From: Sporomusa sphaeroides DSM 2875
GTDB lineage: Bacteria; Bacillota; Negativicutes; Sporomusales; Sporomusaceae
Length of the DNA stretch: 64,000 nt
Assembly: GCF_001941975.2 (NCBI RefSeq)
Contig: NZ_CP146991.1
Span: 1,970,524-2,034,523, forward strand
Direction: 5' to 3'
Shown here: in pieces, positions 1 through 64,000 of the stretch
Numbering within the stretch: position 1 is the first letter of the stretch
How the letters are laid out: each line of letters begins with the position of its first letter
The notes under the pieces: model-generated
What the model was told of the DNA's origin: nothing
The model's input: only the letters and a program-made list of their open reading frames with translations
Database searches by the model: none
Program-made: the position numbers and the translations under genes

Positions 1-278
1 TTGAGAAAACCCAATTTGCCAACACCGGGGCCGAGCCTGGCATGGTAAGGTTATTTATTAATGCCGGACGAGCGCAAAGAATTCAGCCACAGGACATTGT
101 TCGCACAATTGCCGAAGAAGCTGACATTGAAGGCAGTATTATCGGTGTAATAAATATTTATGATAAATTTACCTTTGTTGAAGTACCGGAAACCGTTGCT
201 GAACGGGTACTGTCGGTTATGAATAAAAATACCATTAAAGGCTACCGGATTAATATAGAGCCGGCAAAGGGACGCTAA
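1..278 (+). CDS. DEAD-box RNA helicase, C-terminal fragment (DbpA-type RNA-binding domain)
   Basis: The gene begins upstream of the window; the reading frame is open from base 3 and ends at the TAA at 276-278. The visible part contains MVRLFINAGR, then a run ending in INIEPAKGR, which is the pattern of the DbpA/CsdA C-terminal RNA-binding domain (an RRM-like fold) found at the end of bacterial DEAD-box helicases. The helicase core itself is outside the window, so the identity rests on this domain alone. It is separated from recA by 229 bases that hold the recA promoter. Confidence 0.7.
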   Translation, partial: EKTQFANTGAEPGMVRLFINAGRAQRIQPQDIVRTIAEEADIEGSIIGVINIYDKFTFVEVPETVAERVLSVMNKNTIKGYRINIEPAKGR

Positions 279-319
279 AATACAAATACCATATAGGCAA
301 GCATCACCCGACAAGAGGA

Positions 320-348
320 TTGACAAAACGAACAAACGTTTGTATACT
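320..348 (+). promoter_or_regulatory. recA promoter with LexA (DinR) box in the spacer
   Basis: TTGACA at 320-325 and TATACT at 343-348 are separated by 17 bases, a near-consensus sigma-A promoter. The spacer holds CGAAC-AAAC-GTTTG (329-342), matching the Gram-positive LexA/DinR box CGAACnnnnGTTCG except at the last positions. LexA bound here would block RNA polymerase directly, so recA should be SOS-induced. Confidence 0.85.
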
Positions 349-354
349 GTTAGT

Positions 355-480
355 ATATATACAGCGCGTTAAAGTTTGCAGGCGGGAGGTGTGTTGGCAG
401 TGAAAGTCAGGCACCAGCGGTGCGGCATTGTCAACATGCCTCCCGCCTGTGCCTGTAAACTTCTTTAATGCTGAATATAT
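355..480. repeat. Palindromic intergenic element, family 2 copy 1 (recA leader)
   Basis: The core at about 362-473 is a long imperfect inverted repeat: left arm with GCAGGCGGGAGGTGTGTTGG, right arm with CAACATGCCTCCCGCCTG, and AAAGTTT/AAACTTCTTT further out. Its reverse complement aligns over its whole length with the element at about 52,035-52,168. It lies after the expected recA transcription start and before the recA ribosome-binding site, so it would fold as a large hairpin in the recA 5' leader. Confidence 0.8.
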
Positions 481-507
481 AGTTAGCGGGGGAGGTTTAT
501 ATTTATC

Positions 508-1605
508 GTGGATAAAGCGAAAGATTTTGAGAAAAACCGGGAAATGGACAAATTCAAAGCACTTGAAAATGCTATGCGGCAGATAGAGAAGGATTTTGGC
601 AAAGGCGCTATTATGAAGCTTGGCGAAGCGGCTGCCAAAATGAATATTGAAGTTATCCCAACAGGCTCATTACCTCTTGATATTGCGCTCGGCGTCGGTG
701 GCGTACCGCGAGGACGCGTTATTGAAATATTCGGGCCAGAGTCGTCAGGTAAAACCACAGTTGCGCTGCATATTATAGCCCAGGCACAGAAACTGGACGG
801 TATAGCGGCATTTATTGACGCCGAGCATGCTCTTGATCCGGTTTACGCCAAAAAACTGGGTGTTGATATTGACAATCTTTTAATTTCCCAGCCTGATAAT
901 GGTGAACAAGCTCTTGAGATTGCTGAGGCACTGGTGCGCAGTGCGGCTATTGATGTTATTGTCATTGACTCGGTAGCTGCTTTGGTGCCCAAAAACGAAA
1001 TTGAGGGAGATATGGGAGACTCGCATGTCGGTCTTCATGCCCGTTTAATGTCTCAAGCCTTACGTAAACTTACCGGTATTATCAGTAAGTCGCGTACTAC
1101 GGCTATCTTTATCAACCAAATTCGTGAAAAAGTCGGTGTTATGTTTGGCAATCCGGAAACAACCACCGGCGGACGTGCTTTAAAATTCTATTCGTCAGTT
1201 CGTTTGGATGTTCGTAAGGCCGATACTTTGAAACAAGGGAATGATGTTGTCGGTACCCGCACAAAGGTCAAGGTTGTTAAGAATAAAGTAGCTCCTCCGT
1301 TCAAACAGGCTGAATTTGACATAATGTATGGTGAAGGTATTTCGCGTGAAGGCAGTCTGGTGGATATGGGAGTTAGCCTTGATATTATCAATAAAAGCGG
1401 CGCATGGTTTTCTTACAATGGACAACGGCTGGGGCAAGGGCGGGAAAACGTCAAGGAATTTTTCAAAGAAAACCGGGAAATTGCCGATGAAATTGATAAG
1501 AAGATCCGCGAAACCTTACTTACCGGCGATGCCAAGCTTGATAAAACCTTAAGTCAAAGTGATGAGGTTTTTAGCGAGGATAGTGACGAGGCTTTTGAAG
1601 TCTGA
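508..1605 (+). CDS. recA: RecA recombinase
   Basis: RecA coats single-stranded DNA, drives homologous strand exchange and activates LexA self-cleavage. The 365-residue protein has Walker A GPESSGKT (about 76-83), the [10 protein letters not shown] segment and an acidic C-terminal tail, and its length is normal. The start is GTG at 508, preceded by GGAGGT at 491-496; an in-frame ATG at 544 would remove the usual N-terminal helix region and lacks a good ribosome-binding site. The last base of the stop codon overlaps the recX start, so both genes are co-transcribed from the LexA-controlled promoter. Confidence 0.97.
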
Positions 1606-2051
1606 TGAATAAGAAGATAGCTGACACTGCTGTTGCGCTGTTAAAGAATAGAACTTATAGTCAGTACGAGCTTGAGCAAAAGCTTGCACAGCAAGGTTAT
1701 GACCAGGATGCAGTACATGCAGCTATTCAATATGTTACTGAGCGCGGCTATCTGAATGATGCCGCGCTTTGTGATAGGCTCCTGGAAAAATATGCTGAGA
1801 TGAATAAATACAGTGTAAAAGAGTCTTATATGAGATTAAGGCGGCGAGGTTTGCCGGCAGCTTTGATTAATGAAAGACTAATGAGTCGGGATGAGGAATT
1901 CGAATATCAGGCAGCCCTGAATTTAGCCCGCAAATACCTGGCCCGTCATGAGGATGCAATGCCGAAGCTAGTGCGCCGTTTAGCGGCAAAAGGATTTAGC
2001 CCAGGAACTGTCAGTAAAGTTTTAAAGCACCTTAGGGATATGTCACCTTGA
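1605..2051 (+). CDS. recX: Regulatory protein RecX
   Basis: RecX binds RecA filaments and modulates their ATPase and strand-exchange activity. The 148-residue product has the helical three-repeat RecX layout: YSQYELEQKLAQQGY near the N-terminus, RGYLNDAALCDRLLEKY in the middle, and RKYLARHEDAMPKLVRRLAA towards the end. The ATG overlaps the recA stop by one base (TGATG), so translation is probably coupled. The position directly after recA is the usual one in Firmicutes. Confidence 0.9.
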   Translation: MNKKIADTAVALLKNRTYSQYELEQKLAQQGYDQDAVHAAIQYVTERGYLNDAALCDRLLEKYAEMNKYSVKESYMRLRRRGLPAALINERLMSRDEEFEYQAALNLARKYLARHEDAMPKLVRRLAAKGFSPGTVSKVLKHLRDMSP

Positions 2052-2232
2052 CACCTATTTGAAAAACATTTACAATAAAATTATCCAATCGTGTAACAAG
2101 TTAAATCTAGTTAGGTAAACTTTTAGGAGAGCCTGTATGTTGATAAAGCATCAGAGCAGCTACTTTTGAAAGCGAGCTAAATATCGGCTTTACCCTTAAT
2201 TGCTATTTTGCAAAATGAAGGAGGTGGAACAT

Positions 2233-3768
2233 ATACTAGAAATTATTCTTACCGCAATTTTAGTCGGACTGCTAGGTGCTGGTGCAGGCTATTTAGTACG
2301 TAAAAATATTGCCGAAGCCAAAATCGCTTCTGCGGAAAATGCAGCCAGAAAAATCTTAGAAGATGCTGAGAAGGATGGCGAATCTAAGAAAAAGGAAGCA
2401 CTAGTAGAAGCCAAAGAAGAGATTCACAAACTTAGAAGTGAACTTGAGCGGGAAATTAAAGAACGTCGTACAGAACTTCAGCGTCTGGAACGGCGCTTGG
2501 TGCAAAAAGAAGAAAACCTTGACAGAAAAATCGATTCTCTTGAAAAGAAAGAAGAGATTCTCAGTCGTAAAGAAACTGAGTTGGATAAAAGTCAAGAAAA
2601 GATTAACGAGCTTTATGCCAAGCAACTTACTGAACTCGAAAGACTGTCCGGTTTAACCTCCGAGGAAGCCCGCAGCTTACTGCTTGCCAATGTCGAAGAT
2701 GAAATTAAGCACGAAACAGCTATGCTCATCAAAGAATTGGAGCAACAGGCCAAGGAAGAAGCGGAAAAGAAAGCCAAAGAGATTATATCACTGGCCATTC
2801 AGCGCTGTGCTGCTGATCATGTTGCAGAAACTACTGTTTCGGTAGTTTCCTTGCCTAATGATGAAATGAAAGGGAGGATTATCGGTCGTGAAGGCCGCAA
2901 TATCCGAACCCTTGAAACCCTTACCGGTATTGATTTGATCATTGATGATACACCTGAAGCGGTTATTTTGTCAGGATTTGATCCTGTTCGGCGGGAAGTT
3001 GCCAGAATAGCACTGGAAAAGCTTATCGTTGATGGGCGTATTCACCCGGCTCGCATAGAGGAAATGGTTGAAAAGGCGCAAAAAGAAGTTGAACAGAAAA
3101 TCAAGGAAGCAGGCGAGCAAGCTACCTTTGAAACAGGTGTTCATGGTTTGCATCCGGAGCTGATAAAACTTCTTGGACGATTAAAATTCCGTACCAGTTA
3201 CGGCCAAAATGTACTTAAGCATTCCATTGAAGTAGCGCATTTGGCCGGAGTTATGGCAAGCGAGCTTGGCGTGGATGTAATGTTAGCCAAGCGGGCAGGG
3301 TTGCTCCATGACATTGGTAAAGCTGTTGACCATGAAGTTGAGGGTCCGCATGTTACCATTGGTGCCGATTTAGCTAAGAAATATCGTGAGACAGCTGAGG
3401 TTATTAATGCTATTGCTGCGCATCATGGTGACGAAGAACCTAAAACCATTCAGGCAGTGCTGGTAGCGGCAGCTGATGCTGTATCTGCTGCGCGGCCGGG
3501 AGCTCGTAGAGAAACATTAGAAAGCTATCTTAAGCGATTAACACGATTGGAAGAAATCGCTGAATCATTTGATGGCGTAGAAAAGTCATTCGCTATTCAA
3601 GCAGGCCGCGAAATTCGTATTATGGTTAAACCAGATAAGATTGACGATTTAACTGCTGTTCGTTTGGTAAGGGATATTGTGAAGAAAATTGAGAGTGAAC
3701 TAGAATATCCGGGTCAAATTAAAGTAACAGTTATTCGTGAAACGCGTGCTGTTGATTATGCGAAGTAA
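2233..3768 (+). CDS. rny: Ribonuclease Y
   Basis: RNase Y is the membrane-anchored endoribonuclease that starts mRNA decay in Firmicutes. Visible in order are an N-terminal membrane helix ([17 protein letters not shown]), a long charged coiled coil, a KH domain ([15 protein letters not shown]) and an HD domain ([16 protein letters not shown]). The strong AAGGAGG at 2218-2224 fits only a start at ATA 2233, eight bases further on, which also gives the anchor the length known from B. subtilis RNase Y. The in-frame TTG 2200, ATG 2215 and GTG 2224 start before or against that site. Reading from TTG 2200 would give 522 residues. Start uncertain, function secure. Confidence 0.93.
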
Positions 3769-3787
3769 AAAAATGAATTGAGCTATT

Positions 3788-3824
3788 TAAACGGCTTTTA
3801 CCTTTAGGTAAAGCCGTTTTTTAG
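3788..3824 (+). terminator. rho-independent terminator after rny
   Basis: AAACGGCTTT and AAAGCCGTTT form a stem around a short loop, followed by a T run. Confidence 0.9.
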
Positions 3825-3910
3825 ATTTTTTACCAGGAATTTAAAAGCAGGATTTAGCAGCTTCTCAGAGAATACTTGCTCTATATATACTTTTTGGATG
3901 GTGAAAATAC

Positions 3911-4432
3911 ATGCCTGAATTTAATCAAAATGATCAACAGGTTTCTGATGGGGCAAACCTGCTTATATCTATGTTGGTGCGTTATCCTGAACTTGGGACC
4001 ATCAACTTTGATCCTGAGGAAAATTCGATAAAACTTACATTTATGATTTCTGGTATTCCCACGGCCGTGGACTTTGAAAATCTTAAACGGCTTATTATTA
4101 ATAGTGTTGCGGCATATCATTTATTGGAGGATATTAAAACCAGCAGCATGGATGTTGAACTAAGTTCCTATGAGCAAGTGGCAATGTTAAGTATTACGCG
4201 GGATGTACACACTATGTCCCGGGGAGAGATCAACTTAACGATCAAACTTCTTAGAGATCGGTTTGCCGAGCGCTTGGTCGCTGACCATAATGATACCATG
4301 TTAGAAGAAGACCTCCGGCTGCAAGAAGAAGTAATAGAAGATATGCTGGAAAATATGCGCAAACAATATAATGATAATCACGGTCTTATTGGTATTCGGG
4401 AAGATGGGCGTGTGTTTGTGTTTAACAAATAG
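3911..4432 (+). CDS. Uncharacterised protein, 173 residues
   Basis: I do not recognise the family. The protein is soluble and mixed alpha/beta in the first half (GTINFDPEENSIKLTFMISG), followed by a long charged helical stretch with MLEEDLRLQEEVIEDMLENM (about 130-150). It ends with a short segment IGIREDGRVFVFNK. The start ATG 3911 has only a weak ribosome-binding site (GGATGGTG). It stands alone between the rny terminator and spoVS. Its setting suggests a housekeeping or sporulation-linked role, but nothing in the sequence shows one. Confidence 0.75.
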   Translation: MPEFNQNDQQVSDGANLLISMLVRYPELGTINFDPEENSIKLTFMISGIPTAVDFENLKRLIINSVAAYHLLEDIKTSSMDVELSSYEQVAMLSITRDVHTMSRGEINLTIKLLRDRFAERLVADHNDTMLEEDLRLQEEVIEDMLENMRKQYNDNHGLIGIREDGRVFVFNK

Positions 4433-4565
4433 CATGTCCGGTTGCCCTGCAACAATGGATGCTTGACTTTGTTGTTACTGCAATGTGCCTGTAATGGTTA
4501 TTGGTTGCTATAAAAAATGAATTTATTGAATTTGTTGTAATAATTAGATTTTTTTATTTGTGAAA

Positions 4566-4594
4566 AAAGGTATTTTTTGCCGTATAACGAATAT
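4566..4594 (+). promoter_or_regulatory. Sigma-H promoter of spoVS
   Basis: AAAGGTATT (4566-4574), an 11-base spacer, and AACGAATAT (4586-4594) fit the sigma-H consensus RnAGGAwWW-N11/12-RnnGAATww with a single mismatch. spoVS of B. subtilis is known to be sigma-H dependent. Confidence 0.75.
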
Positions 4595-4648
4595 ATCTAA
4601 TTTATAGAACTAATAATTTTTTTTTATTAAAGGAGGGCACATAAAAGC

Positions 4649-4909
4649 ATGGATGTATTGAAAGTATCAGCAAAATCTAATCCTAATTCTGTAGCAGGGG
4701 CCTTGGCTGGTGTATTGAGAGAACGTGGTGGCGCCGAGATTCAAGCAATCGGTGCCGGAGCACTTAACCAGGCTGTAAAAGCAGTAGCGATTGCAAGAGG
4801 GTTTGTAGCGCCGCATGGAGTTGATCTAATCTGTATTCCCGCCTTTACCGATATTCTTATTGATGGTGAAGAAAGAACAGCCATCAAACTGATTGTTGAG
4901 CCTCGCTAA
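4649..4909 (+). CDS. spoVS: Stage V sporulation protein S
   Basis: SpoVS is a small Alba-like protein that affects septation and coat completion during sporulation. The 86-residue product has the very conserved SpoVS features VSAKSNPNSVAGALAGVLRE and VAIARGFVAPHGVDLICIPA, and full family length. AGGAGGGCAC lies just upstream of the ATG. It is monocistronic, between a sigma-H promoter and its own terminator. Confidence 0.95.
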   Translation: MDVLKVSAKSNPNSVAGALAGVLRERGGAEIQAIGAGALNQAVKAVAIARGFVAPHGVDLICIPAFTDILIDGEERTAIKLIVEPR

Positions 4910-4927
4910 TCATTTACTGAAAGCTTG

Positions 4928-4960
4928 AAACCTGTTCATCTTGAACAGGTTTTAGTGTTT
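4928..4960 (+). terminator. Terminator after spoVS
   Basis: AAACCTGTTC / GAACAGGTTT stem with a 5-base loop, followed by a T-rich tract. Confidence 0.85.
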
Positions 4961-5045
4961 TTAATAAGTATTTTATGGCATAATATAACCATATAAAATA
5001 TCATGGAATAGTATAGATGGTATATCAGTATAAGGAGTGAAAAAG

Positions 5046-6542
5046 ATGGAACTTGAAGTCATTGCCGGCTCATTACCGGAAATTTTGTGTGATTCCATTA
5101 TTATTCATGTATCTGAAGGCGCTATGATTCCCGGTGGAACAACCGGCGCTGTAGACAAAGCGTTAAGTGGACATATAAGTGAAATCATTCGTGATATGCC
5201 GGAATGTGGTAAGTATGGTGAAACCACAGTTATACATACATTTGGTGCAATTGGTGCGAAACATGTTATTTTGCTTGGTCTGGGCAAGCAAAGTGAACTT
5301 ACGTTAGACAAAGCCCGCGCGCTTATTGCTGTTGGAATGCGGGCTGCCAGAAAGCTCCGTGCGAAAACGGTGGTAACAACTGTACCAGATACGGGAGTGG
5401 CAGAAGACTGCCAAACGGCTCAAGCTGTTGTTGAGGGGGCCATCATGGGGCTGTATCGGTTTAAACATTACAAAACCGGCAAAGAGGATTCTCCTGCCAT
5501 CGAGAAACTTGTTATTGCGATACAGGACGGCACAAAAATTGATGAATATAATGAGGCAATGCGGCTTGGCAAAATAATTGCCGAAAGTGTAAATTATGCC
5601 CGCGACTTGGTAAATCACCCGGCTCAATATATGACCCCGGCCAAAATGGCGTGGCATGCTGCTGAGATTGCCCAAAAATACGGTTTGGAACTAAGCGTAC
5701 TTGATAAAGAGGATATGGAAAAACAGGGGATGGGTGCACTGTTGGCAGTAGCGCAAGGCAGCGTTGCCGCTCCTAAATTAATTGCCTTAAAGTATGCGGG
5801 AGCTCCGGCAAAGCCAGAAGTTATAGCCTATGTCGGCAAAGGGATTACCTTTGACAGTGGCGGCATATCACTAAAACCCAGTCAAAATATGGATGAAATG
5901 AAGGGGGATATGGCTGGGGGCGGCGCTGTGTTAGGCGCTATGCTGGCTATTGCCCAAATTAAACCTAATATAAATATTTTAGCTGTTGTGCCGTGTACTG
6001 AAAATATGCCATCAGGAACGGCCTACAGGCCAGGTGATATTATTACATCGATGAGCGGGAAAACCATTGAGGTATTAAACACCGACGCCGAAGGACGGTT
6101 GATTCTGGCTGATGCGATCACCTATGCCCAAAAATTGGGGGCCACTAAGCTGATTGACATCGCAACATTAACAGGGGCGTGTGTTGTTGGGCTCGGGAGT
6201 TTTTATTCAGGTGTTATTACCAACAATCGCGAGTGGCTGGCAGCAGTCACCACTGCCGCCTGGCAAACAGGGGAAAAAATGTGGGAGCTGCCTAATGATG
6301 AAGCATATCTTGAGCAAATCAAGAGTTCAATAGCTGATTTGAAAAATAGTGGCGGCCGGCCGGGCGGGGCAATTACAGCCGGCTTATTCATCGGACAGTT
6401 TGCCGGCGAAACCCCGTGGGTACATGTGGATATAGCCGGAACATCGGATACAGATAAGAATAAGGGCTATAATCTCAAGGGGGGTACCGGGGCAGGGGTT
6501 CGGACACTCATTCAATTGGCTGCCAACCTGGGCCGGTTATGA
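5046..6542 (+). CDS. pepA: Leucyl aminopeptidase (M17 family)
   Basis: PepA-type cytosol aminopeptidases remove N-terminal residues using two metal ions. The product (498 residues from ATG 5046) has the N-terminal macro-like domain and the C-terminal catalytic domain with the M17 signature NTDAEGRLILADA, plus the metal-site segments GKGITFDSGGISLKPS and DMAGGGAV. AAGGAG at 5032-5037 sits eight bases before ATG 5046; the in-frame GTG 5037 overlaps that site and is unlikely. The stop overlaps the start of the next gene (ATGA). Confidence 0.95.
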   Translation: MELEVIAGSLPEILCDSIIIHVSEGAMIPGGTTGAVDKALSGHISEIIRDMPECGKYGETTVIHTFGAIGAKHVILLGLGKQSELTLDKARALIAVGMRAARKLRAKTVVTTVPDTGVAEDCQTAQAVVEGAIMGLYRFKHYKTGKEDSPAIEKLVIAIQDGTKIDEYNEAMRLGKIIAESVNYARDLVNHPAQYMTPAKMAWHAAEIAQKYGLELSVLDKEDMEKQGMGALLAVAQGSVAAPKLIALKYAGAPAKPEVIAYVGKGITFDSGGISLKPSQNMDEMKGDMAGGGAVLGAMLAIAQIKPNINILAVVPCTENMPSGTAYRPGDIITSMSGKTIEVLNTDAEGRLILADAITYAQKLGATKLIDIATLTGACVVGLGSFYSGVITNNREWLAAVTTAAWQTGEKMWELPNDEAYLEQIKSSIADLKNSGGRPGGAITAGLFIGQFAGETPWVHVDIAGTSDTDKNKGYNLKGGTGAGVRTLIQLAANLGRL

Positions 6543-7360
6543 TTGCTGATTTGCATATTCACTCCACGGCTTCTGATGGCCGGTTATCGCCCCAGGAGAT
6601 TGTTAAACAGGCCAGGCAGGTTGGCTTGAGTCATATTGCTATTACGGACCATGATACTGTTGCCGCCCATAAAGAGCTGCGGCGAGCTGCTGCTTTCGAT
6701 ACAGCTGTTACCAAGCCGGTCATTATTCCCGGGATAGAGTTCAGCACCGATTTACCGAAATATGAGGTCCATATTCTGGGGTATTATATTGATATTGACA
6801 ATGGTAAACTTAACGATCAATTGGAGATTATTCTCCAGGACCGTTTGCAGCGGGCCAAGGTTATGGTAGATAAATTAAACAAATTGGGTTATTCGATTGA
6901 TTACCGCCGGGTATTGACCATTGCCGGGCAAGCCGAAGCCGTAGGGCGGCCGCATATAGCCAAAGCGCTTGTCGAGAAAAAATACTTCAAAACAGTTGCG
7001 GCAGCCTTTGAACAGACGCTGGCCCAAAATGGCCCGGCATATGTTCCCCATTATAAAATGACTCCGGAACAAGTAATCCGTTTAATCGAACAGGCTGGGG
7101 GTATTGCCGTATTGGCGCATCCCGGCCTGGTCGGTAACGATGATTTGGTTATTGATTTAATCCAAGCCGGTATTCATGGCTTGGAAGTATATCATCCGGA
7201 GCACAACCAGGCAATGACAAACAAGTACCTGGGGATTGCCAACAAATACAAATTGAAAATAACAGGCGGTTCCGATTTTCATGCTATTCCCGGCAGGTAT
7301 CCTGAGGAACTGGGCAGCTTCACGATTCCGACTGCTATTGTTGAATCTTTGTCAATGTGA
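6539..7360 (+). CDS. PHP-domain metal-dependent phosphoesterase
   Basis: The 273-residue protein is a PHP phosphoesterase of the YciV/TrpH (RNase AM) type, which hydrolyses 3',5'-nucleotide bisphosphates or short RNA 5' ends. The metal-binding motifs are all visible: DLHIHSTASDG near the N-terminus, ITDHDT (about 38-43), GIEFSTD, LAHPG and GGSDFHA near the C-terminus. The start ATG overlaps the pepA stop by four bases. The exact substrate cannot be read from the sequence. Confidence 0.88.
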   Translation: MIADLHIHSTASDGRLSPQEIVKQARQVGLSHIAITDHDTVAAHKELRRAAAFDTAVTKPVIIPGIEFSTDLPKYEVHILGYYIDIDNGKLNDQLEIILQDRLQRAKVMVDKLNKLGYSIDYRRVLTIAGQAEAVGRPHIAKALVEKKYFKTVAAAFEQTLAQNGPAYVPHYKMTPEQVIRLIEQAGGIAVLAHPGLVGNDDLVIDLIQAGIHGLEVYHPEHNQAMTNKYLGIANKYKLKITGGSDFHAIPGRYPEELGSFTIPTAIVESLSM

Positions 7361-7374
7361 TACTTTTACTTGAC

Positions 7375-7400
7375 AACACCTGCAAAGGTGTTTATTTTTA
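7375..7400 (+). terminator. Terminator after the PHP gene
   Basis: AACACCT-gcaa-AGGTGTT stem followed by TTTATTTTTA. Confidence 0.75.
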
Positions 7401-7401
7401 T

Positions 7402-7430
7402 ATTATTAGAAAGAATCCCTTTCTAATAAT
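7402..7430. repeat. 12-bp perfect inverted repeat before the P-loop/Asp23 gene
   Basis: ATTATTAGAAAG (7402-7413) and CTTTCTAATAAT (7419-7430) are perfectly complementary around a 5-base loop. It lacks a T tract, is AT-rich and lies 40 bases before the next start, so it looks more like an operator or leader hairpin than a terminator. Confidence 0.6.
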
Positions 7431-7469
7431 AACTGGTTATATCTTATTATTTGGGCAGGAGGCTGGCCT

Positions 7470-8297
7470 ATGGACACCATCGCTCTGGTAGGTCCAAGTG
7501 GAACGGGCAAAAGCCATCGGGCGCTAATTGTTGCGCACGAATATGACGTTGATACAATTATTGACGACGGGCTGTTAATTAAGGACAGTAAAATTATTGC
7601 CGGCTATTCAGCAAAAAAAGAGCCAAGCAAAATTCGTGCTGTCAAACGTGCCATATTTATGGAACCTGACCATGCTGTTGAAGTTAGAGATGCAATTGTT
7701 AGAGTAAAACCTGGCCGTATTTTAGTACTGGGAACATCCAAAAACATGGTAGAAAAGATAGTGGATGTGCTGAATCTACCGCCAATCAGCCAGGTAATCC
7801 GGATTGAGGATATTGCCACTAGGGGTGAAATTGCCAAAGCGAAGGAGAGTAGGTTAAAAGAGGGGAAGCATATTATTCCTGTACCTACGATTGAACTTAA
7901 ACCGCATTTTTCCGGTTATTTGATTGATCCGCTGGATGTCTTTTTTAAAAAATCCCGCTCAAAGCAGCGGCGGAAGCTGGGGGAAAAATCAATTGTCCGG
8001 CCGACCTTTAGTTATTATGGAAAGCTGCTTATCTCCGATGCAGTAATAGCGGCAATTGTGGACTATGTTGCGACAAGCGAGGAGGCTGTTACCAAAACAG
8101 GCCAAATACATATTAAGAACTCGCAGGACAGAGAAAAAGGAATTTCGATTTCATTGGATGTAACCATTAAATATGGGCCATCGATCTGGAATGTCGTGCA
8201 GGATGCCCAAACCCGTGTCAAGCAGGTTGTTGAGTACATGACAGGCATGAACGTTAAAGAAGTAAATGTGATGGTTAAACGGTTAAGTATTGAATAA
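7470..8297 (+). CDS. P-loop NTPase fused to an Asp23/Gls24-like domain
   Basis: The 275-residue protein starts with a Walker A motif GPSGTGKSH (8-16) in a small ATP-binding domain. After about residue 180 it continues into an Asp23/Gls24-like segment (IVDYVATSEEAVTKTG through VKQVVEYMTGMNVKEVNVMVKRL), as found in envelope-stress proteins. A basic stretch (KKSRSKQRRKLGEK, about 152-165) links the halves. I know this fusion only as an uncharacterised protein of Clostridia and Negativicutes; the function is unknown. GGAGG precedes the ATG. Confidence 0.7.
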   Translation: MDTIALVGPSGTGKSHRALIVAHEYDVDTIIDDGLLIKDSKIIAGYSAKKEPSKIRAVKRAIFMEPDHAVEVRDAIVRVKPGRILVLGTSKNMVEKIVDVLNLPPISQVIRIEDIATRGEIAKAKESRLKEGKHIIPVPTIELKPHFSGYLIDPLDVFFKKSRSKQRRKLGEKSIVRPTFSYYGKLLISDAVIAAIVDYVATSEEAVTKTGQIHIKNSQDREKGISISLDVTIKYGPSIWNVVQDAQTRVKQVVEYMTGMNVKEVNVMVKRLSIE

Positions 8298-8384
8298 TTA
8301 TTGCCTGCGATTGCGTTTGACCGGCGTTTTCGACGACAAGCCTGTTTAACTTTAGTAAGATACTATATGTGAGGATGGGAAACT

Positions 8385-8729
8385 GTGGAAAACAATAGAA
8401 ATAAGCGTATTTTATTTTCCGGGTACGCAAAATTACCCACAGGAATTACAGCCAGTGAAATTTATAAAGTTATCGGCGTAGTGCTAAGTATTGATGAAGA
8501 TACGGGAACCATCATAGAAGCCGACTGTACCCTGGCCACAGCGGTAGCTCGTAATCATGTAGCCTCGATTTTAGTTGGCAAATCTATTGCCAATCCGGAT
8601 AGTCTGGTTAGAGTTGTGGACAAAACGTATCAAGGCAGCGCTAAGAAAGCAATCATTACCGCTATTCGCATCATTTATGATAAATACCGCAGTTATAAAG
8701 AGGGCCTGGCCCCCTGTACCATTGATTAA
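8385..8729 (+). CDS. DUF3870 family protein
   Basis: A 114-residue protein of the DUF3870 type. Visible features are a small beta-rich start (KRILFSGYAKLPTGITASE), an acidic middle with ADCTLATAVARNHVASILVGK, and a helical end with a Tyr-rich segment. GTG start with GAGGA upstream. It lies between the P-loop/Asp23 gene and the TauE/SafE pair, 15 bases before the latter. The function of the family is not established. Confidence 0.65.
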   Translation: MENNRNKRILFSGYAKLPTGITASEIYKVIGVVLSIDEDTGTIIEADCTLATAVARNHVASILVGKSIANPDSLVRVVDKTYQGSAKKAIITAIRIIYDKYRSYKEGLAPCTID

Positions 8730-8744
8730 TAAGGGGTTTTAATA

Positions 8745-9101
8745 ATGTCTGAACAACTGAAGTTTTCAGGAGCCGGCTTTGTTGTAGGTATTCTCAGCGG
8801 TTTACTCGGTGTGGGCGGCGGCATCTTTCTGGTACCCATCATGGTAACCTATTTTTCTATTACCCAGCATATTGCCCAAGCCACTTCAATGGCGGTGATT
8901 ATTCCGACAGCCCTTGTCAGCAGTGCCGTATATGGTTTCCATGGCAATATTGATGTGGGTTTGGCGGTTAATTTAGCTATTGGCAGTATGTGCGGCGCCA
9001 GTATCGGGGCCCGGATAATGAAAAGAATCCCTGCCATCCGGCTAAAACAGCTATTTGGGCTTTTACTCATACTTGTCGGTTTGAGGATGGTGGTATCATG
9101 A
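8745..9101 (+). CDS. Half-size TauE/SafE transporter, subunit 1
   Basis: The family exports sulfite, sulfoacetate and similar anions. This 118-residue protein has the N-repeat signature GLLGVGGGIFLVPIM (about 20-34) and about four hydrophobic helices, but it is only half the usual 240-270 residues. The next gene encodes a homologous half and overlaps it by four bases (ATGA), so the two probably assemble into one transporter. The substrate is not readable. Confidence 0.85.
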   Translation: MSEQLKFSGAGFVVGILSGLLGVGGGIFLVPIMVTYFSITQHIAQATSMAVIIPTALVSSAVYGFHGNIDVGLAVNLAIGSMCGASIGARIMKRIPAIRLKQLFGLLLILVGLRMVVS

Positions 9102-9466
9102 GTGCCGTTTTTATTATTTTTGCAATCGGCCTGGGTGCCGGTATCTTAAGCGGGCTGCTGGGCATTGGCGGCGGCGCAGTGCTGGTGCCGATGATGGTCT
9201 TTATCTTAGGCATAACGCAGCATACAGCGCAAGGGATTTCCATGCTGGTTATCATTCCTACCGCTCTCGTCAGTGTGTGGCATTTTCATAAAGATAAGCT
9301 GATTCATTACCAAGCTGTTCTCTATTTGGCCGGAGGAGCCATTGTCGGAGCTTTAATCAGCTCTAACTTGGTTCAACATATACCTGCCAGTGAACTAAAA
9401 CGGATTTTTGGCATTTTCGTTATTTATTCCGGTTTTAAAATGATTTGGGGAACACGAAAAAAATAG
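9098..9466 (+). CDS. Half-size TauE/SafE transporter, subunit 2
   Basis: The 122-residue partner of the preceding gene, with the same signature (GLLGIGGGAVLVPMM) and the same helix pattern (TQHTAQGISMLVIIPTALVS mirrors TQHIAQATSMAVIIPTALVS of subunit 1). ATG 9098 overlaps the upstream stop; a longer reading from 8990 would run through the first gene in another frame and is rejected. The pair recreates, as two polypeptides, the internal repeat of full-length TauE/SafE. Confidence 0.85.
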   Translation: MSAVFIIFAIGLGAGILSGLLGIGGGAVLVPMMVFILGITQHTAQGISMLVIIPTALVSVWHFHKDKLIHYQAVLYLAGGAIVGALISSNLVQHIPASELKRIFGIFVIYSGFKMIWGTRKK

Positions 9467-9473
9467 TACAAAA

Positions 9474-9508
9474 AAAATCCTGGCGATTTTTATTGCCAGG
9501 ATTTTTTT
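9474..9508 (+). terminator. Terminator after the TauE/SafE pair
   Basis: AAAATCCTGGC / GCCAGGATTTT stem with a T run. Confidence 0.9.
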
Positions 9509-9599
9509 GCATATGATGCCAGCAGCGGACATTGCAGTTGAATCAATATCGGCTTGGGCTTTTGTTCATGCCGTGGTATAAGCCGTGTTTGCTTAAAAT

Positions 9600-9628
9600 T
9601 TGTGCTGGCTTAAAATTTAAGCTATAAT
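9600..9628 (+). promoter_or_regulatory. Putative sigma-A promoter of the miaB-mutSL operon with a palindromic spacer
   Basis: TTGTGC (9600-9605) and TATAAT (9623-9628) are 17 bases apart. The spacer is almost filled by the perfect palindrome GCTTAAAATTTAAGC (9608-9622), and GCTTAAAATTT also occurs at 9591-9601. The -35 is weak, which would suit an activated or repressed promoter. An operator role is inference. Confidence 0.55.
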
Positions 9629-9668
9629 AATTGGCAGATACTCTTTCGCAATTGGAGCTGATACATAG

Positions 9669-11009
9669 ATGGAATCAAAGCAAAATCACGGCTCACCCAA
9701 GCTTTTTCACACAATTACTTTCGGGTGCCAAATGAATTTGAATGACTCAGAACGGCTGGCCGGTCAATTGAGGACAATTGGCTATGAGATTACAGAAAAT
9801 ATGGAGCAAGCCGACATAATCTTAATAAATACCTGCTGTGTCCGGGAGAGTGCCGAAAAGAAAATTTATGGGAAAATTGGTGAACTGAAAAGGCTAAAGC
9901 TGGTTAATCCTAATTTGATTATTGGGGTTGTTGGCTGTATGGCCCAAAAGGACAAAGATAAAATCCTCAAAAAATTTCCCCATGTCAATCTGGTTATGGG
10001 CACCCATAATACCCATCAGCTTGTAGAACTTATTGCCAAACTGGAGGAAAGCCGCGAACCGGTTCTGGCTGTCTGGGATCAGGCGGAACGACTTGCGCCA
10101 GATGTGCCGACTGTACGGAAAGGGAAAATATCTGCCTGGGTACCGATCATGTATGGTTGTAATAATTTCTGTACCTATTGTATTGTCCCCTATGTCAGAG
10201 GGCGCGAGCGCAGCCGTCCGCTTGAGCATATCATAAATGAGATTCAGCAACTGGGCCAGGACGGTTTCAGAGAAATAACACTGCTTGGTCAAAATGTCAA
10301 TTCCTATGGAAAAGACAGTGAGGAACAGGTTGATTTTGCGGACTTGCTGCGTGCCGCCGACCAGGTTGATACGATTGCCCGTATCCGCTATATGACCTCG
10401 CATCCTCGGGATATGAACGATAAGGTCATTGAAACCATTAAAACTAGTAAAAGGATCTGCGAGCACTTCCATTTGCCGGTTCAGGCAGGCAGTGATGCTA
10501 TTCTTGAAGGCATGAACCGGGGTTATACCACTCTCTACTATCGTCAACTGGTAGCTAAAATTCGCCAGGCTGTCCCCGGTGCCAGTCTTACCACTGACTT
10601 GATTGTTGGATTTCCGGGAGAGACGGAAGACCAATTTCAGGAAACGCTGGACTTCCTCAAAACGGTTAGATATGACGCGGCTTATACCTTTATCTATTCA
10701 CAACGCTCAGGTACACCGGCGGCCAGATATCCGGATCAAGTACCTCTGCCAACGAAAAAGGCCCGTCTTAATCAGCTAATGACGGTACAAAATGAAATTA
10801 GTCTGGCCATCAATGAACAGCTTGTTGGTAAGAGCATGGAAGTGCTGGTTGAAGGTCCCAGTAAAAATGATGATAATACCCTTATGGGACGAACCCGTAC
10901 AAATAAAATTGTGTTATGGCCGAAAAAAGGTCAGGAACAAGCCGGTGATTTGGTACATATTCAGATTGATACGGCACAGACCTGGGTTTTGAAAGGCCGT
11001 TTGATTTAA
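9669..11009 (+). CDS. miaB: tRNA-2-methylthio-N6-dimethylallyladenosine synthase
   Basis: MiaB is a radical-SAM enzyme that adds the methylthio group to i6A37 of tRNAs, following MiaA, whose gene lies in the same operon. The 446-residue protein has the three cysteines of the N-terminal cluster (GCQMN, INTCCVRE, VVGCMAQ), the radical-SAM CxxxCxxC motif in GCNNFCTYCIVPY (about 161-173), and a C-terminal TRAM domain (VLVEGPSKND). Length and order are those of MiaB rather than MtaB or RimO. Confidence 0.95.
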   Translation: MESKQNHGSPKLFHTITFGCQMNLNDSERLAGQLRTIGYEITENMEQADIILINTCCVRESAEKKIYGKIGELKRLKLVNPNLIIGVVGCMAQKDKDKILKKFPHVNLVMGTHNTHQLVELIAKLEESREPVLAVWDQAERLAPDVPTVRKGKISAWVPIMYGCNNFCTYCIVPYVRGRERSRPLEHIINEIQQLGQDGFREITLLGQNVNSYGKDSEEQVDFADLLRAADQVDTIARIRYMTSHPRDMNDKVIETIKTSKRICEHFHLPVQAGSDAILEGMNRGYTTLYYRQLVAKIRQAVPGASLTTDLIVGFPGETEDQFQETLDFLKTVRYDAAYTFIYSQRSGTPAARYPDQVPLPTKKARLNQLMTVQNEISLAINEQLVGKSMEVLVEGPSKNDDNTLMGRTRTNKIVLWPKKGQEQAGDLVHIQIDTAQTWVLKGRLI

Positions 11010-11036
11010 TTGTTTTGGTAGAGGAGAATTTACACT

Positions 11037-13649
11037 ATGGCAATAAGCTATACCCCAATGCTGGAACAATACCGGGAGGTAAAGAGTAGGCATAGTGGTG
11101 AAATATTATTTTTCCGGTTAGGCGATTTTTACGAAATGTTTTTTGAAGATGCCGAGACCGCTTCACGGGAATTAGAAATTACTCTGACTTCGCGCGAGGG
11201 AGGCCAGAATAAGCGTGTTCCGATGTGCGGTGTTCCTTATCATGCCGCCGACAATTATATTGCTAAATTAATCAGTAAAGGTTACAAGGTAGCTATTTGT
11301 GAGCAAGTGGAGGATCCTAAACAAGCCAAAGGCATTGTCCGCAGAGAAGTCGTCAAGATTATAACGCCAGGCACTGTGCTGGCTGAAGCCTCATTGCCTG
11401 ATAAAGCAAATAATTACCTGGCCTTGCTATATGAGGAAGCCGATGAACTGTGTTTGACAGCCACCGATATTTCTACCGGAGAGTGTCTGTGGGCGATCTT
11501 TGCCGGCAGTTTCCGCACAACGGCTGTTTGTGACCAATTGTACCGCCTGCTGCCGGCAGAATTGGTGGTAGTGGGCAAGATAGAAAGCTTTCCGGCAATA
11601 AACGGCTTTCTTGGTCAGAGAGTACCGGCTTGTGCGGTTACTACCCTGGCAATGCCGGACTCGTTACTGGTCAATGAACTATCCAGACAGCATTTTGCCG
11701 ATGAAGAACTGCCCGGCAGTTCGGGGGCCCAGGCTGCTGTCGGCTATCTGCTGTATTATCTGCACCATACTTTAAAAAGCGATCTTTCGCATGTTAATAA
11801 GCTGACGCGCGTGGATGCCCAGGACTATTTAGTCCTGGATGCCTCAACCTTGCGCAATCTTGAAATTACCCGCAACATGCGTGACGGCGGGCGCAAAGGC
11901 ACACTGCTGGCGGTGCTGGATTTTACCAAAACTGCGATGGGCGGGCGTCTGCTTAAAAAATGGCTGGAATTTCCGCTGTTAAGTCCTGTCGGTATTTTCA
12001 AGCGTCAGGATGCAATTGCTGATTTGTCGGATAAAGGGGCAACCCGCGAAACTTTAGGAGAACTGCTTGGTGAGATATATGACTTTGAACGGATCCTGAC
12101 CCGGGTTGAAGTAGGCAGCGCCAATGCGCGGGATTTGTCGGCGCTGAAAACATCCTTATCAGTCCTGCCTGAGATAAAGGTTAAACTTCAGGATTGCCAG
12201 GCAGCATTATTGACCGGTATTGGACAGGCGATTAAAACCCATATCGATGTAACCCAAATGATTGCAGCAGCCATTGTCGACAATCCCCCCTTTAGTATTC
12301 GTGAGGGCGGTATTATTCGTGCAGGTTACGATTTAGAGCTGGACGAGCTTAGGAGTATTGCCAGAGACAGCAAAGAGTGGATTCAGGAACTGGAATTGCG
12401 GGAGCGTGAGGCTACAGGCATCAGGTCGCTCAAAATCGGGTATAACAAAGTTTTCGGCTATTATATTGAAGTTACTCACGCCAATGCCGGTGCAGTTCCT
12501 CCCACCTATATCCGTAAACAAACCCTTGTTAATGCCGAGCGGTATATCACACCTGAGCTTAAGGAATTTGAAACAAAGGTGCTTGGCGCTCAGGAAAAGA
12601 TTGTTAATATTGAGTATCAGCTGTTTACTACCATTAAGGACTATATTAAAGAGCGGATTTGCGAAATCCAGCAGACTGCCAGGCAAATAGCCCAGTTAGA
12701 TGTGCTTATTTCCTTAAATGAAGCAGCGGTTCGCTTTAACTATGTACGTCCTGGTTTGAATCAGAGCAGGGAGCTTATCATCAAAGACGGACGCCACCCG
12801 GTGGTTGAGCGGCTTTTGGCCGGTGAAATGTTTGTGCCAAATGATACCGGGCTCAATCATCACGACTGTGAGATAATGATTATAACCGGCCCCAATATGG
12901 CTGGTAAATCGACCTACATGCGTCAGGTGGCACTGCTTGTCATTATGGCGCAGATTGGCAGCTTTATTCCGGTGCGGGAGGCGTCAATTTGTCCTGTTGA
13001 CAGGATTTTCACCAGGGTAGGAGCCAGTGATGATCTGGCAACAGGTCAGAGTACTTTTATGGTTGAAATGACGGAAACAGCGCAAATTATAAAATTTGCC
13101 ACAGCCAATAGCTTGCTTATTTTAGATGAGATTGGTCGCGGGACCAGTACGTTTGATGGTATGAGTATTGCGCGGGCAGTGGTCGAATATATCAAAGACA
13201 AAGTTAAAGCCAAAACTATGTTTGCGACACATTACCATGAATTGACCGAGCTGGCCGAGTACAGTAAAGTCATTAAAAATTATTCGGTGGCTGTAAAAGA
13301 ACGTGGTAATGATATTGTATTTTTGCGCCGGATTATACCGGGCGGGGCAGATAAGAGCTATGGTGTGCATGTCGCTCAGCTCGCCGGGTTACCTAAGCGG
13401 ATTATTGAACGGGCCCAGCAAATCTTGCAGGATTTAGAACAATGTAAGGCTGACGTGAACAGTGAGGCACCGGCAGCAGGTAAAGAGGAAAGTGCCAAGC
13501 CGGTTGCTGCCGCTACGATGTCGCTGTTTGGTTCAGGTGTTGCAGACGAATTGTTGGCTGTTGATGTTATGACCCTCACTCCCTTGGAAGCGCTGAATGT
13601 ATTGTATCAACTGCAAAATAAAGCCAGAGAGGAAACCGGAAGGTTATGA
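11037..13649 (+). CDS. mutS: DNA mismatch repair protein MutS
   Basis: MutS recognises mismatches and recruits MutL. The 870-residue protein has the mismatch-binding N-terminus with the Phe-x-Glu motif inside RLGDFYEMFFEDA, the Walker A GPNMAGKST (about 618-626), the Walker B segment LLILDEIGRGTSTFDG and the MutS signature around ATHYHELTELAEY. The C-terminal tail is poorly conserved, as usual. It overlaps mutL by four bases (ATGA). Confidence 0.97.
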   Translation: MAISYTPMLEQYREVKSRHSGEILFFRLGDFYEMFFEDAETASRELEITLTSREGGQNKRVPMCGVPYHAADNYIAKLISKGYKVAICEQVEDPKQAKGIVRREVVKIITPGTVLAEASLPDKANNYLALLYEEADELCLTATDISTGECLWAIFAGSFRTTAVCDQLYRLLPAELVVVGKIESFPAINGFLGQRVPACAVTTLAMPDSLLVNELSRQHFADEELPGSSGAQAAVGYLLYYLHHTLKSDLSHVNKLTRVDAQDYLVLDASTLRNLEITRNMRDGGRKGTLLAVLDFTKTAMGGRLLKKWLEFPLLSPVGIFKRQDAIADLSDKGATRETLGELLGEIYDFERILTRVEVGSANARDLSALKTSLSVLPEIKVKLQDCQAALLTGIGQAIKTHIDVTQMIAAAIVDNPPFSIREGGIIRAGYDLELDELRSIARDSKEWIQELELREREATGIRSLKIGYNKVFGYYIEVTHANAGAVPPTYIRKQTLVNAERYITPELKEFETKVLGAQEKIVNIEYQLFTTIKDYIKERICEIQQTARQIAQLDVLISLNEAAVRFNYVRPGLNQSRELIIKDGRHPVVERLLAGEMFVPNDTGLNHHDCEIMIITGPNMAGKSTYMRQVALLVIMAQIGSFIPVREASICPVDRIFTRVGASDDLATGQSTFMVEMTETAQIIKFATANSLLILDEIGRGTSTFDGMSIARAVVEYIKDKVKAKTMFATHYHELTELAEYSKVIKNYSVAVKERGNDIVFLRRIIPGGADKSYGVHVAQLAGLPKRIIERAQQILQDLEQCKADVNSEAPAAGKEESAKPVAAATMSLFGSGVADELLAVDVMTLTPLEALNVLYQLQNKAREETGRL

Positions 13650-15457
13650 GCCAGCAAATTATCCACCTGTTAGATGAGAATACCGCCAATAAGATTGCTG
13701 CCGGTGAAGTGGTAGAACGGCCGGCTGCCGTCGTTAAAGAGCTTGTCGAAAATGCAATCGATGCCGGCAGTACCAGTATAGAAGTTGAAATAGTTGACGG
13801 CGGCACACAATTTATCCGGGTAACCGATGACGGCAAAGGCATGGGATATGAAGATGCCCTGTTGGCTGTAAAGCGCCATGCCACCAGCAAAATTCGAACC
13901 GCCGAAGATCTGGCGGCAATACAAACCCTGGGCTTTCGCGGAGAAGCCTTGCCCAGCATCGCGGCGGTAGCCAAATTTACGCTGACTACACGGCTGCAAA
14001 CCGATGCTTTGGCAACCTATGTAGAAATTAATGGCGGCGTATTGGCAGATGCTCGCGAGGCCGGGGCAGGCTGTGGCACCACTGTGACTGTTGCCGATTT
14101 GTTTTTCAATACACCGGCAAGGCGCAAGTTCCTGAAGACGCCGCCGGCGGAAAGCGGATATATCAATGATGCGGTGACAAAATTAGCCATGTCGCACCCG
14201 CACATAGCTTTTCGATTAATCAGCAATAACCGCCTGGTGCTTTCGACCGGCGGTACCAGGCAGTTAGTTAATGCCATTGCCGATATTTACGGACACAAAG
14301 TGGTGCCGGAATTACTGCCGGTAGAGTATAACAACGAAGGCATCATTGTATCAGGCTATGTGGCAAAGCCTGTACTGCTAAAAAGCAGCCGGCAATGGCA
14401 AACCTTTATGGTTAATAACCGGGTGGTAAACAGCCGAATGCTGGCCAAAGCGCTTGATAATGCCTATTTCTCGCTGCTGCCGAAAAATGGATATCCGCTG
14501 GCTGTGCTGCGGCTCACCATACCCCTGGAAACCATTGATGTCAATGTTCATCCCCAGAAAAAAGAAGTCAAATTCAGTGATGAGCAAAAATTGTACCGGG
14601 CAGTATATAAAGCCGTATCCTCCAGCCTGTCGGCGCCTGTACATAATCAGACTGCCGTGAATGAGACCCAGACAGAACCTATGATAAACCAGCCGGTCAT
14701 TACCGGCAGTCCGAGCGGACAAAAACACAGCATTCCTGCCGTGGGACATACCAGTATGTTCGCAGCGCCGGAGCCATGGAAACCTGCATTGTGGCGTGAT
14801 GAAAATATTTCCTTTGCCGCTGTTAGACAGTCCTTGCAGCAAGAGGAGCCATTAGCAGAGTATAGTGATTCCCGTTCAGCCCATGCCGAATGCGACCTTT
14901 ATCCGCTGGGCCAGATCAACGCTTGTTACATCGTGGCACAGGGGCAGGACGGTCTGTACATTATCGACCAGCATGCCGCCCATGAGCGGATATTATATGA
15001 CCGTTTAAGCCGCTCCAAAGGGCGCGTACCGGTCCAACAACTGCTGGTGGCACAATATTTTGAATTCACCAGTGACGATTGCAACAGTATTGTCGAACAT
15101 CATGACACATTTTACCAGCTCGGCTTTACCTTGGAACAGGTTGGTCCCGATACTATGCGTCTGTTGGAAATGCCAACAGATATTCCCCTGACCGACGCCG
15201 AAGCTATTTTAAGGCAAATCTTACAATTAATTGGTGATATGCACCAACCATCGGCGCAGGAATTACGGCATGCCTATCTGCAAATGGCGGCATGCCGCAG
15301 CGCGATTAAGGCGGGAGAGTCACTCAATATGCGGCAAATTCAAGCCCTGCTTAGTGAACTATATACAACCGAATTGCCCTACACTTGTCCCCACGGGCGC
15401 CCTACAATCGTGAAATTTGGCCCGGATGATTTGGCCAAAATGTTTAAGCGGACCTAG
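13646..15457 (+). CDS. mutL: DNA mismatch repair protein MutL (endonuclease type)
   Basis: The N-terminal GHKL ATPase shows ENAIDAGS, DDGKGM and FRGEALPSIAAV. A variable linker is followed by a C-terminal nicking domain with IIDQHAAHERILYD (about 436-449), ACRSAIKAGE and CPHGRPT, the metal-site motifs of endonucleolytic MutL. In the DQHA(x)2E(x)4E signature the last Glu is an Asp here. This fits an organism without MutH. 603 residues, normal length. Confidence 0.96.
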   Translation: MSQQIIHLLDENTANKIAAGEVVERPAAVVKELVENAIDAGSTSIEVEIVDGGTQFIRVTDDGKGMGYEDALLAVKRHATSKIRTAEDLAAIQTLGFRGEALPSIAAVAKFTLTTRLQTDALATYVEINGGVLADAREAGAGCGTTVTVADLFFNTPARRKFLKTPPAESGYINDAVTKLAMSHPHIAFRLISNNRLVLSTGGTRQLVNAIADIYGHKVVPELLPVEYNNEGIIVSGYVAKPVLLKSSRQWQTFMVNNRVVNSRMLAKALDNAYFSLLPKNGYPLAVLRLTIPLETIDVNVHPQKKEVKFSDEQKLYRAVYKAVSSSLSAPVHNQTAVNETQTEPMINQPVITGSPSGQKHSIPAVGHTSMFAAPEPWKPALWRDENISFAAVRQSLQQEEPLAEYSDSRSAHAECDLYPLGQINACYIVAQGQDGLYIIDQHAAHERILYDRLSRSKGRVPVQQLLVAQYFEFTSDDCNSIVEHHDTFYQLGFTLEQVGPDTMRLLEMPTDIPLTDAEAILRQILQLIGDMHQPSAQELRHAYLQMAACRSAIKAGESLNMRQIQALLSELYTTELPYTCPHGRPTIVKFGPDDLAKMFKRT

Positions 15458-15466
15458 GTGGTTACC

Positions 15467-16285
15467 ATGGATTTGATTGTTACAACCGCTGGGCAGCCTT
15501 CAGCCTGTGTTGTACAAACCGCGAAACAGATGGCAGCGGCACTGAATGCTCCTTTTGTAGAACGCAACCGGCAATCTTTGGCGGCAATCAGGGAGCAATA
15601 TAAAGTGAGTAATATTATTGTCGCTGCTGTTGATGGTCCAATTGTACACACCAGCAATGGTGAATACTTTTTTCACCTAAGTATGGCCGAATTGCGCATA
15701 AAAAACTTGTTAAATGGAAAACATGACCATATGGTGGCTGCCATGGGGCTGGCAGCAGGCATGTCAGTGCTTGACTGCACCTTAGGTCTGGCGACAGATG
15801 CTATTGTTGCCAGTTTTGTAACCGGTGAAAGCGGCCAGGTTGTTGGACTGGAAAGTTCACCCATAATAGCTTTGATAACCAGACTTGGACTGCAAAATTT
15901 TGCGCTTGAACCTCAGCCTGAATATGATATCACCAGCGCTTTACGCCGGATTAAAGTGGAAAACGCCGATTATTTTCAGTATCTCTTAGCAGTACCGGAT
16001 TGCAGTTTTGATGTTGTATACTTTGACCCCATGTTTCGTCAGCCAATTTATAAGAGCTCTAACTTACAGCCGATTAGAAATTTGGCAGATAACCGTTCTC
16101 TTACACCGGAAGCTGTGGAGCAAGCCTGCCGGATAGCCAGGCAAAAAGTTGTGATAAAAGAAGCGGCAGGCAGTGGTGAGTTCTCGCGTCTGGGGATAAC
16201 GACAATCGTTGGCGGCAAATACAGCAGCATACAATATGGCATTATCGACTGTCACGCAGACAAAGCTGCCGGAGGCCAATTATGA
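15467..16285 (+). CDS. Class I SAM-dependent methyltransferase (RsmJ-like)
   Basis: The 272-residue protein has a methyltransferase core: VLDCTLGLATDAIVAS (motif I), an acidic motif II (VVGLESS) and the catalytic-loop motif FDPMF, as in the 16S rRNA methyltransferase RsmJ (DUF548). Substrate assignment to rRNA is inference. ATG 15467 has AGGTGG directly upstream; the GTG at 15458 abuts the mutL stop and would place the start before that site. The stop overlaps miaA by four bases. Confidence 0.7.
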   Translation: MDLIVTTAGQPSACVVQTAKQMAAALNAPFVERNRQSLAAIREQYKVSNIIVAAVDGPIVHTSNGEYFFHLSMAELRIKNLLNGKHDHMVAAMGLAAGMSVLDCTLGLATDAIVASFVTGESGQVVGLESSPIIALITRLGLQNFALEPQPEYDITSALRRIKVENADYFQYLLAVPDCSFDVVYFDPMFRQPIYKSSNLQPIRNLADNRSLTPEAVEQACRIARQKVVIKEAAGSGEFSRLGITTIVGGKYSSIQYGIIDCHADKAAGGQL

Positions 16286-17220
16286 CAGAACGCTTGATAG
16301 TAATCATTGGCCCCACTGCCGTAGGCAAAACCAAACTAAGTATTGATTTGGCGAAAAAATTCAACACCCAAATTATTTCCGGCGACTCTATGCTGGTGTA
16401 CAAGGGATTGGATGTTGGTACCGCCAAACCCAGCCTGGCTGAGCGTGATGGTGTGATGCATCATCTTATTGACATCTTAGAGCCGGCTGCAGAATTTAAT
16501 GTTGTTGATTTTCGCAATTATGCCCAAAAACTTATTACACAAATCAATAACACCGGACATATTCCCATTTTGGCGGGCGGCACCGGCCTGTACGTGCGGG
16601 CACTGCTTGAAGGATACCGCTTCAGTCAGGCTCCCGGCGATGAGGTCCTGCGGCAGAAACTGGCCGACCTGGCGGCAGAGCAAGGGAATGAATACCTGCA
16701 TACTCTTCTAGCAAAAGTTCAGCCAGACACTGCTGCCAGGCTGCATCCTAATGATTTGCGCCGGATAATCAGGGCACTGGAAGTATTCTATGTAAGCGGC
16801 GAAACTGTTTCTCAAGACAAAACAGCACCTACGGAGCTTCTTTATAATGCTGCTGTTATTGGACTTACTATGGATAGAGCCAGGTTATACGAAAGGATTA
16901 ACCGACGGGTTGATATCATGGTTGAGCAAGGTTTGGTAGATGAAGTAGCCAGACTGCTGCAGCAGGGAGTATTGCCTGGCTGTCAAGCTATGCGCGGCAT
17001 TGGGTATAAAGAGATTATTGAGCATCTGAGCGAAGGGAAAGAATTAGCTACCGCTGTTGAACAGGTAAAACAAGCCACGAGAAACTTTGCCAAACGGCAA
17101 TTGACCTTTTACCGGCGTATGTCTTATATAACCTGGTTTGATGTGGACAATTTCGGTAATTACAATAATTTACTGGAAGCTATTTACAAGTATGTTGCAG
17201 GAAAGTTTTGTATAAGGTAG
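16282..17220 (+). CDS. miaA: tRNA dimethylallyltransferase
   Basis: MiaA prenylates A37 of tRNAs reading UNN codons and makes the substrate of MiaB, encoded five genes upstream. The 312-residue protein has the P-loop GPTAVGKTKLS (10-20), GDSMLVYKGLDVGTAKP, the GGTGLY loop and RFAKRQLTFYRR-like segment NFAKRQLTFYRRM near the end. Full family length. The ATG overlaps the methyltransferase stop by four bases. Confidence 0.96.
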   Translation: MTERLIVIIGPTAVGKTKLSIDLAKKFNTQIISGDSMLVYKGLDVGTAKPSLAERDGVMHHLIDILEPAAEFNVVDFRNYAQKLITQINNTGHIPILAGGTGLYVRALLEGYRFSQAPGDEVLRQKLADLAAEQGNEYLHTLLAKVQPDTAARLHPNDLRRIIRALEVFYVSGETVSQDKTAPTELLYNAAVIGLTMDRARLYERINRRVDIMVEQGLVDEVARLLQQGVLPGCQAMRGIGYKEIIEHLSEGKELATAVEQVKQATRNFAKRQLTFYRRMSYITWFDVDNFGNYNNLLEAIYKYVAGKFCIR

Positions 17221-17260
17221 AATAGAAAAAGAGTAGAACATTGATACGGAGGGGTTTCAT

Positions 17261-17521
17261 TTGACTAACAAAGTCATTAATCTGCAAGACAGTTTTTTAA
17301 ATCAAGTACGAAAAGAAAGCGTGCCGGTAATTATATATTTGGTTAATGGATTTCAATTGCGTGGAGCCGTAAGAGGTTTTGATAATTTTACCGTAATAAT
17401 TGAAAACGAAGGTAAACAGCAGTTAGTCTATAAACATGCAATTTCAACAGTGACTCCGTTTCGTCCATTGTCTGCCAATTTGCATGAGAAAAAAGAGGAA
17501 GCCGTTAAAACCGATAAATAA
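17261..17521 (+). CDS. hfq: RNA chaperone Hfq
   Basis: Hfq is a ring-shaped Sm-like protein that pairs small RNAs with mRNAs. The 86-residue protein has Sm1 ([20 protein letters not shown]) and Sm2 with YKHAIST, then a charged tail. TTG start at 17261 with GGAGGGG at 17247-17253. It follows miaA, as in many bacteria, and closes the operon before a strong terminator. Confidence 0.96.
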
Positions 17522-17537
17522 ATTAGCCGTGTCTTGC

Positions 17538-17569
17538 AGTACTCCAGGCAGATGCCTGGAGTACTTTTT
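17538..17569 (+). terminator. Terminator after hfq
   Basis: AGTACTCCAGGC-agat-GCCTGGAGTACT, a perfect 12-bp stem followed by TTTTT. Confidence 0.93.
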
Positions 17570-17663
17570 CACATCAGGCTTGTCATAGAATCCTTGCATC
17601 ATATATAATTAAGGTAATATTTAGAATTTAATTAAAATAAATTGGTTTTTTCTACCAAACCAG

Positions 17664-17692
17664 GAAGGAACTGGCGCGATTTTGTCGAATAT
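17664..17692 (+). promoter_or_regulatory. Sigma-H promoter of spo0A with overlapping 0A box
   Basis: GAAGGAACT (17664-17672), an 11-base spacer and GTCGAATAT (17684-17692) match the sigma-H consensus. TTGTCGAA at 17682-17689 is a perfect 0A box and shares bases with the -10 element, so Spo0A~P could feed back on its own sigma-H promoter. Confidence 0.8.
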
Positions 17693-17738
17693 GTTGTAAT
17701 ATGCATTAATATATTAGAGAATTGCAGGGAGGATGCCA

Positions 17739-18530
17739 ATGGTAACGCTGAGCGAAACAATTAAAGTAGCTATCGCTGACGACAACAAAGAGTTCTCGGA
17801 GATTCTCCAGGAATGTCTTAGCCGAGAGTCTGATATTGAGTTAGTTGGTGTAGCTTATAACGGAGAACAAATGCTATCGATTATTGAAGAAAGATCTCCG
17901 GATGTTATAGTCTTAGACATCATTATGCCACATTTAGACGGGATCGGTGTTTTGGAGCGCATTAACGCTTCAGCTAACAAACGCCCCAAGATCATTATGC
18001 TGACCGCGTTCGGTCAGGAAAGCATTACTCAGCGGGTAGTAGAACTAGGTGCCGATTACTATGTTTTAAAACCTTTCAACATGGACGTGCTTATTAATCG
18101 AATCAGGCAATTAGCCGGAACGGCTGTCACTACCCGTCCGGTTACTGCCGCCGCTACTGTACCGGCAGTTAAGACCCGGCCCATAGATGTAGAGGTTACC
18201 AATATCATCAGAGAAATTGGTATTCCGGCGCATATTAAGGGCTATCAATATCTTCGCGATGCCATTATGATGATCGTCGCTGAGGTAGAATTGTTAGGAG
18301 CTGTCACGAAAGTTCTCTATCCTATGATTGCTGAGAAATACTCTACTACTCCCAGCCGCGTTGAGCGGGCTATCCGCCATGCCATTGAGGTGGCTTGGAA
18401 CCGGGGCAATATTGACATGATTAATAAATTATTTGGTTATACCATTAAGCTTGACAAAGGTAAACCTACCAATTCGGAATTCATGGCGATGATTGCCGAT
18501 AAACTCCGCATGGAAATGAGAGCCAGCTAA
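17739..18530 (+). CDS. spo0A: Stage 0 sporulation protein A, master response regulator
   Basis: Spo0A~P commits the cell to sporulation. The N-terminal receiver domain has the acidic pair in VAIADDN, the phosphoacceptor Asp in [16 protein letters not shown] and the KPF lysine. The C-terminal effector domain shows [14 protein letters not shown] and the recognition-helix region [21 protein letters not shown] 17739 is preceded by GGGAGG at 17727-17732; the in-frame ATG at 17733 abuts that site. About 263 residues, normal. No spoIVB lies upstream, unlike in Bacillus. Confidence 0.97.
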
Positions 18531-18538
18531 GCTGTACA

Positions 18539-18575
18539 AACCCTCTGGACAATTAAGTCAGGAGGGTTTGTTTCG
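18539..18575 (+). terminator. Terminator after spo0A
   Basis: AAACCCTC...GAGGGTTTG stem with an inner paired segment, followed by TTTC. Confidence 0.75.
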
Positions 18576-18577
18576 TC

Positions 18578-18593
18578 TGGCAGGATTTTTGCA
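18578..18593 (+). promoter_or_regulatory. Putative sigma-54 (SigL) promoter upstream of buk
   Basis: TGGCAGG-ATTT-TTGCA matches the -24/-12 consensus TGGCACG-N4-TTGCA with one mismatch and exact spacing. In Firmicutes, operons with ptb/buk and branched-chain keto-acid genes are often SigL/BkdR controlled. The gap to buk is about 215 bases and contains a mobile palindrome. No activator gene is visible nearby. Confidence 0.5.
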
Positions 18594-18634
18594 TCAGGCA
18601 ATGAATAAATACATAACATTGATCAAACAAACTA

Positions 18635-18793
18635 GTGCCTTGTCTCACCTAAAATTTGAGATTAGATAGCAAGGATTTTTTCGTCCTGCTAGGCGGAGGA
18701 GCCGCGCATATCGGACATATGTAAGGCGACGACAACAACGCAGGGCGGAAAAAGACTGCTATATAACCCAAAGAATTAGGTGAGACAAGGTAC
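18635..18793. mobile_element. MITE-like element with 18-bp terminal inverted repeats (family 3 copy 1)
   Basis: Left end GTGCCTTGTCTCACCTAA (18635-18652) and right end TTAGGTGAGACAAGGTAC (18776-18793) are inverted repeats with 17 of 18 positions matching. The 159-bp body is itself palindromic: AGCAAGGATTTTTTCGTCC on the left against GCAGGGCGGAAAAAGACTGCT-like sequence on the right, and it has no reading frame. Its inner part aligns with 56,668-56,765. It lies between the buk promoter candidate and buk. Confidence 0.8.
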
Positions 18794-18810
18794 TCGGATA
18801 TGGAGGCAGT

Positions 18811-19881
18811 ATGAATCAATACAAAATCCTGGCAATTAATCCCGGTTCAACCTCAACAAAAATAGCGGTATATACCAATGAACAAATTGATTTTGAGCAA
18901 GTTATCCGTCATAGTACTACTGAATTGAAAGCCTTTGCCAAAGTCTGTGATCAATATGACTACCGGTTGAAATTAGTAGAAGCGGCTTTGGCGGACAATA
19001 ATATTAAAGTAAGCCACTTGTCGGCTGTTGTTGGACGCGGTGGGCCATTAAAACCGCTTGCCAGCGGGACCTATGCCGTTAATGATGCTATGGCTGAAGA
19101 TTTAATCATAGGAGTACAAACCGAACATGCTTCCAATCTGGGCGGGCTTTTAGCCCGGGGTATAGCCAGCCAGGTACAAATCCCGGCTTTTATTGTTGAT
19201 CCGGTAAGTGTTGATGAATTTGAACCGTTGGCCCGTATTACCGGTTTACCGGAGATTTCCCGCCGCAGTCTGTTCCACGCCCTTAATATGAAAGCCGTAG
19301 CCCATAGAGTTGCCAAGGAAACGGGCAAAGAATACACGGCTCTTACGTTAATCCTGGTTCATCTTGGCGGTGGTATTTCCGTCGGGATACAACGAGGAGG
19401 CAGGATGATTGATGTCAGCAACCCGAATGATTTAGGACCGTTTTCACCAGAACGTGCCGGCAGTTTGCCGTCCTATGGCCTTGTCAATATGTGCTTCTCC
19501 GGCAAGTATAGTCTTGATGACATAAATAAGAAACTGGTTGGACAAGGTGGCCTGGTAGCGCATCTTGGCACCAATGACGGACGGGAAGTAGAAAGCCGTA
19601 TTGCTAACGGTGATACTAAAGCGGCGCTTATTTATGAAGCTATGGCTTACCAGGTGGCAAAAGAAATTGGTGCCATGGCCACAGTGGTAAACGGTGCTCT
19701 GGATGCCATTGTCCTGACCGGCGGTTTGGCCCATTCGACCATGCTTGTAAAAATGATTACCGACCGAGTGAAATTTATCAATCAGGTCTTGGTATATCCG
19801 GGCGAAGATGAGCTTCAGGCATTGGTTGAAGGTGCTTTACGGGTGCTGCGCGGCGAAGAAGCCGCAAAAATATATGAATAA
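18811..19881 (+). CDS. buk: Butyrate kinase
   Basis: Butyrate kinase converts butyryl phosphate and ADP to butyrate and ATP; relatives act on branched-chain acyl phosphates. The 356-residue protein of the acetokinase family has NPGSTSTKIAVY at the N-terminus, VGRGGPLKPLASGTY, HLGGGISVG and GGLAHSTMLV. The length fits Buk (about 355) rather than AckA (about 400). GGAGG precedes the ATG. No ptb gene is adjacent, so the physiological substrate is uncertain. Confidence 0.93.
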   Translation: MNQYKILAINPGSTSTKIAVYTNEQIDFEQVIRHSTTELKAFAKVCDQYDYRLKLVEAALADNNIKVSHLSAVVGRGGPLKPLASGTYAVNDAMAEDLIIGVQTEHASNLGGLLARGIASQVQIPAFIVDPVSVDEFEPLARITGLPEISRRSLFHALNMKAVAHRVAKETGKEYTALTLILVHLGGGISVGIQRGGRMIDVSNPNDLGPFSPERAGSLPSYGLVNMCFSGKYSLDDINKKLVGQGGLVAHLGTNDGREVESRIANGDTKAALIYEAMAYQVAKEIGAMATVVNGALDAIVLTGGLAHSTMLVKMITDRVKFINQVLVYPGEDELQALVEGALRVLRGEEAAKIYE

Positions 19882-19897
19882 CAGGTAAGGAAAAGCG

Positions 19898-20560
19898 ATG
19901 ACAGATAACCGTATCACAATTTTTGTCGGGGAATTTGGCAGCGGCAAGACGGAATTAGCCGTCAATTATGCGCTGGCGCTGAAAGCTAAGGGAATGGATA
20001 CAGCTATTGTCGACATTGATTTGGTAAAACCGTATTTCCGCACCAGGGAAAACCGTGAGCTGCTGGAGCGGAACGGCGTAAGGGTAGTTGCGCCTGAGCC
20101 GCGGCTGTCACATGCCGACTTGCCGGTATTACCCCACAATATACTCGAAGTGCTGTCCCAGACCAATACCCATGTAGTCATGGATGTTGGCGGTGGCGAG
20201 TCGGCCATTGTCTTAGGGCAGCTTAACCGGCATTTTGCTCAATATGCTTACCAGGCTTTGCTGGTTATTAATACCAGACGCCCCTTTACCAGTGATGTTC
20301 AGGGCATTATTCACACCCTGCAACGTATCGAACAAGTTTCACGGCTCAAAATCAGCGGTTTGGTCAGTAATACTAATCTTGGCCCGGAAACAACCCTGGA
20401 ACATGTTTACCAGGGGCTGAGTATTGTTGAACAGGCTGCCCGGCAATTGTCTCTGCCTGTTAATTGGGTAGTGGTTCCCGAATGGCTTGCAGCAACTGCC
20501 AACAGCAAAACACCGCTGTTTGTTTTGACACCTCATACGCATTATCCGTGGATGGAGTAA
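19898..20560 (+). CDS. P-loop nucleotide-binding protein next to buk
   Basis: A 220-residue ATPase of the MinD/CobB type: Walker A-like GEFGSGKTELA (9-19), IVDIDLVKPYFRTRE and VMDVGGGESA, with a C-terminal half rich in beta/alpha units. I know such proteins as uncharacterised neighbours of buk and 2-oxoacid oxidoreductase genes in anaerobic Firmicutes. It starts 16 bases after buk and shares its terminator, so it belongs to the buk transcript. Function unknown. Confidence 0.7.
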   Translation: MTDNRITIFVGEFGSGKTELAVNYALALKAKGMDTAIVDIDLVKPYFRTRENRELLERNGVRVVAPEPRLSHADLPVLPHNILEVLSQTNTHVVMDVGGGESAIVLGQLNRHFAQYAYQALLVINTRRPFTSDVQGIIHTLQRIEQVSRLKISGLVSNTNLGPETTLEHVYQGLSIVEQAARQLSLPVNWVVVPEWLAATANSKTPLFVLTPHTHYPWME

Positions 20561-20565
20561 AGGTA

Positions 20566-20606
20566 AAAACGGGAAAACCGTGGCTTTGCCCACGGTTTTC
20601 CGTTTA
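20566..20606. terminator. Bidirectional terminator between the NTPase gene and mciZ-like gene
   Basis: CGGGAAAACCGTGG and CCCACGGTTTTCCG form a long stem flanked by AAAA on the left and TTTA on the right, so it can stop transcripts from both convergent genes. It overlaps the last codons of the minus-strand small gene. Confidence 0.8.
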
Positions 20607-20729
20607 CTGCCTGGTTTTGGTAATGACTTCGTGCAGCGTACTATAGTTTTTGCTTAATCTTTGTAATTCTTTCAGTAAATCTTTAATTTTACCGCTAAAA
20701 TACAGGCCATTATTGGCAATTACTTTCAT
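20604..20729 (-). CDS. mciZ: Probable MciZ-like FtsZ inhibitor peptide (41 residues)
   Basis: A 41-codon gene on the minus strand starts MKVIANNGLYFSGKIKDLL and ends KNYSTLHEVITKTRQ. It resembles B. subtilis MciZ, a 40-residue mother-cell peptide that caps FtsZ filaments: MKV start, G-(V/L)-x-x-x-GK at the same place, then an amphipathic helix. In B. subtilis mciZ also lies beside nudF, as here. GGGGG stands nine bases before the ATG and a sigma-E-like promoter precedes it. Homology is by eye and short, so the call needs a profile search. Confidence 0.6.
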   Translation of the reverse strand: MKVIANNGLYFSGKIKDLLKELQRLSKNYSTLHEVITKTRQ

Positions 20730-20751
20730 TGGGACATTCCCCCTTATGAGG

Positions 20752-20780
20752 AATATATGATAAGGCTTGGTAACATATAC
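20752..20780 (-). promoter_or_regulatory. Putative sigma-E promoter of the mciZ-like gene
   Basis: On the minus strand GTATATG (20780-20774), a 14-base spacer and CATATATT (20759-20752) resemble the sigma-E consensus (KmATATT-N14-CATAcAnT). The leader would be only about 16 bases. Confidence 0.5.
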
Positions 20781-20803
20781 CATAAAAACTTGGAGGTAAT
20801 TCT

Positions 20804-21343
20804 ATGCCGCATACCGAAATTGATTTATATGAAAAGCCGGTAAGCTCAAATCGTTTATTTGAAGGTAAAATCATTAATTTAAGACAGGATGAGGTTATGC
20901 TTCCCAATGGACGTACCGTAACACGGGAAGTAGTGGAACATCCCGGCGCTGTTGCTGTTGTGCCGATAACCAAAACGGGGCAGGTTGTTTTAGTCCGTCA
21001 GTTCCGGCATCCTGTCGGCCGGATCATTCTGGAAGTTCCTGCAGGCAAGCTCGACAGAAACGAAAAACCGGAAGACTGCGCTCTGCGGGAGCTGGCTGAA
21101 GAAACCGGCTTTGTTGCCAACAAACTGCACAAACTGACATCCATGTACACAACCCCCGGATTTTCCAATGAAGTGATTCACCTGTATCTGGCTGAAGATC
21201 TGGTGGAATCCGACCAGCGGCCTGATGAAGATGAATTTATCAAAACCGAACAGTATACTCCTGAACAAATCCGTCAAATGATTAGAAGTGGTGAAATTTG
21301 TGATGCCAAAAGTTTGGTGGCACTGTGTCTGGCTGGGATCTAG
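20804..21343 (+). CDS. nudF: ADP-ribose pyrophosphatase (Nudix)
   Basis: NudF-type enzymes hydrolyse ADP-ribose to AMP and ribose 5-phosphate. The 179-residue protein has QFRHPVGR, an upstream substrate-binding element typical of ADP-ribose Nudix proteins, and the Nudix box GKLDRNEKPEDCALRELAEE with catalytic glutamates, continuing ETGF. TTGGAGGTAATTCT precedes the ATG. It starts three bases before the next gene's operon partner begins, with stop TAG at 21343. Confidence 0.92.
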   Translation: MPHTEIDLYEKPVSSNRLFEGKIINLRQDEVMLPNGRTVTREVVEHPGAVAVVPITKTGQVVLVRQFRHPVGRIILEVPAGKLDRNEKPEDCALRELAEETGFVANKLHKLTSMYTTPGFSNEVIHLYLAEDLVESDQRPDEDEFIKTEQYTPEQIRQMIRSGEICDAKSLVALCLAGI

Positions 21344-21346
21344 ACC

Positions 21347-22540
21347 ATGCTAAATCAATATTTTGCTGATCTGCACATTCATGTCGGCATGAGTGAAAGC
21401 GGCAAATGGGTAAAAATTCCTACTTCCCGCCGGTTAACTGTGCGGGAAATTTTAAGTGAGGCTGCCAACCGCAAAGGTATGGATATTGTCGGTATCGTTG
21501 ATGCGTTATCACCATTGGTGCTGGCCGATATTAAACAGCTTGTGTCAGAAGGTTTGCTTATGCCGGTTAATAGCGGCGGGTATATCTATAAGGAGCATAT
21601 GCTGCTGGTGCTTGGCGCGGAAATCGAGACACGGGAGCCCAATGGCGGTTTGGCACATACCCTGGTTTTTGTTCCCGATATTGAGACAATGGCGGCGTTT
21701 TCCAACTATATGTGCCGGTTTATCCGCAATATCAATCTTAGTTCGCAGAACGCCCACATGCCATTGAACCAGCTTATTACTATTGCCGGCAATTTTGACG
21801 CGCTCATTGTGCCGGCCCACGTTTTTACGCCACATAAAAGTTTGTATGGCGTGTGCTGTGATAAGTTGTCTCACATTCTCGGCGATAAAGAACTGAATCA
21901 ACTGGCGGCAATTGAGCTGGGGCTCAGCTCTGACAGCGATATGGCAGATAGAATTGGTGAATTGAGTGAGTATACCTTCATTACTAACTCAGATGCCCAT
22001 TCATTAGATAAAATTGCCCGGGAGTATAACATCTTTGGCATGGAAGCCTTGTCTTTTGCTGAAATAGCCAAAACCTTAGCCCGCAGCGGTGGCCGGCAGG
22101 TAACAGCCAACTATGGCCTTGATCCCAGACTGGGGAAATACCATCACACCTTTTGTTCCAACTGCGCTTTTACTGATACTTACGGCTTGACAGGCAACTG
22201 CTGTCCGCAATGCGGCGGCAGCAGCCTGGTAAAGGGTGTGTTTGACCGGATCAACGAAATAGCTGATTATCCTGAACCCCGCCATCCCGCTTACCGTCCC
22301 CGCTATTGTTATCAAATTCCTTTGGAATTTATTCCTGGCCTGGGGAAGAAAAATATGGCTAACTTGCTGGAAGCCTTTGATACAGAGATGAATATTCTGC
22401 ATTACGTCACCTATGATGCTTTGGCCCAAGTGGCGGGCAGTAAAATCGCCGATTTTATTATCTGCGCCCGTACAGGAGCGGCGGCCATCACTGCCGGTGG
22501 CGGCGGAATCTATGGGCGGATGGTTAAGACCGATGGTTAA
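21347..22540 (+). CDS. yqxK: EndoQ-like PHP endonuclease (YqxK family)
   Basis: EndoQ nicks DNA 5' of deaminated bases (hypoxanthine, uracil); B. subtilis YqxK is a homologue. The 397-residue protein has PHP motifs DLHIHVG (9-15), GAEIETREPNGG and TNSDAHSLDKIARE, a zinc-finger-like CSNC...CCPQC (about 271-289), and a C-terminal helix-hairpin-helix-like IPGLGKKNMANLLEAF. It begins three bases after nudF, the same neighbour as in Bacillus. Confidence 0.85.
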   Translation: MLNQYFADLHIHVGMSESGKWVKIPTSRRLTVREILSEAANRKGMDIVGIVDALSPLVLADIKQLVSEGLLMPVNSGGYIYKEHMLLVLGAEIETREPNGGLAHTLVFVPDIETMAAFSNYMCRFIRNINLSSQNAHMPLNQLITIAGNFDALIVPAHVFTPHKSLYGVCCDKLSHILGDKELNQLAAIELGLSSDSDMADRIGELSEYTFITNSDAHSLDKIAREYNIFGMEALSFAEIAKTLARSGGRQVTANYGLDPRLGKYHHTFCSNCAFTDTYGLTGNCCPQCGGSSLVKGVFDRINEIADYPEPRHPAYRPRYCYQIPLEFIPGLGKKNMANLLEAFDTEMNILHYVTYDALAQVAGSKIADFIICARTGAAAITAGGGGIYGRMVKTDG

Positions 22541-22558
22541 AATGTAGTGGACAAAAAG

Positions 22559-22587
22559 GTCTAAACAGTTTTAGCAGAACATATATT
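22559..22587 (+). promoter_or_regulatory. Putative sigma-E promoter of spoIIM
   Basis: GTCTAAA (22559-22565), 14 bases, CATATATT (22580-22587). The -10 is identical to that before the mciZ-like gene; the -35 is weaker. B. subtilis spoIIM is sigma-E dependent. Confidence 0.4.
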
Positions 22588-22681
22588 GTAGCAGTACTAG
22601 CAGCCCACCAAGCCCAAATCCGCAGTGTTCTTTCATCCTACGGTTTTAGACTTGGCAGGCTGCTGGCAGGGAGGTACATGC

Positions 22682-23317
22682 ATGCTAAAACTGCTTCGCA
22701 AGAATGCTGTCGAGTATATCCGTGCGAATATTGTCGCCTATTTTTTCATGATTCTCATATTTATTATTGGCATAGTTATTGGTGCAATGGCAGTAAAGAC
22801 ACTGCCTGATGAACAAAAAACTGAACTCATCGGTTATTTGCAGGTATTTTTTCAGGGCTTAACCGGGCAGCAGGAAGGAATAAGTGACACCCATTCCTTA
22901 TTAACCAGTGTAATGTTTAATAATATCAAAATGATTGGCATCATGTGGCTGCTGGGTTTTACTATTGTCGGGATACCTTTTGTGCTGTTTTTGGTTTGCT
23001 TGCGAGGGTTCGTCATTGGTTTTACGGTTGGTTTTTTAGTCAATGAATATATAATGAAAGGTTTGCTGTTTGCTCTTGTTTCCGTTTTACCGCATAATTT
23101 TCTGGCTGTACCTGCCATTTTGGCCACCGGTGTGGCGGCGACAAGTTTTTCCCTGATGTTAGTGCGACGCAAGAATAAAGAGAATTTATTTTATAACTCG
23201 ATTTCTTACTCGGTATTTTGCTTAATCATGCTGGTGCTCATGTTGGGTGCAACCTTGATAGAAGTATACATTTCACCGGTATTTATGAAAACCGCGGCAC
23301 AAATCATTATTAATTAG
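22682..23317 (+). CDS. spoIIM: Stage II sporulation protein M
   Basis: SpoIIM is a membrane part of the SpoIIDMP peptidoglycan-degrading complex that drives engulfment. The 211-residue protein has several hydrophobic helices, e.g. VAYFFMILIFIIGIVIGAMA, GIMWLLGFTIVGIPFVLFLV and GFVIGFTVGFLV, in the SpoIIM pattern. ATG 22682 follows AGGGAGG (22668-22674); an upstream in-frame TTG would add 19 unsupported residues. It is the last gene before the integrated element. Confidence 0.93.
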   Translation: MLKLLRKNAVEYIRANIVAYFFMILIFIIGIVIGAMAVKTLPDEQKTELIGYLQVFFQGLTGQQEGISDTHSLLTSVMFNNIKMIGIMWLLGFTIVGIPFVLFLVCLRGFVIGFTVGFLVNEYIMKGLLFALVSVLPHNFLAVPAILATGVAATSFSLMLVRRKNKENLFYNSISYSVFCLIMLVLMLGATLIEVYISPVFMKTAAQIIIN

Positions 23318-23357
23318 CAAAGGCTGCATAGTAGTAGGCTATGCAGCCTTTGTCAAT
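23318..23357 (+). terminator. Terminator after spoIIM
   Basis: CAAAGGCTGCATAG / CTATGCAGCCTTTG, a perfect 14-bp stem with a 7-base loop. The following sequence is only moderately T-rich. Confidence 0.8.
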
Positions 23358-23368
23358 TTATTTATATG

Positions 23369-23470
23369 TCAACACAAGACCCGGCGCGGGTGGCTGTCAT
23401 ACGACGGGCGCTTAACCTCTGCTTATGTATAACAGCCACCCGCGCTTCAGGAATATTGTCAGATGAAAGG
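23369..23470. repeat. Palindromic intergenic element, family 1 copy 1
   Basis: GCGCGGGTGGCTGT (23384-23397) pairs perfectly with ACAGCCACCCGCGC (23432-23445). The whole stretch, including AGACCCGGCGCGGG at its start and ATTGTCAGATGA near the end, aligns with 45,619-45,715. It has no credible gene. Confidence 0.8.
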
Positions 23471-23584
23471 ACTGTGCCTGCGGTTTCTTTTACCCTGACA
23501 GGCAATATACCTTTTTCAAAAACAGGAATAAGGATGCTATTTGAATTTTTAAAATAAGAATAAACCTACTATGTGATGAATAAG

Positions 23585-23601
23585 TATGATATTAAGTTAA
23601 G
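23585..23601 (+). repeat. attL candidate (17-bp direct repeat)
   Basis: TATGATATTAAGTTAAG, identical to 38731-38747. It lies in the intergenic space beyond the spoIIM terminator and is the outermost repeat of the island. Confidence 0.75.
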
Positions 23602-23677
23602 TTTTCCTGCCTATAATCCTGTAGAACGTTGATTTTACTGGGCATATAGGCTTTTTCTTTTTGCTCTGGGCGGGGTG

Positions 23678-23698
23678 GTATTACAATAAATATTACAA
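23678..23698 (+). repeat. Sub-terminal 21-bp direct repeat, left copy
   Basis: Identical to 38614-38634. It contains ATTACAA twice in the same direction, 12 bases apart, the layout of arm-type integrase-binding sites. It could alternatively be the true crossover site, in which case the island is 23.68-38.63 kb. Confidence 0.65.
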
Positions 23699-23765
23699 CG
23701 GGGCTGATTTAGGGGTGTTTTTGGTGCTTATAAATAGGGGTAAATATAAAAAAATAGAAAGGGTA

Positions 23766-23794
23766 TTGATTTTGGAATGCAAATAGGATAATAT
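23766..23794 (+). promoter_or_regulatory. Sigma-A-like promoter at the left end of the island
   Basis: TTGATT (23766-23771), 17 bases, TAATAT (23789-23794), upstream of the gene at 23842. Confidence 0.6.
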
Positions 23795-23841
23795 AAAAAT
23801 AAATTAACCACTTAGATGGTCAGTTTAAAGGTGGGATACTA

Positions 23842-24477
23842 ATGAGTCCTGATGAATTAATTTACAGACTTCAAAAAATAGAGGTTACTTTGTCCAGAAC
23901 AACCCTAAATCGATATGAGCGTGATGGGTTAATAGCTACACCTAAACGTGGAGGATATGGAAGAGGGGGAGGGCGCTGGACGGAATATCCTACGGGAACA
24001 ATAATTGAGGTCGCTACTGCATGGGCTATGCTGGGAGGAAATACATTTGCTTCGCCTGATGGGCAAAAACTTAGGTTTTCGCCTAACATCGTTGGTTTTG
24101 CTAGAAGAGAAGCTATTCAGGAGATTAGCGACTTTATCCCACCAGCAAGCTTTTTGTTCGGACTTTTACCCAGTGATATCATGGATACTAAAACTGAAAG
24201 AATCGCCAGAGAAAAAGAACTTTTCGAAAAATATGAAGAGTATAAAAAGAGCCAAGAATATCAAGATTCTTTATTGAATGCTGGCGATGAAAGTGAGAAG
24301 TTAGTAAGGTATGAATATAGTCTAAGAGGTATTACCATTCCAGATTATTTACCTGCTACGCTATTAAACTGTAATTATGGTAAAATAACTTCCGCTTTTC
24401 AAAAGTTGGCAGTGGCTATTTATTTGGATACATATTTGACATTTTTTATGCGGTTAGATAAGTGCAAAGCTTTATAG
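23842..24477 (+). CDS. MerR-like DNA-binding protein of the island
   Basis: A 211-residue protein whose N-terminus (LIYRLQKIEVTLSRTTLNRY, then ERDGLIATP and a Gly-rich turn) looks like a MerR/excisionase winged helix. The rest is a charged helical region (KELFEKYEEYKKSQEYQDS) without a recognised domain. AAAGGTGGG lies before the ATG. First gene of the element; a regulatory role is inferred from the helix-turn-helix only. Confidence 0.55.
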   Translation: MSPDELIYRLQKIEVTLSRTTLNRYERDGLIATPKRGGYGRGGGRWTEYPTGTIIEVATAWAMLGGNTFASPDGQKLRFSPNIVGFARREAIQEISDFIPPASFLFGLLPSDIMDTKTERIAREKELFEKYEEYKKSQEYQDSLLNAGDESEKLVRYEYSLRGITIPDYLPATLLNCNYGKITSAFQKLAVAIYLDTYLTFFMRLDKCKAL

Positions 24478-24595
24478 TTTTGTATAGAATAAAGATGTAC
24501 TAATCATGGTAAGTGTAAGTTCAAGGTGTTGATAACAGATAGACCGTGTGATACGCTAAATAATAGATAAAAAAATATGGACAGAGGAGGATAGC

Positions 24596-24784
24596 ATGTT
24601 GAAACAAAAACTCTATGAATTACCGGAGATGCTTAAAATTATTCCTATGAGCCGCGCGGGAATTTATTCGGCTGCTAAGAAAGGGGATATTCCTACTGTG
24701 AAGGTAGGACGCCGTATATTTGTTCCTGGCTGGTTTGTTGCTGAGATTCTCGATAAACCAGTTGATAATGGTAAGGGAGCTTAG
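24596..24784 (+). CDS. Excisionase-like helix-turn-helix protein, 62 residues
   Basis: The whole protein is one winged-helix of the AlpA/Xis (HTH_17) type: LYELPEMLKIIPMSRAGIYS, then KKGDIPTVKVGRRIFVPGW. Such proteins direct element excision or regulate transcription. GAGGAGGATAGC precedes the ATG. It forms a pair with the 38-codon gene three bases downstream. Confidence 0.7.
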   Translation: MLKQKLYELPEMLKIIPMSRAGIYSAAKKGDIPTVKVGRRIFVPGWFVAEILDKPVDNGKGA

Positions 24785-24787
24785 AAC

Positions 24788-24904
24788 ATGAAGAAACCAG
24801 ATAAAAAACAGCCAACCTGCATACCAAAGTCTGAGCGGGAAACCATTATTAGGATATTGCCAAACGGCAAACCTAAACGATGCCGAGTAAGGAAAACAGC
24901 ATAG
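24788..24904 (+). CDS. Small basic protein, 38 residues
   Basis: Starts three bases after the excisionase-like gene, with GGGAG upstream. The product begins MKKPDKKQPTCIPKSERE and ends in a Lys/Arg-rich tail (PNGKPKRCRVRKTA). I do not know its function; the basic character fits a nucleic-acid-associated peptide. It is followed by a terminator. Confidence 0.5.
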   Translation: MKKPDKKQPTCIPKSERETIIRILPNGKPKRCRVRKTA

Positions 24905-24929
24905 CAGCCGGATTGTGTGCGTGATATTA

Positions 24930-24995
24930 AAGCCTGCCGGAATAGTTGATAAAAGGTTAATGCCTTTGTTGCTATTCTTGCAGGCTTTTAATTTT
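24930..24995 (+). terminator. Terminator in the left part of the island
   Basis: AAGCCTGC...GAATAG pairs with CTATTC...GCAGGCTT around a long loop; TTTTAATTTTT follows. Confidence 0.6.
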
Positions 24996-25018
24996 TAGAA
25001 AAGAGAGGGGATTTACTT

Positions 25019-25291
25019 ATGAAAACTACACAAAAATTATTTACCTTGGATGCTGAGAAAGGAACCATAATTGAGCTTTCGATAGAGCAAGTAAAAGAAA
25101 TTGTTGCCCGAAATGAGAAGCAGGATATAACAAAAAAAGCATATAGCCCAGAAGAAGCCAGAAAGATTATTGGTCTTGGACGTAATACCTTCATGGAGCT
25201 TTTACACAGCGGCAAAATTAAGGGAATTAAAGCCGGTGCTAAATGGCTTGTTCCGAATTGGGCTATTGACGAATTTTTGCAAGCCAAATAA
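25019..25291 (+). CDS. Second excisionase-like helix-turn-helix protein, 90 residues
   Basis: After a 40-residue lead the protein has YSPEEARKIIGLGRNTFMEL, LLHSGKIKGIKAGAKWLVPN and WAIDEFL, an HTH_17/excisionase winged helix. AGAGAGGGG is present upstream of ATG 25019. It is separate from the first such protein (24596), so the element has at least two DNA-binding proteins of this type on its left side and a third at 31918. Confidence 0.7.
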   Translation: MKTTQKLFTLDAEKGTIIELSIEQVKEIVARNEKQDITKKAYSPEEARKIIGLGRNTFMELLHSGKIKGIKAGAKWLVPNWAIDEFLQAK

Positions 25292-25391
25292 AGAAAATCC
25301 CGCCCGGGCGAGGGCGAGACATGGCGGTGATTTGATGATTTACCCAAATTATAGCAGTAATTTAGCATGGCAGCAATGGCGGTGTTAGGAA

Positions 25392-26129
25392 ATGGCAGCT
25401 GGTGGGTATGTAAAACTAACAAGATGCTTAATACAAAAACCAATCTTTCAAAATGAAAAGCTATTAAAGGTTTGGATATGGTGCTTGCTCAAAGCAAGCC
25501 ACAAGGAACATGAGCAATTAATAGGACTTCAAAAAATCAATCTTCAGCCAGGTCAATTTATCACGGGACGCTATGCCGGAGCCAAAGAATTAAAGATGAA
25601 CCCATCAACATTTTGGAAATATTTGCTTTGGTTAAACAACAATCAAAGTTTGGACATCCAGAGTAACAACAAATTTAGTCTTGTAACCCTTATAAACTGG
25701 GAGTTATACCAGATTGAGCCTCCAAAAAGTGACAGCAAAAATGACAGCAAAATGACAACAAAAGAACAACAAAATAACACAAACAAGAATGTAAAGAATG
25801 GTAAGAATGAAAATAATAATATATATAGTGTTGAAACGATTCCTTTTAGGGAAATTATCGACTACCTTAATCAAAGTTGTGGGACAAGTTACCGAGTAAC
25901 AGAGAAGCACAAAACTAGCATAAGGACACGCTGGCAAGAAAAGTATACTTTTGATGATTTTAAAAAGGTTATTGAAAAAAAGGCCAAAGAGTGGCTGGGG
26001 ACAGATAGTGCAAAATACTTGCGCCCTGAAACTTTGTTTGGAACAAAATTCGATAGTTATCTTAATCAGCTTGAAACAGAACCCAAAGTCGAAATAAAGC
26101 CAGTAAGTAAAACAAACTGGCTCACATAA
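25392..26129 (+). CDS. Phage replication initiation protein (DnaD-like, Phg_2220_C domain)
   Basis: The 245-residue protein has an N-terminal winged-helix part (YVKLTRCLIQKPIFQNEKLL), an Asn/Lys-rich linker (about 115-140), and a C-terminal domain with IIDYLNQSCGTSYR and FGTKFDSYLNQ, the conserved phage C-terminal domain seen in replisome organisers. Such proteins load helicase at the phage origin, and a helicase gene follows 18 bases later. The ribosome-binding site is weak (TTAGGAA). Confidence 0.75.
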   Translation: MAAGGYVKLTRCLIQKPIFQNEKLLKVWIWCLLKASHKEHEQLIGLQKINLQPGQFITGRYAGAKELKMNPSTFWKYLLWLNNNQSLDIQSNNKFSLVTLINWELYQIEPPKSDSKNDSKMTTKEQQNNTNKNVKNGKNENNNIYSVETIPFREIIDYLNQSCGTSYRVTEKHKTSIRTRWQEKYTFDDFKKVIEKKAKEWLGTDSAKYLRPETLFGTKFDSYLNQLETEPKVEIKPVSKTNWLT

Positions 26130-26147
26130 CGGGAAGGAGGACAAGCC

Positions 26148-27455
26148 TTGTTAATATTTGACCCTGAAAACGAACGATACATATTAGGTGCTTGTACAGA
26201 AGGACCCGAATACCTAGGGGAAGCGTTAGCCGAGTTAACGGCAGCAGACTTTTACCAACGAGAGAATAACATCATTTTTGAAGCTATGGCAAAGATGTAC
26301 CAGGACGGCCGGGAAGTGACGGCACAGACATTTTACATAGAGCATAGCGACATGATAAAGCGGCTAGGTGTTAGTTGGACAACGCTAACTGATGTTTTTA
26401 CCAATCCGACAGCCTTTAAGGTGGCAATTGCCAAACTGAAAGAGACTACCAAGGCAAGGAATTTAATGACTTTGTCTGACACCATACGCCAGGATATAGA
26501 GAACGGCACTAGCGTTGATGAAGTTAAGGCCAGAATAGAAATAGCGCTTTCAAAATGTGAGAATGCAGCCGGTCGGCATTATATATCGCCAAAAGATATG
26601 TCAAGGATATGCCTAGATGTAGTTGCAGAACGGATGGAGCCGGAGGGACGCGCTAAGAAGTGTATTTATACCTGTTTTGGCGCCTTGAATAAAGCAACAG
26701 GAGGTATTGAATCAGGAGACTTAATTATACTATCTGGCAGCACCGGGGGCGGGAAATCCGCGTTTGCGGCTAATCTAGCGCGTGATGTTTGTGTAACTCA
26801 GAAGTTGCCGGGTCTTTATATCAATTCGGAGATGTCGGCAGATCAGATGGCTCTCAGGTGGTCGGCTATATTGGCTGAATTATCCCATACGGCATTGAGG
26901 GCAGGAAAACTGTCAGACTGTGATTTTAATAAATTGCCGCTAAAATTAGATGCCTTTGACACTGGTGGGCTGCACACTTTGACTATCCCGGACTTGCGAA
27001 TTAATACAGTATTATCGGAAATACGCCGCTTTAAGGCAAAAGAGAACATCAGGCTGGCAATCGTTGACTACATAGGCCGTATGGACTTTCTGGACTCAAA
27101 GGCTGATGATTGGCAGTTACTAACCGGAGCAGCTAGACGCTTAAAAACCATAGCGCAAGAGCAGCAGCTGGCAATTATCATGCTGGCACAATTAAGCGCA
27201 TCGGGTAAACTGGCACAGGCTAGTTACATGAGCCATGAAGCAGACTTATGGCTTAACCTCAGGAAGCCAAACGAGGAAGAGACTAAGACATTTTTGGGGA
27301 GCAAGGACCCCTGGAATATAGTTTTAGAGATTGTCAAAGGCCGTAATACTCGAACAGGAGCCATGCCTTTGTATTTCTTTGGTGACAGGCTGACATTCAC
27401 CGATGATAAGGCCAAGGCCTTGTACTATGCAAAATTTGTACAGGCGGCGGGGTAG
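26148..27455 (+). CDS. DnaB-like replicative helicase
   Basis: The 435-residue protein has an N-terminal DnaB-type helical domain (ERYILGACTEGPEYLGEAL), a RecA-like core with Walker A GSTGGGKSAFAANLA (about 196-210), IAIVDYIGRM-like Walker B (LAIVDYIGRM) and the arginine-finger/final strand region VLEIVKGRNTRTG. TTG start at 26148 with GGAAGGAGG upstream. With the preceding gene it makes an autonomous replication module of the element. Confidence 0.85.
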   Translation: MLIFDPENERYILGACTEGPEYLGEALAELTAADFYQRENNIIFEAMAKMYQDGREVTAQTFYIEHSDMIKRLGVSWTTLTDVFTNPTAFKVAIAKLKETTKARNLMTLSDTIRQDIENGTSVDEVKARIEIALSKCENAAGRHYISPKDMSRICLDVVAERMEPEGRAKKCIYTCFGALNKATGGIESGDLIILSGSTGGGKSAFAANLARDVCVTQKLPGLYINSEMSADQMALRWSAILAELSHTALRAGKLSDCDFNKLPLKLDAFDTGGLHTLTIPDLRINTVLSEIRRFKAKENIRLAIVDYIGRMDFLDSKADDWQLLTGAARRLKTIAQEQQLAIIMLAQLSASGKLAQASYMSHEADLWLNLRKPNEEETKTFLGSKDPWNIVLEIVKGRNTRTGAMPLYFFGDRLTFTDDKAKALYYAKFVQAAG

Positions 27456-27485
27456 GGCTGTAACTTCAGAAAGGGGGCGGGATGG

Positions 27486-27698
27486 TTGCCTGATAAATCA
27501 AAGATTATTGACTTTAGGCAAGCTAAAAGCAAGCGTGAGCAATCGAACGAAACTGTAGCGGTTTGTATGGTTGAGCAATGTCGCTGGAATGATGGAAACG
27601 GCGGCTGCCGGCACGATGCGGAACATTTTTTAATTGAATTTTACCAGGGAATAGCCCAATGCACATTCTTTGAAAAGCAGGGTGGTAGCTTTGGATAG
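27486..27698 (+). CDS. Small Cys-containing protein, 70 residues
   Basis: Unknown phage-type protein. Cysteines and histidines (VEQCRWNDGNGGCRHDAEHF, IAQCTFFE) suggest a metal-binding knuckle. TTG start at 27486 after GGGGGCGGG. It overlaps the next gene by a few codons in another frame. Confidence 0.5.
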   Translation: MPDKSKIIDFRQAKSKREQSNETVAVCMVEQCRWNDGNGGCRHDAEHFLIEFYQGIAQCTFFEKQGGSFG

Positions 27699-27870
27699 TT
27701 TTGTGATTATCCGGTTAGCGCGGCAGATTGTAGCTTTGACAGAAAGCGAAGTCCTACAAATGCTGAAGGCTAATCCCTTAATATGGCTTGAGGGTATTAA
27801 ACGCGGCAAAGGTATTAACCGTTATGAAAAGGCACAGGCACGAAAACCAAAGGGGGCAGTGCATGAATAA
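27691..27870 (+). CDS. Small protein of unknown function, 59 residues
   Basis: Product MDSFVIIRLARQIVALTESE then a basic tail RYEKAQARKPKGAVHE. TTG 27691 with GGTGG upstream is my choice; GTG 27682 in the same frame is possible. It overlaps its neighbours by a few bases on both sides, typical of a phage early operon. Function unknown. Confidence 0.45.
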   Translation: MDSFVIIRLARQIVALTESEVLQMLKANPLIWLEGIKRGKGINRYEKAQARKPKGAVHE

Positions 27871-28123
27871 GCAGGTAATCTGCCCGTTGTGTGGCAGCAT
27901 GACAATAGTCAAACCAAATGACTTTTATATTTGCCCTGACTGCGACTGCGAAATATGGCCAAGCAGTGATACCGGGAAACAGCTTCAAGAAACCTTTGAC
28001 GAACAAATTCGGACTGGCTATTATGGCAATCCCAAAGGTAAGGGCGGCAGCAAGAGCAGGAGCCGAAAAAAGACAACAGTCAAGCCTGCGCGATTTTACA
28101 ACAGTCTTTTAGATGTGGAGTAA
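27863..28123 (+). CDS. Zinc-ribbon protein, 86 residues
   Basis: Two CxxC knuckles, CPLCGS and CPDCDC, 20 residues apart form a zinc ribbon; the tail is very basic (KGGSKSRSRKKTTVKPARF). AGGGGGCAGTGC precedes ATG 27863. A longer in-frame start at 27788 would lie inside the previous gene and lacks a ribosome-binding site. Probably a nucleic-acid-binding phage protein; role unknown. Confidence 0.6.
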   Translation: MNKQVICPLCGSMTIVKPNDFYICPDCDCEIWPSSDTGKQLQETFDEQIRTGYYGNPKGKGGSKSRSRKKTTVKPARFYNSLLDVE

Positions 28124-28134
28124 GGGGGCGAATC

Positions 28135-28755
28135 ATGTTTACTGTTTTGCAAGGTCGCAAGAAAGCGAAGCCGGACTATGCCGGGCTACATATTAGGGCA
28201 CTTATGCGCCTATTAGAAGAAAACAAGCAAGGCGAAGTCTATATATCCAGCGTAATCTATCATGGCGTTAAATATCTTATTCACTCAGATATTACGGGGT
28301 TAGATTATAGCGGACTTATGAAAAGGCTTGAATTTACTGAGCAAATAAAGGCGATAATGCAGACGCTGACACCACGGGAATTAATGCAGGTTTTCCCGCC
28401 CAAAAAGGACTATGACGGCGGCAAGCGGCAGTGCAAAGATTATTACTTTACCATGCAAGCAATGCGGGAGCATGGGTTAAATAAGCCTATAGGCCGTGAA
28501 ATTGGTAGTATTCTTTGGGACTACATGAATAATGACCTAATGAATTTCGTTTGCGGTGAATTAAGCCTGATAAGCGCCATGCGGCGGCTGGAAGGTAAGC
28601 CGGGGCTTATGGAAAAGTTTGCAGAAGATAATGGGCTGACGGTTTACAGGAAATATGTAGACATCACCGGCAAGGAGTTTATGCAGAATGGTACTACTGG
28701 CGAAGTCCATAGAGTGCATAAAAAAAGGCCGCGATATATGCGGGTAGTGGAATAG
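28135..28755 (+). CDS. Uncharacterised phage protein, 206 residues
   Basis: I do not recognise the family. The protein has MKRLEFTEQIKAIMQTLTPR and a middle with FPPKKDYDGGKRQCKDYY, and ends in a basic tail HKKRPRYMRVVE. Start ATG 28135 follows AAGGGGGCG. In a run of small same-strand genes after the helicase; probably an early phage function. Confidence 0.6.
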   Translation: MFTVLQGRKKAKPDYAGLHIRALMRLLEENKQGEVYISSVIYHGVKYLIHSDITGLDYSGLMKRLEFTEQIKAIMQTLTPRELMQVFPPKKDYDGGKRQCKDYYFTMQAMREHGLNKPIGREIGSILWDYMNNDLMNFVCGELSLISAMRRLEGKPGLMEKFAEDNGLTVYRKYVDITGKEFMQNGTTGEVHRVHKKRPRYMRVVE

Positions 28756-28765
28756 GGGTGATGTG

Positions 28766-28981
28766 ATGCTTACAAGCGGCGTTATTCTTTGTTTGCAATG
28801 TAAAAGCAGCCATGTGGATATTCTTCACTGGACAGGGCAGGGCGCAGTTACACAGTGTGCTAATTGTGGCTGTCAGGGCTTTATAGCATGTTTGAGTATT
28901 GGCCGGGTTGAATTGCATAATGAGCAGATTAATAAAGCACAACGTGACATGGCATTGCCTACTTGTGGGCGGGTTGGGTAG
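28766..28981 (+). CDS. Small zinc-ribbon protein, 71 residues
   Basis: CLQCKS and CANCGC are spaced 24 residues apart, forming a zinc ribbon. ATG 28766 follows AGGGGTG; the GTG just before is in the same frame. The stop codon lies inside the loop of a GC-rich hairpin (28965-28992). Confidence 0.5.
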   Translation: MLTSGVILCLQCKSSHVDILHWTGQGAVTQCANCGCQGFIACLSIGRVELHNEQINKAQRDMALPTCGRVG

Positions 28982-28992
28982 ATCCCGCCCAC
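28965..28992. repeat. GC-rich hairpin, GTGGGCGGG/CCCGCCCAC
   Basis: Perfect 9-bp stem around a 10-base loop between two island genes. Similar hairpins stand at 32354-32381, 35179-35195 and 35500-35518. Confidence 0.7.
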
Positions 28993-29014
28993 TAAGGCCA
29001 AGGAGTGAAAGCTA

Positions 29015-29461
29015 ATGCATACCAAGCAAGCTGAATACCTGTTACTGAATTACCCTTCTTTGTCGGCACAACTCCATAATGAGCAGCAGAACATTTTGCA
29101 AAGATATCGGCAGACGGCTTTTGCCTGTGGTATAGGACATAGTTACAGCTATTCTGATTCGACAGGGAGCAAGGCCGTTAAGCTGGTAATGCTTGAAGAA
29201 GAGTACAGGAGCACTATTCTTATTAGCCGGTGGATTGATACTGAATTAAGGCCGCGAGATAGGCCGTTATTAATAAACAGGTGGCGGCGGCTTGATTGGA
29301 TGGCAATATCGCGGCGGTCGGGGGTGGATGCCTGGACATGCATAACAGCGTGGAATTTGATGATAATGCAATTAACCGAATACCTGAAAGCCTATGCTGG
29401 ACATGCCAGCGGTGCGGCTGGCGTTGTCTCTGTAAGTGGCCGGATAGCCGCCAAGGTGTAA
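29015..29461 (+). CDS. Phage protein with possible ArpU/RinA-like regulatory fold, 148 residues
   Basis: Helical protein: YPSLSAQLHNEQQNILQRYR near the start, then KAVKLVMLEEEYRSTILISR and a region WMAISRRSGVDAWTCITAWN that may be a helix-turn-helix. Late-gene activators of Gram-positive phages have this layout, but I cannot be sure. AAGGAGTGAAAGC precedes the ATG. Its last 124 bases are shared with the next gene in another frame. Confidence 0.5.
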   Translation: MHTKQAEYLLLNYPSLSAQLHNEQQNILQRYRQTAFACGIGHSYSYSDSTGSKAVKLVMLEEEYRSTILISRWIDTELRPRDRPLLINRWRRLDWMAISRRSGVDAWTCITAWNLMIMQLTEYLKAYAGHASGAAGVVSVSGRIAAKV

Positions 29462-29562
29462 CAACCCGCCCGCTGGTTATGAATGGTGAAACTCTTGAAA
29501 TAGTGGTGAAGTGTGACCGGTACTGGCCGGAAGATTATAACCCGGATACCGAGAGGGGATAG
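29338..29562 (+). CDS. Cys-rich small protein overlapping the previous gene, 74 residues
   Basis: From ATG 29338 (preceded by GGGGGTGG) the frame encodes a credible small protein with clustered cysteines, CWTCQRCGWRCLCKW, and a later VVKCDRYWPEDYNP. The composition looks like a real metal-binding protein, unlike a random frame. It overlaps the 3' end of the 29015 gene by 124 bases. Confidence 0.5.
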   Translation: MHNSVEFDDNAINRIPESLCWTCQRCGWRCLCKWPDSRQGVTTRPLVMNGETLEIVVKCDRYWPEDYNPDTERG

Positions 29563-29566
29563 CAAA

Positions 29567-29812
29567 ATGACAAAAGAGCAGCAGGAGCTCGTTAATAGGG
29601 CTATTGCTCTACTGGAACAGGCCAGAAACATTGAAGAAGTACATAGCTGGTTGAAGAATCGCGCCATGGGTGTAGCTACTAGAATTGAGGGTGTGGACGT
29701 TGAAACCGTACAGGCCGCTATTGATGCCTTTAACGATAGGGAGCAGGCCGCTTGTACAAGGGAGTTTGTTGGGGTACTTGATGAATTGACCAAAGCAATA
29801 ATTAGGGGGTAA
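29567..29812 (+). CDS. Small helical protein, 81 residues
   Basis: Acidic helical protein (ELVNRAIALLEQARNIEEVH, VETVQAAIDAFNDRE). GAGGGGATAGC precedes ATG 29567. No recognised family; sits directly before the tail-hub gene. Confidence 0.5.
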   Translation: MTKEQQELVNRAIALLEQARNIEEVHSWLKNRAMGVATRIEGVDVETVQAAIDAFNDREQAACTREFVGVLDELTKAIIRG

Positions 29813-29819
29813 TTGGATA

Positions 29820-30806
29820 ATGAATGATGTGCAAATTTTGATTAATAACGGTGGCAAGCTATATGAACCCATTGTGGAAGAGGGAATCTCCTGGGAGACC
29901 ACCCGTAAAGGTGCACCTGGCAAACTAACGTTTAATGTGTTAGTGGATAATACTATTGACTTTACCGAGGGAAACGCTGTCAGGATGGCCGTAGATGGAA
30001 CAGATGTTTTCTATGGTTATGTGTTTACTAAGAAACGCGATAAGGACGGCATTATCCAGGTTACCGCCTATGACCAGTTAAGATACCTTAAGAATAAGCA
30101 TACCATGCACTATGAACGGCTGACTGCCTCTGAACTTATCAAAAAGGTAGCTGCCATTCATCTACTGAAGGTTGGAGAAATCGAAGACACTGAATATGTC
30201 ATTGAAAAGAGGGTTGAGGACAATCAGACACTCTTTGATATTATTCAGGAGGCTATTGGGATAACGCTAGAAAACAAGAAAAAGCTTTATGTTCTTTATG
30301 ATGATTTTGGTAAATTGACCTTGAAAAACATTGAGAGCATGAAACTTGATTTACTGATTGACGCGGAAACCGGCGAGAACTTTGATTATGTATCTAGTAT
30401 TGATCATAGGACTTTTAACCGGGTTAAGCTCTACCGGGAAAATAAGGACACCGGTAAGCATGAGGTTTTTACTGCTCCTCAAGATCCGGAAGAGTTCACC
30501 GCATCGGAAAGTATTAAGAAATGGGGTGTACTCCAATACTGCGAAAAGATTGATGAAGGAGTAACCAATCCTCAGGCTATGGCAGACGCATTACTGGAAA
30601 TGTATAATCGGAAAACACGAAGCCTGAGCATTAATAATGCTTTTGGTGATATCAGGGTAAGGGCCGGGTCGCATATCGCTGTACAGCTTGCATTAGGCGA
30701 TATCACAGTAAATAAACATATGCTAGTCGAAGGGGCAAAGCATGTGTTTACTAATAGGCAGCACACGATGAACCTTAGTTTGCGGAGCAGTGAGTTTAAC
30801 GCTTAG
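29820..30806 (+). CDS. Phage tail hub/baseplate protein (XkdQ/YqbQ-like)
   Basis: The 328-residue protein matches the XkdQ/YqbQ family of PBSX-type contractile-tail phages: VEEGISWETTRKGAPGKLTF, YGYVFTKKRDKDGII, VTAYDQLRYLKNK and VRAGSHIAVQL. These form the hub under the tail tube, related to gp27. Length is full and the frame is intact. It is the only recognisable structural gene in the element, with no tail or capsid neighbours, which is odd. Confidence 0.8.
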   Translation: MNDVQILINNGGKLYEPIVEEGISWETTRKGAPGKLTFNVLVDNTIDFTEGNAVRMAVDGTDVFYGYVFTKKRDKDGIIQVTAYDQLRYLKNKHTMHYERLTASELIKKVAAIHLLKVGEIEDTEYVIEKRVEDNQTLFDIIQEAIGITLENKKKLYVLYDDFGKLTLKNIESMKLDLLIDAETGENFDYVSSIDHRTFNRVKLYRENKDTGKHEVFTAPQDPEEFTASESIKKWGVLQYCEKIDEGVTNPQAMADALLEMYNRKTRSLSINNAFGDIRVRAGSHIAVQLALGDITVNKHMLVEGAKHVFTNRQHTMNLSLRSSEFNA

Positions 30807-30912
30807 AGCGGAGGTTAAGCAGAAGAGCCTATATGCGACAGACAGAGAGAACAGGCGGCCAGTGAGATGATGCCGCCCAATAATGTAGGTTGGTGGTGAC
30901 AGATGGCAGGTT

Positions 30913-31173
30913 ATGACCAGAAAAGAAAGCCGTCAGACGTTAGAAGCATACCGGATATTCAAGAGCCTGGGCGATAGCCGAAGGCTCAAAGATGTTGCCA
31001 GGATAACAGGCAAAAACCTGTCATTGATAAAACGGTGGAGTGCAAAATATCACTGGCTACAGCGTATAGAGGATGAAGAGCCGCCGGAGATTAAAGCGAT
31101 TAAAGCAGAAATACGGCAGCGCTTGGAGAGAATTAAAGCTATGCGAGCTATGTTTAGGCAACTGCGTTATTAG
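30913..31173 (+). CDS. Helix-turn-helix protein resembling the N-terminus of a small terminase
   Basis: The 86-residue product (AYRIFKSLGD, KDVARITGKNLSLIKRWSAK, YHWLQRIEDEE) matches the DNA-binding N-terminus of XtmA/YqaS-like terminase small subunits, which start with such a helix-turn-helix followed by a charged helix. The usual C-terminal half is missing here; a candidate remnant lies at 31562-31684. Either a trimmed regulator or the front part of a broken terS. Confidence 0.5.
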   Translation: MTRKESRQTLEAYRIFKSLGDSRRLKDVARITGKNLSLIKRWSAKYHWLQRIEDEEPPEIKAIKAEIRQRLERIKAMRAMFRQLRY

Positions 31174-31917
31174 TTGCGTTACTATTTTGGTGACCCTTAT
31201 AGGTAACGTTCCCTTTCAAAAGGTACGCCAATGGTAACGTGATATTTAAAACGGTGTACCAGAACAGGGGTAATATTCGAAACAAACAAACGATATGCCG
31301 AAATTACGGGACCCAAACCAACCATTATTGGCTAGGTGTCGGGCGGGGCGAGATGCACATAATGCACGTAAAATTGCACTATGTGCATTGCACCCTTTGC
31401 ACCCAAGATGCATTTTTGTATGCATCCAGTCTGTAGACTTTGAATACAAAAAGTAAAAAAGGTATTCAAGGTGTAGACGGTTCAGAGCTAATAAAATGAC
31501 CGTCATTACATTACTTGTACTAACGTTGCTAAAAAGTGCCGCCAATCTAGTAAAATTAACGGTTGGGCATGCTTACAAAAGGTAAGAAAATGTTAGGTTT
31601 TTGCAATATGCTGAGAACTTATTAAAACCTAATATTCGTGAATATATAGACATGCCACTGGCGGCAAAAAGTATGCGAGAATAGGCCGCTTGCATTATTT
31701 AAAAATAGTGCAAAAGGTGTGCAAAATGCTGCAAAATCAATAACCAGAACTAACCATTTTGGGTATTCAGTATCAGCAGTTAAGTAACAGCAGGGAAGAA
31801 TCCAACGGGGATTTTATCATGTCCACAATGTACCCAATATGTGAAGGTGGACAAAAAAGTGGACATTACTATAAGTACCAGTGAAAAATAATTTTGCTGG
31901 TATAATAGGAGGTCGCA
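31174..31917. other. Non-coding stretch of the island with iteron-like repeats and a terminase remnant
   Basis: About 740 bases without an intact gene. GGTAACG occurs twice near 31203-31245. TGCACATA (31354-31361) and TATGTGCA (31380-31387) form an inverted repeat within a run of TGCAC/GTGCA words. TGCAAAA occurs at 31709, 31720 and 31730, spaced 11 and 10 bases. This looks like an origin, packaging or control region, but no single function can be shown. Confidence 0.45.
31562..31684 (+). pseudogene. Possible remnant of a terminase small subunit (Terminase_2)
   Basis: One frame reads VGHAYKR, a stop, then ENVRFLQYAENLLKPNIREY and IDMPLAAKSMRE before a second stop. Small terminases of the XtmA type have AGYSKKTA...NLLTKPNIKNYID at this place. 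There is no start codon and one in-frame stop, so it would be a decayed piece, perhaps once joined to the gene at 30913. Confidence 0.4.
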
Positions 31918-32223
31918 ATGCTAGAAAAAATCTACTGCCTAGAATGCCGCACTGAGTTAACGACCAAGGCAAAATTTTGTCCGGAGTGCGGCAAGCCAGC
32001 ACCAAAACCGGAACCGATACAGCCTAAGGCCCAAGAACAAAAACAATTCCCACCGATCATGAACATTGAACAAGTCGCAGAATTTCTATGTATATCAAAA
32101 TGTCACGTTTATAGGCTGATAAAAAATGAAGGTCTACCATATTTCCCGGTCAGTCAGCATAAGAGATTCATCGCTGACGAAATTATGCAATGGGCTAAAA
32201 GTAGGCAAATTATGAATAAATAG
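31918..32223 (+). CDS. Zinc ribbon plus excisionase-type helix-turn-helix, 101 residues
   Basis: N-terminal zinc ribbon (CLECRTE...CPECGKP), a Pro/Gln-rich linker (about 28-45), and a C-terminal HTH_17 domain (MNIEQVAEFLCISKCHVYRL, IKNEGLPYFPVSQHKRF, ADEIMQWAKSR). AGGAGGTCGCA precedes the ATG. Third excisionase-like protein of the element; the zinc-ribbon fusion is unusual for a plain Xis. Confidence 0.7.
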   Translation: MLEKIYCLECRTELTTKAKFCPECGKPAPKPEPIQPKAQEQKQFPPIMNIEQVAEFLCISKCHVYRLIKNEGLPYFPVSQHKRFIADEIMQWAKSRQIMNK

Positions 32224-32353
32224 AGACTTACATATAAATTACAGCAATACAGAACATATGTTTTTATTTGGTTTTAGCCTCGCTGTGGCGTTTTTGCATG
32301 GTGGGCAGGGTGTTTGTACTAGTGGCTATATAAAGTGGCTTAAAAAGCCTTAA

Positions 32354-32381
32354 ATTGGACGGGGCTATCATCCCGCCCAAT
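32354..32381. repeat. GC-rich hairpin, ATTGGACGGG/CCCGCCCAAT
   Basis: Ten-base stem with one mismatch and an 8-base loop, same type as at 28965. Confidence 0.6.
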
Positions 32382-32383
32382 AG

Positions 32384-32414
32384 ACAAAAAAATAAGCCGG
32401 CTACTAGGGCCGGT
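32384..32414 (-). terminator. Minus-strand terminator after the 32425 gene
   Basis: Read on the minus strand, ACCGGCC-ctagta-GCCGGC is followed by TTATTTTTTTG. Confidence 0.7.
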
Positions 32415-32424
32415 GTAGTCTCAG

Positions 32425-33258
32425 TTATTTTGATTTTAACTGACTATGAAGTTGGCTTATTGCTTTTTGAGCTTCAGCTAGCTTTCGTTTTTGTTCCTCT
32501 TTGGAGAGCAACTCATCAAGAATTAATTCAATACCGGATTTTACCACAGGGAAATAGCTGATACATTCTTCTTCTGAAAGCTCATGGATGCCTTTACTTA
32601 AAATAGAGTACAATGTCCAATTATCAACTAAGAATTGTGGCAAGAACCCTTTTAAGCAAACTATTTTTTCATGTACTTTTTTATTTTGATAGTCAGTTTC
32701 ATTCCATCCATAAGACGTTTTAGCTTCATTATGGGCAGTATCTAAGATATGCTCAAAAACTCTTCTTAGATATACGAAAGAGCCTATTCCAATCTCAGAG
32801 CTTGCCAGACCGATAGCTCTATTAAGCTCTTTAAACTTATCTGTATCAAGGACTTTCTTGTATTTTGATGTTGTTGGCCTCATAAGGTCAGTGTAAGACG
32901 GATATTGACCAATTTTAACTAAACTAGTGGACGTAACGTGAAAATTAAAAACTATGGTGTGATCTGTATTAGCGGCACATTCGCCAACCAGGGTAATACA
33001 TTTATCTCTGACAATTGAATTGAATTTACTCAAGTCGACTTCTTCAGCTACATACCCTAAAACTGTTGGACCGGGTATTTTTGGCAGGTAGGGTATTATC
33101 TTAAATACGCTATCATTACGGCACTCATTACAATAAGCTCGAGCTGATCCGCCAATAAGAAGAATTTCAGCACATGTGACTTTATCAGAGGTATTGTTGA
33201 GCTCTATACGGTCATATATTCGCTTGCTAATACATAGATTTTGCAAATCTAAGTCCAT
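32425..33258 (-). CDS. Uncharacterised protein with Cys motif, 277 residues
   Basis: Not recognised. It has a CNECRND segment near residue 43 that may be half of a zinc site, and a middle helical part (GIGSFVYLRRVFEHILDTAH) and end KEEQKRKLAEAQKAISQLHS, a coiled-coil tail. The layout recalls DUF4145-like proteins of defence islands, but this is a guess. AAGGAGA six bases before ATG 33258 decides the start; an upstream in-frame ATG (33288) lies inside the repressor gene. Co-transcribed with the repressor. Confidence 0.6.
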   Translation of the reverse strand: MDLDLQNLCISKRIYDRIELNNTSDKVTCAEILLIGGSARAYCNECRNDSVFKIIPYLPKIPGPTVLGYVAEEVDLSKFNSIVRDKCITLVGECAANTDHTIVFNFHVTSTSLVKIGQYPSYTDLMRPTTSKYKKVLDTDKFKELNRAIGLASSEIGIGSFVYLRRVFEHILDTAHNEAKTSYGWNETDYQNKKVHEKIVCLKGFLPQFLVDNWTLYSILSKGIHELSEEECISYFPVVKSGIELILDELLSKEEQKRKLAEAQKAISQLHSQLKSK

Positions 33259-33268
33259 AATGTTCTCC

Positions 33269-33490
33269 TTACTTTGTAAAGTCTTCATTTTGGTTGGGAA
33301 TGTACTCTATAAGGTCACCGGGCTGGCAGTTGAGGGCAGCGCAGAGCTTATCAATTATTTCAAGTGATACATAGTCATTGGTATTGAGTTTGGCCATAGT
33401 AGCTTTAGAAATGCCAGTCAGTTGCATGATATCTTGCTTTTTCATTTCTTTATCTATTAACAGTTTTAGAAATGGTTTATAGCTAATCAT
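33269..33490 (-). CDS. Cro/CI-type repressor, 73 residues
   Basis: A compact XRE-family helix-turn-helix (KQDIMQLTGISKATMAKLNT, then LEIIDKLCAALNCQPGDLIE). This is the usual size of YozG-type phage regulators. GGTAGGTG precedes the ATG on the minus strand. It lies divergent from the gene at 33635, with two facing promoters and repeated operator-like words between, and so is the likely switch of the element. Confidence 0.85.
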   Translation of the reverse strand: MISYKPFLKLLIDKEMKKQDIMQLTGISKATMAKLNTNDYVSLEIIDKLCAALNCQPGDLIEYIPNQNEDFTK

Positions 33491-33512
33491 ATTATCACCT
33501 ACCTTTGTTTAA

Positions 33513-33541
33513 ATAGTAACAAAAAAAGTTTAATAAGTCAA
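33513..33541 (-). promoter_or_regulatory. Promoter of the repressor operon
   Basis: On the minus strand TTGACT (33541-33536), 17 bases, TACTAT (33518-33513). The spacer contains the operator-like word whose plus-strand form is AGTTTAAT (33527-33534), repeated inverted as ATTAAACT at 33592-33599. Confidence 0.7.
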
Positions 33542-33550
33542 ACCAAAGTA

Positions 33551-33579
33551 TTGACATGCTATGCATAATAAGTTATACT
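33551..33579 (+). promoter_or_regulatory. Strong rightward promoter facing the repressor gene
   Basis: TTGACA (33551-33556), 17 bases, TATACT (33574-33579). AAAGTATT flanks it on the left (33545) and recurs at 33600-33607. Probably repressed by the CI-like protein. Confidence 0.75.
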
Positions 33580-33634
33580 ATAGTTAGATAAATTAAACTA
33601 AAGTATTACAAAATAAACAGAGAGGGTGCGAAAA

Positions 33635-34060
33635 ATGTTGAAATCCATAGTAACAACCATAGGCAATGCCCTGGTAGCCAAAGGCATATCCCGCCCGGAA
33701 GCTTTTCAAAAAGCCTGGGGCATGGCAAGGAGCAAGTTCTTTACCAAGGCCGTTGGCGTTACTGTGGGGAACCGGCAGGAAGCATTAAAGCGGCTGGCAC
33801 AGTATGAGCGGGAACTGGTCAAGGTGTACCTGGTACATGAAAGTAATAACCCGGTTGATGCTAACGCTGTGGCCGTAGTGGTTACTGTGGCAGGCAGCAA
33901 GGAATACAAGATAGGCTATATCAAAGCTAAATACACTGCACTACTGGCAAGGGTAATAGATAAGGTCGGCGGCAAGCTGGGAGCAGCAGTAGAGAATATT
34001 ACGGGCGGGGGCGGGGTGAAACGGTACGGCTTAAATATCAGCTATGCACTAGGTGCATAG
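33635..34060 (+). CDS. HIRAN-domain protein, 141 residues
   Basis: After a 35-residue helical start, the protein reads VGVTVGNRQEALKRLAQYER, VKVYLVHESNNPVDANAVAV, and KIGYIKAKYTALLARVID. The EsNNPvDaNAVaV...IGYi pattern is that of the HIRAN domain, which binds DNA 3' ends or damaged DNA in SNF2 helicases and occurs alone in phages. ATG 33635 follows AGAGAGGGTG. First gene under the rightward promoter. Confidence 0.75.
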   Translation: MLKSIVTTIGNALVAKGISRPEAFQKAWGMARSKFFTKAVGVTVGNRQEALKRLAQYERELVKVYLVHESNNPVDANAVAVVVTVAGSKEYKIGYIKAKYTALLARVIDKVGGKLGAAVENITGGGGVKRYGLNISYALGA

Positions 34061-34186
34061 GAAAAGGCTGCTCAGTGTACCACCACTAAACAGCCAGGGA
34101 CAAGCAGAAACCAGAAAAGCCCCGCTGTCAAATCCATTCTATCAGGCGGCGGGGTACATAGTCAAACTGATGGGAGGATACAAAAT

Positions 34187-34375
34187 ATGACAGACTTTGA
34201 GAAGGAACGTCTCAACCGTTATATTACCGATGCCGGCCAATGGCTGACCACCATTCAGTCTATATTGCAATATCCTAAGACACCGGCTCAGGCGGCAGCA
34301 TTAACCCTTACCTGGGCGGCTAGCGAATTGGTTAGAGGAATTAAGCAGCAAATACTCATAGATAAAGGGCGGTAA
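34187..34375 (+). CDS. Small protein of unknown function, 62 residues
   Basis: Helical product (ERLNRYITDAGQWLTTIQSI, AAALTLTWAASELVRGIKQQ). TGGGAGGATAC precedes the ATG. No recognised family. Confidence 0.5.
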   Translation: MTDFEKERLNRYITDAGQWLTTIQSILQYPKTPAQAAALTLTWAASELVRGIKQQILIDKGR

Positions 34376-34380
34376 AATAT

Positions 34381-34560
34381 ATGTTTTCAAAAATGCCGCG
34401 AATTATGGCACGTCTTGAAAGCGAAGCAATGAAATCTAAGCTACAGCGATTGGCCAGAGAAAATGGCCGTACTCTTAGCAGTGAAGTTGGGCAGATTGTA
34501 AAGCGGTACATTATGCAATATGAACAAAAATATGGTGAAATAAAAATCCATAAAGATTAA
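34381..34560 (+). CDS. Arc-type ribbon-helix-helix protein, 59 residues
   Basis: Short protein with a beta strand and two helices in the ribbon-helix-helix pattern (PRIMARLESEAMKSKLQRLA, then GRTLSSEVGQIVKRYIMQYE). Starts six bases after the previous gene. It is followed by a second protein of the same fold, so the pair may be paralogues or co-regulators. Confidence 0.55.
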   Translation: MFSKMPRIMARLESEAMKSKLQRLARENGRTLSSEVGQIVKRYIMQYEQKYGEIKIHKD

Positions 34561-34599
34561 CGAATATATCAGAACCCTTTGTTTAAAGGAGTGAGGAAC

Positions 34600-35151
34600 A
34601 TGTCGCCAAACCTACCAAGTGTCGGAATAAGACTTAGCGATTCTTTAAAAGCGAAGTTGCTGTATATCGCGGAACATAATAACCGTTCTATAGACAAGGA
34701 AATAGCAGCAGTTCTAACCTGGTATGTAAATAAGTTTGAACAAAAGCGCGGTAAAATCAAAGTAAATTTGGCAAAAGATCTGGAAAATTATCAAAACACT
34801 ACGGATAATGGGGGAATGAGCATGTACATGTCAAACCGTATTTGCCCAGATTGCGGTGAAAAATTAATGCTGGCTTGGCGTTGGCCCGAAATTATTATGA
34901 ATCGTCCGGTTCGTCTGGTGTTTATCTGCAAGCAATGCAATGGCGAAGTAAAAGAAATCCCTGAGAGCTCTACTGTTATCTATGCAAATGGTCGCAATGT
35001 GTTAGATCGGCATATTGATGTATATAATCAGGCAGTTCCTTTCATGGCTGAGAATTATTTACGCATTAACACAAGGGATATACACCAGAGTAGTGACCCC
35101 GCGATAATAGCTTATAGGCAGGGGCTTACCGCGGCGTGTGCGATAGGCTAA
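34600..35151 (+). CDS. Ribbon-helix-helix plus zinc-ribbon protein, 183 residues
   Basis: The N-terminal 50 residues (SVGIRLSDSLKAKLLYIAEH, SIDKEIAAVLTWYVNKFE) form an Arc-like ribbon-helix-helix; from residue 80 a zinc ribbon follows (ICPDCGEKLML...FICKQCNGEV). AAGGAG and GAGGAA stand before ATG 34600. An internal Met (about 74, preceded by GGGGGAATGAGC) could be a second start producing the zinc-ribbon part alone. Confidence 0.55.
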   Translation: MSPNLPSVGIRLSDSLKAKLLYIAEHNNRSIDKEIAAVLTWYVNKFEQKRGKIKVNLAKDLENYQNTTDNGGMSMYMSNRICPDCGEKLMLAWRWPEIIMNRPVRLVFICKQCNGEVKEIPESSTVIYANGRNVLDRHIDVYNQAVPFMAENYLRINTRDIHQSSDPAIIAYRQGLTAACAIG

Positions 35152-35178
35152 CAGTGACAGAATCAGTCTAGTTGATTG

Positions 35179-35195
35179 GGCGGGGTAGCCCCGCC
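35179..35195. repeat. GC-rich hairpin, GGCGGGG/CCCCGCC
   Basis: Seven-base perfect stem with a 3-base loop in an intercistronic gap of the island. Confidence 0.6.
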
Positions 35196-35268
35196 TACTT
35201 GCTATAAAAACAATGAACCGGGAACAAAAAGCAAATACCAACACATTATTTTGAATGGAGAGATAATT

Positions 35269-35457
35269 ATGATGAACGATGTAAAAACCACTGTTGTTGT
35301 TATGCAGACTGATGGACAAAAAACAAACCTTTTCATATATGGGGCAAAGTCGATAAAGGAACTCCATGATGTAAGCAAGGTCGCTTTAAAACTAGACAAT
35401 TGTAGTATCCACTATATTGACAAAATAGATAGTTTAGCTAAGGTCTTAGTGGCCTAG
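35269..35457 (+). CDS. Small protein of unknown function, 62 residues
   Basis: Product MMNDVKTTVVVMQTDGQKTN then beta/alpha residues ending LDNCSIHYIDKIDSLAKVLVA. GGAGAG precedes the ATG pair at 35269/35272. No recognised family. Confidence 0.5.
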   Translation: MMNDVKTTVVVMQTDGQKTNLFIYGAKSIKELHDVSKVALKLDNCSIHYIDKIDSLAKVLVA

Positions 35458-35499
35458 CACTGCAAATGACCAAAAGTAATAGTGAGACAACAAGAAGGG

Positions 35500-35518
35500 G
35501 TGGGGCAATCCCGCCCAC
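35500..35518. repeat. GC-rich hairpin, GTGGGG/CCCGCCCAC
   Basis: Short imperfect stem before the integrase gene; same type as at 28965. Confidence 0.5.
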
Positions 35519-35579
35519 TACTCAATAAAAAAAGTATAGCAAGCCTAAAACAGGCGAATAATGAAGGGTGGTGTGAGTA

Positions 35580-36731
35580 ATGGCAAAGCGTGAATCAGGG
35601 GTTGGCACAGAGATTAAATGGCTGGAAGATAAGCAGTTATTTTGCCAGCGGTTTGGCTATAAGGATAAGGCCGGCAGGAACAAGGTTAAGGCTATTTATG
35701 GCAAGAGCAAAGGTGAGATAGCTGAGAAGCGCAAGGCATGGCAGAAGGAGTTAGAATCCGGGGTTGATATGGCGGCCAGCAAAGGAACTTTTGGGCAGTT
35801 AATCTCTAACTGGTTAGAGGTTGACAAGAAAAAGACACTTGAGATTACTTCATATGAATTGTATAAGTCGCTGATAAATAAACATATCATTCCTGAGCTT
35901 GGCAAGACAAAGTTAAAAGATTTGGACAGAGTAAGAATACAGCAATTCATTAACAGCAAGGATGAAAAACTATCTAGAAAAAGCTTGGAATTACTGCGAA
36001 CTATCATTGGAAATTGCTTGAGCAATGCGGTATTAGATGACATCATTATTAAAAATCCAGCTATAGGGGTAAAGATACCCAAAAAGCCTGTTGCAGGCAG
36101 GGACGAAGTAAAGCCCTTTACTGAGGAAGAATTAGGCAAGATATTAAAATCCAGTGACGGAAAGTATCTTCAGAATATCATTTATGTGGCGGCCTTTACA
36201 GGCATGAGAAAAGGCGAGTTGCTAGGCTTGCGCTGGCAGGACGTTGATACTAAAAAAGGTGTGATTAATGTCCGGCAAGGTGCTAAGTACACAGCCACAG
36301 AGCAAAAAATGATTGTAGGGAACTTAAAGACGGAAAAAGCATTCCGTACAATTCCAATTAATGATAAGGTAAAGGCCGCTCTCAAGAAGCAGAAAGCATG
36401 GCAGGCCGCCAATAAGCTAGAGCTAGGAACTGCCTACACCAATAACAACCTAGTATTCACGCTTGAAACAGGCGAAATGGTTAAAGGTACACAGATTACA
36501 AACGCATTTTGCCGAGCAACTAAGGCAGCAGGTGTAGAGTATAGGAGCTTTCACCAACTACGGCATACGTTCGCCTCCATAGCGATAAGCCGGAAGGTAA
36601 ACATCAAAACACTGTCTGAGGTATTAGGGCATACCAATATTCAGATAACATACAACAAGTATGGGCACCTTTTAGAAGGTGATGCTGAAAGTGTAATAGA
36701 TGCAGTATCCAATTATTTAGCGGGATTATAA
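35580..36731 (+). CDS. Tyrosine integrase of the element
   Basis: The 383-residue protein has an N-terminal arm-binding domain (GVGTEIKWLEDKQLFCQRFG), a SAM-like core-binding domain (GQLISNWLEVDKKKTLEITS) and the catalytic domain with Arg in TGMRKGELLGL (about 210), HxxRH in HQLRHTFAS (about 325-329), LGHTN (His 351) and the nucleophile Tyr in NKYGH (361). It resembles Tn916/phage-type integrases and is the enzyme expected to use the flanking 17-bp repeats. Confidence 0.93.
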   Translation: MAKRESGVGTEIKWLEDKQLFCQRFGYKDKAGRNKVKAIYGKSKGEIAEKRKAWQKELESGVDMAASKGTFGQLISNWLEVDKKKTLEITSYELYKSLINKHIIPELGKTKLKDLDRVRIQQFINSKDEKLSRKSLELLRTIIGNCLSNAVLDDIIIKNPAIGVKIPKKPVAGRDEVKPFTEEELGKILKSSDGKYLQNIIYVAAFTGMRKGELLGLRWQDVDTKKGVINVRQGAKYTATEQKMIVGNLKTEKAFRTIPINDKVKAALKKQKAWQAANKLELGTAYTNNNLVFTLETGEMVKGTQITNAFCRATKAAGVEYRSFHQLRHTFASIAISRKVNIKTLSEVLGHTNIQITYNKYGHLLEGDAESVIDAVSNYLAGL

Positions 36732-36743
36732 AAGGTTGTTTTG

Positions 36744-36776
36744 CCGTCCGCCGGGAAACTGGTGGGCGGTTTTTTG
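36744..36776 (+). terminator. Terminator after the integrase gene
   Basis: CCGTCCGCC-gggaaact-GGTGGGCGG stem (two G-T pairs) followed by TTTTTTGTTTTT. It separates the integrase from the cargo operon. Confidence 0.85.
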
Positions 36777-37119
36777 TTTTTGCATAAAACTTCCTTTCCT
36801 AAATGTAATAAATTGGTCTGGCTTATTTACCTGCAACCTCAAACTATGCGATAATATACATAGGAATATCTACTTGTTACATGTCTATTGTGAGGATACA
36901 AATATTAAAAATGCACACAAGTATACATAAAAAAAGGAAATACCTGTGGACAAGTAAAGCGTTTTATCCACAAAGATTACATAATGCAGTATTTTTCTTA
37001 CATAATATGGATTTTGATATAGAACATGTTGGTAACTTTGTGGATATCTTGGAAGGTATTTCCAGTTAGATATAGAATAAGACATCAACATATATAAGGA
37101 TTACTGAACAGGGGGCATT
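36777..37119. other. Leader region of the cargo operon with DnaA-box-like words
   Basis: No convincing gene. TTATCCACA at 36964-36972 is a perfect DnaA box; TGTGGACAA (36945-36953) and TGTGGATAT (37039-37047) differ from its reverse complement by one base each. The first two form an inverted pair. AT-rich sequence surrounds them. It must also hold the promoter for 37120, which I cannot place. Confidence 0.45.
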
Positions 37120-37428
37120 ATGGGAGTTGTTATAAAAGAAAACGTTCCGTGTGAAATAGAAACTCCAAAAAAGGCTAATTCTATTAGGATTCATAGTATC
37201 GTCAAAGACGAAATAGTTATTGACTTTGGGCATGCAACACCAATAAATGAGTGTAAGGATTTCAATGTTGATGTTGTTGCTAGAGTTTCTATAGCACCAA
37301 AGATGATAAAAGAAATTACAGCCAGATTGTTAATTGCGGGTATGGAGTACCAAGAAAAATTCAATACTTCTATTGGCCTAAACGTAGAGAAGCGTGATGA
37401 GGATGCTTCTGTTGATAGAGGTGAATAA
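37120..37428 (+). CDS. Cargo gene 1: DUF3467-like protein, 102 residues
   Basis: The product reads SIRIHSIVKDEIVIDFGHAT, then DVVARVSIAPKMIKEITARL followed by GMEYQEKF. This pattern (beta strands ending in xDF, then ARxxxxP, then a helix and a YE-like end) is that of DUF3467, a small family known beside other conserved genes. ATG after AGGGGGCATT. First of three same-strand genes packed with a 2-base gap and a 4-base overlap. Confidence 0.55.
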   Translation: MGVVIKENVPCEIETPKKANSIRIHSIVKDEIVIDFGHATPINECKDFNVDVVARVSIAPKMIKEITARLLIAGMEYQEKFNTSIGLNVEKRDEDASVDRGE

Positions 37429-37430
37429 AA

Positions 37431-38072
37431 ATGTCATATAATGGTAATACTGTGCGTATAGATATTGATAACAACGGAAGAGCTGACATTGTATATTATG
37501 ATGTAAAAGAAATGCAGTCTATTTTAGCGAGCTCGCGACCGAAAAGCGAAAATGCGTGGCAAATACTAGCTAGTAGAATGTACAAAGCAAATGTTGCCGA
37601 TTTTATTAAATTTGGAGATTCTTTGAATCGCGTAAATAAGACTATAAGTGATTGGAGTCTCGAATTTTTACAAGCGGATTCTTCTGTTGATTTCAGTGGG
37701 AGTACGCCAATGAAAATTATATCAATAAAACAAAAAAAAGGTGCACAAGCTTGTTGTGATTTTGAGCAATTATCTAATTTGTTTGATATAGACAAAGAAG
37801 CTTGCGATTTTATTCGAAATAATTCTTTTCTTTTGCCGTTATTGGAAACACTACATTCAAAAATATTTGATTATTTCACCGATGCTAAACTTGGTCTCGA
37901 AGTTGTTAAAGATCCAGAAATAAAAGATGAGTCTCAATTATTTTTATCAATAGCTACAAGTACAAATCCTGAGTATGCCATCGAAAAATTATATGAGTTT
38001 GATCAGCAATGGTGGTTAGCAAATGTACACCAAGCCCAAGGTAAACTTTGTTTAGATGTGGTGTTCATATGA
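37431..38072 (+). CDS. Cargo gene 2: uncharacterised protein, 213 residues
   Basis: Not assigned to a family. The N-terminus is beta-rich (NTVRIDIDNNGRADIVYYDV), the middle is helical, and the C-terminus ends FDQQWWLANVHQAQGKLCLD, an ending I associate with uncharacterised proteins encoded beside small HEPN proteins. It starts two bases after cargo gene 1 and overlaps cargo gene 3 by four bases, so the three products are probably made in a fixed ratio. Confidence 0.55.
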   Translation: MSYNGNTVRIDIDNNGRADIVYYDVKEMQSILASSRPKSENAWQILASRMYKANVADFIKFGDSLNRVNKTISDWSLEFLQADSSVDFSGSTPMKIISIKQKKGAQACCDFEQLSNLFDIDKEACDFIRNNSFLLPLLETLHSKIFDYFTDAKLGLEVVKDPEIKDESQLFLSIATSTNPEYAIEKLYEFDQQWWLANVHQAQGKLCLDVVFI

Positions 38073-38500
38073 GTACCTTTGATTGGAGTAATTATTTGAC
38101 TTTTGCACAGGAGATTTGCGGTAAAAACAATGGACAAAATCCATGCCAAGAGGCCAAAATGAGATGTGCAATAAGTCGAGCTTACTATAGTGCATTTTGC
38201 AATGCCCGTAATTTCTTGAAAGATAATGGAGTTGATCTTCCGGACGATGCCAAGGTTCACGAAGTTGTTAAAAGCCAGTTTAATAAAAGTGCCAATGAGA
38301 CATATCAACAGATTGGAGAAAATTTGAATAGGCTGCGAATTGCAAGAAATAAAGCTGATTACAACAATAAGTATTATATAAACAATAGAGCGGCAACCAA
38401 CCTTGTGGGAGAGGCCATAAAATCTATAAGTTATTGTGAGACAGTAATCAGTAAATTACATAAACTATCACAAGACAAACAAACGAGCCAAGCCAAATAA
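38069..38500 (+). CDS. Cargo gene 3: HEPN-like protein, 143 residues
   Basis: Helical protein with the HEPN layout: CAISRAYYSAFCNARNFL (about 33-50) as first helix and RLRIARNKADYNNKYY (about 88-103) at the position of the catalytic RxxxxH motif. Here it is RNKADY, with Tyr in place of His, a variant seen in one HEPN branch. Many HEPN proteins are RNases in toxin-antitoxin or anti-phage systems. ATG 38069 overlaps the previous stop; an upstream start would add seven unsupported residues. Confidence 0.65.
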   Translation: MSTFDWSNYLTFAQEICGKNNGQNPCQEAKMRCAISRAYYSAFCNARNFLKDNGVDLPDDAKVHEVVKSQFNKSANETYQQIGENLNRLRIARNKADYNNKYYINNRAATNLVGEAIKSISYCETVISKLHKLSQDKQTSQAK

Positions 38501-38542
38501 TAATACTACAGACTGCTACCAGGCGATTTCAGTTTTTGCTTT

Positions 38543-38575
38543 AAGCCGCATCCTCCAGGGTGCGGTTTTCGTTTG
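38543..38575 (+). terminator. Terminator after the cargo operon
   Basis: CCGCATCC-tcca-GGGTGCGG stem followed by TTTTCGTTTG. Confidence 0.75.
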
Positions 38576-38613
38576 TTTATCAGACATTTTGGGAATAATC
38601 CCTTGCAGGTTTT

Positions 38614-38634
38614 GTATTACAATAAATATTACAA
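38614..38634 (+). repeat. Sub-terminal 21-bp direct repeat, right copy
   Basis: Identical to 23678-23698; followed by an inverted ATTGTAAT (38637-38644), giving a cluster of ATTACAA-type words at the right end. Confidence 0.65.
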
Positions 38635-38730
38635 TCATTGTAATACACCGCTAATTAACAAAGTACCTAAAAGTGAATAAAGCTAGCATAATCAAGTGCC
38701 ATAAAGCATAGATAAATAGTGAATATAAAA

Positions 38731-38747
38731 TATGATATTAAGTTAAG
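38731..38747 (+). repeat. attR candidate (17-bp direct repeat)
   Basis: TATGATATTAAGTTAAG, identical to 23585-23601. Sequence to the right leads directly into yqzK. Confidence 0.75.
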
Positions 38748-38788
38748 CCAGAGCCCATATTTCTAACGGGGGAGGGAAGAACAAGCGT

Positions 38789-39016
38789 ATGGTAGTGATG
38801 TTTTCTTGGCGGCGTGTAATCAAGCGGTCCAAACTGTATATTAGAATCGTCCTATTAACGCTTATCATCTTCTACATTCTGCCCAAATTAATGACCATGC
38901 TTTGGGAGTTTAGTAATCCCGGTCTTAAAATACGGGACCAGCACTTGTTAGAAAAACCGCTGCGGGTTATGACTGAAGCAAAGACGGCTGTCTCTTTACA
39001 GTATGACATAGATTAG
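38789..39016 (+). CDS. yqzK: YqzK-like DUF4227 membrane protein, 75 residues
   Basis: A small protein with one membrane helix (LYIRIVLLTLIIFYILPKLM) and a short C-terminal tail, as in B. subtilis YqzK (DUF4227). The same neighbour, xerD, follows in B. subtilis. The function is unknown. GGGGGAGGG lies upstream; the spacing to ATG 38789 is a little long. Confidence 0.65.
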   Translation: MVVMFSWRRVIKRSKLYIRIVLLTLIIFYILPKLMTMLWEFSNPGLKIRDQHLLEKPLRVMTEAKTAVSLQYDID

Positions 39017-39162
39017 CATTTTCTCACTAAAAAACACTAAAACTTTACAAAACATGATAGACAAATAAAGGAAAAGTAAACTTCATGTTGAATAAAGAAA
39101 TAGACCAGATACTGTGAATATTCAGCCGATAATCTGGGAAGGAAAAAGGGTGGTAAAATAAA

Positions 39163-40050
39163 ATGGAATCGTATGTTAACGAATTTATTAACTATCTTGC
39201 AGTTGAGCGAGGGTTAGCCCAAAATACGCTAGAATCCTATGGGCGGGATTTACGGCAGTTTCACACGTTTTTGCAAAATAGTCAATTAGATTTTTTACGG
39301 AATTCGAATCGTGACACCATCCTAAGTTATCTTAATAATCTCCAAATGAAGGGGCGCGCCGTTTCCACGATATCACGTAATCTTGCTGCCATAAAATCTT
39401 TTTATCAATACCTGGTCAGAGAGCGTCATCTGGAAAAAGATCCTGCTGTCAATCTGGAATCACCCAAGTTGGAGAAAAAACTGCCCAAAATTCTTAGCAT
39501 TACTGAAGTGGAAGAATTATTAAAACAACCTAATGCGTTTCAACCTACCGGTCTGCGGGACAAAGCCATGCTGGAGTTATTGTATGCCACAGGTATCCGG
39601 GTTTCTGAACTTATCTGTCTGAACATATCTGATGTTAACCTGGAGATGGGTTATATTAAGTGTTATGGTAAAGGTGCCAAAGAACGCATTGTGCCGCTTG
39701 GCTCTATTGCCGCCAGATGTGTGCAGGAATACATCGGCAAAGGTCGACCGAAACTGGTGCGTACTTATGAAGAAGCTTCGTTATTTGTTAACCATCATGG
39801 TAATCGTCTTACCAGGCAGGGCTTTTGGAAGATTATCAAGAAATATGCATTAGAAGCAGATATTACCAAAGAGATCACTCCCCATACCTTAAGACATTCC
39901 TTTGCCACACATTTGTTAGAAAATGGCGCAGATTTGCGTTCGGTTCAGGAAATGCTTGGTCATGCCGATATTTCGACAACTCAAATCTATACGCATGTAA
40001 CCAAAAACCGTTTAAAAGAAGTATATGATAAAACTCATCCGCGTGCATAA
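39163..40050 (+). CDS. xerD: Site-specific tyrosine recombinase XerD
   Basis: XerD acts with XerC at dif to resolve chromosome dimers. The 295-residue protein has the SAM-like N-domain (YLAVERGLAQNTLESYGRDL), catalytic Arg in YATGIRVSEL, KGAKERIVPLG, HTLRHSFATHLL and LGHADISTTQIYTHV. Length and synteny (yqzK upstream, deoB downstream) are those of B. subtilis ripX/xerD. It is a housekeeping gene, not part of the island. Confidence 0.93.
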   Translation: MESYVNEFINYLAVERGLAQNTLESYGRDLRQFHTFLQNSQLDFLRNSNRDTILSYLNNLQMKGRAVSTISRNLAAIKSFYQYLVRERHLEKDPAVNLESPKLEKKLPKILSITEVEELLKQPNAFQPTGLRDKAMLELLYATGIRVSELICLNISDVNLEMGYIKCYGKGAKERIVPLGSIAARCVQEYIGKGRPKLVRTYEEASLFVNHHGNRLTRQGFWKIIKKYALEADITKEITPHTLRHSFATHLLENGADLRSVQEMLGHADISTTQIYTHVTKNRLKEVYDKTHPRA

Positions 40051-40086
40051 TACTATATACACTACTTCACAGAGGAGCTATACAAC

Positions 40087-41274
40087 TTGTTTAGACGTAT
40101 ATTTGTGATTGTACTTGACAGCGTAGGGATTGGTGCTATGCCTGATGCCCACGAATACGGTGACGCCGGGGCCAATACGCTGGTACATATTGCTGAAACT
40201 AAGGGCGGACTTACTTTGCCAGTACTGGCAAGCATGGGATTAGGCTTAATTGAGCCCATTGCCGGTGTTCCGGCAGTTTCCCGCCCTATTGCTGCTTTCG
40301 GAAAAATGGCAGAGCTGTCGAAAGGAAAAGATACGACAAGCGGTCATTGGGAATTGGCAGGCTGCCCGCTGTTTACTTCATTTCCCGTCTATCCTAACGG
40401 TTTTCCGGCCGAAATTATTGAAAGCTTCAAGCTGCATTCCGGGTTGGACGTCTTGGGCAACAAAGCAGCTTCCGGCACAGAGATTATTGCCGAGCTGGGA
40501 GAAGAACACATGCGTTCAGGCCGACCGATCGTATATACGTCTGCTGACAGTGTTTTTCAAATTGCTGCTCATGAGGAGATTATTCCCCTGACCCGTTTAT
40601 ATGAGTTATGCAAAATTGCGAGAGACAAAGTTTGCCTTGGCGACCATGCTGTGGGCCGGATTATTGCCAGGCCGTTTATCGGTAAACCGGGGAATTTTGT
40701 CCGTACGGCTAACCGCCATGATTACAGTCTGGAACCGCCAGCGCCAACAGTGCTTGACCTGCTTAAAGAGAGCGGTTTTGCCGTCACTGGTATTGGTAAA
40801 ATTGCCGACATTTATGCCCACCGGGGCCTGACGGAATCTTATCCCACAAAATCCAACAGTCATGCCATGGAAGTGCTTACCGATTTAGCAGGCAAAAGTT
40901 TGCCAAGCGGATTAATTATGGCCAATCTTGTTGATTTTGACAGCATTTACGGACACCGCAACGATGCGGCAGGTTATGGGCAGGCTTTGGAAGAATTTGA
41001 TACAGCTCTTGCCGGCTTTGTGTCCAGGATGACAGAAGAGGATCTGCTGATTATTACCGCTGATCATGGCTGTGATCCTACTGTAGCGGGAACAGATCAT
41101 ACCAGAGAGTATGTACCGCTGTTGGCGTATCATAAGAGACTGGCAACAACACCGCAGCCAGTCAATTTAGGGATACGCTCTACCTTTGCCGATGTGGGGG
41201 CAACTGTGGCCGCGAATTTCTCTCTGGCGCCGTTAGCCTATGGACATAGCTTCTTAAAAGACCTTTTGAGGTGA
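40087..41274 (+). CDS. deoB: Phosphopentomutase
   Basis: DeoB interconverts ribose/deoxyribose 1- and 5-phosphates. The 395-residue protein has the alkaline-phosphatase-superfamily metal sites VLDSVGIGAMPD, DTTSGHWE and ITADHGCDPT. TTG start at 40087 after GAGGAG. It is followed six bases later by the nucleoside phosphorylase gene, which supplies its substrate. Confidence 0.96.
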   Translation: MFRRIFVIVLDSVGIGAMPDAHEYGDAGANTLVHIAETKGGLTLPVLASMGLGLIEPIAGVPAVSRPIAAFGKMAELSKGKDTTSGHWELAGCPLFTSFPVYPNGFPAEIIESFKLHSGLDVLGNKAASGTEIIAELGEEHMRSGRPIVYTSADSVFQIAAHEEIIPLTRLYELCKIARDKVCLGDHAVGRIIARPFIGKPGNFVRTANRHDYSLEPPAPTVLDLLKESGFAVTGIGKIADIYAHRGLTESYPTKSNSHAMEVLTDLAGKSLPSGLIMANLVDFDSIYGHRNDAAGYGQALEEFDTALAGFVSRMTEEDLLIITADHGCDPTVAGTDHTREYVPLLAYHKRLATTPQPVNLGIRSTFADVGATVAANFSLAPLAYGHSFLKDLLR

Positions 41275-41280
41275 AAAATA

Positions 41281-42612
41281 GTGCATGCCGCTGACATAAT
41301 TACCAAAAAGCGTAATGGTGAAGAATTATCAGAAAATGAAATTGCCTGGCTGATACAGGCTTATACCGATGATAAACTACCTGATTATCAAATGGCGGCC
41401 TGGCTTATGGCCGTATTTTTCCGGGGTATGACAGACCGTGAGACAGCAGCCCTTACTATGGCTATGGCTAACTCCGGTGAGCAGGTGGACCTAAGCCAGG
41501 TGCCCGGAATAAAAGTGGACAAACACAGTACCGGCGGGGTTGCCGATACCACCACACTGGTGCTGGCACCGCTAGTGGCTGCCGCCGGAGTGCCTGTGGC
41601 CAAAATGTCCGGCAGGGGACTGGGGTTTACCGGCGGTACCATAGATAAGCTGGAAGCCATACCAGGCTTTAAGGCTACGCTGGAACGTCAGGAATTTATT
41701 GCTAATCTGCAGCAATACGGGATTGCTGTCACCGGCCAATCGGCTGCTATTGCACCGGCCGACGGCAAGTTATATTCTCTTAGAGATGTCACGGCTACGG
41801 TCGAAAGTATACCGCTTATCGCCTCATCCATTATGAGTAAGAAGATTGCTTCAGGGGCAGATAAAATTGTTCTGGATGTAAAGGTTGGCAATGGTGCTTT
41901 TATGAAAACCAGGGCCGATGCTGTTATCCTGGCTGAAGCTATGGTAAATATCGGCCGGCTTGTTGGCCGGGAAACGGTTGCCATACTAACCAATATGGAT
42001 CAGCCGTTGGGTATGGCTATCGGCAACAGCCTGGAAGTTAAGGAAGCCATCGAACTGCTATCAGGCCGGGGTACAGCCGCGCTCAAGGAGGTTTGCCTGG
42101 AACTGGGTTCGCAGATGCTGGTGTTAGGCGGTCAAGCAAAAACACCGGCAGACGGGCGCAGGTTGCTCACAAACCTTATCGACAACAGACAGGCGTTAGC
42201 CAAATTTGGCGAGTTTATTACTGCTCAACAGGGTGATTCCGCTATTTTGCAAGATACCGGTAAGCTGCCGCAGGCCGGCTTTGTTCAGAAAGTTACGGCC
42301 CCTTGTCAGGGATATATTACCGCTGTCAACGCTGCTCAAATTGGTTATGCCGCTATGCGTTTGGGGGCAGGCCGGGAGTATAAAGGACAGACAATCGATG
42401 TAGCCGCCGGGATACAGATGCAGTGCCGGCTGGGACAGTATGTGAGCTGCGGGCAGCCGTTGGCAATAATATACACAAATGATAAATCAAAGCTTAAACA
42501 GGCGGACGAAATTTTACAGCAGGCCATTGAAATTAAAGAGCAGCCTACCGTCATTCCGCCTTTGATAATAGGCTTGGTTGATAAAAACGGCTTTCATGAT
42601 CGACTGGAATAA
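41281..42612 (+). CDS. pdp: Pyrimidine-nucleoside phosphorylase
   Basis: Cleaves uridine and thymidine with phosphate. The 443-residue protein has the family signature KMSGRGLGFTGGTIDKLEAI, the phosphate site KHSTGGVADTTTL and a C-terminal biotinyl-like domain (LGQYVSCGQPLAIIYTND). The length fits the Gram-positive Pdp. GTG start at 41281. Forms an operon with deoB. Confidence 0.95.
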   Translation: MHAADIITKKRNGEELSENEIAWLIQAYTDDKLPDYQMAAWLMAVFFRGMTDRETAALTMAMANSGEQVDLSQVPGIKVDKHSTGGVADTTTLVLAPLVAAAGVPVAKMSGRGLGFTGGTIDKLEAIPGFKATLERQEFIANLQQYGIAVTGQSAAIAPADGKLYSLRDVTATVESIPLIASSIMSKKIASGADKIVLDVKVGNGAFMKTRADAVILAEAMVNIGRLVGRETVAILTNMDQPLGMAIGNSLEVKEAIELLSGRGTAALKEVCLELGSQMLVLGGQAKTPADGRRLLTNLIDNRQALAKFGEFITAQQGDSAILQDTGKLPQAGFVQKVTAPCQGYITAVNAAQIGYAAMRLGAGREYKGQTIDVAAGIQMQCRLGQYVSCGQPLAIIYTNDKSKLKQADEILQQAIEIKEQPTVIPPLIIGLVDKNGFHDRLE

Positions 42613-42630
42613 TACCAGTCGATTTTTTTT
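42599..42630 (+). terminator. Terminator after pdp
   Basis: ATCGACTGG-aataata-CCAGTCGAT with TTTTTTTT. The stem overlaps the last pdp codons. Confidence 0.92.
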
Positions 42631-42642
42631 GTCTTATTTCTT

Positions 42643-42672
42643 GTTTAAGCTTCTCCAATATGGGATACCATA
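42643..42672 (+). promoter_or_regulatory. Putative sigma-F promoter of dacF
   Basis: GTTTA (42643-42647), 15 bases, GGATACCATA (42663-42672) resemble sigma-F sites (GYwTA-N15-GGnnAnAnTR), with about two mismatches in the -10. dacF is sigma-F controlled in B. subtilis. Confidence 0.45.
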
Positions 42673-42696
42673 ATTCAAAAGAAAGGAGTGTTATGA

Positions 42697-43854
42697 TTGA
42701 TCCGAAAAACTGTGCTGGTAACATTACTGTTTTTGCTTTTGGCCGGTAGTACTGCTTTTGGCGCTCCGGCAAACCCGCAGTCAGCTGTGCAACTGCAAAC
42801 TAGTGCTGTATCTGCTGTGCTTATGGACGAAAATGGTACAATACTTTTTGAAAAAGATTCACACAAACGCTTGCCGCCTGCCAGTGTAACCAAAATTATG
42901 ACCTTGCTGCTGGCAGTCGAAGCTGTTGAACAGGGCCGCATTCAGCTTACTGACGAAATATTTACAAGTGAAACTGCCTGGCGTCAGGGTGGATCACAGA
43001 TATGGCTGGAACCGGGTGAGAAAATGTCTGTCAAGGAGATATTGACTGCCGTGGCGGTCGTCAGTGCGAATGATGCTGCCGTAGCACTTATGGAACACAT
43101 TTACGGCAGTGAAGCGGCTGCTGTTGAAGCTATGAATAAGCGGGCCGAAGCATTAGGTCTGGCAGACACTCATTTTAACAATGTAAATGGGTTACCGACA
43201 ACTGACCATTACATGAGTGCTTATGATGCTGCATTAATTGCCAAAGAAGCCACCACCCACCCACTGTATATGGAGATGTGCGGGATTAAAGAAGCCTGGC
43301 TGCGGGATGGGAAAAACTGGCTTGTTAATACTAACAAGCTATTGTGGTGGTATAAGGGCGGCGACGGGTTAAAAACCGGTTGGACAGAAGAGGCAAAATA
43401 TTGTTTTGTCGGTACCGCCAAACGGGATGGTCTTCGTCTTATTTCAGCAGTGTTCGCCACCCCTGAACCGCGTTCTCACTTAAGAGAAAGTATGAAACTG
43501 CTTGATTGGGGCTTTGCCAATTATACGGCTGTACCCATTGTCACTCAAGGCACTGTGGTTGAACGGCTGAAAGTCAATAAAGGCATAGAGAAAGAGATTC
43601 AACTAGTGGCTGCTCAAGACTTAAATTTAATTGTCGGCAAAGGACAAAATAAGAATTTGCAAAAGAAGATCGTGGCAGATTCCAGCGTTAATGCCCCGAT
43701 AGAAGCAGGGCAAAAATGTGGCGAGCTTATTGTTATTAAAGATGGCAAGGAAATGGGTAAAGTGGATTTAATTGCTGAAAAAGCAGTACCCAAAGCCGGG
43801 CTGATAAGAATTTTCCAAAATATGATAACAAATTTGTTCAGCATTTCAAATTAA
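42697..43854 (+). CDS. dacF: D-alanyl-D-alanine carboxypeptidase DacF (sporulation type)
   Basis: A penicillin-binding protein trimming peptidoglycan stem peptides in the forespore. The 385-residue protein has a signal peptide (VTLLFLLLAGSTAFGAPA), SxxK in ASVTKIM, SxN in VSANDAAV, KTG in LKTGWT, and a C-terminal amphipathic membrane anchor. TTG start at 42697 after AAGGAG. Directly upstream of the spoIIA operon, as in B. subtilis. Confidence 0.93.
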   Translation: MIRKTVLVTLLFLLLAGSTAFGAPANPQSAVQLQTSAVSAVLMDENGTILFEKDSHKRLPPASVTKIMTLLLAVEAVEQGRIQLTDEIFTSETAWRQGGSQIWLEPGEKMSVKEILTAVAVVSANDAAVALMEHIYGSEAAAVEAMNKRAEALGLADTHFNNVNGLPTTDHYMSAYDAALIAKEATTHPLYMEMCGIKEAWLRDGKNWLVNTNKLLWWYKGGDGLKTGWTEEAKYCFVGTAKRDGLRLISAVFATPEPRSHLRESMKLLDWGFANYTAVPIVTQGTVVERLKVNKGIEKEIQLVAAQDLNLIVGKGQNKNLQKKIVADSSVNAPIEAGQKCGELIVIKDGKEMGKVDLIAEKAVPKAGLIRIFQNMITNLFSISN

Positions 43855-43904
43855 AAACAGATCGACAATGAGTATCTAAGAAAGTTATACTTTCTGTTTA
43901 GGAT

Positions 43905-43940
43905 AAAAAACTGCGGAATATTCTGCAGTTTTTTATTTTT
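43905..43940 (+). terminator. Terminator between dacF and spoIIAA
   Basis: AAAACTGCGGAAT/ATTCTGCAGTTTT stem followed by TTATTTTTTT. Confidence 0.85.
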
Positions 43941-43953
43941 TTACACAACCATA

Positions 43954-43982
43954 GCAGGAAAAAATTTCCTTTTACCGAATTT
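43954..43982 (+). promoter_or_regulatory. Sigma-H promoter of the spoIIA operon
   Basis: GCAGGAAAA (43954-43962), 11 bases, ACCGAATTT (43974-43982) fit the sigma-H consensus fully. A near-0A box, TCGACAA (minus-strand TTGTCGA), lies at 43862-43868, a plausible Spo0A~P activation site. Confidence 0.82.
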
Positions 43983-44015
43983 CCCATTGTAGAGACGTTA
44001 ACTTGGGAGGTTATA

Positions 44016-44354
44016 TTGTTGAAGCTTGTTACAGTTATGAAACAGGGTGTTTTGGTAGTAAGGCTTACAGGTGAACTGGATGTTTGCGGAGCTAATGAAT
44101 TCCGTGCTGTCGTCGATGAGGCACTGGAGGCGAGCGGAGCCAAACACATTTTACTGAATATGCAGGGAGTTAGTTTCATTGACAGTTCCGGGTTAGGTGT
44201 TATTCTCGGGCGGTACCGGCAGATCGCCCCGCTTGGCGGTAAAATCCTCGTAGTTCACCTTGCACCGCAGGTACAGCGAATATTTGAATTGGCCGGGTTA
44301 ATGAAAATTTTAAACATTTATCAATCTGAAGACCAAGCGTTAGAACTACTATAA
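44016..44354 (+). CDS. spoIIAA: Anti-sigma-F factor antagonist SpoIIAA
   Basis: SpoIIAA frees sigma-F by binding SpoIIAB. The 112-residue STAS domain has the phosphorylatable serine in SFIDSSGLGVILGRY (about residue 59). TTG start at 44016 or 44019 after GGGAGG (44005-44010). First gene of the three-gene operon. Confidence 0.95.
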   Translation: MLKLVTVMKQGVLVVRLTGELDVCGANEFRAVVDEALEASGAKHILLNMQGVSFIDSSGLGVILGRYRQIAPLGGKILVVHLAPQVQRIFELAGLMKILNIYQSEDQALELL

Positions 44355-44367
44355 GGAGGCTGTGCCA

Positions 44368-44814
44368 ATGGGAACGCAGATAAAAAATCAAATAAAACTC
44401 TCGATGTTAAGTGTTGATGAAAATGTCGGTTTTGCCAGGACGGCAGCGGCGGCTTTTGCCGCACAACTGGATTTGACGCTCACAGAAATTGATGAAATTA
44501 AAGTTGCCGTTTCGGAAGCCGTATCTAATTCTGTAATTCACGGTTATGGTGATTGTAATGATAAACAAAACTATATTGAATTAATTATGAACTTATTTCA
44601 GGACAAGCTTGAATTTACCGTTATTGATTACGGGCGAGGCATTGCCGACATCAAAGAGGCACGCCAGCCTTCGTTTTCCAGTGATCCTGAACGTATGGGA
44701 TTAGGCTTTGTTTTTATGGATTCTTTCATGGATGAACTTGAAGTTATTTCCGAGCTGGGGCAGGGGACGACAGTAAGAATGGTAAAAATGCTTGTGCCCT
44801 GCGTAGAGCACTAG
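44368..44814 (+). CDS. spoIIAB: Anti-sigma-F factor/serine kinase SpoIIAB
   Basis: SpoIIAB holds sigma-F inactive and phosphorylates SpoIIAA. GHKL kinase motifs: N-box KVAVSEAVSNSVIHGY, G1 DYGRGIADI and G2 MGLGFVFM. ATG 44368 is eight bases after AAGGAGG; the in-frame GTG 44362 is too close. 148 residues. Confidence 0.95.
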   Translation: MGTQIKNQIKLSMLSVDENVGFARTAAAAFAAQLDLTLTEIDEIKVAVSEAVSNSVIHGYGDCNDKQNYIELIMNLFQDKLEFTVIDYGRGIADIKEARQPSFSSDPERMGLGFVFMDSFMDELEVISELGQGTTVRMVKMLVPCVEH

Positions 44815-45573
44815 GTGAAAACCATGCTCAAAGATGAGGAATTTAAAGAATTGCTTTGTAAGGCCCAATCGACTGACCCTGCCGTACGGGAAGAAGCTAA
44901 AGAGCGTATTCTTGAAAACAACCTGAATTTAGTCCGAAGCATTGTCCACCGTTTTACTAACCGCGGCTATGAGTGGGATGATTTATTTCAGATTGGCAGT
45001 ATTGGACTATTAAAAGCCATTGAACGCTTTGACCTCAATTTTAGCGTCAAATTCTCTACCTATGCTGTACCTATGATTATTGGTGAGATTCGCCGGTTTA
45101 TCAGAGATGATAATCCGGTCAAAGTCAGCCGCCCGCTAAAGGAGCTTGCCTATCGTGTTCACAAAACCCAGGAAAAGCTTCAAGGTTCTTTGGGACGAGA
45201 ACCAACAATTACCGAAATTGCCAAAGAATTATCGCTGGCACCGCAAGAAATCGTTTCCGCGCTCGAAGCTGTTCAGCCGCAAGTCTCATTATATGAGCAG
45301 GCATTTCCAGGCAGTGATGGCGGCGATGCCATCCATCTTTTAGACCAAATCATGCTGCCTGAGGGCCAGGACAGTGCGTATTTCGATAAACTGGCATTAA
45401 AAGAAGTATTGGCACGGCTGCCTGTGAAAGAACGTACCGTTATTTATTTACGTTTCTTTGCCGATAAAACACAGGCTGAAATTGCGGTAATTATTGGATT
45501 ATCCCAGGTGCAGGTATCACGTATTGAAAAACATGCGCTCAAGATAATCAGAGAACTATTACAGACCTCTTAG
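44815..45573 (+). CDS. sigF: RNA polymerase sigma-F factor
   Basis: The first compartment-specific sigma factor, active in the forespore. Region 2 is visible as DDLFQIGSIGLLKAIERFD then STYAVPMIIGEIRRFIRDD; region 4 has AEIAVIIGLSQVQVSRIEK. GTG 44815 follows the spoIIAB stop immediately; ATG 44824 in the same frame is the alternative (249 residues). Confidence 0.95.
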   Translation: MKTMLKDEEFKELLCKAQSTDPAVREEAKERILENNLNLVRSIVHRFTNRGYEWDDLFQIGSIGLLKAIERFDLNFSVKFSTYAVPMIIGEIRRFIRDDNPVKVSRPLKELAYRVHKTQEKLQGSLGREPTITEIAKELSLAPQEIVSALEAVQPQVSLYEQAFPGSDGGDAIHLLDQIMLPEGQDSAYFDKLALKEVLARLPVKERTVIYLRFFADKTQAEIAVIIGLSQVQVSRIEKHALKIIRELLQTS

Positions 45574-45592
45574 CAAATGAGGTCTGTTTTTT
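45561..45592 (+). terminator. Terminator after sigF
   Basis: ACAGACCTC/GAGGTCTGT stem followed by TTTTTT; overlaps the sigF stop region. Confidence 0.85.
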
Positions 45593-45618
45593 AGTTTAAC
45601 AGCATGTATAAATTTTGG

Positions 45619-45715
45619 TGCCAGCACCAGACCCGGCACGGGTTGCCTTCATACAACGCTGCTCCGCTTATGCATAACGGCCACTCGTGCCTCGGTAATG
45701 TTGACGATTATATGG
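45619..45715. repeat. Palindromic intergenic element, family 1 copy 2
   Basis: Aligns with 23,369-23,470 across its length (both start AGACCCGGC-CGGGT and share CGCTTATG...ATAAC and GCC-CTCGTGCCTC-like arms). The stem here is GGCACGGGTTGCC against GGCCACTCGTGCC, 11 of 13 paired. Confidence 0.75.
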
Positions 45716-45797
45716 AGCGCGCCAGGATTTTTCTTATTTTTTCATACCATAGTAGTAAACTGATTTTAGGACATAATAAAAATAAGAGGTGATTGCA

Positions 45798-46013
45798 ATG
45801 GATAGTGTAGTTAATAAATCAAAGTTCAAAGGCTTTATTTTTCTGTTTTTGGTGTCGCTGCTTATGGCCGGGAGCGCGGCTGCCTGGCTGTATTTTACTA
45901 CAGATATGACTCCGAAACCTCCAATGAGAGCCAGACAAGTTTTTTTGTGGCATAACAATCAGAATAATGTACAGACTATAATTGTCACCAAACATAATTT
46001 TTACAGGGGGTAG
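45798..46013 (+). CDS. Small single-helix membrane protein, 71 residues
   Basis: One membrane helix (GFIFLFLVSLLMAGSAAAWL), a Pro-rich segment and a hydrophilic tail. AGAGGTGA stands before ATG 45798. It lies between sigF and dodecin; four bases separate it from the dodecin start. No recognised family; a role in spores would be guesswork. Confidence 0.6.
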   Translation: MDSVVNKSKFKGFIFLFLVSLLMAGSAAAWLYFTTDMTPKPPMRARQVFLWHNNQNNVQTIIVTKHNFYRG

Positions 46014-46017
46014 TAAT

Positions 46018-46218
46018 ATGGTTGTAAAAGTTATCGAACTCGTGGGAACTTCCCGCCACAACTGGACTGATGCGGTAGATAATGCTGTTTTGGAAGCGGC
46101 AAAGACTGTTGACTCCATTCTTGGCGTCGAAGTAACAAATTTTACGGCAAGTGTAGATAACGGCCACATAGGGGAATACAAAGCCGATGTAAAGGTAGCC
46201 TTCAAGGTTAATCACTAA
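46018..46218 (+). CDS. Dodecin family flavin-binding protein
   Basis: Dodecins form 12-mers that bind flavin or coenzyme A. The 66-residue product has the family pattern VVKVIELVGTSRHNWTDAVD, then ILGVEVTNFTASVDNG and YKADVKVAFKV. AGGGGGTAGTA before the ATG. Shares a transcript with the small membrane protein. Confidence 0.9.
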   Translation: MVVKVIELVGTSRHNWTDAVDNAVLEAAKTVDSILGVEVTNFTASVDNGHIGEYKADVKVAFKVNH

Positions 46219-46235
46219 TTAAATATAATTAGCGT

Positions 46236-46262
46236 AAAGAGTGCCGCAGGCACTCTTTGTTG
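46236..46262 (+). terminator. Terminator after dodecin
   Basis: AAAGAGTGCC-gca-GGCACTCTTT stem then GTTGTT. Confidence 0.8.
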
Positions 46263-46329
46263 TTATATGAATTAATCAGTTTAGCTATGGTCAAAATATA
46301 AGCGAACTTACACTGGTTTTTAGCAATAG

Positions 46330-46455
46330 CTGCTTTATCCGATGGCTAACCCTAAGACTCCCAGCGGGAGTTTAGGGGCTTCCCAGGAAGTTGGGCGACT
46401 AACCTTCAGATGGGGTTAAAACCCCACCTGAAGCTAAGTCTGCTTTATCATACCA
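46330..46455. repeat. Triple-hairpin intergenic element before spoVAC
   Basis: Bounded by CTGCTTTATC on both sides (46330 and 46440). Inside, three hairpins follow one another: ACTCCC-agc-GGGAGT, CTTCC-ca-GGAAG, and CTTCAG-x-TGGGGTT-aaa-ACCCCA-x-CTGAAG. No reading frame. It may be a structured RNA, a mobile palindrome of the REP/MITE kind, or a leader of spoVAC. Confidence 0.6.
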
Positions 46456-46477
46456 AACTGATAATGGAGGTGTGCAA

Positions 46478-46933
46478 GTGTTTAACAGCAAAGCCAGTCA
46501 GGCTGAACAGGAACGGTACCAGGAAAAGTTTAATCAGCTTAAACCTAAACCTCCTATAGTAAAAAATGTGGTATGGGCCTTTATTGTTGGTGGCTTGATT
46601 TGTGTGCTTGGACAATTTTTTCTGGAGTATTTTATGAGTTTGGGATTTAGCAAAAAGGAAGCTGCCGGGCCGACTTCTATCGTGCTAATTTTTCTAAGCG
46701 CCTTATTCACAGGCTTAGGGCTGTATGATGAACTTGGACGAATAGCCGGTGCCGGGTCGGTTGTGCCGATAACCGGTTTTGCCAATGCCATAGTTTCGCC
46801 GGCTATGGAGTTTAAGCGGGAAGGTTATGTCTTTGGTATCGGTGCAAAAATGTTTGTAATTGCCGGGCCGGTATTGGTTTATGGCATTTCAACAGCAGTA
46901 ATCATTGGGTTTATTTATTGGCTGAGACTGTAA
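46478..46933 (+). CDS. spoVAC: Stage V sporulation protein AC
   Basis: SpoVAC is a membrane channel subunit for spore dipicolinic acid uptake and release. About 151 residues with hydrophobic helices (VWAFIVGGLICVLGQFF, GPTSIVLIFLSALFTGLGLY) and the GRIAGAGSVVPITGFAN segment of the family. GTG 46478 is eight bases after GGAGGTG; the GTG at 46472 overlaps it. First of the spoVA genes here; spoVAA and spoVAB are absent, as in most Clostridia. Confidence 0.94.
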   Translation: MFNSKASQAEQERYQEKFNQLKPKPPIVKNVVWAFIVGGLICVLGQFFLEYFMSLGFSKKEAAGPTSIVLIFLSALFTGLGLYDELGRIAGAGSVVPITGFANAIVSPAMEFKREGYVFGIGAKMFVIAGPVLVYGISTAVIIGFIYWLRL

Positions 46934-46947
46934 GAAAGGTGGACAGC

Positions 46948-47952
46948 ATGCACAAAAAGCGTGGTCAGCAGAGTATTGTTTTTGCCGTTCCCCCGGTTAT
47001 AACAAGTACCGCCAATGTTGTCGGACCGATGGAAGGCGATGGGATATTAACCGAGTTTTATGACCGGATACTAGAGGATAATCTTGACAACAACGATAGT
47101 TGGGAGCAATGTGAATCCTGCATGATGGAATGGGCAATACGGGCCGCGGTAGCAAAGGATAACAGTGTGCTTACTGATGTTGACTATGTATTGGCAGGTG
47201 ACTTGCTTAATCAACTAATGAGTACTCATTTTGCGCTAAGAAATATTGGCCGCCCATTTTTGGGTATGTATGGTGCTTGCTCCACATTAGCTGAAAGTAT
47301 GCTGGTTGGCTCGACCTTGCTTGATGGCGGTTTTGCCAATAAAGTTGTTGCCAGTGTTTCCAGTCATCATGACACGGCCGAACGTCAATACCGGTTTCCT
47401 ACCGAGCTTGGTGTACAGCGGCCGCTTGTTTCGCAGTGGACAGTAACCGGAGCCGGTGCGGTGGTCATTTCAGCCGTTGGCAAGGGTCCGCGGATTACGG
47501 CTGCAACGGTGGGGAAAATAGTAGATATAGGCTTAAAAGATCCTAACGCCATGGGGCCGGCTATGGCTCCCGCGGCTGCCGATACCTTGTGGTCTCACTT
47601 TAACGATACCGGGCGTCCGCCGGATTATTATGACATGATCTATACCGGTGACCTGGGAAGTGTTGGCAAAGCATTGGTCATTGAGTTATTTAAGGAGAAA
47701 GGAATTGATTTATCAACAAATTATGAGGACTGCGGTTGCATGATTTTTAAAGAGGAACAGGACGCCCATGCCGGTGCCAGTGGCTGCGCCAGTTCGGCAA
47801 TCGTATTTACCGGCTATATTTACCGTTTGCTCATGCGTCAGAAACTGCACAAAATATTACTGGTAGGTACAGGCAGTTTGCATAGTACGACCTCGTATCA
47901 GCAAAAAGAATCAATCCCCTGTATTGCGCATGCTGTAGCAGTGGAAATATAA
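46948..47952 (+). CDS. spoVAD: Stage V sporulation protein AD
   Basis: SpoVAD is a soluble thiolase-fold protein that binds dipicolinic acid. The 334-residue protein has YGACSTLAESMLVGSTLLDG around the thiolase-like Cys and VVASVSSHHDTAERQYRFPT. ATG 46948 follows AAAGGTGG; an earlier in-frame start would overlap spoVAC. Confidence 0.95.
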   Translation: MHKKRGQQSIVFAVPPVITSTANVVGPMEGDGILTEFYDRILEDNLDNNDSWEQCESCMMEWAIRAAVAKDNSVLTDVDYVLAGDLLNQLMSTHFALRNIGRPFLGMYGACSTLAESMLVGSTLLDGGFANKVVASVSSHHDTAERQYRFPTELGVQRPLVSQWTVTGAGAVVISAVGKGPRITAATVGKIVDIGLKDPNAMGPAMAPAAADTLWSHFNDTGRPPDYYDMIYTGDLGSVGKALVIELFKEKGIDLSTNYEDCGCMIFKEEQDAHAGASGCASSAIVFTGYIYRLLMRQKLHKILLVGTGSLHSTTSYQQKESIPCIAHAVAVEI

Positions 47953-47966
47953 AGGAGGCAACCCAT

Positions 47967-48320
47967 TTGCAGGCATATGTAATGGCTTTTGTTATTGGGG
48001 GCTTGATCTGTGTAATCGGGCAACTGCTTATGGAGCTTACTCCGCTTACACCAGCCCATGTGTTAGTGCTGTTTGTAGTATTAGGCGGCCTTTTAAGCGG
48101 AATAGGGCTATATCAGCCGTTAGTGGAACTGGGCGGTGCGGGAGCAACCGTTCCCTTACCGGGTTTCGGTCATGCGCTGGTCTCAGGTACTCTGGAAGAA
48201 GTGGATAAAATCGGTTTTTGGGGTATTTTCAGCGGGGCCGTTAAAGCAACTGCAAGTGGGATAACAGCAGCGGTTATTTTTGGTTTACTTATAGCCATTG
48301 TTTTTAATCCGAAAGGGTAA
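47967..48320 (+). CDS. spoVAE: Stage V sporulation protein AE (membrane subunit, SpoVAEb)
   Basis: 117 residues, hydrophobic, with GGLICVIGQLLMELTPLTPA, GAGATVPLPGFGHALVSGTL and a final membrane helix. Related to SpoVAC and part of the same channel. TTG start at 47967 after AAAGGAGG. Confidence 0.93.
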   Translation: MQAYVMAFVIGGLICVIGQLLMELTPLTPAHVLVLFVVLGGLLSGIGLYQPLVELGGAGATVPLPGFGHALVSGTLEEVDKIGFWGIFSGAVKATASGITAAVIFGLLIAIVFNPKG

Positions 48321-48366
48321 CTTTATAAGCCAGTCAGTTTTTTGAGTAACATATGGGGGGATTAGT

Positions 48367-49035
48367 GTGCCGAAACGAATTTCGAGTAAGGTATCAAGTT
48401 ACATTAAACCCAGGCAAGGACAAAATTCAAGTCTGGAAAGTTCACAGACAGGTGAAGGAACAGTAATTGCCGATATGGCTAAAGGTTTCTTGCAAACGCA
48501 AGCCAAGCTGGATAATTCGCAAGAAGTTGTCGACCTGTTACATAAGATTAACGGGCAACTGGAGAACTTGCAGGGGGCCCTTAACGGAAACAGTCATAGT
48601 GGTGGCGGCTACTCTCCAACTCAACAAGAACAACAACCCGGGATAAATCAACCAATGCCGCAGCCGCAGTCACCCCAGGCAGGACAGCAGGCTGCAAACT
48701 CTCAAGCGGAAGTGGCGCCGGAATTACGGCAATTGTTCAGCATGCTGCTGGCTAATGCCGGTCAGCAAAATAATCCGGCAGCCACCGGCGGAGAGCAAGG
48801 GGCGCAGCAGGCAAGGCAAAGCCAGAACCAGAGTAAAGAACAGGGAAATGACGGGAATAACAGTTCTAACAAGCCTATTGCCGTGCAGACTGCCGCACAA
48901 GTATTGGCTCAGGCACAATATGAGCTTTCCAATGAACTGGAAGCAAGTTTAAAAAAGCTCAAACAGGTAATTAGTGAAAGCGAAAAAATTGCTAATAAAA
49001 TCAGTAATTTACTAGGCGAAGAAAATAGCCAGTAG
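48367..49035 (+). CDS. Gln/Asn-rich protein inserted in the spoVA operon, 222 residues
   Basis: Not a standard SpoVA member. The centre (about 80-170) is low-complexity, rich in Gln, Asn, Gly and Pro (QPMPQPQSPQAGQQAANSQ); the C-terminus is a helix (YELSNELEASLKKLKQVISE) that may form a coiled coil. No signal peptide or membrane helix. GTG start at 48367 after GGGGGGAT. Being inside the operon suggests a spore-membrane or coat-associated role; that is inference. Confidence 0.7.
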   Translation: MPKRISSKVSSYIKPRQGQNSSLESSQTGEGTVIADMAKGFLQTQAKLDNSQEVVDLLHKINGQLENLQGALNGNSHSGGGYSPTQQEQQPGINQPMPQPQSPQAGQQAANSQAEVAPELRQLFSMLLANAGQQNNPAATGGEQGAQQARQSQNQSKEQGNDGNNSSNKPIAVQTAAQVLAQAQYELSNELEASLKKLKQVISESEKIANKISNLLGEENSQ

Positions 49036-49051
49036 CAATGAGGTGATGGAG

Positions 49052-49660
49052 TTGGACAAAGTTACGGCACTCAATAAAAAAATACGGGTGATTCTCGTTA
49101 CAGATGGTGATAAAGTAGCTCAGCAGGCAGTTGAAAATATTGGTTCTTCCTTGGGTTTACGCTGTATTTCGGCATCAGGGGGCAACCCGACACCTATCGG
49201 TGGCAAAAAAATTGTTGAACTTCTGAAAACCGTTCCCCGTGATCCGGTACTTGTTATGTTTGATGATAAAGGACGTGAGGAAAAAGCCGAGGGAGAACGG
49301 GCGCTGGAATACGTAGCCAATCATCCTGATATTGAAGTATTAGGTGCTGTGGCTGTAGCCTCCAATACCCACTGTATTCATGGGGTTCATGCCGATGCCT
49401 GTATTGATTGCCAGGGCCATGTGATTGACTCATCGGTTGATAAAAAAGGGGAAATCAAAAAAAAGAATGCTTGCGACTGTGAGCCGGTGATTACCGGTGA
49501 TACTGTTGATGTGTTAAATGATGTTGAGGTGCCTGTTATTATTGGCGTAGGCGATATTGGGAAAATGGATAAGCATGATGACTTGAGCCGGGGGGCTCCA
49601 ATAACCCGTAAAGCAATTGAAGAGATATTAGAACGGAGTGGCATTGATTATGTCAGATGA
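49052..49660 (+). CDS. Stage V sporulation protein AE (soluble, SpoVAEa-like)
   Basis: The soluble spore protein SpoVAEa lies in many spoVA operons. About 203 residues: RVILVTDGDKVAQQAVENIG, RCISASGGNPTPIGGKKIVE, DPVLVMFDDKGREEKAEGER and GVGDIGKMDKHDDLSRGAPI. TTG 49052 fits GAGGTG (49040-49045); GTG 49043 and ATG 49046 in the same frame lie inside that site. Confidence 0.9.
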   Translation: MDKVTALNKKIRVILVTDGDKVAQQAVENIGSSLGLRCISASGGNPTPIGGKKIVELLKTVPRDPVLVMFDDKGREEKAEGERALEYVANHPDIEVLGAVAVASNTHCIHGVHADACIDCQGHVIDSSVDKKGEIKKKNACDCEPVITGDTVDVLNDVEVPVIIGVGDIGKMDKHDDLSRGAPITRKAIEEILERSGIDYVR

Positions 49661-51164
49661 ACAGAAAATTGCTAAAGATCTTGACAGTAATATAAATTAT
49701 GTAAAAGACCGCCTGGGAGTGGGCGAAACCTTTGATATTATCTTTCGCGAATATCGGGCAGGGAAAAAACGGGCAGCTTCATTTTCGATAAATGGCATGA
49801 CCAATGACGTGGTTTTATCAAATGTGTTTGAAGAATTAACCGCTTATAAGCAAGAGGAATTAACCGTCAATACCTTCCAGAAACTGTTTTATTCGCGGGC
49901 CATTCATTCCCAGGTCAAATTGGTTGAAAACATGAATGATGCTATTACCAGCCTGCTGTCAGGTGAACTGCTCTTCTTTGTGGAAGGCGAAGGGCAAGTC
50001 ATGGTCATTGATGCACGCGCCTATCCGGTTCGGGCTCCTGCCGAATCAAATATCGAAAAGGTAACAAGAGGCTCGCGGGACTCTTTTGTTGAAACCATTG
50101 TTTTTAATACGGCGCTGATCCGGCGGCGGTTGCGTGACCCCAATCTCAGATTTGAAATTGTCAAGGTAGGCACACGGTCACAATGTGATGTTGCGGTCGC
50201 TTATATTAAAGATATTACCAACCAGGAACTGGTTGAGACCGTCAAGGAGCGGTTAAATAATATTAATATTGACGGCGTACCGATGGCGGAAAAGGCTATA
50301 GAAGAATATGTTGTTGCCGGCAGCAAGTGGAATCCGCTGCCGAAAGTGCGGTATACCGAACGGCCGGATGTCGCTGCCGTTCATCTGCTTGAGGGGCATG
50401 TATGTTTAGTTGTTGACACTTCGCCTAATATTATGATTTTGCCGACAACCTTTTGGCATCATGTGCAGCATGTGGAGGAATACCGGCAAAATGTAGTAGT
50501 TGGCTCTTACCTGCGGCTGATTCGCTTGGCAGGGGTTTTATTATCTTTGCTTCTGCCGCCGTTATGGCTGGCTGTAGTGCTAAACAGACAGATTTTGCCT
50601 GAATCTCTGGCTTTTCTGGGTCCGCAGGAGTCAGGCATCATTCCTATTGGAATTCAGTTTATATTGGCCGAGTTTGGGGTCGAATTGGTCAGAATGGCAA
50701 CCGTACATGTTCCTACCGCGCAATCAACGGCTTTAGGTTTTATTGGAGCGTTTATGCTGGGCGATATTGCCACCAAGGTAGGACTGTTCGGCAATGAGAC
50801 AATCTTTTATACGGCAGTAGCCGCTGTCGGAGCATTTGCCACTCCCAGTATGGAGTTTGCTATGGCTACCCGTCTTTTTCGGGCCCTGATTATCATTTTG
50901 GTCATGTTCTTCCAATTGCCAGGCTTTATTGTGGGAGTAGGAGCCGTATTTTTATTGATGCTGACAACGAAATCTTTTGGCATTCCTTATCTGTGGCCGG
51001 CAATTCCTTTTAATTTTGGTGCGATGAAAGACGTGTTATTCCGGTTGCCCATACCTAATAAAATATTGCGTCCTGCCGTCCTAAAACCTCAGGATGCAGA
51101 CCGGCTTGAAAGTACCGGCGTGCAAGACAATACTAAAGACAGTAGTGACCAAGATAAAAAGTAA
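49650..51164 (+). CDS. spoVAF: Spore germination protein SpoVAF (GerA family)
   Basis: A GerA-type membrane protein in the germinosome region of the spoVA operon. The 504-residue protein has a large soluble N-terminus (ELLFFVEGEGQVMVIDARAY, VEQxAYIKDITNQEL region) and C-terminal membrane helices (LAGVLLSLLLPPLWLAVVL, LIIILVMFFQLPGFIVGVGA). ATG 49650 after GGAGTGG; it overlaps the preceding gene by 11 bases. Confidence 0.93.
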   Translation: MSDEQKIAKDLDSNINYVKDRLGVGETFDIIFREYRAGKKRAASFSINGMTNDVVLSNVFEELTAYKQEELTVNTFQKLFYSRAIHSQVKLVENMNDAITSLLSGELLFFVEGEGQVMVIDARAYPVRAPAESNIEKVTRGSRDSFVETIVFNTALIRRRLRDPNLRFEIVKVGTRSQCDVAVAYIKDITNQELVETVKERLNNINIDGVPMAEKAIEEYVVAGSKWNPLPKVRYTERPDVAAVHLLEGHVCLVVDTSPNIMILPTTFWHHVQHVEEYRQNVVVGSYLRLIRLAGVLLSLLLPPLWLAVVLNRQILPESLAFLGPQESGIIPIGIQFILAEFGVELVRMATVHVPTAQSTALGFIGAFMLGDIATKVGLFGNETIFYTAVAAVGAFATPSMEFAMATRLFRALIIILVMFFQLPGFIVGVGAVFLLMLTTKSFGIPYLWPAIPFNFGAMKDVLFRLPIPNKILRPAVLKPQDADRLESTGVQDNTKDSSDQDKK

Positions 51165-51168
51165 GACA

Positions 51169-51204
51169 AACAATGCCGCCCGTAGTTTCCGGGCGGCATT
51201 GTTG
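51169..51204. terminator. Hairpin between convergent spoVAF and lipoprotein gene
   Basis: AACAATGCCGCCCG/CGGGCGGCATTGTT, a perfect 14-bp stem; serves either direction, though T runs are short. Confidence 0.8.
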
Positions 51205-51211
51205 CTGGAGG

Positions 51212-51949
51212 CTATTTTCCACGAAAAAATTCACGTATATATCCCATGCTTTCATTGATGTTGGCCAGTTGCTCTTTAAACGCGCCTTTATTTTCAGCAT
51301 TAACGGAATCTTTCAACTGATTTACCGTTGAATGGGTTTTGGTTATCTCACCTAAAATCCCAACCTGCTCCATGCCAGGCTTTACTTTTTCCCAGGTTCC
51401 CTGTAATTCTTTTGCTTTAATGACAGCTTTTTCCCAATCTTTATTTTCTACATAAAAACTGACATTGCGTATCCCATTACTGACAGCAATAATATCGGCA
51501 ACAGGTGATAGTTTATAGGACTTGCCGATATCGCTGATGCTACCCATAAAGGCAAGCAGGTTTTCATGAGATTCGGTTATTTTTTCGGAATTGATGGCTG
51601 CAATTAGTTTTCCCATAGCTTCATCGGCTTCCTTTACGCCTTTTTTATCGCCGACGGCGGCTTTGCCTTGCTGCCACTTGGCTTGCAGATTGGCAAGCCC
51701 GGCCTGCGCCTGGGCCCAGTCTTCTTTGTTAATGCCTTCAAATACAACTCCGGCGGTGGCTTCCAGATCATAGAGTTCGGCAGGTGCTGAAATAAATCTT
51801 TCCCAAACCGGCGGGTTGGGCTTTGATTCAACCGGTTTGCCGGCAGGACCTATTTCCGGTTTAGGCGCAGGCCCTGCTAAGCCGCAGCCGGCCAGTAACA
51901 GCAAAATCAAAGTAAATACCGCAATGTTTATCAGTGACAGTACCCGCAT
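51212..51949 (-). CDS. Lipoprotein of unknown function, 245 residues
   Basis: A signal peptide with lipobox (FTLILLLLAGCG; Cys 22) makes this a membrane-anchored lipoprotein. A Pro-rich linker follows, then a helical domain made of two similar repeats (AQAQAGLANLQAKWQQGK and AVIKAKELQGTWEKVKPG). No recognised function. Minus-strand gene, convergent to spoVAF; AAAGGAGG is 12 bases before the ATG. Confidence 0.8.
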   Translation of the reverse strand: MRVLSLINIAVFTLILLLLAGCGLAGPAPKPEIGPAGKPVESKPNPPVWERFISAPAELYDLEATAGVVFEGINKEDWAQAQAGLANLQAKWQQGKAAVGDKKGVKEADEAMGKLIAAINSEKITESHENLLAFMGSISDIGKSYKLSPVADIIAVSNGIRNVSFYVENKDWEKAVIKAKELQGTWEKVKPGMEQVGILGEITKTHSTVNQLKDSVNAENKGAFKEQLANINESMGYIREFFRGK

Positions 51950-52034
51950 AATAAGTAGATGCCTCCTTTCATTTTAAGGTAAAGAACAGCAGTTTACCCG
52001 GATATGTTTATTTTGAGCAGGTTTTGCTAATTTT

Positions 52035-52168
52035 ATATATTCAGCAGTAAAGAATTTGCAGTCGCAGACGGCTGGTGTATTGACAACGCTCCACCGCTGG
52101 CGCTTGACTTGTGCTTTTGCCAACACACCAGTCGCTGCAAAACTGTAACGCATTGTAGATAGTATAGA
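52035..52168. repeat. Palindromic intergenic element, family 2 copy 2
   Basis: Aligns in inverted orientation with the recA-leader element (355-480), sharing TATATATTCAGCA, TTGACAA, CACCGCTGG, GCCAACACACC and TAACGC. The arms pair as GGCTGGTGTATTG against CAACACACCAGTC. It lies in the divergent space between the lipoprotein and M50 genes. Confidence 0.8.
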
Positions 52169-52255
52169 AATAATCCGCTATTTTATTTTGCTTTTGCTTG
52201 CTTTTTTAGTATAATTTAGTAGTACGTCGAGTGAAAGTAATAAGGAGGACTCCAT

Positions 52256-52876
52256 TTGTTTGGTTTTGACGCCGATATGATATTCAGAATCCCGGCATTA
52301 TTAATTGCCCTCACGGTACATGAATATGCCCATGCCAGGGTTGCAGTTACGTTAGGTGATCCGACTCCGCGGTTTATGGGGCGGTTAACACTTAATCCTG
52401 TATCACATCTTGATCCCATTGGACTCTTAATGTTGTGGCTGGCTCAGTTTGGCTGGGCGAAGCCTGTTCCTATTAATCCCGGCAATTTTACGGATTACCG
52501 CAAGGGAATGTTACTCGTATCGCTGGCAGGGCCTGTGTCTAATATGCTGCTGGCGCTCTTAACCGCCTTTGCCATAGCCATTTTGGGTAAGTTGCAGTTG
52601 TTACACGGGGATTGGGTAAAAGTTTTGTGGCTGCTGTACAGCTATAACATAATTTTAGCCGTATTTAATTTGATACCCATACCGCCGCTTGACGGTTCAA
52701 AGATACTGGCAAGTATACTGCCAGCCCGTCAGGGAGAGATATTTGATAGAATGGAGCAATATGGCTCCTTTATATTAATAGCACTTGTCTTTACCGGTGT
52801 TATTGGCAGCATTATCTATCCGCTGAGAATTGGTTTATCCTATATTATTAATTTAATAGTAATGACAGTTTTATAA
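52256..52876 (+). CDS. Site-2 protease family (M50) membrane protease
   Basis: A YwhC-like intramembrane zinc protease. The active-site HEYAH lies in the first helix (ALTVHEYAHARVA, about 22-34) and the C-terminal zinc ligand in NLIPIPPLDGSKI (about 137-149); about five hydrophobic segments. 206 residues, TTG start at 52256 after AAGGAGG. It stands before trpS with a 16-base gap. Confidence 0.9.
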   Translation: MFGFDADMIFRIPALLIALTVHEYAHARVAVTLGDPTPRFMGRLTLNPVSHLDPIGLLMLWLAQFGWAKPVPINPGNFTDYRKGMLLVSLAGPVSNMLLALLTAFAIAILGKLQLLHGDWVKVLWLLYSYNIILAVFNLIPIPPLDGSKILASILPARQGEIFDRMEQYGSFILIALVFTGVIGSIIYPLRIGLSYIINLIVMTVL

Positions 52877-52892
52877 CAGGAGGAGATATATT

Positions 52893-53876
52893 TTGACTAA
52901 AAAACGTATTTTTAGCGGCATGCAGCCGTCGGGGAATTTCCATATGGGGAATTATCAGGTGCTTAGCAACTGGATCAAACTGCAGGAAGAATATGATTGC
53001 ATATATTCGATAGTAGATTGGCATGCGCTTACATCTTCGTACGAAGATACCGGCAAACTGCCTGAGCGTATTGAAAATATAGCGCTGGACTGGCTGAGTG
53101 CCGGCCTGGATCCGGAGAAGAGTATTGTGTTTGTCCAGTCGCATGTAAAAGAACATGCTGAACTACATTTGCTGCTGTCAATGATGACACCGCTGTCCTG
53201 GCTGGAACGTGTCCCGACCTATAAAGATAAATTGCAGCAATTAGGTGAAATGGGTAAAGAGATTAATACTTACGGATTTTTGGGATATCCGGAATTGATG
53301 ACGGCCGACATTATCTTGTATAAGGCTGATGTCGTGCCGGTAGCTGAAGATCAGATACCGCATCTTGAACTGACAAGAGAAATTGTTCGTCGTTTTGCAA
53401 ATTTGTACAAGCCGATATTTCCTGAGCCTCAGGCTATTTTAAGCCCCCTGTTGCCAGGCATCGATGGGCGCAAGATGAGTAAATCCTATGGCAATGAGAT
53501 TCCGTATGCGGCTGAGCCGGAGGAGTTGCAGGCGCGGGTAAGGCTGATGATTACTGATCCCAAGCGGGTTAAGAAAACCGATGCGGGTGATCCGGAAGTT
53601 TGTACAGTCTATACCTTTCACAAAATCTTTAGTTCACAGCAGGAACAAAGCGAAATTGCCGGTCATTGCCGGAATGCCAGTATTGGCTGTGTAGAATGTA
53701 AAAAACGGCTGGCTGAAAAGATGGTTACCACATTGGTCGATGTCCATAGCCGCCGCAAAGAGCTGGCGGCCAAGCCTGAAAAAATCAGGGAAATATTAGC
53801 TTACGGTGCCGAACGTGCGAGAAAAGTAGCAGCAGCAACCATGGAAGAAGTCCGGTCAGTCATGAACTTGGGCTAG
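52893..53876 (+). CDS. trpS: Tryptophanyl-tRNA synthetase
   Basis: Class I synthetase with the HIGH-like NFHMGNY (about 14-20) and KMSKS in GRKMSKSYGN (about 193-202). The 327-residue length is normal. TTG start at 52893 after AGGAGGAG. No T-box leader is visible upstream. Confidence 0.96.
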   Translation: MTKKRIFSGMQPSGNFHMGNYQVLSNWIKLQEEYDCIYSIVDWHALTSSYEDTGKLPERIENIALDWLSAGLDPEKSIVFVQSHVKEHAELHLLLSMMTPLSWLERVPTYKDKLQQLGEMGKEINTYGFLGYPELMTADIILYKADVVPVAEDQIPHLELTREIVRRFANLYKPIFPEPQAILSPLLPGIDGRKMSKSYGNEIPYAAEPEELQARVRLMITDPKRVKKTDAGDPEVCTVYTFHKIFSSQQEQSEIAGHCRNASIGCVECKKRLAEKMVTTLVDVHSRRKELAAKPEKIREILAYGAERARKVAAATMEEVRSVMNLG

Positions 53877-53883
53877 TTAAACT

Positions 53884-54591
53884 ATGTCAGGCTATACTAT
53901 CAAGCTAGAAGCTTTTGAGGGACCATTAGCCTTACTAATGCATCTAATTGAAAAAAGTCAGATAGATATCTATAATATTCCCATCGCTGAGATAACCGAG
54001 CAATATCTGTACTATCTTAAGGCTATGGAAGAGTTCGATATTGAAGTAGCCAGTGAATTTCTCGTTATGGCGGCTACTCTGTTACAAATAAAATCGCATA
54101 TGTTATTGCCGCGTCCGGTTATTGCCGAAGCAGCCGATGAGCTTATTGATCCGCGCCAAGAACTGGTTGACCGGCTGATTGAATATCGTAAATATAAGCA
54201 AGTAGCCCAGTTCCTCAACCAACTGGGCAGTGAGCGGGACAAATATTTTATTAGATCGCCGCAGGAGTTTGCCAAGCAGTTTCCACTGCCTGAAGGGCTT
54301 TCACTTGACGATCTGCTAAAAGCTTTTGCCGCGCTCTGGGAAAGTGTGATCCCTGACTTTGCCGTTATTGCCCCGGAAGAGATAAGTGTTAAGGATAAAA
54401 TGCACGATATTATGACGCTGTTAAGAAGTAACAACGGGAAGCTGGAATTTCACAAACTCATGATTAGGACAGGTTCCCGTTCGGAGTTTATTGCCGCTTT
54501 TTTAGCGTTATTGGAGCTAATTAGATTAAAGCAAATCATGATTCACCAGGAAAAGCAGTTTGCACCGATTTGCCTTAGTTTGAAGGAGTGA
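53884..54591 (+). CDS. scpA: Segregation and condensation protein A
   Basis: The kleisin subunit of the Smc-ScpAB complex that condenses chromosomes. The 235-residue protein begins FEGPLALLMHLIEKSQIDIY, continues EFLVMAATLLQIKSHMLLPR and ends in a winged-helix part (FIAAFLALLELIRLKQIMIH). Followed eight bases later by scpB. Confidence 0.95.
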   Translation: MSGYTIKLEAFEGPLALLMHLIEKSQIDIYNIPIAEITEQYLYYLKAMEEFDIEVASEFLVMAATLLQIKSHMLLPRPVIAEAADELIDPRQELVDRLIEYRKYKQVAQFLNQLGSERDKYFIRSPQEFAKQFPLPEGLSLDDLLKAFAALWESVIPDFAVIAPEEISVKDKMHDIMTLLRSNNGKLEFHKLMIRTGSRSEFIAAFLALLELIRLKQIMIHQEKQFAPICLSLKE

Positions 54592-54598
54592 CCGGCGG

Positions 54599-55132
54599 AT
54601 GTTTTATCAGCATTTGCAAGGAGCAATTGAAGCGTTGCTATTTGCTAGCGGACAGCCGCTGCCTGCGGCAAAAATAGCTCAAATATTAGATATTCACGTT
54701 GACCATGTGCATGCGTTGATCGTCGAAATGACAGGCATCATGGTGAGTGAGCAGCGTGGTCTTACCATTGTGGAAGTGGCAGGTGGGTATCAACTATGTA
54801 CAAAACCCTCGCTTGTTGATATTGTCAGCAAACTGGCCGAACTGCAGGATAGCAAATTGTCGGCTGCCGCCCTGGAAACACTCGCCATTGTCGCCTTTAA
54901 ACAACCTGTGACCAAACAGGAAATTGAGAGTATCCGTGGTGTTAAAGCCGACAGAGTGATTACTACACTGCTTGACCGTACACTCATTAAAGAAGTAGGC
55001 CGCAAAGAAGCGGTAGGACGTCCGATTTTATATGGCACAACTAACGAGTTCTTACAATGTTTTGGCCTGAACAGCTTAGATGACCTACCGGCCATCGCCA
55101 GCCTGCTTCCGGGTACGGAGACTGAGGAATAA
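54599..55132 (+). CDS. scpB: Segregation and condensation protein B
   Basis: ScpB is the dimeric winged-helix partner of ScpA. The 177-residue protein has IEALLFASGQPLPAAKIAQI, ETLAIVAFKQPVTKQEIESI, RGVKADRVI and GRPILYGTT. Full length. GGAGTGACCGGCGG precedes the ATG. Confidence 0.95.
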   Translation: MFYQHLQGAIEALLFASGQPLPAAKIAQILDIHVDHVHALIVEMTGIMVSEQRGLTIVEVAGGYQLCTKPSLVDIVSKLAELQDSKLSAAALETLAIVAFKQPVTKQEIESIRGVKADRVITTLLDRTLIKEVGRKEAVGRPILYGTTNEFLQCFGLNSLDDLPAIASLLPGTETEE

Positions 55133-55160
55133 GACAACCATTGGTTGTCTTATTTTTATT
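55128..55160 (+). terminator. Terminator after scpB
   Basis: AATAAGACAACC/GGTTGTCTTATT stem followed by TTTATTTATT. Confidence 0.88.
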
Positions 55161-55207
55161 TATTCGTGCATACTAACTAATAGGCTACAAGGCGAGAGGT
55201 GGAAAGC

Positions 55208-55885
55208 ATGGAAAGCTGGCTATTATTCCTGACAACAGTGCTCTTTTTTTTATGGCTGCTTTCACAAGTCAACCTGTACATTGACTTGCATTTTTGCCGG
55301 CGTAAAGATGATGATTTTCTTGAAGTGACTGTTTATGCCTTGAGAAAGCTGCTCATTTATACCATGAAAATTCCTGTTATTGAAATTATCCAGTATAATG
55401 ATTTGCCATGGGTTACCTCGGAAATACAGACTTCCCATGCTAAAACCGAAACACATGCGGAGCGTGAGCAGCGTTTTGTAAAAAAACTGGCCAAGATATT
55501 TATTTACAACCCGCGGCGATTCTTGCGTTTGCTTAAGTCAACCAGACACTTTTTCCGCACCTATCGCCATTATACAAACAGATTAACGCAGGCGATGCAT
55601 TGTGACAGGCTTGAGATAAAAGTTGTATATGGCTTTGAGGATGCCGCTGTTACGGGTGTCCTAATGGGCATATTGGGCTCTATGCTGGGCCTGTTGCTGC
55701 AATCGCTGCAAAATAGGTTGATTATGGATTCCGAACCTGCGGTAAGGGTGAAGCCCGTATATGGATGCAACTATCTGGAGGTCGAAGTAAGGTGTATATT
55801 CAGAATCAGACTTGGCAATGTTATTACTGCAAGTATGGCGAGAGTAGCAAATTCATTGCACAAGGAGGCGACTCGCAGTGGCTGA
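55208..55885 (+). CDS. DUF2953 membrane protein
   Basis: The protein (225 residues from ATG 55208, after GAGGTGG) begins with a membrane helix (LLFLTTVLFFLWLLSQVNLY), has a basic middle (RRFLRLLKSTRHFFRTYRHY) and a C-terminal part with KVVYGFEDAAVTGVLMGILG. This is the DUF2953 layout, encoded directly upstream of ytfJ in most spore formers. Function unknown, probably sporulation-linked. Confidence 0.8.
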   Translation: MESWLLFLTTVLFFLWLLSQVNLYIDLHFCRRKDDDFLEVTVYALRKLLIYTMKIPVIEIIQYNDLPWVTSEIQTSHAKTETHAEREQRFVKKLAKIFIYNPRRFLRLLKSTRHFFRTYRHYTNRLTQAMHCDRLEIKVVYGFEDAAVTGVLMGILGSMLGLLLQSLQNRLIMDSEPAVRVKPVYGCNYLEVEVRCIFRIRLGNVITASMARVANSLHKEATRSG

Positions 55886-56333
55886 TCATCCGATACAGGG
55901 TTTAATGAAAACAGCTATGGAAAGTATCAAAGGTATGGTTGATGTCAATACCATTGTTGGCGACGCGGTGGAAACCCCTGATGGAACTGTGATTGTCCCT
56001 ATATCGCGGGTAACATTTGGTTTTGCGGCAGGTGGCGGCGACTATGAGGCCGAAGATACAGCGGCTGCACACAGCCACCCTTTTGGTGGTGCCAGCGGTG
56101 CCGGCATTAGCGTGAAACCGGTAGGATTTTTAGTATGCTCGCCGACTAGCGGAGTGCGGTTTATGTCGGTGGAGAGCAACCTTTTTTATGACCGGCTTAT
56201 TGATATGGTGCCACAAGTAATAAATAAGATTGAAAGCATGCTGAGCAAAGATGCCAGTGAAGAGGAAGAACTTGAAGAGCTTGCGCAAACTGCCGAAACT
56301 CAAGGCTACCGGCAGTCTTCGGCAGAGGAGTAG
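55878..56333 (+). CDS. ytfJ: GerW family sporulation protein YtfJ
   Basis: A small soluble sporulation protein needed for normal germination in some species. The 151-residue product has MKTAMESIKGMVDVNTIVGD, VSFGFAAGGGDYE-like FGFAAGGGDYEAED and GASGAGISVKPVGFLV. GTG start at 55878; it overlaps the DUF2953 stop by eight bases. Confidence 0.93.
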   Translation: MADHPIQGLMKTAMESIKGMVDVNTIVGDAVETPDGTVIVPISRVTFGFAAGGGDYEAEDTAAAHSHPFGGASGAGISVKPVGFLVCSPTSGVRFMSVESNLFYDRLIDMVPQVINKIESMLSKDASEEEELEELAQTAETQGYRQSSAEE

Positions 56334-56343
56334 GACAACCGGT

Positions 56344-56389
56344 CGTATATGTAAAAACCCACACATAATTGTGTGGGTTTTTACATATA
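56344..56389. terminator. Bidirectional terminator between ytfJ and the minus-strand 56396 gene
   Basis: A perfect 21-bp palindromic stem around TAA (core AACCCACACA/TGTGTGGGTT), with T runs in both directions. Confidence 0.93.
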
Positions 56390-56395
56390 CAAGTA

Positions 56396-56590
56396 CTAAT
56401 TGCTGGCTAAATCATCCAACTTATTCTTAATTTGCGTGGCATGCAGCGCTTCCGCTTCTGCGAAATGTTTAAACATTTTAGCTACTTCTTTGTCATTAAT
56501 ACGATCGGCAAACGACTGATAATCGCGCACAAGTTCCTGCTTTTGCGTCAGGGTGGTGCGCAACGATGATTTAAGATCAAGTGTTTCCAT
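56396..56590 (-). CDS. Small helical protein (rubrerythrin-like), 64 residues
   Basis: Single helical domain (TLTQKQELVRDYQSFADRIN, KMFKHFAEAEALHATQIKNK) resembling half of a ferritin/rubrerythrin four-helix bundle. The EAEALHA segment could be a metal ligand pair but other ligands are not seen. AAGGAGGTGAATCA precedes the ATG on the minus strand. Its role is unknown. Confidence 0.6.
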   Translation of the reverse strand: METLDLKSSLRTTLTQKQELVRDYQSFADRINDKEVAKMFKHFAEAEALHATQIKNKLDDLASN

Positions 56591-56667
56591 ATTGATTCAC
56601 CTCCTTGAATTTGTTACTATTATTTCCGTCTGCTGCGCAAATAATGCCATGATAGTATTACACGTAA

Positions 56668-56765
56668 AATTTAGACAAGCTTAGCTATTAACAGCCGCTT
56701 TACGACGCCGGTGTGGTTCCTCCGCCTTGCACTGCGCAACAATCCTCGCTAAATTGATCCTGATT
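56668..56765. repeat. Palindromic intergenic element, family 3 copy 2 (partial)
   Basis: Read on the minus strand it contains TTTAGCGAGGATTGTTGCG, AGGCGGAGGAACC and GGCGTCGTAAAGCGGC, which align with the left half of the MITE at 18,635-18,793. The 18-bp terminal repeats are not recognisable, so it is a divergent or truncated copy. Confidence 0.6.
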
Positions 56766-56825
56766 TTGATACAAATGGATGCTGGTCTGGCTTATAACAT
56801 GGATTAATTTGGCAGGTAATTACTT

Positions 56826-56854
56826 TTGACCTGTGGTGAATTTAATTATATAAT
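56826..56854 (+). promoter_or_regulatory. Sigma-A promoter of the second carboxypeptidase gene
   Basis: TTGACC (56826-56831), 17 bases, TATAAT (56849-56854). Confidence 0.8.
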
Positions 56855-56889
56855 ATTGCTTGGCTTACCTTACGCGAAAGGATTGAATT

Positions 56890-58038
56890 ATGCGACGACT
56901 AATTAATTTTGGAATATTGTCCCTGCTATGTCTGGTTTTTTTGCCAACAACTGTATTTGCCGGGACTGCTCTGCCGGAACTTACGGCTAAATCGGCAATT
57001 GTCATAGAAGCATCAACAGGAAAAGTACTTTATAGCAAAAATGCGGCAGAACAGCGCTATCCGGCCAGTACCACCAAGATTATGACACTGATAACAGCGC
57101 TCGAGTACGGCAAACTGGATGATGTGGTTACTGCCAGCGACCAAGCTGCCGGCACGGAAGGATCCTCTTTATGGCTCACAGCAGGCGAGCGGCTTACCTT
57201 GCTGGATATGTTGTATGGCGTAATGCTTGTATCCGGCAATGACGCAACCGTAGCTGTGGCTGAACATATTTCAGGCTCGGTAGAAAATTTTGCTAAACAG
57301 ATGACCGCTAAAGCTCATGCTATTGGCGCGGTCAACAGCAATTTCACCAATAGCAGCGGCCTGCCTGATGAACAGCATTATAGCACGGCACATGATTTGG
57401 CCAAAATTACAGCATACGGATATAAAAATCAACTCTTTGCTCAAATTGTTTCAACCCAGCATAAAGTTATTCCCTGGCCAGGGAAAGATCATGACCGGGA
57501 TTTGTATAACGAAAACAAAATGCTATGGCTCTATGACGGGGCTAACGGGGTTAAAACAGGCTATACCGATGCTGCAGGACGCTGCCTGGTTTCAGCCGCC
57601 AACCGGAACGGCATTCAAATTATTGCCGTAGTGCTGGACAGCGAACATATGTGGGATGATTCCATAAACCTTTTGGATTACGGTTTCAGCAAGCTCACAC
57701 AACTGCCTGTTGTCCGTAAGGATGATATCCTAAAGACCGTTAAAATTACTGAGGGTAAAGTCGGTAAGGTAAAACTGATGGCCACTGATGATATTATTCT
57801 ACCGGTTGCTGATAATGAATTTGATAAATTTACCACGGTAATTGATGCTCCTGAAAAAGTTGCCGCACCGGTTGCCGCCGGGCAGAAACTCGGCACAGTT
57901 ACCGTCATGTACGATAATGTAGCAGTTGCCAGTACCGAACTGGTTGCTGACCGGACGGTGGAACGAAAATCATTTTTCAAACTGATTTGGGGATCAGTGG
58001 TAGGCTTCGTGACATTTGTAATTCGCAATTTTGCTTAA
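56890..58038 (+). CDS. D-alanyl-D-alanine carboxypeptidase (second copy)
   Basis: 382 residues, secreted (signal peptide LSLLCLVFLPTTVFAGTALP), with SxxK in ASTTKIMTL, SxN-like SGN in VSGNDATVAV and KTG in GVKTGYT, and a C-terminal amphipathic anchor (FFKLIWGSVVGFVTFVIRN). A DacF/DacB-type low-molecular-weight penicillin-binding protein. Lying before spmA/spmB, it holds the place of B. subtilis dacB, which trims spore cortex, but the sigma-A promoter suggests vegetative use. Confidence 0.93.
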   Translation: MRRLINFGILSLLCLVFLPTTVFAGTALPELTAKSAIVIEASTGKVLYSKNAAEQRYPASTTKIMTLITALEYGKLDDVVTASDQAAGTEGSSLWLTAGERLTLLDMLYGVMLVSGNDATVAVAEHISGSVENFAKQMTAKAHAIGAVNSNFTNSSGLPDEQHYSTAHDLAKITAYGYKNQLFAQIVSTQHKVIPWPGKDHDRDLYNENKMLWLYDGANGVKTGYTDAAGRCLVSAANRNGIQIIAVVLDSEHMWDDSINLLDYGFSKLTQLPVVRKDDILKTVKITEGKVGKVKLMATDDIILPVADNEFDKFTTVIDAPEKVAAPVAAGQKLGTVTVMYDNVAVASTELVADRTVERKSFFKLIWGSVVGFVTFVIRNFA

Positions 58039-58061
58039 AGGACGCCGCCGGCGTCCTTTTG
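58035..58061 (+). terminator. Terminator-like hairpin after the carboxypeptidase gene
   Basis: AAAGGACGCC/GGCGTCCTTT with a short loop then TTG; overlaps the stop codon. Some readthrough into spmA is plausible. Confidence 0.7.
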
Positions 58062-58111
58062 ACGTTCTAGCCTGCAACATTCTGTCATACATCATAATGG
58101 GTGATAGTGTG

Positions 58112-58693
58112 ATGATTAATGTAATTTGGTTGTTACTGATGGCCAGCGGCATTATTTATGCCGGAATGAACGGGAGGATTGAGGTTGTTACTGCGAGCGC
58201 CATCAGCGCTGCCAAAAGTGCAGTCGAATTGGCGATTAATTTAATTGGAATTATGTGCTTATGGCTGGGTATTATGAAAATTGCCGAATTATCGGGATTA
58301 ATCAAAGTCATCTCCTTCGTTTTACAGCCGATAGTTGGTTTGCTATTTCCCAGTGTACCCAAAAATCATCCGGCCATGGGGGCGATCATTATGACCATCA
58401 GCGCCAATATGCTCGGTCTGGGCAATGCGGTAACACCGCTGGGTATCAAAGCAATGCAGCAGTTGCAGACCTTAAATCCGAAAAAGTGCACGGCCACGCC
58501 GGCTATGTGTACTTTACTGGCTTTATGCACTACCGGTTTTACCCTTGTTCCGGCTACTATTATTGCGCTGCGGTCGGCGGCAGGTTCGGTAAATCCTACC
58601 GAGATAGTCGGGCCAACCTTGATTGTCAGTTTGGTTGCCACCATTTTTGTACTTATTATTGACCGGCTATGCCGGGCAGTATTTAGACGATAA
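58112..58693 (+). CDS. spmA: Spore maturation protein A
   Basis: SpmA and SpmB are membrane proteins with nucleoside-transporter-like gate domains, needed for spore core dehydration. The 193-residue product has NLIGIMCLWLGIMKIAELSG, SVPKNHPAMGAIIMTISANM and GNAVTPLGIKAMQQLQ. ATG 58112 is preceded by GGGTGATAGT; longer starts from 58031 overlap the previous gene and terminator. Confidence 0.93.
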   Translation: MINVIWLLLMASGIIYAGMNGRIEVVTASAISAAKSAVELAINLIGIMCLWLGIMKIAELSGLIKVISFVLQPIVGLLFPSVPKNHPAMGAIIMTISANMLGLGNAVTPLGIKAMQQLQTLNPKKCTATPAMCTLLALCTTGFTLVPATIIALRSAAGSVNPTEIVGPTLIVSLVATIFVLIIDRLCRAVFRR

Positions 58694-58709
58694 AGGAGGA
58701 ATACTCCGG

Positions 58710-59249
58710 ATGTTGACTGAACTGAGTGAGCAGCTGTCAGTTTGGGCTATTCCTGCTGTGCTGCTCATAATTCCCATTGTCGGATACCTGCGCAAGGTTA
58801 AAGTATATGAAGCGTTTATTGAAGGGGCTGCTGAAGGATTCCAAACAGCTATCCGAATTATACCCTGTCTGGTAGCCATGCTGGTGGCTATCAGCATCTT
58901 TCGGGCATCAGGTGCCATGGACGCCTGTGTGGCACTCCTGGCACCGCTGCTGGATGTGCTGGGAGTACCGGCTGATCTGGTGCCGTTAGCCATAATGCGT
59001 CCGCTGTCAGGCAGCGGTTCTCTCGGAATGGCAACAGAAATTTTGAATACCTATGGTCCTGATTCGCTGGTTGGGAGGATAGCTTCCACCGTGCTGGCCA
59101 GTACGGACACTACCTTTTATGTGCTGACCGTATACTTTGGTGCGGTGTCAATCAGCAATCCACGGTATGCTCTCCTGGTCGGACTATCAGGTGATATAGC
59201 CAGCTTTTTGCTTGCCGTCTACCTGTGCCAATATCTATTTACAAGCTAA
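58710..59249 (+). CDS. spmB: Spore maturation protein B
   Basis: The 179-residue partner of SpmA, with the gate-domain pattern GAAEGFQTAIRIIPCLVAML and RPLSGSGSLGMATEILNTYG, then DTTFYVLTVYFGAVSI. ATG 58710 follows AAAGGAGGAATACTCC; a longer frame runs into spmA and is rejected. Confidence 0.93.
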   Translation: MLTELSEQLSVWAIPAVLLIIPIVGYLRKVKVYEAFIEGAAEGFQTAIRIIPCLVAMLVAISIFRASGAMDACVALLAPLLDVLGVPADLVPLAIMRPLSGSGSLGMATEILNTYGPDSLVGRIASTVLASTDTTFYVLTVYFGAVSISNPRYALLVGLSGDIASFLLAVYLCQYLFTS

Positions 59250-59277
59250 CTGGCAACATTTGTTGCCAGTTTTTTCT
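59247..59277 (+). terminator. Terminator after spmB
   Basis: AACTGGCAACA/TGTTGCCAGTT stem followed by TTTTTCT. Confidence 0.88.
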
Positions 59278-59356
59278 ATATCGGCATTTGTGGCACTTCG
59301 AATCCAAACGAATACACTGTAATGTGATGTAAAGCAGGGGAATGGAGGCGAAGTCC

Positions 59357-60637
59357 ATGATTAAAGTCGTCGTAGTTGGAGGTGGCTGGGCTGGCTGTGC
59401 CGCAGCGTTAGCAGCGGCTAAAGCCGGGGCACAGGTAGTTTTGCTTGAACGCACCGATTTGCTGTTAGGAACAGGCTTAGTTGGGGGCATATTCCGCAAC
59501 AATGGCCGGTTTACGGCTGCTGAAGAAGCTATTGCCATGGGCGGGGGAGACTTATTTGTAGCCATGGATGCCAATAGCAGGCATAGAGGTATACATTTTC
59601 CCGGACATAGTCATGCTTCATTTTATGATGTAACTACAATGGAACCCTTGGTGAAAAAAATCCTGCAAAACTATGGTATTGAAATCAAGACCAGGGCAAG
59701 GGTATCTGGTGTAGTTAAATACGGTAAAAAGATCCAACACCTTCTTGATGATAACGAAGAAGTTTTCAAGGCAGATGCCTTTGTTGACACAACCGGCACT
59801 TCCGGCCCTATGGGCAATTGCCTAAAATATGGCAACGGTTGTTCCATGTGCATTCTTCGCTGTCCGACATTCGGACCCCGGGTAAGTATTACCGCCAAGG
59901 CCGATGTCAAAGAAATAATGGGTAAAAAAGCCGATGGCAGCTATGGCGCTATGAGTGGCTCCTGTAAAATTAACAAAGACTCACTCAGTCCTGAGCTTAA
60001 AGATAAATTAGAAAAAGAAGGCATGGTAGTCATACCCTTGCCGGAAAATCTCAAAAAGTCAGGAATGCTTGGAAAAAAAGCCTGCTCACAATATGCCATT
60101 GCCGATTATGCCGAAAACATGGTTCTTATTGATACCGGACATGCCAAGCTAATGACCCCTTTCTTCCCGCTTGATATGCTGCGGACAATACCCGGACTGG
60201 AACGCACCAGGTATGAAGACCCGTACGCCGGGGGAGTAGGGAATTCCATACGGTATTTGGGTATGGCTCCTTGCGGCAGCTCACTGAAAGTAGACGGTAT
60301 TGATAATTTGTTCTGTGCCGGTGAAAAATCCGGTATTCTTGTAGGCCATACGGAAGCGGTAGTAACCGGACTTTTAGCAGGCCATAATGCGGTACGCTGC
60401 TGTATTGATATGAAGTATCTTGAACTGCCGTCCGAACTGGCTTCAGGTGATTTTATCAATTATATTCACGCGCAGATGACGACAGAAGAAGGCATTAAAC
60501 TAAGGTATACTTTCTCAGGTTCGGCCTATTTTGAGCGGATGAAACAACGCGGCTTATATTCAGCCGTTCGGGGAGAAATTAATGACCGTGTTATCAAAAC
60601 GGGATTAAATGATATTTATAATACCTGTTTGGTTTAA
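59357..60637 (+). CDS. FAD-dependent oxidoreductase of the GidA/HdrA-like type
   Basis: A Rossmann FAD-binding start (VVVVGGGWAGCAAALAAAKA, GAQVVLLER) is followed by GLVGGIFRNNGR. Further on, cysteines GNGCSMCILRCPTFG (about 154-168) resemble a cluster- or FAD-linked Cys motif, and the C-terminal GIDNLFCAGEKSGILVGHTE closes the FAD site. About 426 residues from ATG 59357. Encoded with the PyrK-like protein 16 bases downstream, so the pair probably forms a flavin/iron-sulfur redox complex. The reaction is unknown. Confidence 0.7.
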   Translation: MIKVVVVGGGWAGCAAALAAAKAGAQVVLLERTDLLLGTGLVGGIFRNNGRFTAAEEAIAMGGGDLFVAMDANSRHRGIHFPGHSHASFYDVTTMEPLVKKILQNYGIEIKTRARVSGVVKYGKKIQHLLDDNEEVFKADAFVDTTGTSGPMGNCLKYGNGCSMCILRCPTFGPRVSITAKADVKEIMGKKADGSYGAMSGSCKINKDSLSPELKDKLEKEGMVVIPLPENLKKSGMLGKKACSQYAIADYAENMVLIDTGHAKLMTPFFPLDMLRTIPGLERTRYEDPYAGGVGNSIRYLGMAPCGSSLKVDGIDNLFCAGEKSGILVGHTEAVVTGLLAGHNAVRCCIDMKYLELPSELASGDFINYIHAQMTTEEGIKLRYTFSGSAYFERMKQRGLYSAVRGEINDRVIKTGLNDIYNTCLV

Positions 60638-60653
60638 CAAGGAGGGGTGAAAC

Positions 60654-61637
60654 ATGCTATATAAGCTGGCAATGAAGTGTATTGATATAAATTCTCCTTA
60701 TTGCCCTTGCCTGTTGGCGGAAACTAACCATTGTACTTTTTGCAGCCATTTAAAAGGTGAAGCAGTATGTGATTGCAACTGGAGCGGAGTGTGCATACTA
60801 TACGAAAAACAATGGCAAGCAAAAAAGAAAAACTGGATTATTGATGCCGATGCACCTGTACGCATGGAAGCCGATACTGAATTTATTTTAAAAGAAAAGA
60901 TTGCCGAGCATACATACCTCTTGGAATTTGAAGTAATCCCTGAACTTGCCCAGGCTCTTGACAGATGCGGGTCCTTTGTTTTCTTGCGCCGGCCGTCCGA
61001 CCAGCAGTTCTATCAGTTTCCTGTAGGCGTAATGCGGGTCATTGGCAGCCATATTCAAGTGGTTGTTGAAACTACCGGACCCAAATCCGCACACTTGTTA
61101 GCCGACAACAATAACCATGTATTGGTGCGCGGTCCGTATTTTAATGGTATTTTTGGTCAACCCTGGATTGACAACATAGTTAATGGTAAAATATTATTAA
61201 TAACTGGGGGTATGGGACAGCCACCTGCATTATCAATAGCACACCGGCTGGTCAAAAAGAATAATGATATCAAAGCACTTGTCGCACCAGGCAGGATTGG
61301 CAAGGTTTTTATTGCCGGTGAACTTACCAAACTGGGCATTACTGTCCAGGAAGTAGCCTCCATGCGTCAGTTTGGCATGCAGGCGTTGACCGAGCTGTTA
61401 ACCGACAGCAAAGAATGTCCTGAGCTTATTGTCAGCGCAGGGCCTGATGAGCAGCATTATGGAGTTATCGCCGCCATGCAGACGGCTCAAGTCAACCTGC
61501 CAATGGCAGCCACCAATAATGCCACCATGTGCTGTGGCGAAGGCATTTGCGGCAGTTGTGACCGGCTAACTAAAGACAATAAACGGGTGCGCACTTGTAA
61601 AGTACAGACTGATTTTAGTCAATTTGCTCAAGAATAA
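60654..61637 (+). CDS. PyrK-like FAD/iron-sulfur electron-transfer protein
   Basis: The 327-residue protein resembles PyrK/sulfide dehydrogenase beta subunits: ferredoxin-reductase-like FAD and NAD lobes (LLITGGMGQPPALSIAHRLV) and a C-terminal [2Fe-2S] site MCCGEGICGSCDRLTKDN ending RTCK. Unusually it starts with a Cys-rich segment (SPYCPCLLAETNHCTFCSH then CDCNWSGVCILYEKQW), perhaps a second cluster. Partner of the preceding flavoprotein. AAGGAGGGG precedes ATG 60654. Confidence 0.75.
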   Translation: MLYKLAMKCIDINSPYCPCLLAETNHCTFCSHLKGEAVCDCNWSGVCILYEKQWQAKKKNWIIDADAPVRMEADTEFILKEKIAEHTYLLEFEVIPELAQALDRCGSFVFLRRPSDQQFYQFPVGVMRVIGSHIQVVVETTGPKSAHLLADNNNHVLVRGPYFNGIFGQPWIDNIVNGKILLITGGMGQPPALSIAHRLVKKNNDIKALVAPGRIGKVFIAGELTKLGITVQEVASMRQFGMQALTELLTDSKECPELIVSAGPDEQHYGVIAAMQTAQVNLPMAATNNATMCCGEGICGSCDRLTKDNKRVRTCKVQTDFSQFAQE

Positions 61638-61666
61638 AATAAGTGTAAAAGTAGGAGTCGAAATAC

Positions 61667-62401
61667 ATGTTAGAACGTTTGCAGAAAGTTATTGCTCAAG
61701 CCGGTATTGCATCACGGCGGGACGCAGAGGAACTCATTACAGCCGGCCGGGTAACCGTTAACGGCAAGACGGTTACTGAGCTTGGCAGTAAAGTTGAGAC
61801 CAGGCGGGACCGGGTTGCTGTTGATGGCAAGCCGTTAAAAGCGGAAAAGTATGTTTATATTTTGCTCAACAAGCCGAAAGGAATCATAACTGCATTGGAA
61901 GATCCCCGGGGACGTAAAACGGTGGCTACCCTTGTTGCCGATATTCCGGAACGGGTTTATCCTGTGGGGAGGCTGGATTATAATACCGAAGGGCTGCTGC
62001 TTATGACCAATGACGGTGATTTGACGCATGCGCTGACCCACCCCAGTCATGAGATCGCCAAAACCTATTTAGTCAAGGTTCAGGGGTATCCACCTGAGGA
62101 GAAGCTCGACAAGCTGCGGGCCGGTATTAAATTAGAAGATGGCATGACCGCGCCGGCAAAAATTAATATTGTGGACATCGACAGGGAAAAAGCGTTAACT
62201 ACCATGGAATTTGTTATTTACGAAGGAAAAAACAGGCAGATTCGCCGGATGTGTGAAGCAATCGGTTTTCCTGTGAAGAATTTAAAGCGGGTTAAATTTG
62301 CCTTTTTAACCTTGGAGGGAGTCAGACGGGGGCAGTACCGCCAACTGCTTGCCGGTGAGGTGGAAGAACTAAAACGCCTGGGCAAGAAAAAAAACAGTTG
62401 A
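61667..62401 (+). CDS. rluB: 23S rRNA pseudouridine synthase (RluB/RsuA family)
   Basis: N-terminal S4 RNA-binding domain (RLQKVIAQAGIASRRDAEEL), then the catalytic domain with Asp in GRLDYNTEGLLLMTNDGDL and the KTYLV / NRQIRRMCEAIGFPVKNLKR segments. 244 residues. Close to spmAB as in B. subtilis. RluB and RsuA cannot be fully separated by eye; length and context favour RluB. Confidence 0.9.
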   Translation: MLERLQKVIAQAGIASRRDAEELITAGRVTVNGKTVTELGSKVETRRDRVAVDGKPLKAEKYVYILLNKPKGIITALEDPRGRKTVATLVADIPERVYPVGRLDYNTEGLLLMTNDGDLTHALTHPSHEIAKTYLVKVQGYPPEEKLDKLRAGIKLEDGMTAPAKINIVDIDREKALTTMEFVIYEGKNRQIRRMCEAIGFPVKNLKRVKFAFLTLEGVRRGQYRQLLAGEVEELKRLGKKKNS

Positions 62402-62408
62402 TTTTTTC

Positions 62409-62440
62409 ACCCTTATTTGGAAGTAAATAAGGGTTTTTTT
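62409..62440 (+). terminator. Terminator after rluB
   Basis: CCCTTATTT/AAATAAGGG stem followed by TTTTTTT. Confidence 0.9.
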
Positions 62441-62481
62441 GCTCAATTTCCTCAAATAATTAAGAAAAGCGAGTGTGACAT

Positions 62482-63723
62482 ATGCAGCAAGTTCTTATCA
62501 TCGGCGGTGGAGCCGCCGGCCTTATGGCTGCCGTAAGCGCGGCTCAATATGGCGCTCAGGTAACGCTACTCGAAAAAATGAAAGATGTCGGACGTAAGCT
62601 GCTTATTACCGGAAAAGGCCGCTGCAATCTCACGAATAACTGCGATATTCCTGAACTGGTGAAAAATATGACAGGGAATGGCTCTTTTTTATACAGCGCT
62701 TTTCATGCCTTTACTAATCAGGATGTTGTTGATTTTCTTAATCAGGCCGGTTTGCCGACCAAGGTGGAACGCGGCGGGCGGGTTTTCCCGGTTAGTGATC
62801 AGGCCAAAGATGTTATTAGCATCTTTACTAAAGAACTGTCCAAACTACAGGTTAACGTAAAAACAAATCAAACAGTTAAAAAACTAATTATAGAAGATGG
62901 CCGGGCTGTTGGTGTTATTACAACAGAGGCCGAATACCGGGCCGATGCCATAATTATTACGACAGGCGGCGCCTCCTATCCCGGTACAGGTTCGTCAGGT
63001 GATGGCTACCGGTTAGCGCAGGCTGCCGGACATACCATTGTGCCGCTGAAGCCGTCACTGGTGCCGCTGGAAGTTGCGGAGGAATGGATAACTGAACTGC
63101 AAGGTTTGTCGCTTAAGAATGTGACAGCAACTGTGTTAAGTGCCGGCAAAAAAGCCGCCGAAGAATTTGGCGAGATGTTGTTTACCCACTATGGTCTGTC
63201 CGGCCCCATTATTTTGTCATTAAGCAAAAAAGTGTCTGAGCTCTTTGCCGCTGCTCCGGATCAGGAAGTGACGATAACCATCAATCTTAAGCCGGCTCTT
63301 AGTACGGAGACTTTGGACAAGCGCCTGCAGCGTGACTTTGCCAAGTTTACCAGAAAGCAGTTGAAAAACTCTCTGCACGAACTGCTGCCTGCCAAACTAA
63401 TTCCTGTTGTCATTGATTTGTCGTTTATTGACCCGGATAAATTTGTCCATCAAATTACGAAAGAAGAGCGAATGCGCCTGCTAACCATACTTCAACACCT
63501 GACGTTTACCATTTCGCAAACCAGGCCGGTAGCTGAAGCTATAGTAACGGCCGGCGGTGTCAGTACCAAAGAAATTGATGCAAGGACCATGGAATCAAAA
63601 TTGATACCCGGTTTGTTTTTTGCCGGTGAAGTTATTGACATAGACGGATACACCGGTGGTTTTAATTTGCAAGCCGCTTTTTCTACCGGCTATGTGGCCG
63701 GCAGGTCTGCTGCCGGGAGCTAA
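62482..63723 (+). CDS. NAD(P)/FAD-dependent oxidoreductase, BaiN/HI0933 family
   Basis: The 413-residue flavoprotein has the family hallmark: dinucleotide fold VLIIGGGAAGLMAAVSAAQY, then KMKDVGRKLLITGKGRCNLT, TGGASYPGTGSSGDGY and the C-terminal AGEVIDIDGYTGGFNLQAAF. Its physiological reaction is not established outside bile-acid metabolism in a few gut bacteria. It begins a new transcription unit after the rluB terminator. Confidence 0.9.
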   Translation: MQQVLIIGGGAAGLMAAVSAAQYGAQVTLLEKMKDVGRKLLITGKGRCNLTNNCDIPELVKNMTGNGSFLYSAFHAFTNQDVVDFLNQAGLPTKVERGGRVFPVSDQAKDVISIFTKELSKLQVNVKTNQTVKKLIIEDGRAVGVITTEAEYRADAIIITTGGASYPGTGSSGDGYRLAQAAGHTIVPLKPSLVPLEVAEEWITELQGLSLKNVTATVLSAGKKAAEEFGEMLFTHYGLSGPIILSLSKKVSELFAAAPDQEVTITINLKPALSTETLDKRLQRDFAKFTRKQLKNSLHELLPAKLIPVVIDLSFIDPDKFVHQITKEERMRLLTILQHLTFTISQTRPVAEAIVTAGGVSTKEIDARTMESKLIPGLFFAGEVIDIDGYTGGFNLQAAFSTGYVAGRSAAGS

Positions 63724-63780
63724 TAATGTAAAGGACGTAAGGCATTTTAGTAGAGATGAACTGCGATAGGGGGCTTTAGG

Positions 63781-64000
63781 ATGGAGAACCGAAATGACAA
63801 GTTCCGCCGTAAGCATTTCTATGTTATCGACCGGCTGCTCATCAAACTGGCCACTGCAGCTGTTGTTTTGCTGCTGGTAGTGCAAGTTCTCCTTGTGCAT
63901 GGCGAGGCCCGAAAATATCTCTCGTTGGTAGATAAACTGGAGGGCGAGCAAATCACTTCTCCTGCCACTATGTATGCTGCCGATGTGCCTTTGCCTAATG
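63781..64000 (+). CDS. Single-helix membrane protein, N-terminal part (runs off the window)
   Basis: From ATG 63781 (preceded by GATAGGGGGC) the frame is open to the end of the window, reading MENRNDKFRRKHFYVIDRLL, then a membrane helix ATAAVVLLLVVQVLLVHGEA and ITSPATMYAADVPLPN. The position before cmk-like genes and the DUF5359 (YpfB) pattern are a possible match, but the end is missing. Confidence 0.5.
   Translation, partial: MENRNDKFRRKHFYVIDRLLIKLATAAVVLLLVVQVLLVHGEARKYLSLVDKLEGEQITSPATMYAADVPLPN

Follow-up and report, generated by a model that had tools for sequence, protein, structure and literature searches.

We found that the last three genes of an integrative element in Sporomusa sphaeroides DSM 2875 form a compact cassette built around a HEPN protein (gene 3) and a partner protein encoded directly upstream of it (gene 2), and that this pair recurs in many bacteria and archaea, apparently as a traveling pair that has never been described. 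We put at roughly 60% the probability that this is a toxin-antitoxin-type module, with HEPN as the toxin and gene 1 as a third component that can be exchanged; the element would carry it as addiction and/or anti-phage cargo. Coordinates are those of the window, by which we mean the whole stretch of 64,000 nucleotides that was analyzed (Table 1).

Table 1. The integrative element, its repeats and its terminal cassette, in window coordinates.
Feature	Position	Strand	Basis or remark
Integrative element, ~15.1 kb	23602-38747		Ends set by 17-bp identical core repeat
Core repeat	left 23573-23601, right 38719-38747		17-bp identical core TATGATATTAAGTTAAG
Inner direct repeat, 21/21 identical	left 23678-23698, right 38614-38634		
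Tyrosine integrase of the element, 383 aa	35580-36731	+	ORF; family read from sequence
Terminator-like hairpin 3' of integrase	36743-36770	+	
Gene 1, DUF3467-like accessory component, 102 aa	37120-37428	+	ORF
Gene 2, proposed antitoxin / HEPN partner, 213 aa	37431-38072	+	ORF
Gene 2 conserved C-terminal domain, residues 106-213	37746-38069	+	AF2 model and alignment
Gene 3, HEPN (PF05168), proposed RNase toxin/effector, 143 aa	38069-38500	+	ATG at 38069
Gene 3 H64 codon, proposed catalytic His	38258-38260	+	Invariance and Kva2 alignment
Gene 3 R93-N-K-A-D97-Y98 (RNKADY) codons, R93 proposed catalytic	38345-38362	+	
Terminator-like hairpin of the cassette, 3' of gene 3	38543-38568	+	

The preliminary description of this region reported a tightly packed, same-strand trio with its own terminator, lying between the terminator of the integrase and the right repeat. 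The open reading frames and the two hairpins agree with this on every point. Genes 1 and 2 are separated by 2 nt, genes 2 and 3 overlap by 4 nt (ATGA), and the operon between the two terminators holds these three genes and nothing else (five terminators were found, versus 1.5 expected in shuffles). The cassette is the last cargo of the element before its right end. The element itself is real, because its spoIIM-side and xerD-side flanks are contiguous, as an empty site, in seven congeneric genomes, and in three of these the core was seen once. It looks phage-derived, since it encodes a Phg_2220_C protein, a DnaB-like helicase and a YqbQ-like protein (25392-31000). On its minus strand (32425-33490), a Cro/C1-type HTH gene (33269-33490, Pfam HTH_26) precedes a gene for a 287-aa protein of no Pfam family, and these two genes are possibly a second cargo or regulatory pair of the element. 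Upstream of gene 1 (36936-37063) are the inverted repeats TATCCACAAAG/CTTTGTGGATA and GGAAATACCT/AGGTATTTCC, as well as an exact, single-copy DnaA-box-like TTATCCACA at 36964. A DnaA-box cluster at this place was considered and rejected, as there is one exact match and the count in the window equals chance expectation. Nor was there support for a structured RNA in front of gene 1: the fold (z -1.15) is no better than that of shuffles, and a search of Rfam with positions 36700-38800 gave no match above gathering score.

Gene 3 scores above gathering against the Pfam HEPN family PF05168 (25.1 bits, cut-off 22) and matches solved HEPN structures in the PDB by sequence (9xbd, E 2.9e-10; 36ht, E 3.7e-4; 2hsb, E 2.7e-3). 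Its earlier classification as HEPN-like therefore holds, and homology to these structures indicates that it probably adopts the HEPN fold. The canonical Rx4-6H motif is absent from gene 3, with R93xxxDY in its place in all 76 homologs, and H64, R93, D97 and Y98 are invariant in 76/76, in bacteria and archaea alike. These four residues lie outside the pattern with which homologs were scanned, R[SCI][AG][IV]SR[ATF]YY, while the invariance of R32, S36, R37, Y39 and Y40 is by construction, because the pattern fixes them. H64, R93 and Y39-Y40 of gene 3 align with H64, R122 and Y41-42 (of the tyrosines Y40-42) in the HEPN protein of retron-Kva2; H64 and the tyrosine pair fall within the significant segment of the alignment, and R93 is equated with R122 on the strength of a second segment, VRGIVDYE, which is short and not significant, together with the shared R-DY pattern. 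The retron-Kva2 HEPN is without RxxxxH, its H64 and R122 come from both subunits to make one active site, its Y40-42 position the RNA, and the changes H64A, R122A and Y40-42A abolish defense (PMC13405049, preprint). In HEPNs of the AF0298 type (HEPN-T class) the H of Rx4-6H is absent and an alternative upstream His has been foreseen (PMC3710099). Against an RNase role, PF05168 HEPNs found beside MNTs have been described as being without an RNase motif (PMC7641770). Given that H64 and R93 never vary and coincide with the non-canonical active site known from retron-Kva2, gene 3 probably acts as the effector, and we take it to be a likely active RNase. As judged from sequence, RNKADY is a non-canonical site and no degenerate motif, so that of the two roles first suggested for gene 3, effector and degenerate sensor, only the former is favored.

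If genes 1 and 2 are partners of gene 3, as the preliminary description proposed, the three should be found together in other genomes. With genes 1, 2 and 3 as queries over 300 genomes of the class, two other Negativicutes were found to have the full trio, with order and spacing kept and with identities of about 28-41%: G252, a metagenome-assembled genome of Selenomonadaceae that holds locus L078, and G297, where gene 2 was located by its position and was not yielded by a single-sequence search. For a wider view of the pair, 80 loci from named genomes were chosen via the HEPN alignment only, of which 79 were kept after dropping a relative that is in the gene 2 profile. This profile, built from only seven sequences, has a match directly upstream of the HEPN gene in 72/79 loci; the window's gene 2 by itself, as a single query, finds 64/79. 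The commonest junction between gene 2 and the HEPN gene is again the 4-nt overlap (41/79 loci). The loci span Cyanobacteria, Chloroflexota, Bacillota, Acidobacteriota, Planctomycetes, Bipolaricaulota and others, and archaeal loci come from Archaeoglobales, Thermoplasmata, Methanomicrobiales and Heimdallarchaeota. Members of the gene 3 HEPN family also occur on plasmids of Gloeothece and Thermus and in an archaeal virus. When gene 2 instead served as the query, 299 genomes of the phylum yielded five non-self matches. One was a 37-column chance match, and in 4/4 of the remainder a HEPN gene overlaps or adjoins gene 2. The loci of this reverse test were chosen independently, but its profile is not independent, since some training members are also Bacillota. 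The distance matrices of gene 2 and HEPN are correlated (r=0.66, with 0/2000 permutations as high), a value that includes shared host phylogeny.

Several individual loci were also of note. A Calditrichaeota contig (L088:2776-6010) carries two complete sets of TIGR04255, gene 2 and HEPN in tandem, and L021 and L040 have repeated copies of gene 2. A genuine neighboring MNT-HEPN pair with the GSYARGEEEVYSDMDV motif is found at L016:4981-5734, in a genome of the same family, and offers a useful contrast.

Gene 2 has no family at useful scores in Pfam, NCBIfam, PHROG or PADLOC. Scans for close relatives with gene 2 alone in genome and viral collections gave no match, because the family diverges fast, and tblastn against phages and plasmids returned no real relatives. 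In the AF2 model, residues 106-213 are predicted with high confidence (pLDDT about 94-98) and the N-terminal half poorly. The C-terminal domain has a predicted alpha-beta-beta-alpha-beta arrangement, made up of helices followed by two strands, then a long helix and a final strand, and ends in FDxxWWL...GKLxxDV. Its best fold matches, YscD, the S3 KH domain and an MNT, are tied at Z about 6, which indicates a common arrangement and nothing more. The N-terminus varies among relatives: some have next to none, the gene 2 protein of locus L041 has an Xre HTH_3 domain (E 2e-13), and the N-termini of Microcoleus relatives appear RHH-like by eye; no DNA-binding domain was recognized in the window's own gene 2. 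Because the fold gave no clear match, the term "antitoxin" rests here on gene order and pairing. A position upstream of the toxin is the usual order for an antitoxin (PMC3710099), and by analogy the position of gene 2, its coupling to gene 3 and its variable, sometimes DNA-binding N-termini would make it antitoxin-like.

Gene 1 is less easily placed. The proposal that it is DUF3467-like fell short at Pfam, where it scores below threshold against PF11950 (13.6 bits, E 0.073, cut-off 25), and held up in a profile-profile comparison with DUF3467 members (hhalign P 78%, E 1.8e-5, 66 columns). The DUF3467 signature MSPQHAK is lost in gene 1, which reads APKMIKE there, and no function for DUF3467 was found in the literature searched. 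A gene 1 profile run over the 300 genomes of the class has matches in the three trio genomes only, and tblastn of gene 1 against phages gave no real relatives. The model of gene 1 is moderate (pLDDT 73) and its best fold matches, PC4/Pur-alpha-like with Z 4.7 or less, are not usable; no SecB-like match was seen.

The slot that gene 1 occupies is filled differently elsewhere. A TIGR04255 protein of ~248 aa stands ahead of genes 2 and 3 in 30/79 loci, and the archaeal virus has TIGR04255 in its first slot as well (hhalign 95.8%). We considered that gene 1 might be a relative or half of TIGR04255 and rejected this, the sequence comparison being without signal. In L077, L128 and L129 the gene directly upstream of gene 2 and HEPN encodes a protein of 213-235 aa from another family, which has no sequence relationship to TIGR04255 or to gene 1; for most cyanobacteria we saw no first gene at all. 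With TIGR04255, the 213-235 aa family, gene 1 or nothing in the first slot, genes 2 and 3 emerge as the core. The proposal that genes 1 and 2 are partners of gene 3 is supported and refined in this respect, gene 1 sitting in an exchangeable position. At L124:558-2334 and L126:1492-3120, two other small, overlapping genes follow TIGR04255 and there is no HEPN, so several different sets of three genes may have TIGR04255 at their head. A broader possibility is that genes 2 and 3 supply the effector part of a modular system, used for immunity or addiction and widespread in bacteria and archaea. The first gene would then be a swappable sensor (TIGR04255, DUF3467-like and at least one other family), each with its own trigger and each releasing the same non-canonical HEPN RNase. 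We offer this generalization tentatively, and would put the odds at about two to one against it.

How might such a module work? In our model, the products would appear in the order regulator (gene 1), antitoxin (gene 2) and toxin (gene 3). Gene 3 would be a dimeric RNase whose active site is made from H64 and R93 of both subunits, with Y39/Y40 holding the RNA; it would most likely cut tRNA or mRNA, and growth would then stop. Gene 2, translated just before gene 3 and coupled to it by the ATGA overlap, would bind the HEPN dimer with its conserved C-terminal domain and so keep it off, while its N-terminus, which looks DNA-binding in some relatives, may act like that of autorepressing antitoxins. 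Our guess for gene 1 is that it serves as the sensor or regulator deciding when gene 2 releases gene 3. Should gene 2 be lost, or captured under the control of gene 1, the RNase would be freed, and the element would benefit from the cassette as an addiction module, as anti-phage cargo or as both.

The cassette could also be a dedicated anti-phage abortive infection system, with genes 1 and 2 sensing a phage product to free the HEPN RNase and with addiction secondary, a logic comparable to that of retron-Kva2 or the TA-chaperone systems. The closest characterized HEPN is indeed the retron type IX effector (PDB 36ht; PADLOC HEPN_IX weakly matches 63/76 gene 3 homologs), the cassette occupies an integrase-adjacent cargo position, and the first gene, being exchangeable, has the look of a sensor that has been swapped. 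However, many copies are chromosomal in cyanobacteria, and the 135 flanking proteins sampled around the pair include only scattered restriction and other defense matches, an uncontrolled count that gives no clear defense-island signal. We regard abortive infection as a dedicated purpose as quite possible, at somewhat below even odds.

Two further explanations concern the activities of the individual proteins. Gene 3 lacks RxxxxH, and non-catalytic HEPN regulators such as MtlR exist (PMC3710099), so it could be an inactive HEPN that serves the element as an RNA-binding or regulatory (e.g. repressor-like) protein, with no toxin involved. The invariance of H64 and R93 from bacteria to archaea and the catalytic role of the equivalent residues in retron-Kva2 (PMC13405049) make this unlikely. 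Alternatively, the cassette could be a HEPN-MNT (type VII) system; gene 2 would then be a nucleotidyltransferase, very much diverged in sequence, with Y98 as the residue it modifies. Gene 2 occupies the same upstream position as the HEPN partner of those systems, a conserved Tyr adjoins an Arg as in class II HEPN/MNT toxins (PMC7641770), and the MNT chain 1ylq is among the tied fold matches (Z 6.0, rmsd 3.1 over 71 residues), although it ties there with KH and other alpha-beta-beta-alpha-beta domains. The GSX10DXD-like motif is missing from the window's gene 2 and from 70/71 family members, and comparison of the gene 2 profile with 21 MNTs (hhalign) gave a probability of 0.6%, versus 99.9% in a control, with no Pfam PF01909 match. 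On the absence of the motif and the profile comparison we rejected gene 2 as an MNT nucleotidyltransferase; the HEPN-MNT reading of the cassette is accordingly disfavored and, in our judgment, highly improbable.

We found no description of a HEPN with TIGR04255 or DUF3467, and no paper naming TIGR04255 at all, in the searchable literature, outside of which lie subscription journals and most preprints; within that scope, the initial impression that no described system contains this trio was correct. The analysis gives a partner to a large set of PF05168 HEPNs usually dismissed as having no RNase motif, and therefore a testable function, and it points out the His/Arg pair as the residues to mutate. 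A further outcome is an antitoxin-like family that spans bacteria and archaea and has no database model, and TIGR04255 and DUF3467, both families of unknown function, gain a common context.

Compared with known systems, the cassette resembles retron type IX (Kva2) in having a HEPN without RxxxxH, with a His and an Arg distant in sequence plus a tyrosine pair; unlike that retron, it has no reverse transcriptase, msDNA gene or winged-helix partner, and has genes 1 and 2 instead. With HepT/MntA (type VII) it shares a partner gene directly upstream of HEPN and a conserved Tyr near Arg, but gene 2 has no GSX10DXD and is no MNT by profile comparison, gene 3 has RNKADY instead of the class I RX4HXY, and a third gene is present. 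HEPN-T proteins of the AF0298 type (UPF0332, PDB 2hsb) resemble gene 3 in belonging to PF05168 and in having an Rx4-6H without its H and an alternative upstream His, whereas no non-MNT partner of the gene 2 kind has been described for them. The toxin-antitoxin-chaperone systems CmdTAC and MqsRAC likewise add a third gene to a toxin-antitoxin pair, but their toxins and antitoxins differ and gene 1 gave no SecB-like match. The TIGR04255 trios found in this analysis have the gene 2 family, HEPN, order and overlaps in common with the cassette, and differ in a ~248-aa first gene not detectably related to gene 1. As in type II toxin-antitoxin systems, the partner gene is upstream, overlapping and co-inherited (adjacent in 72/79, 4-nt overlap in 41/79, 4/4 in reverse). 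As a type, the cassette belongs with the HEPN toxin-antitoxin and HEPN-effector defense systems, and its partner family, first-slot variation and distribution are new relative to searchable sources.
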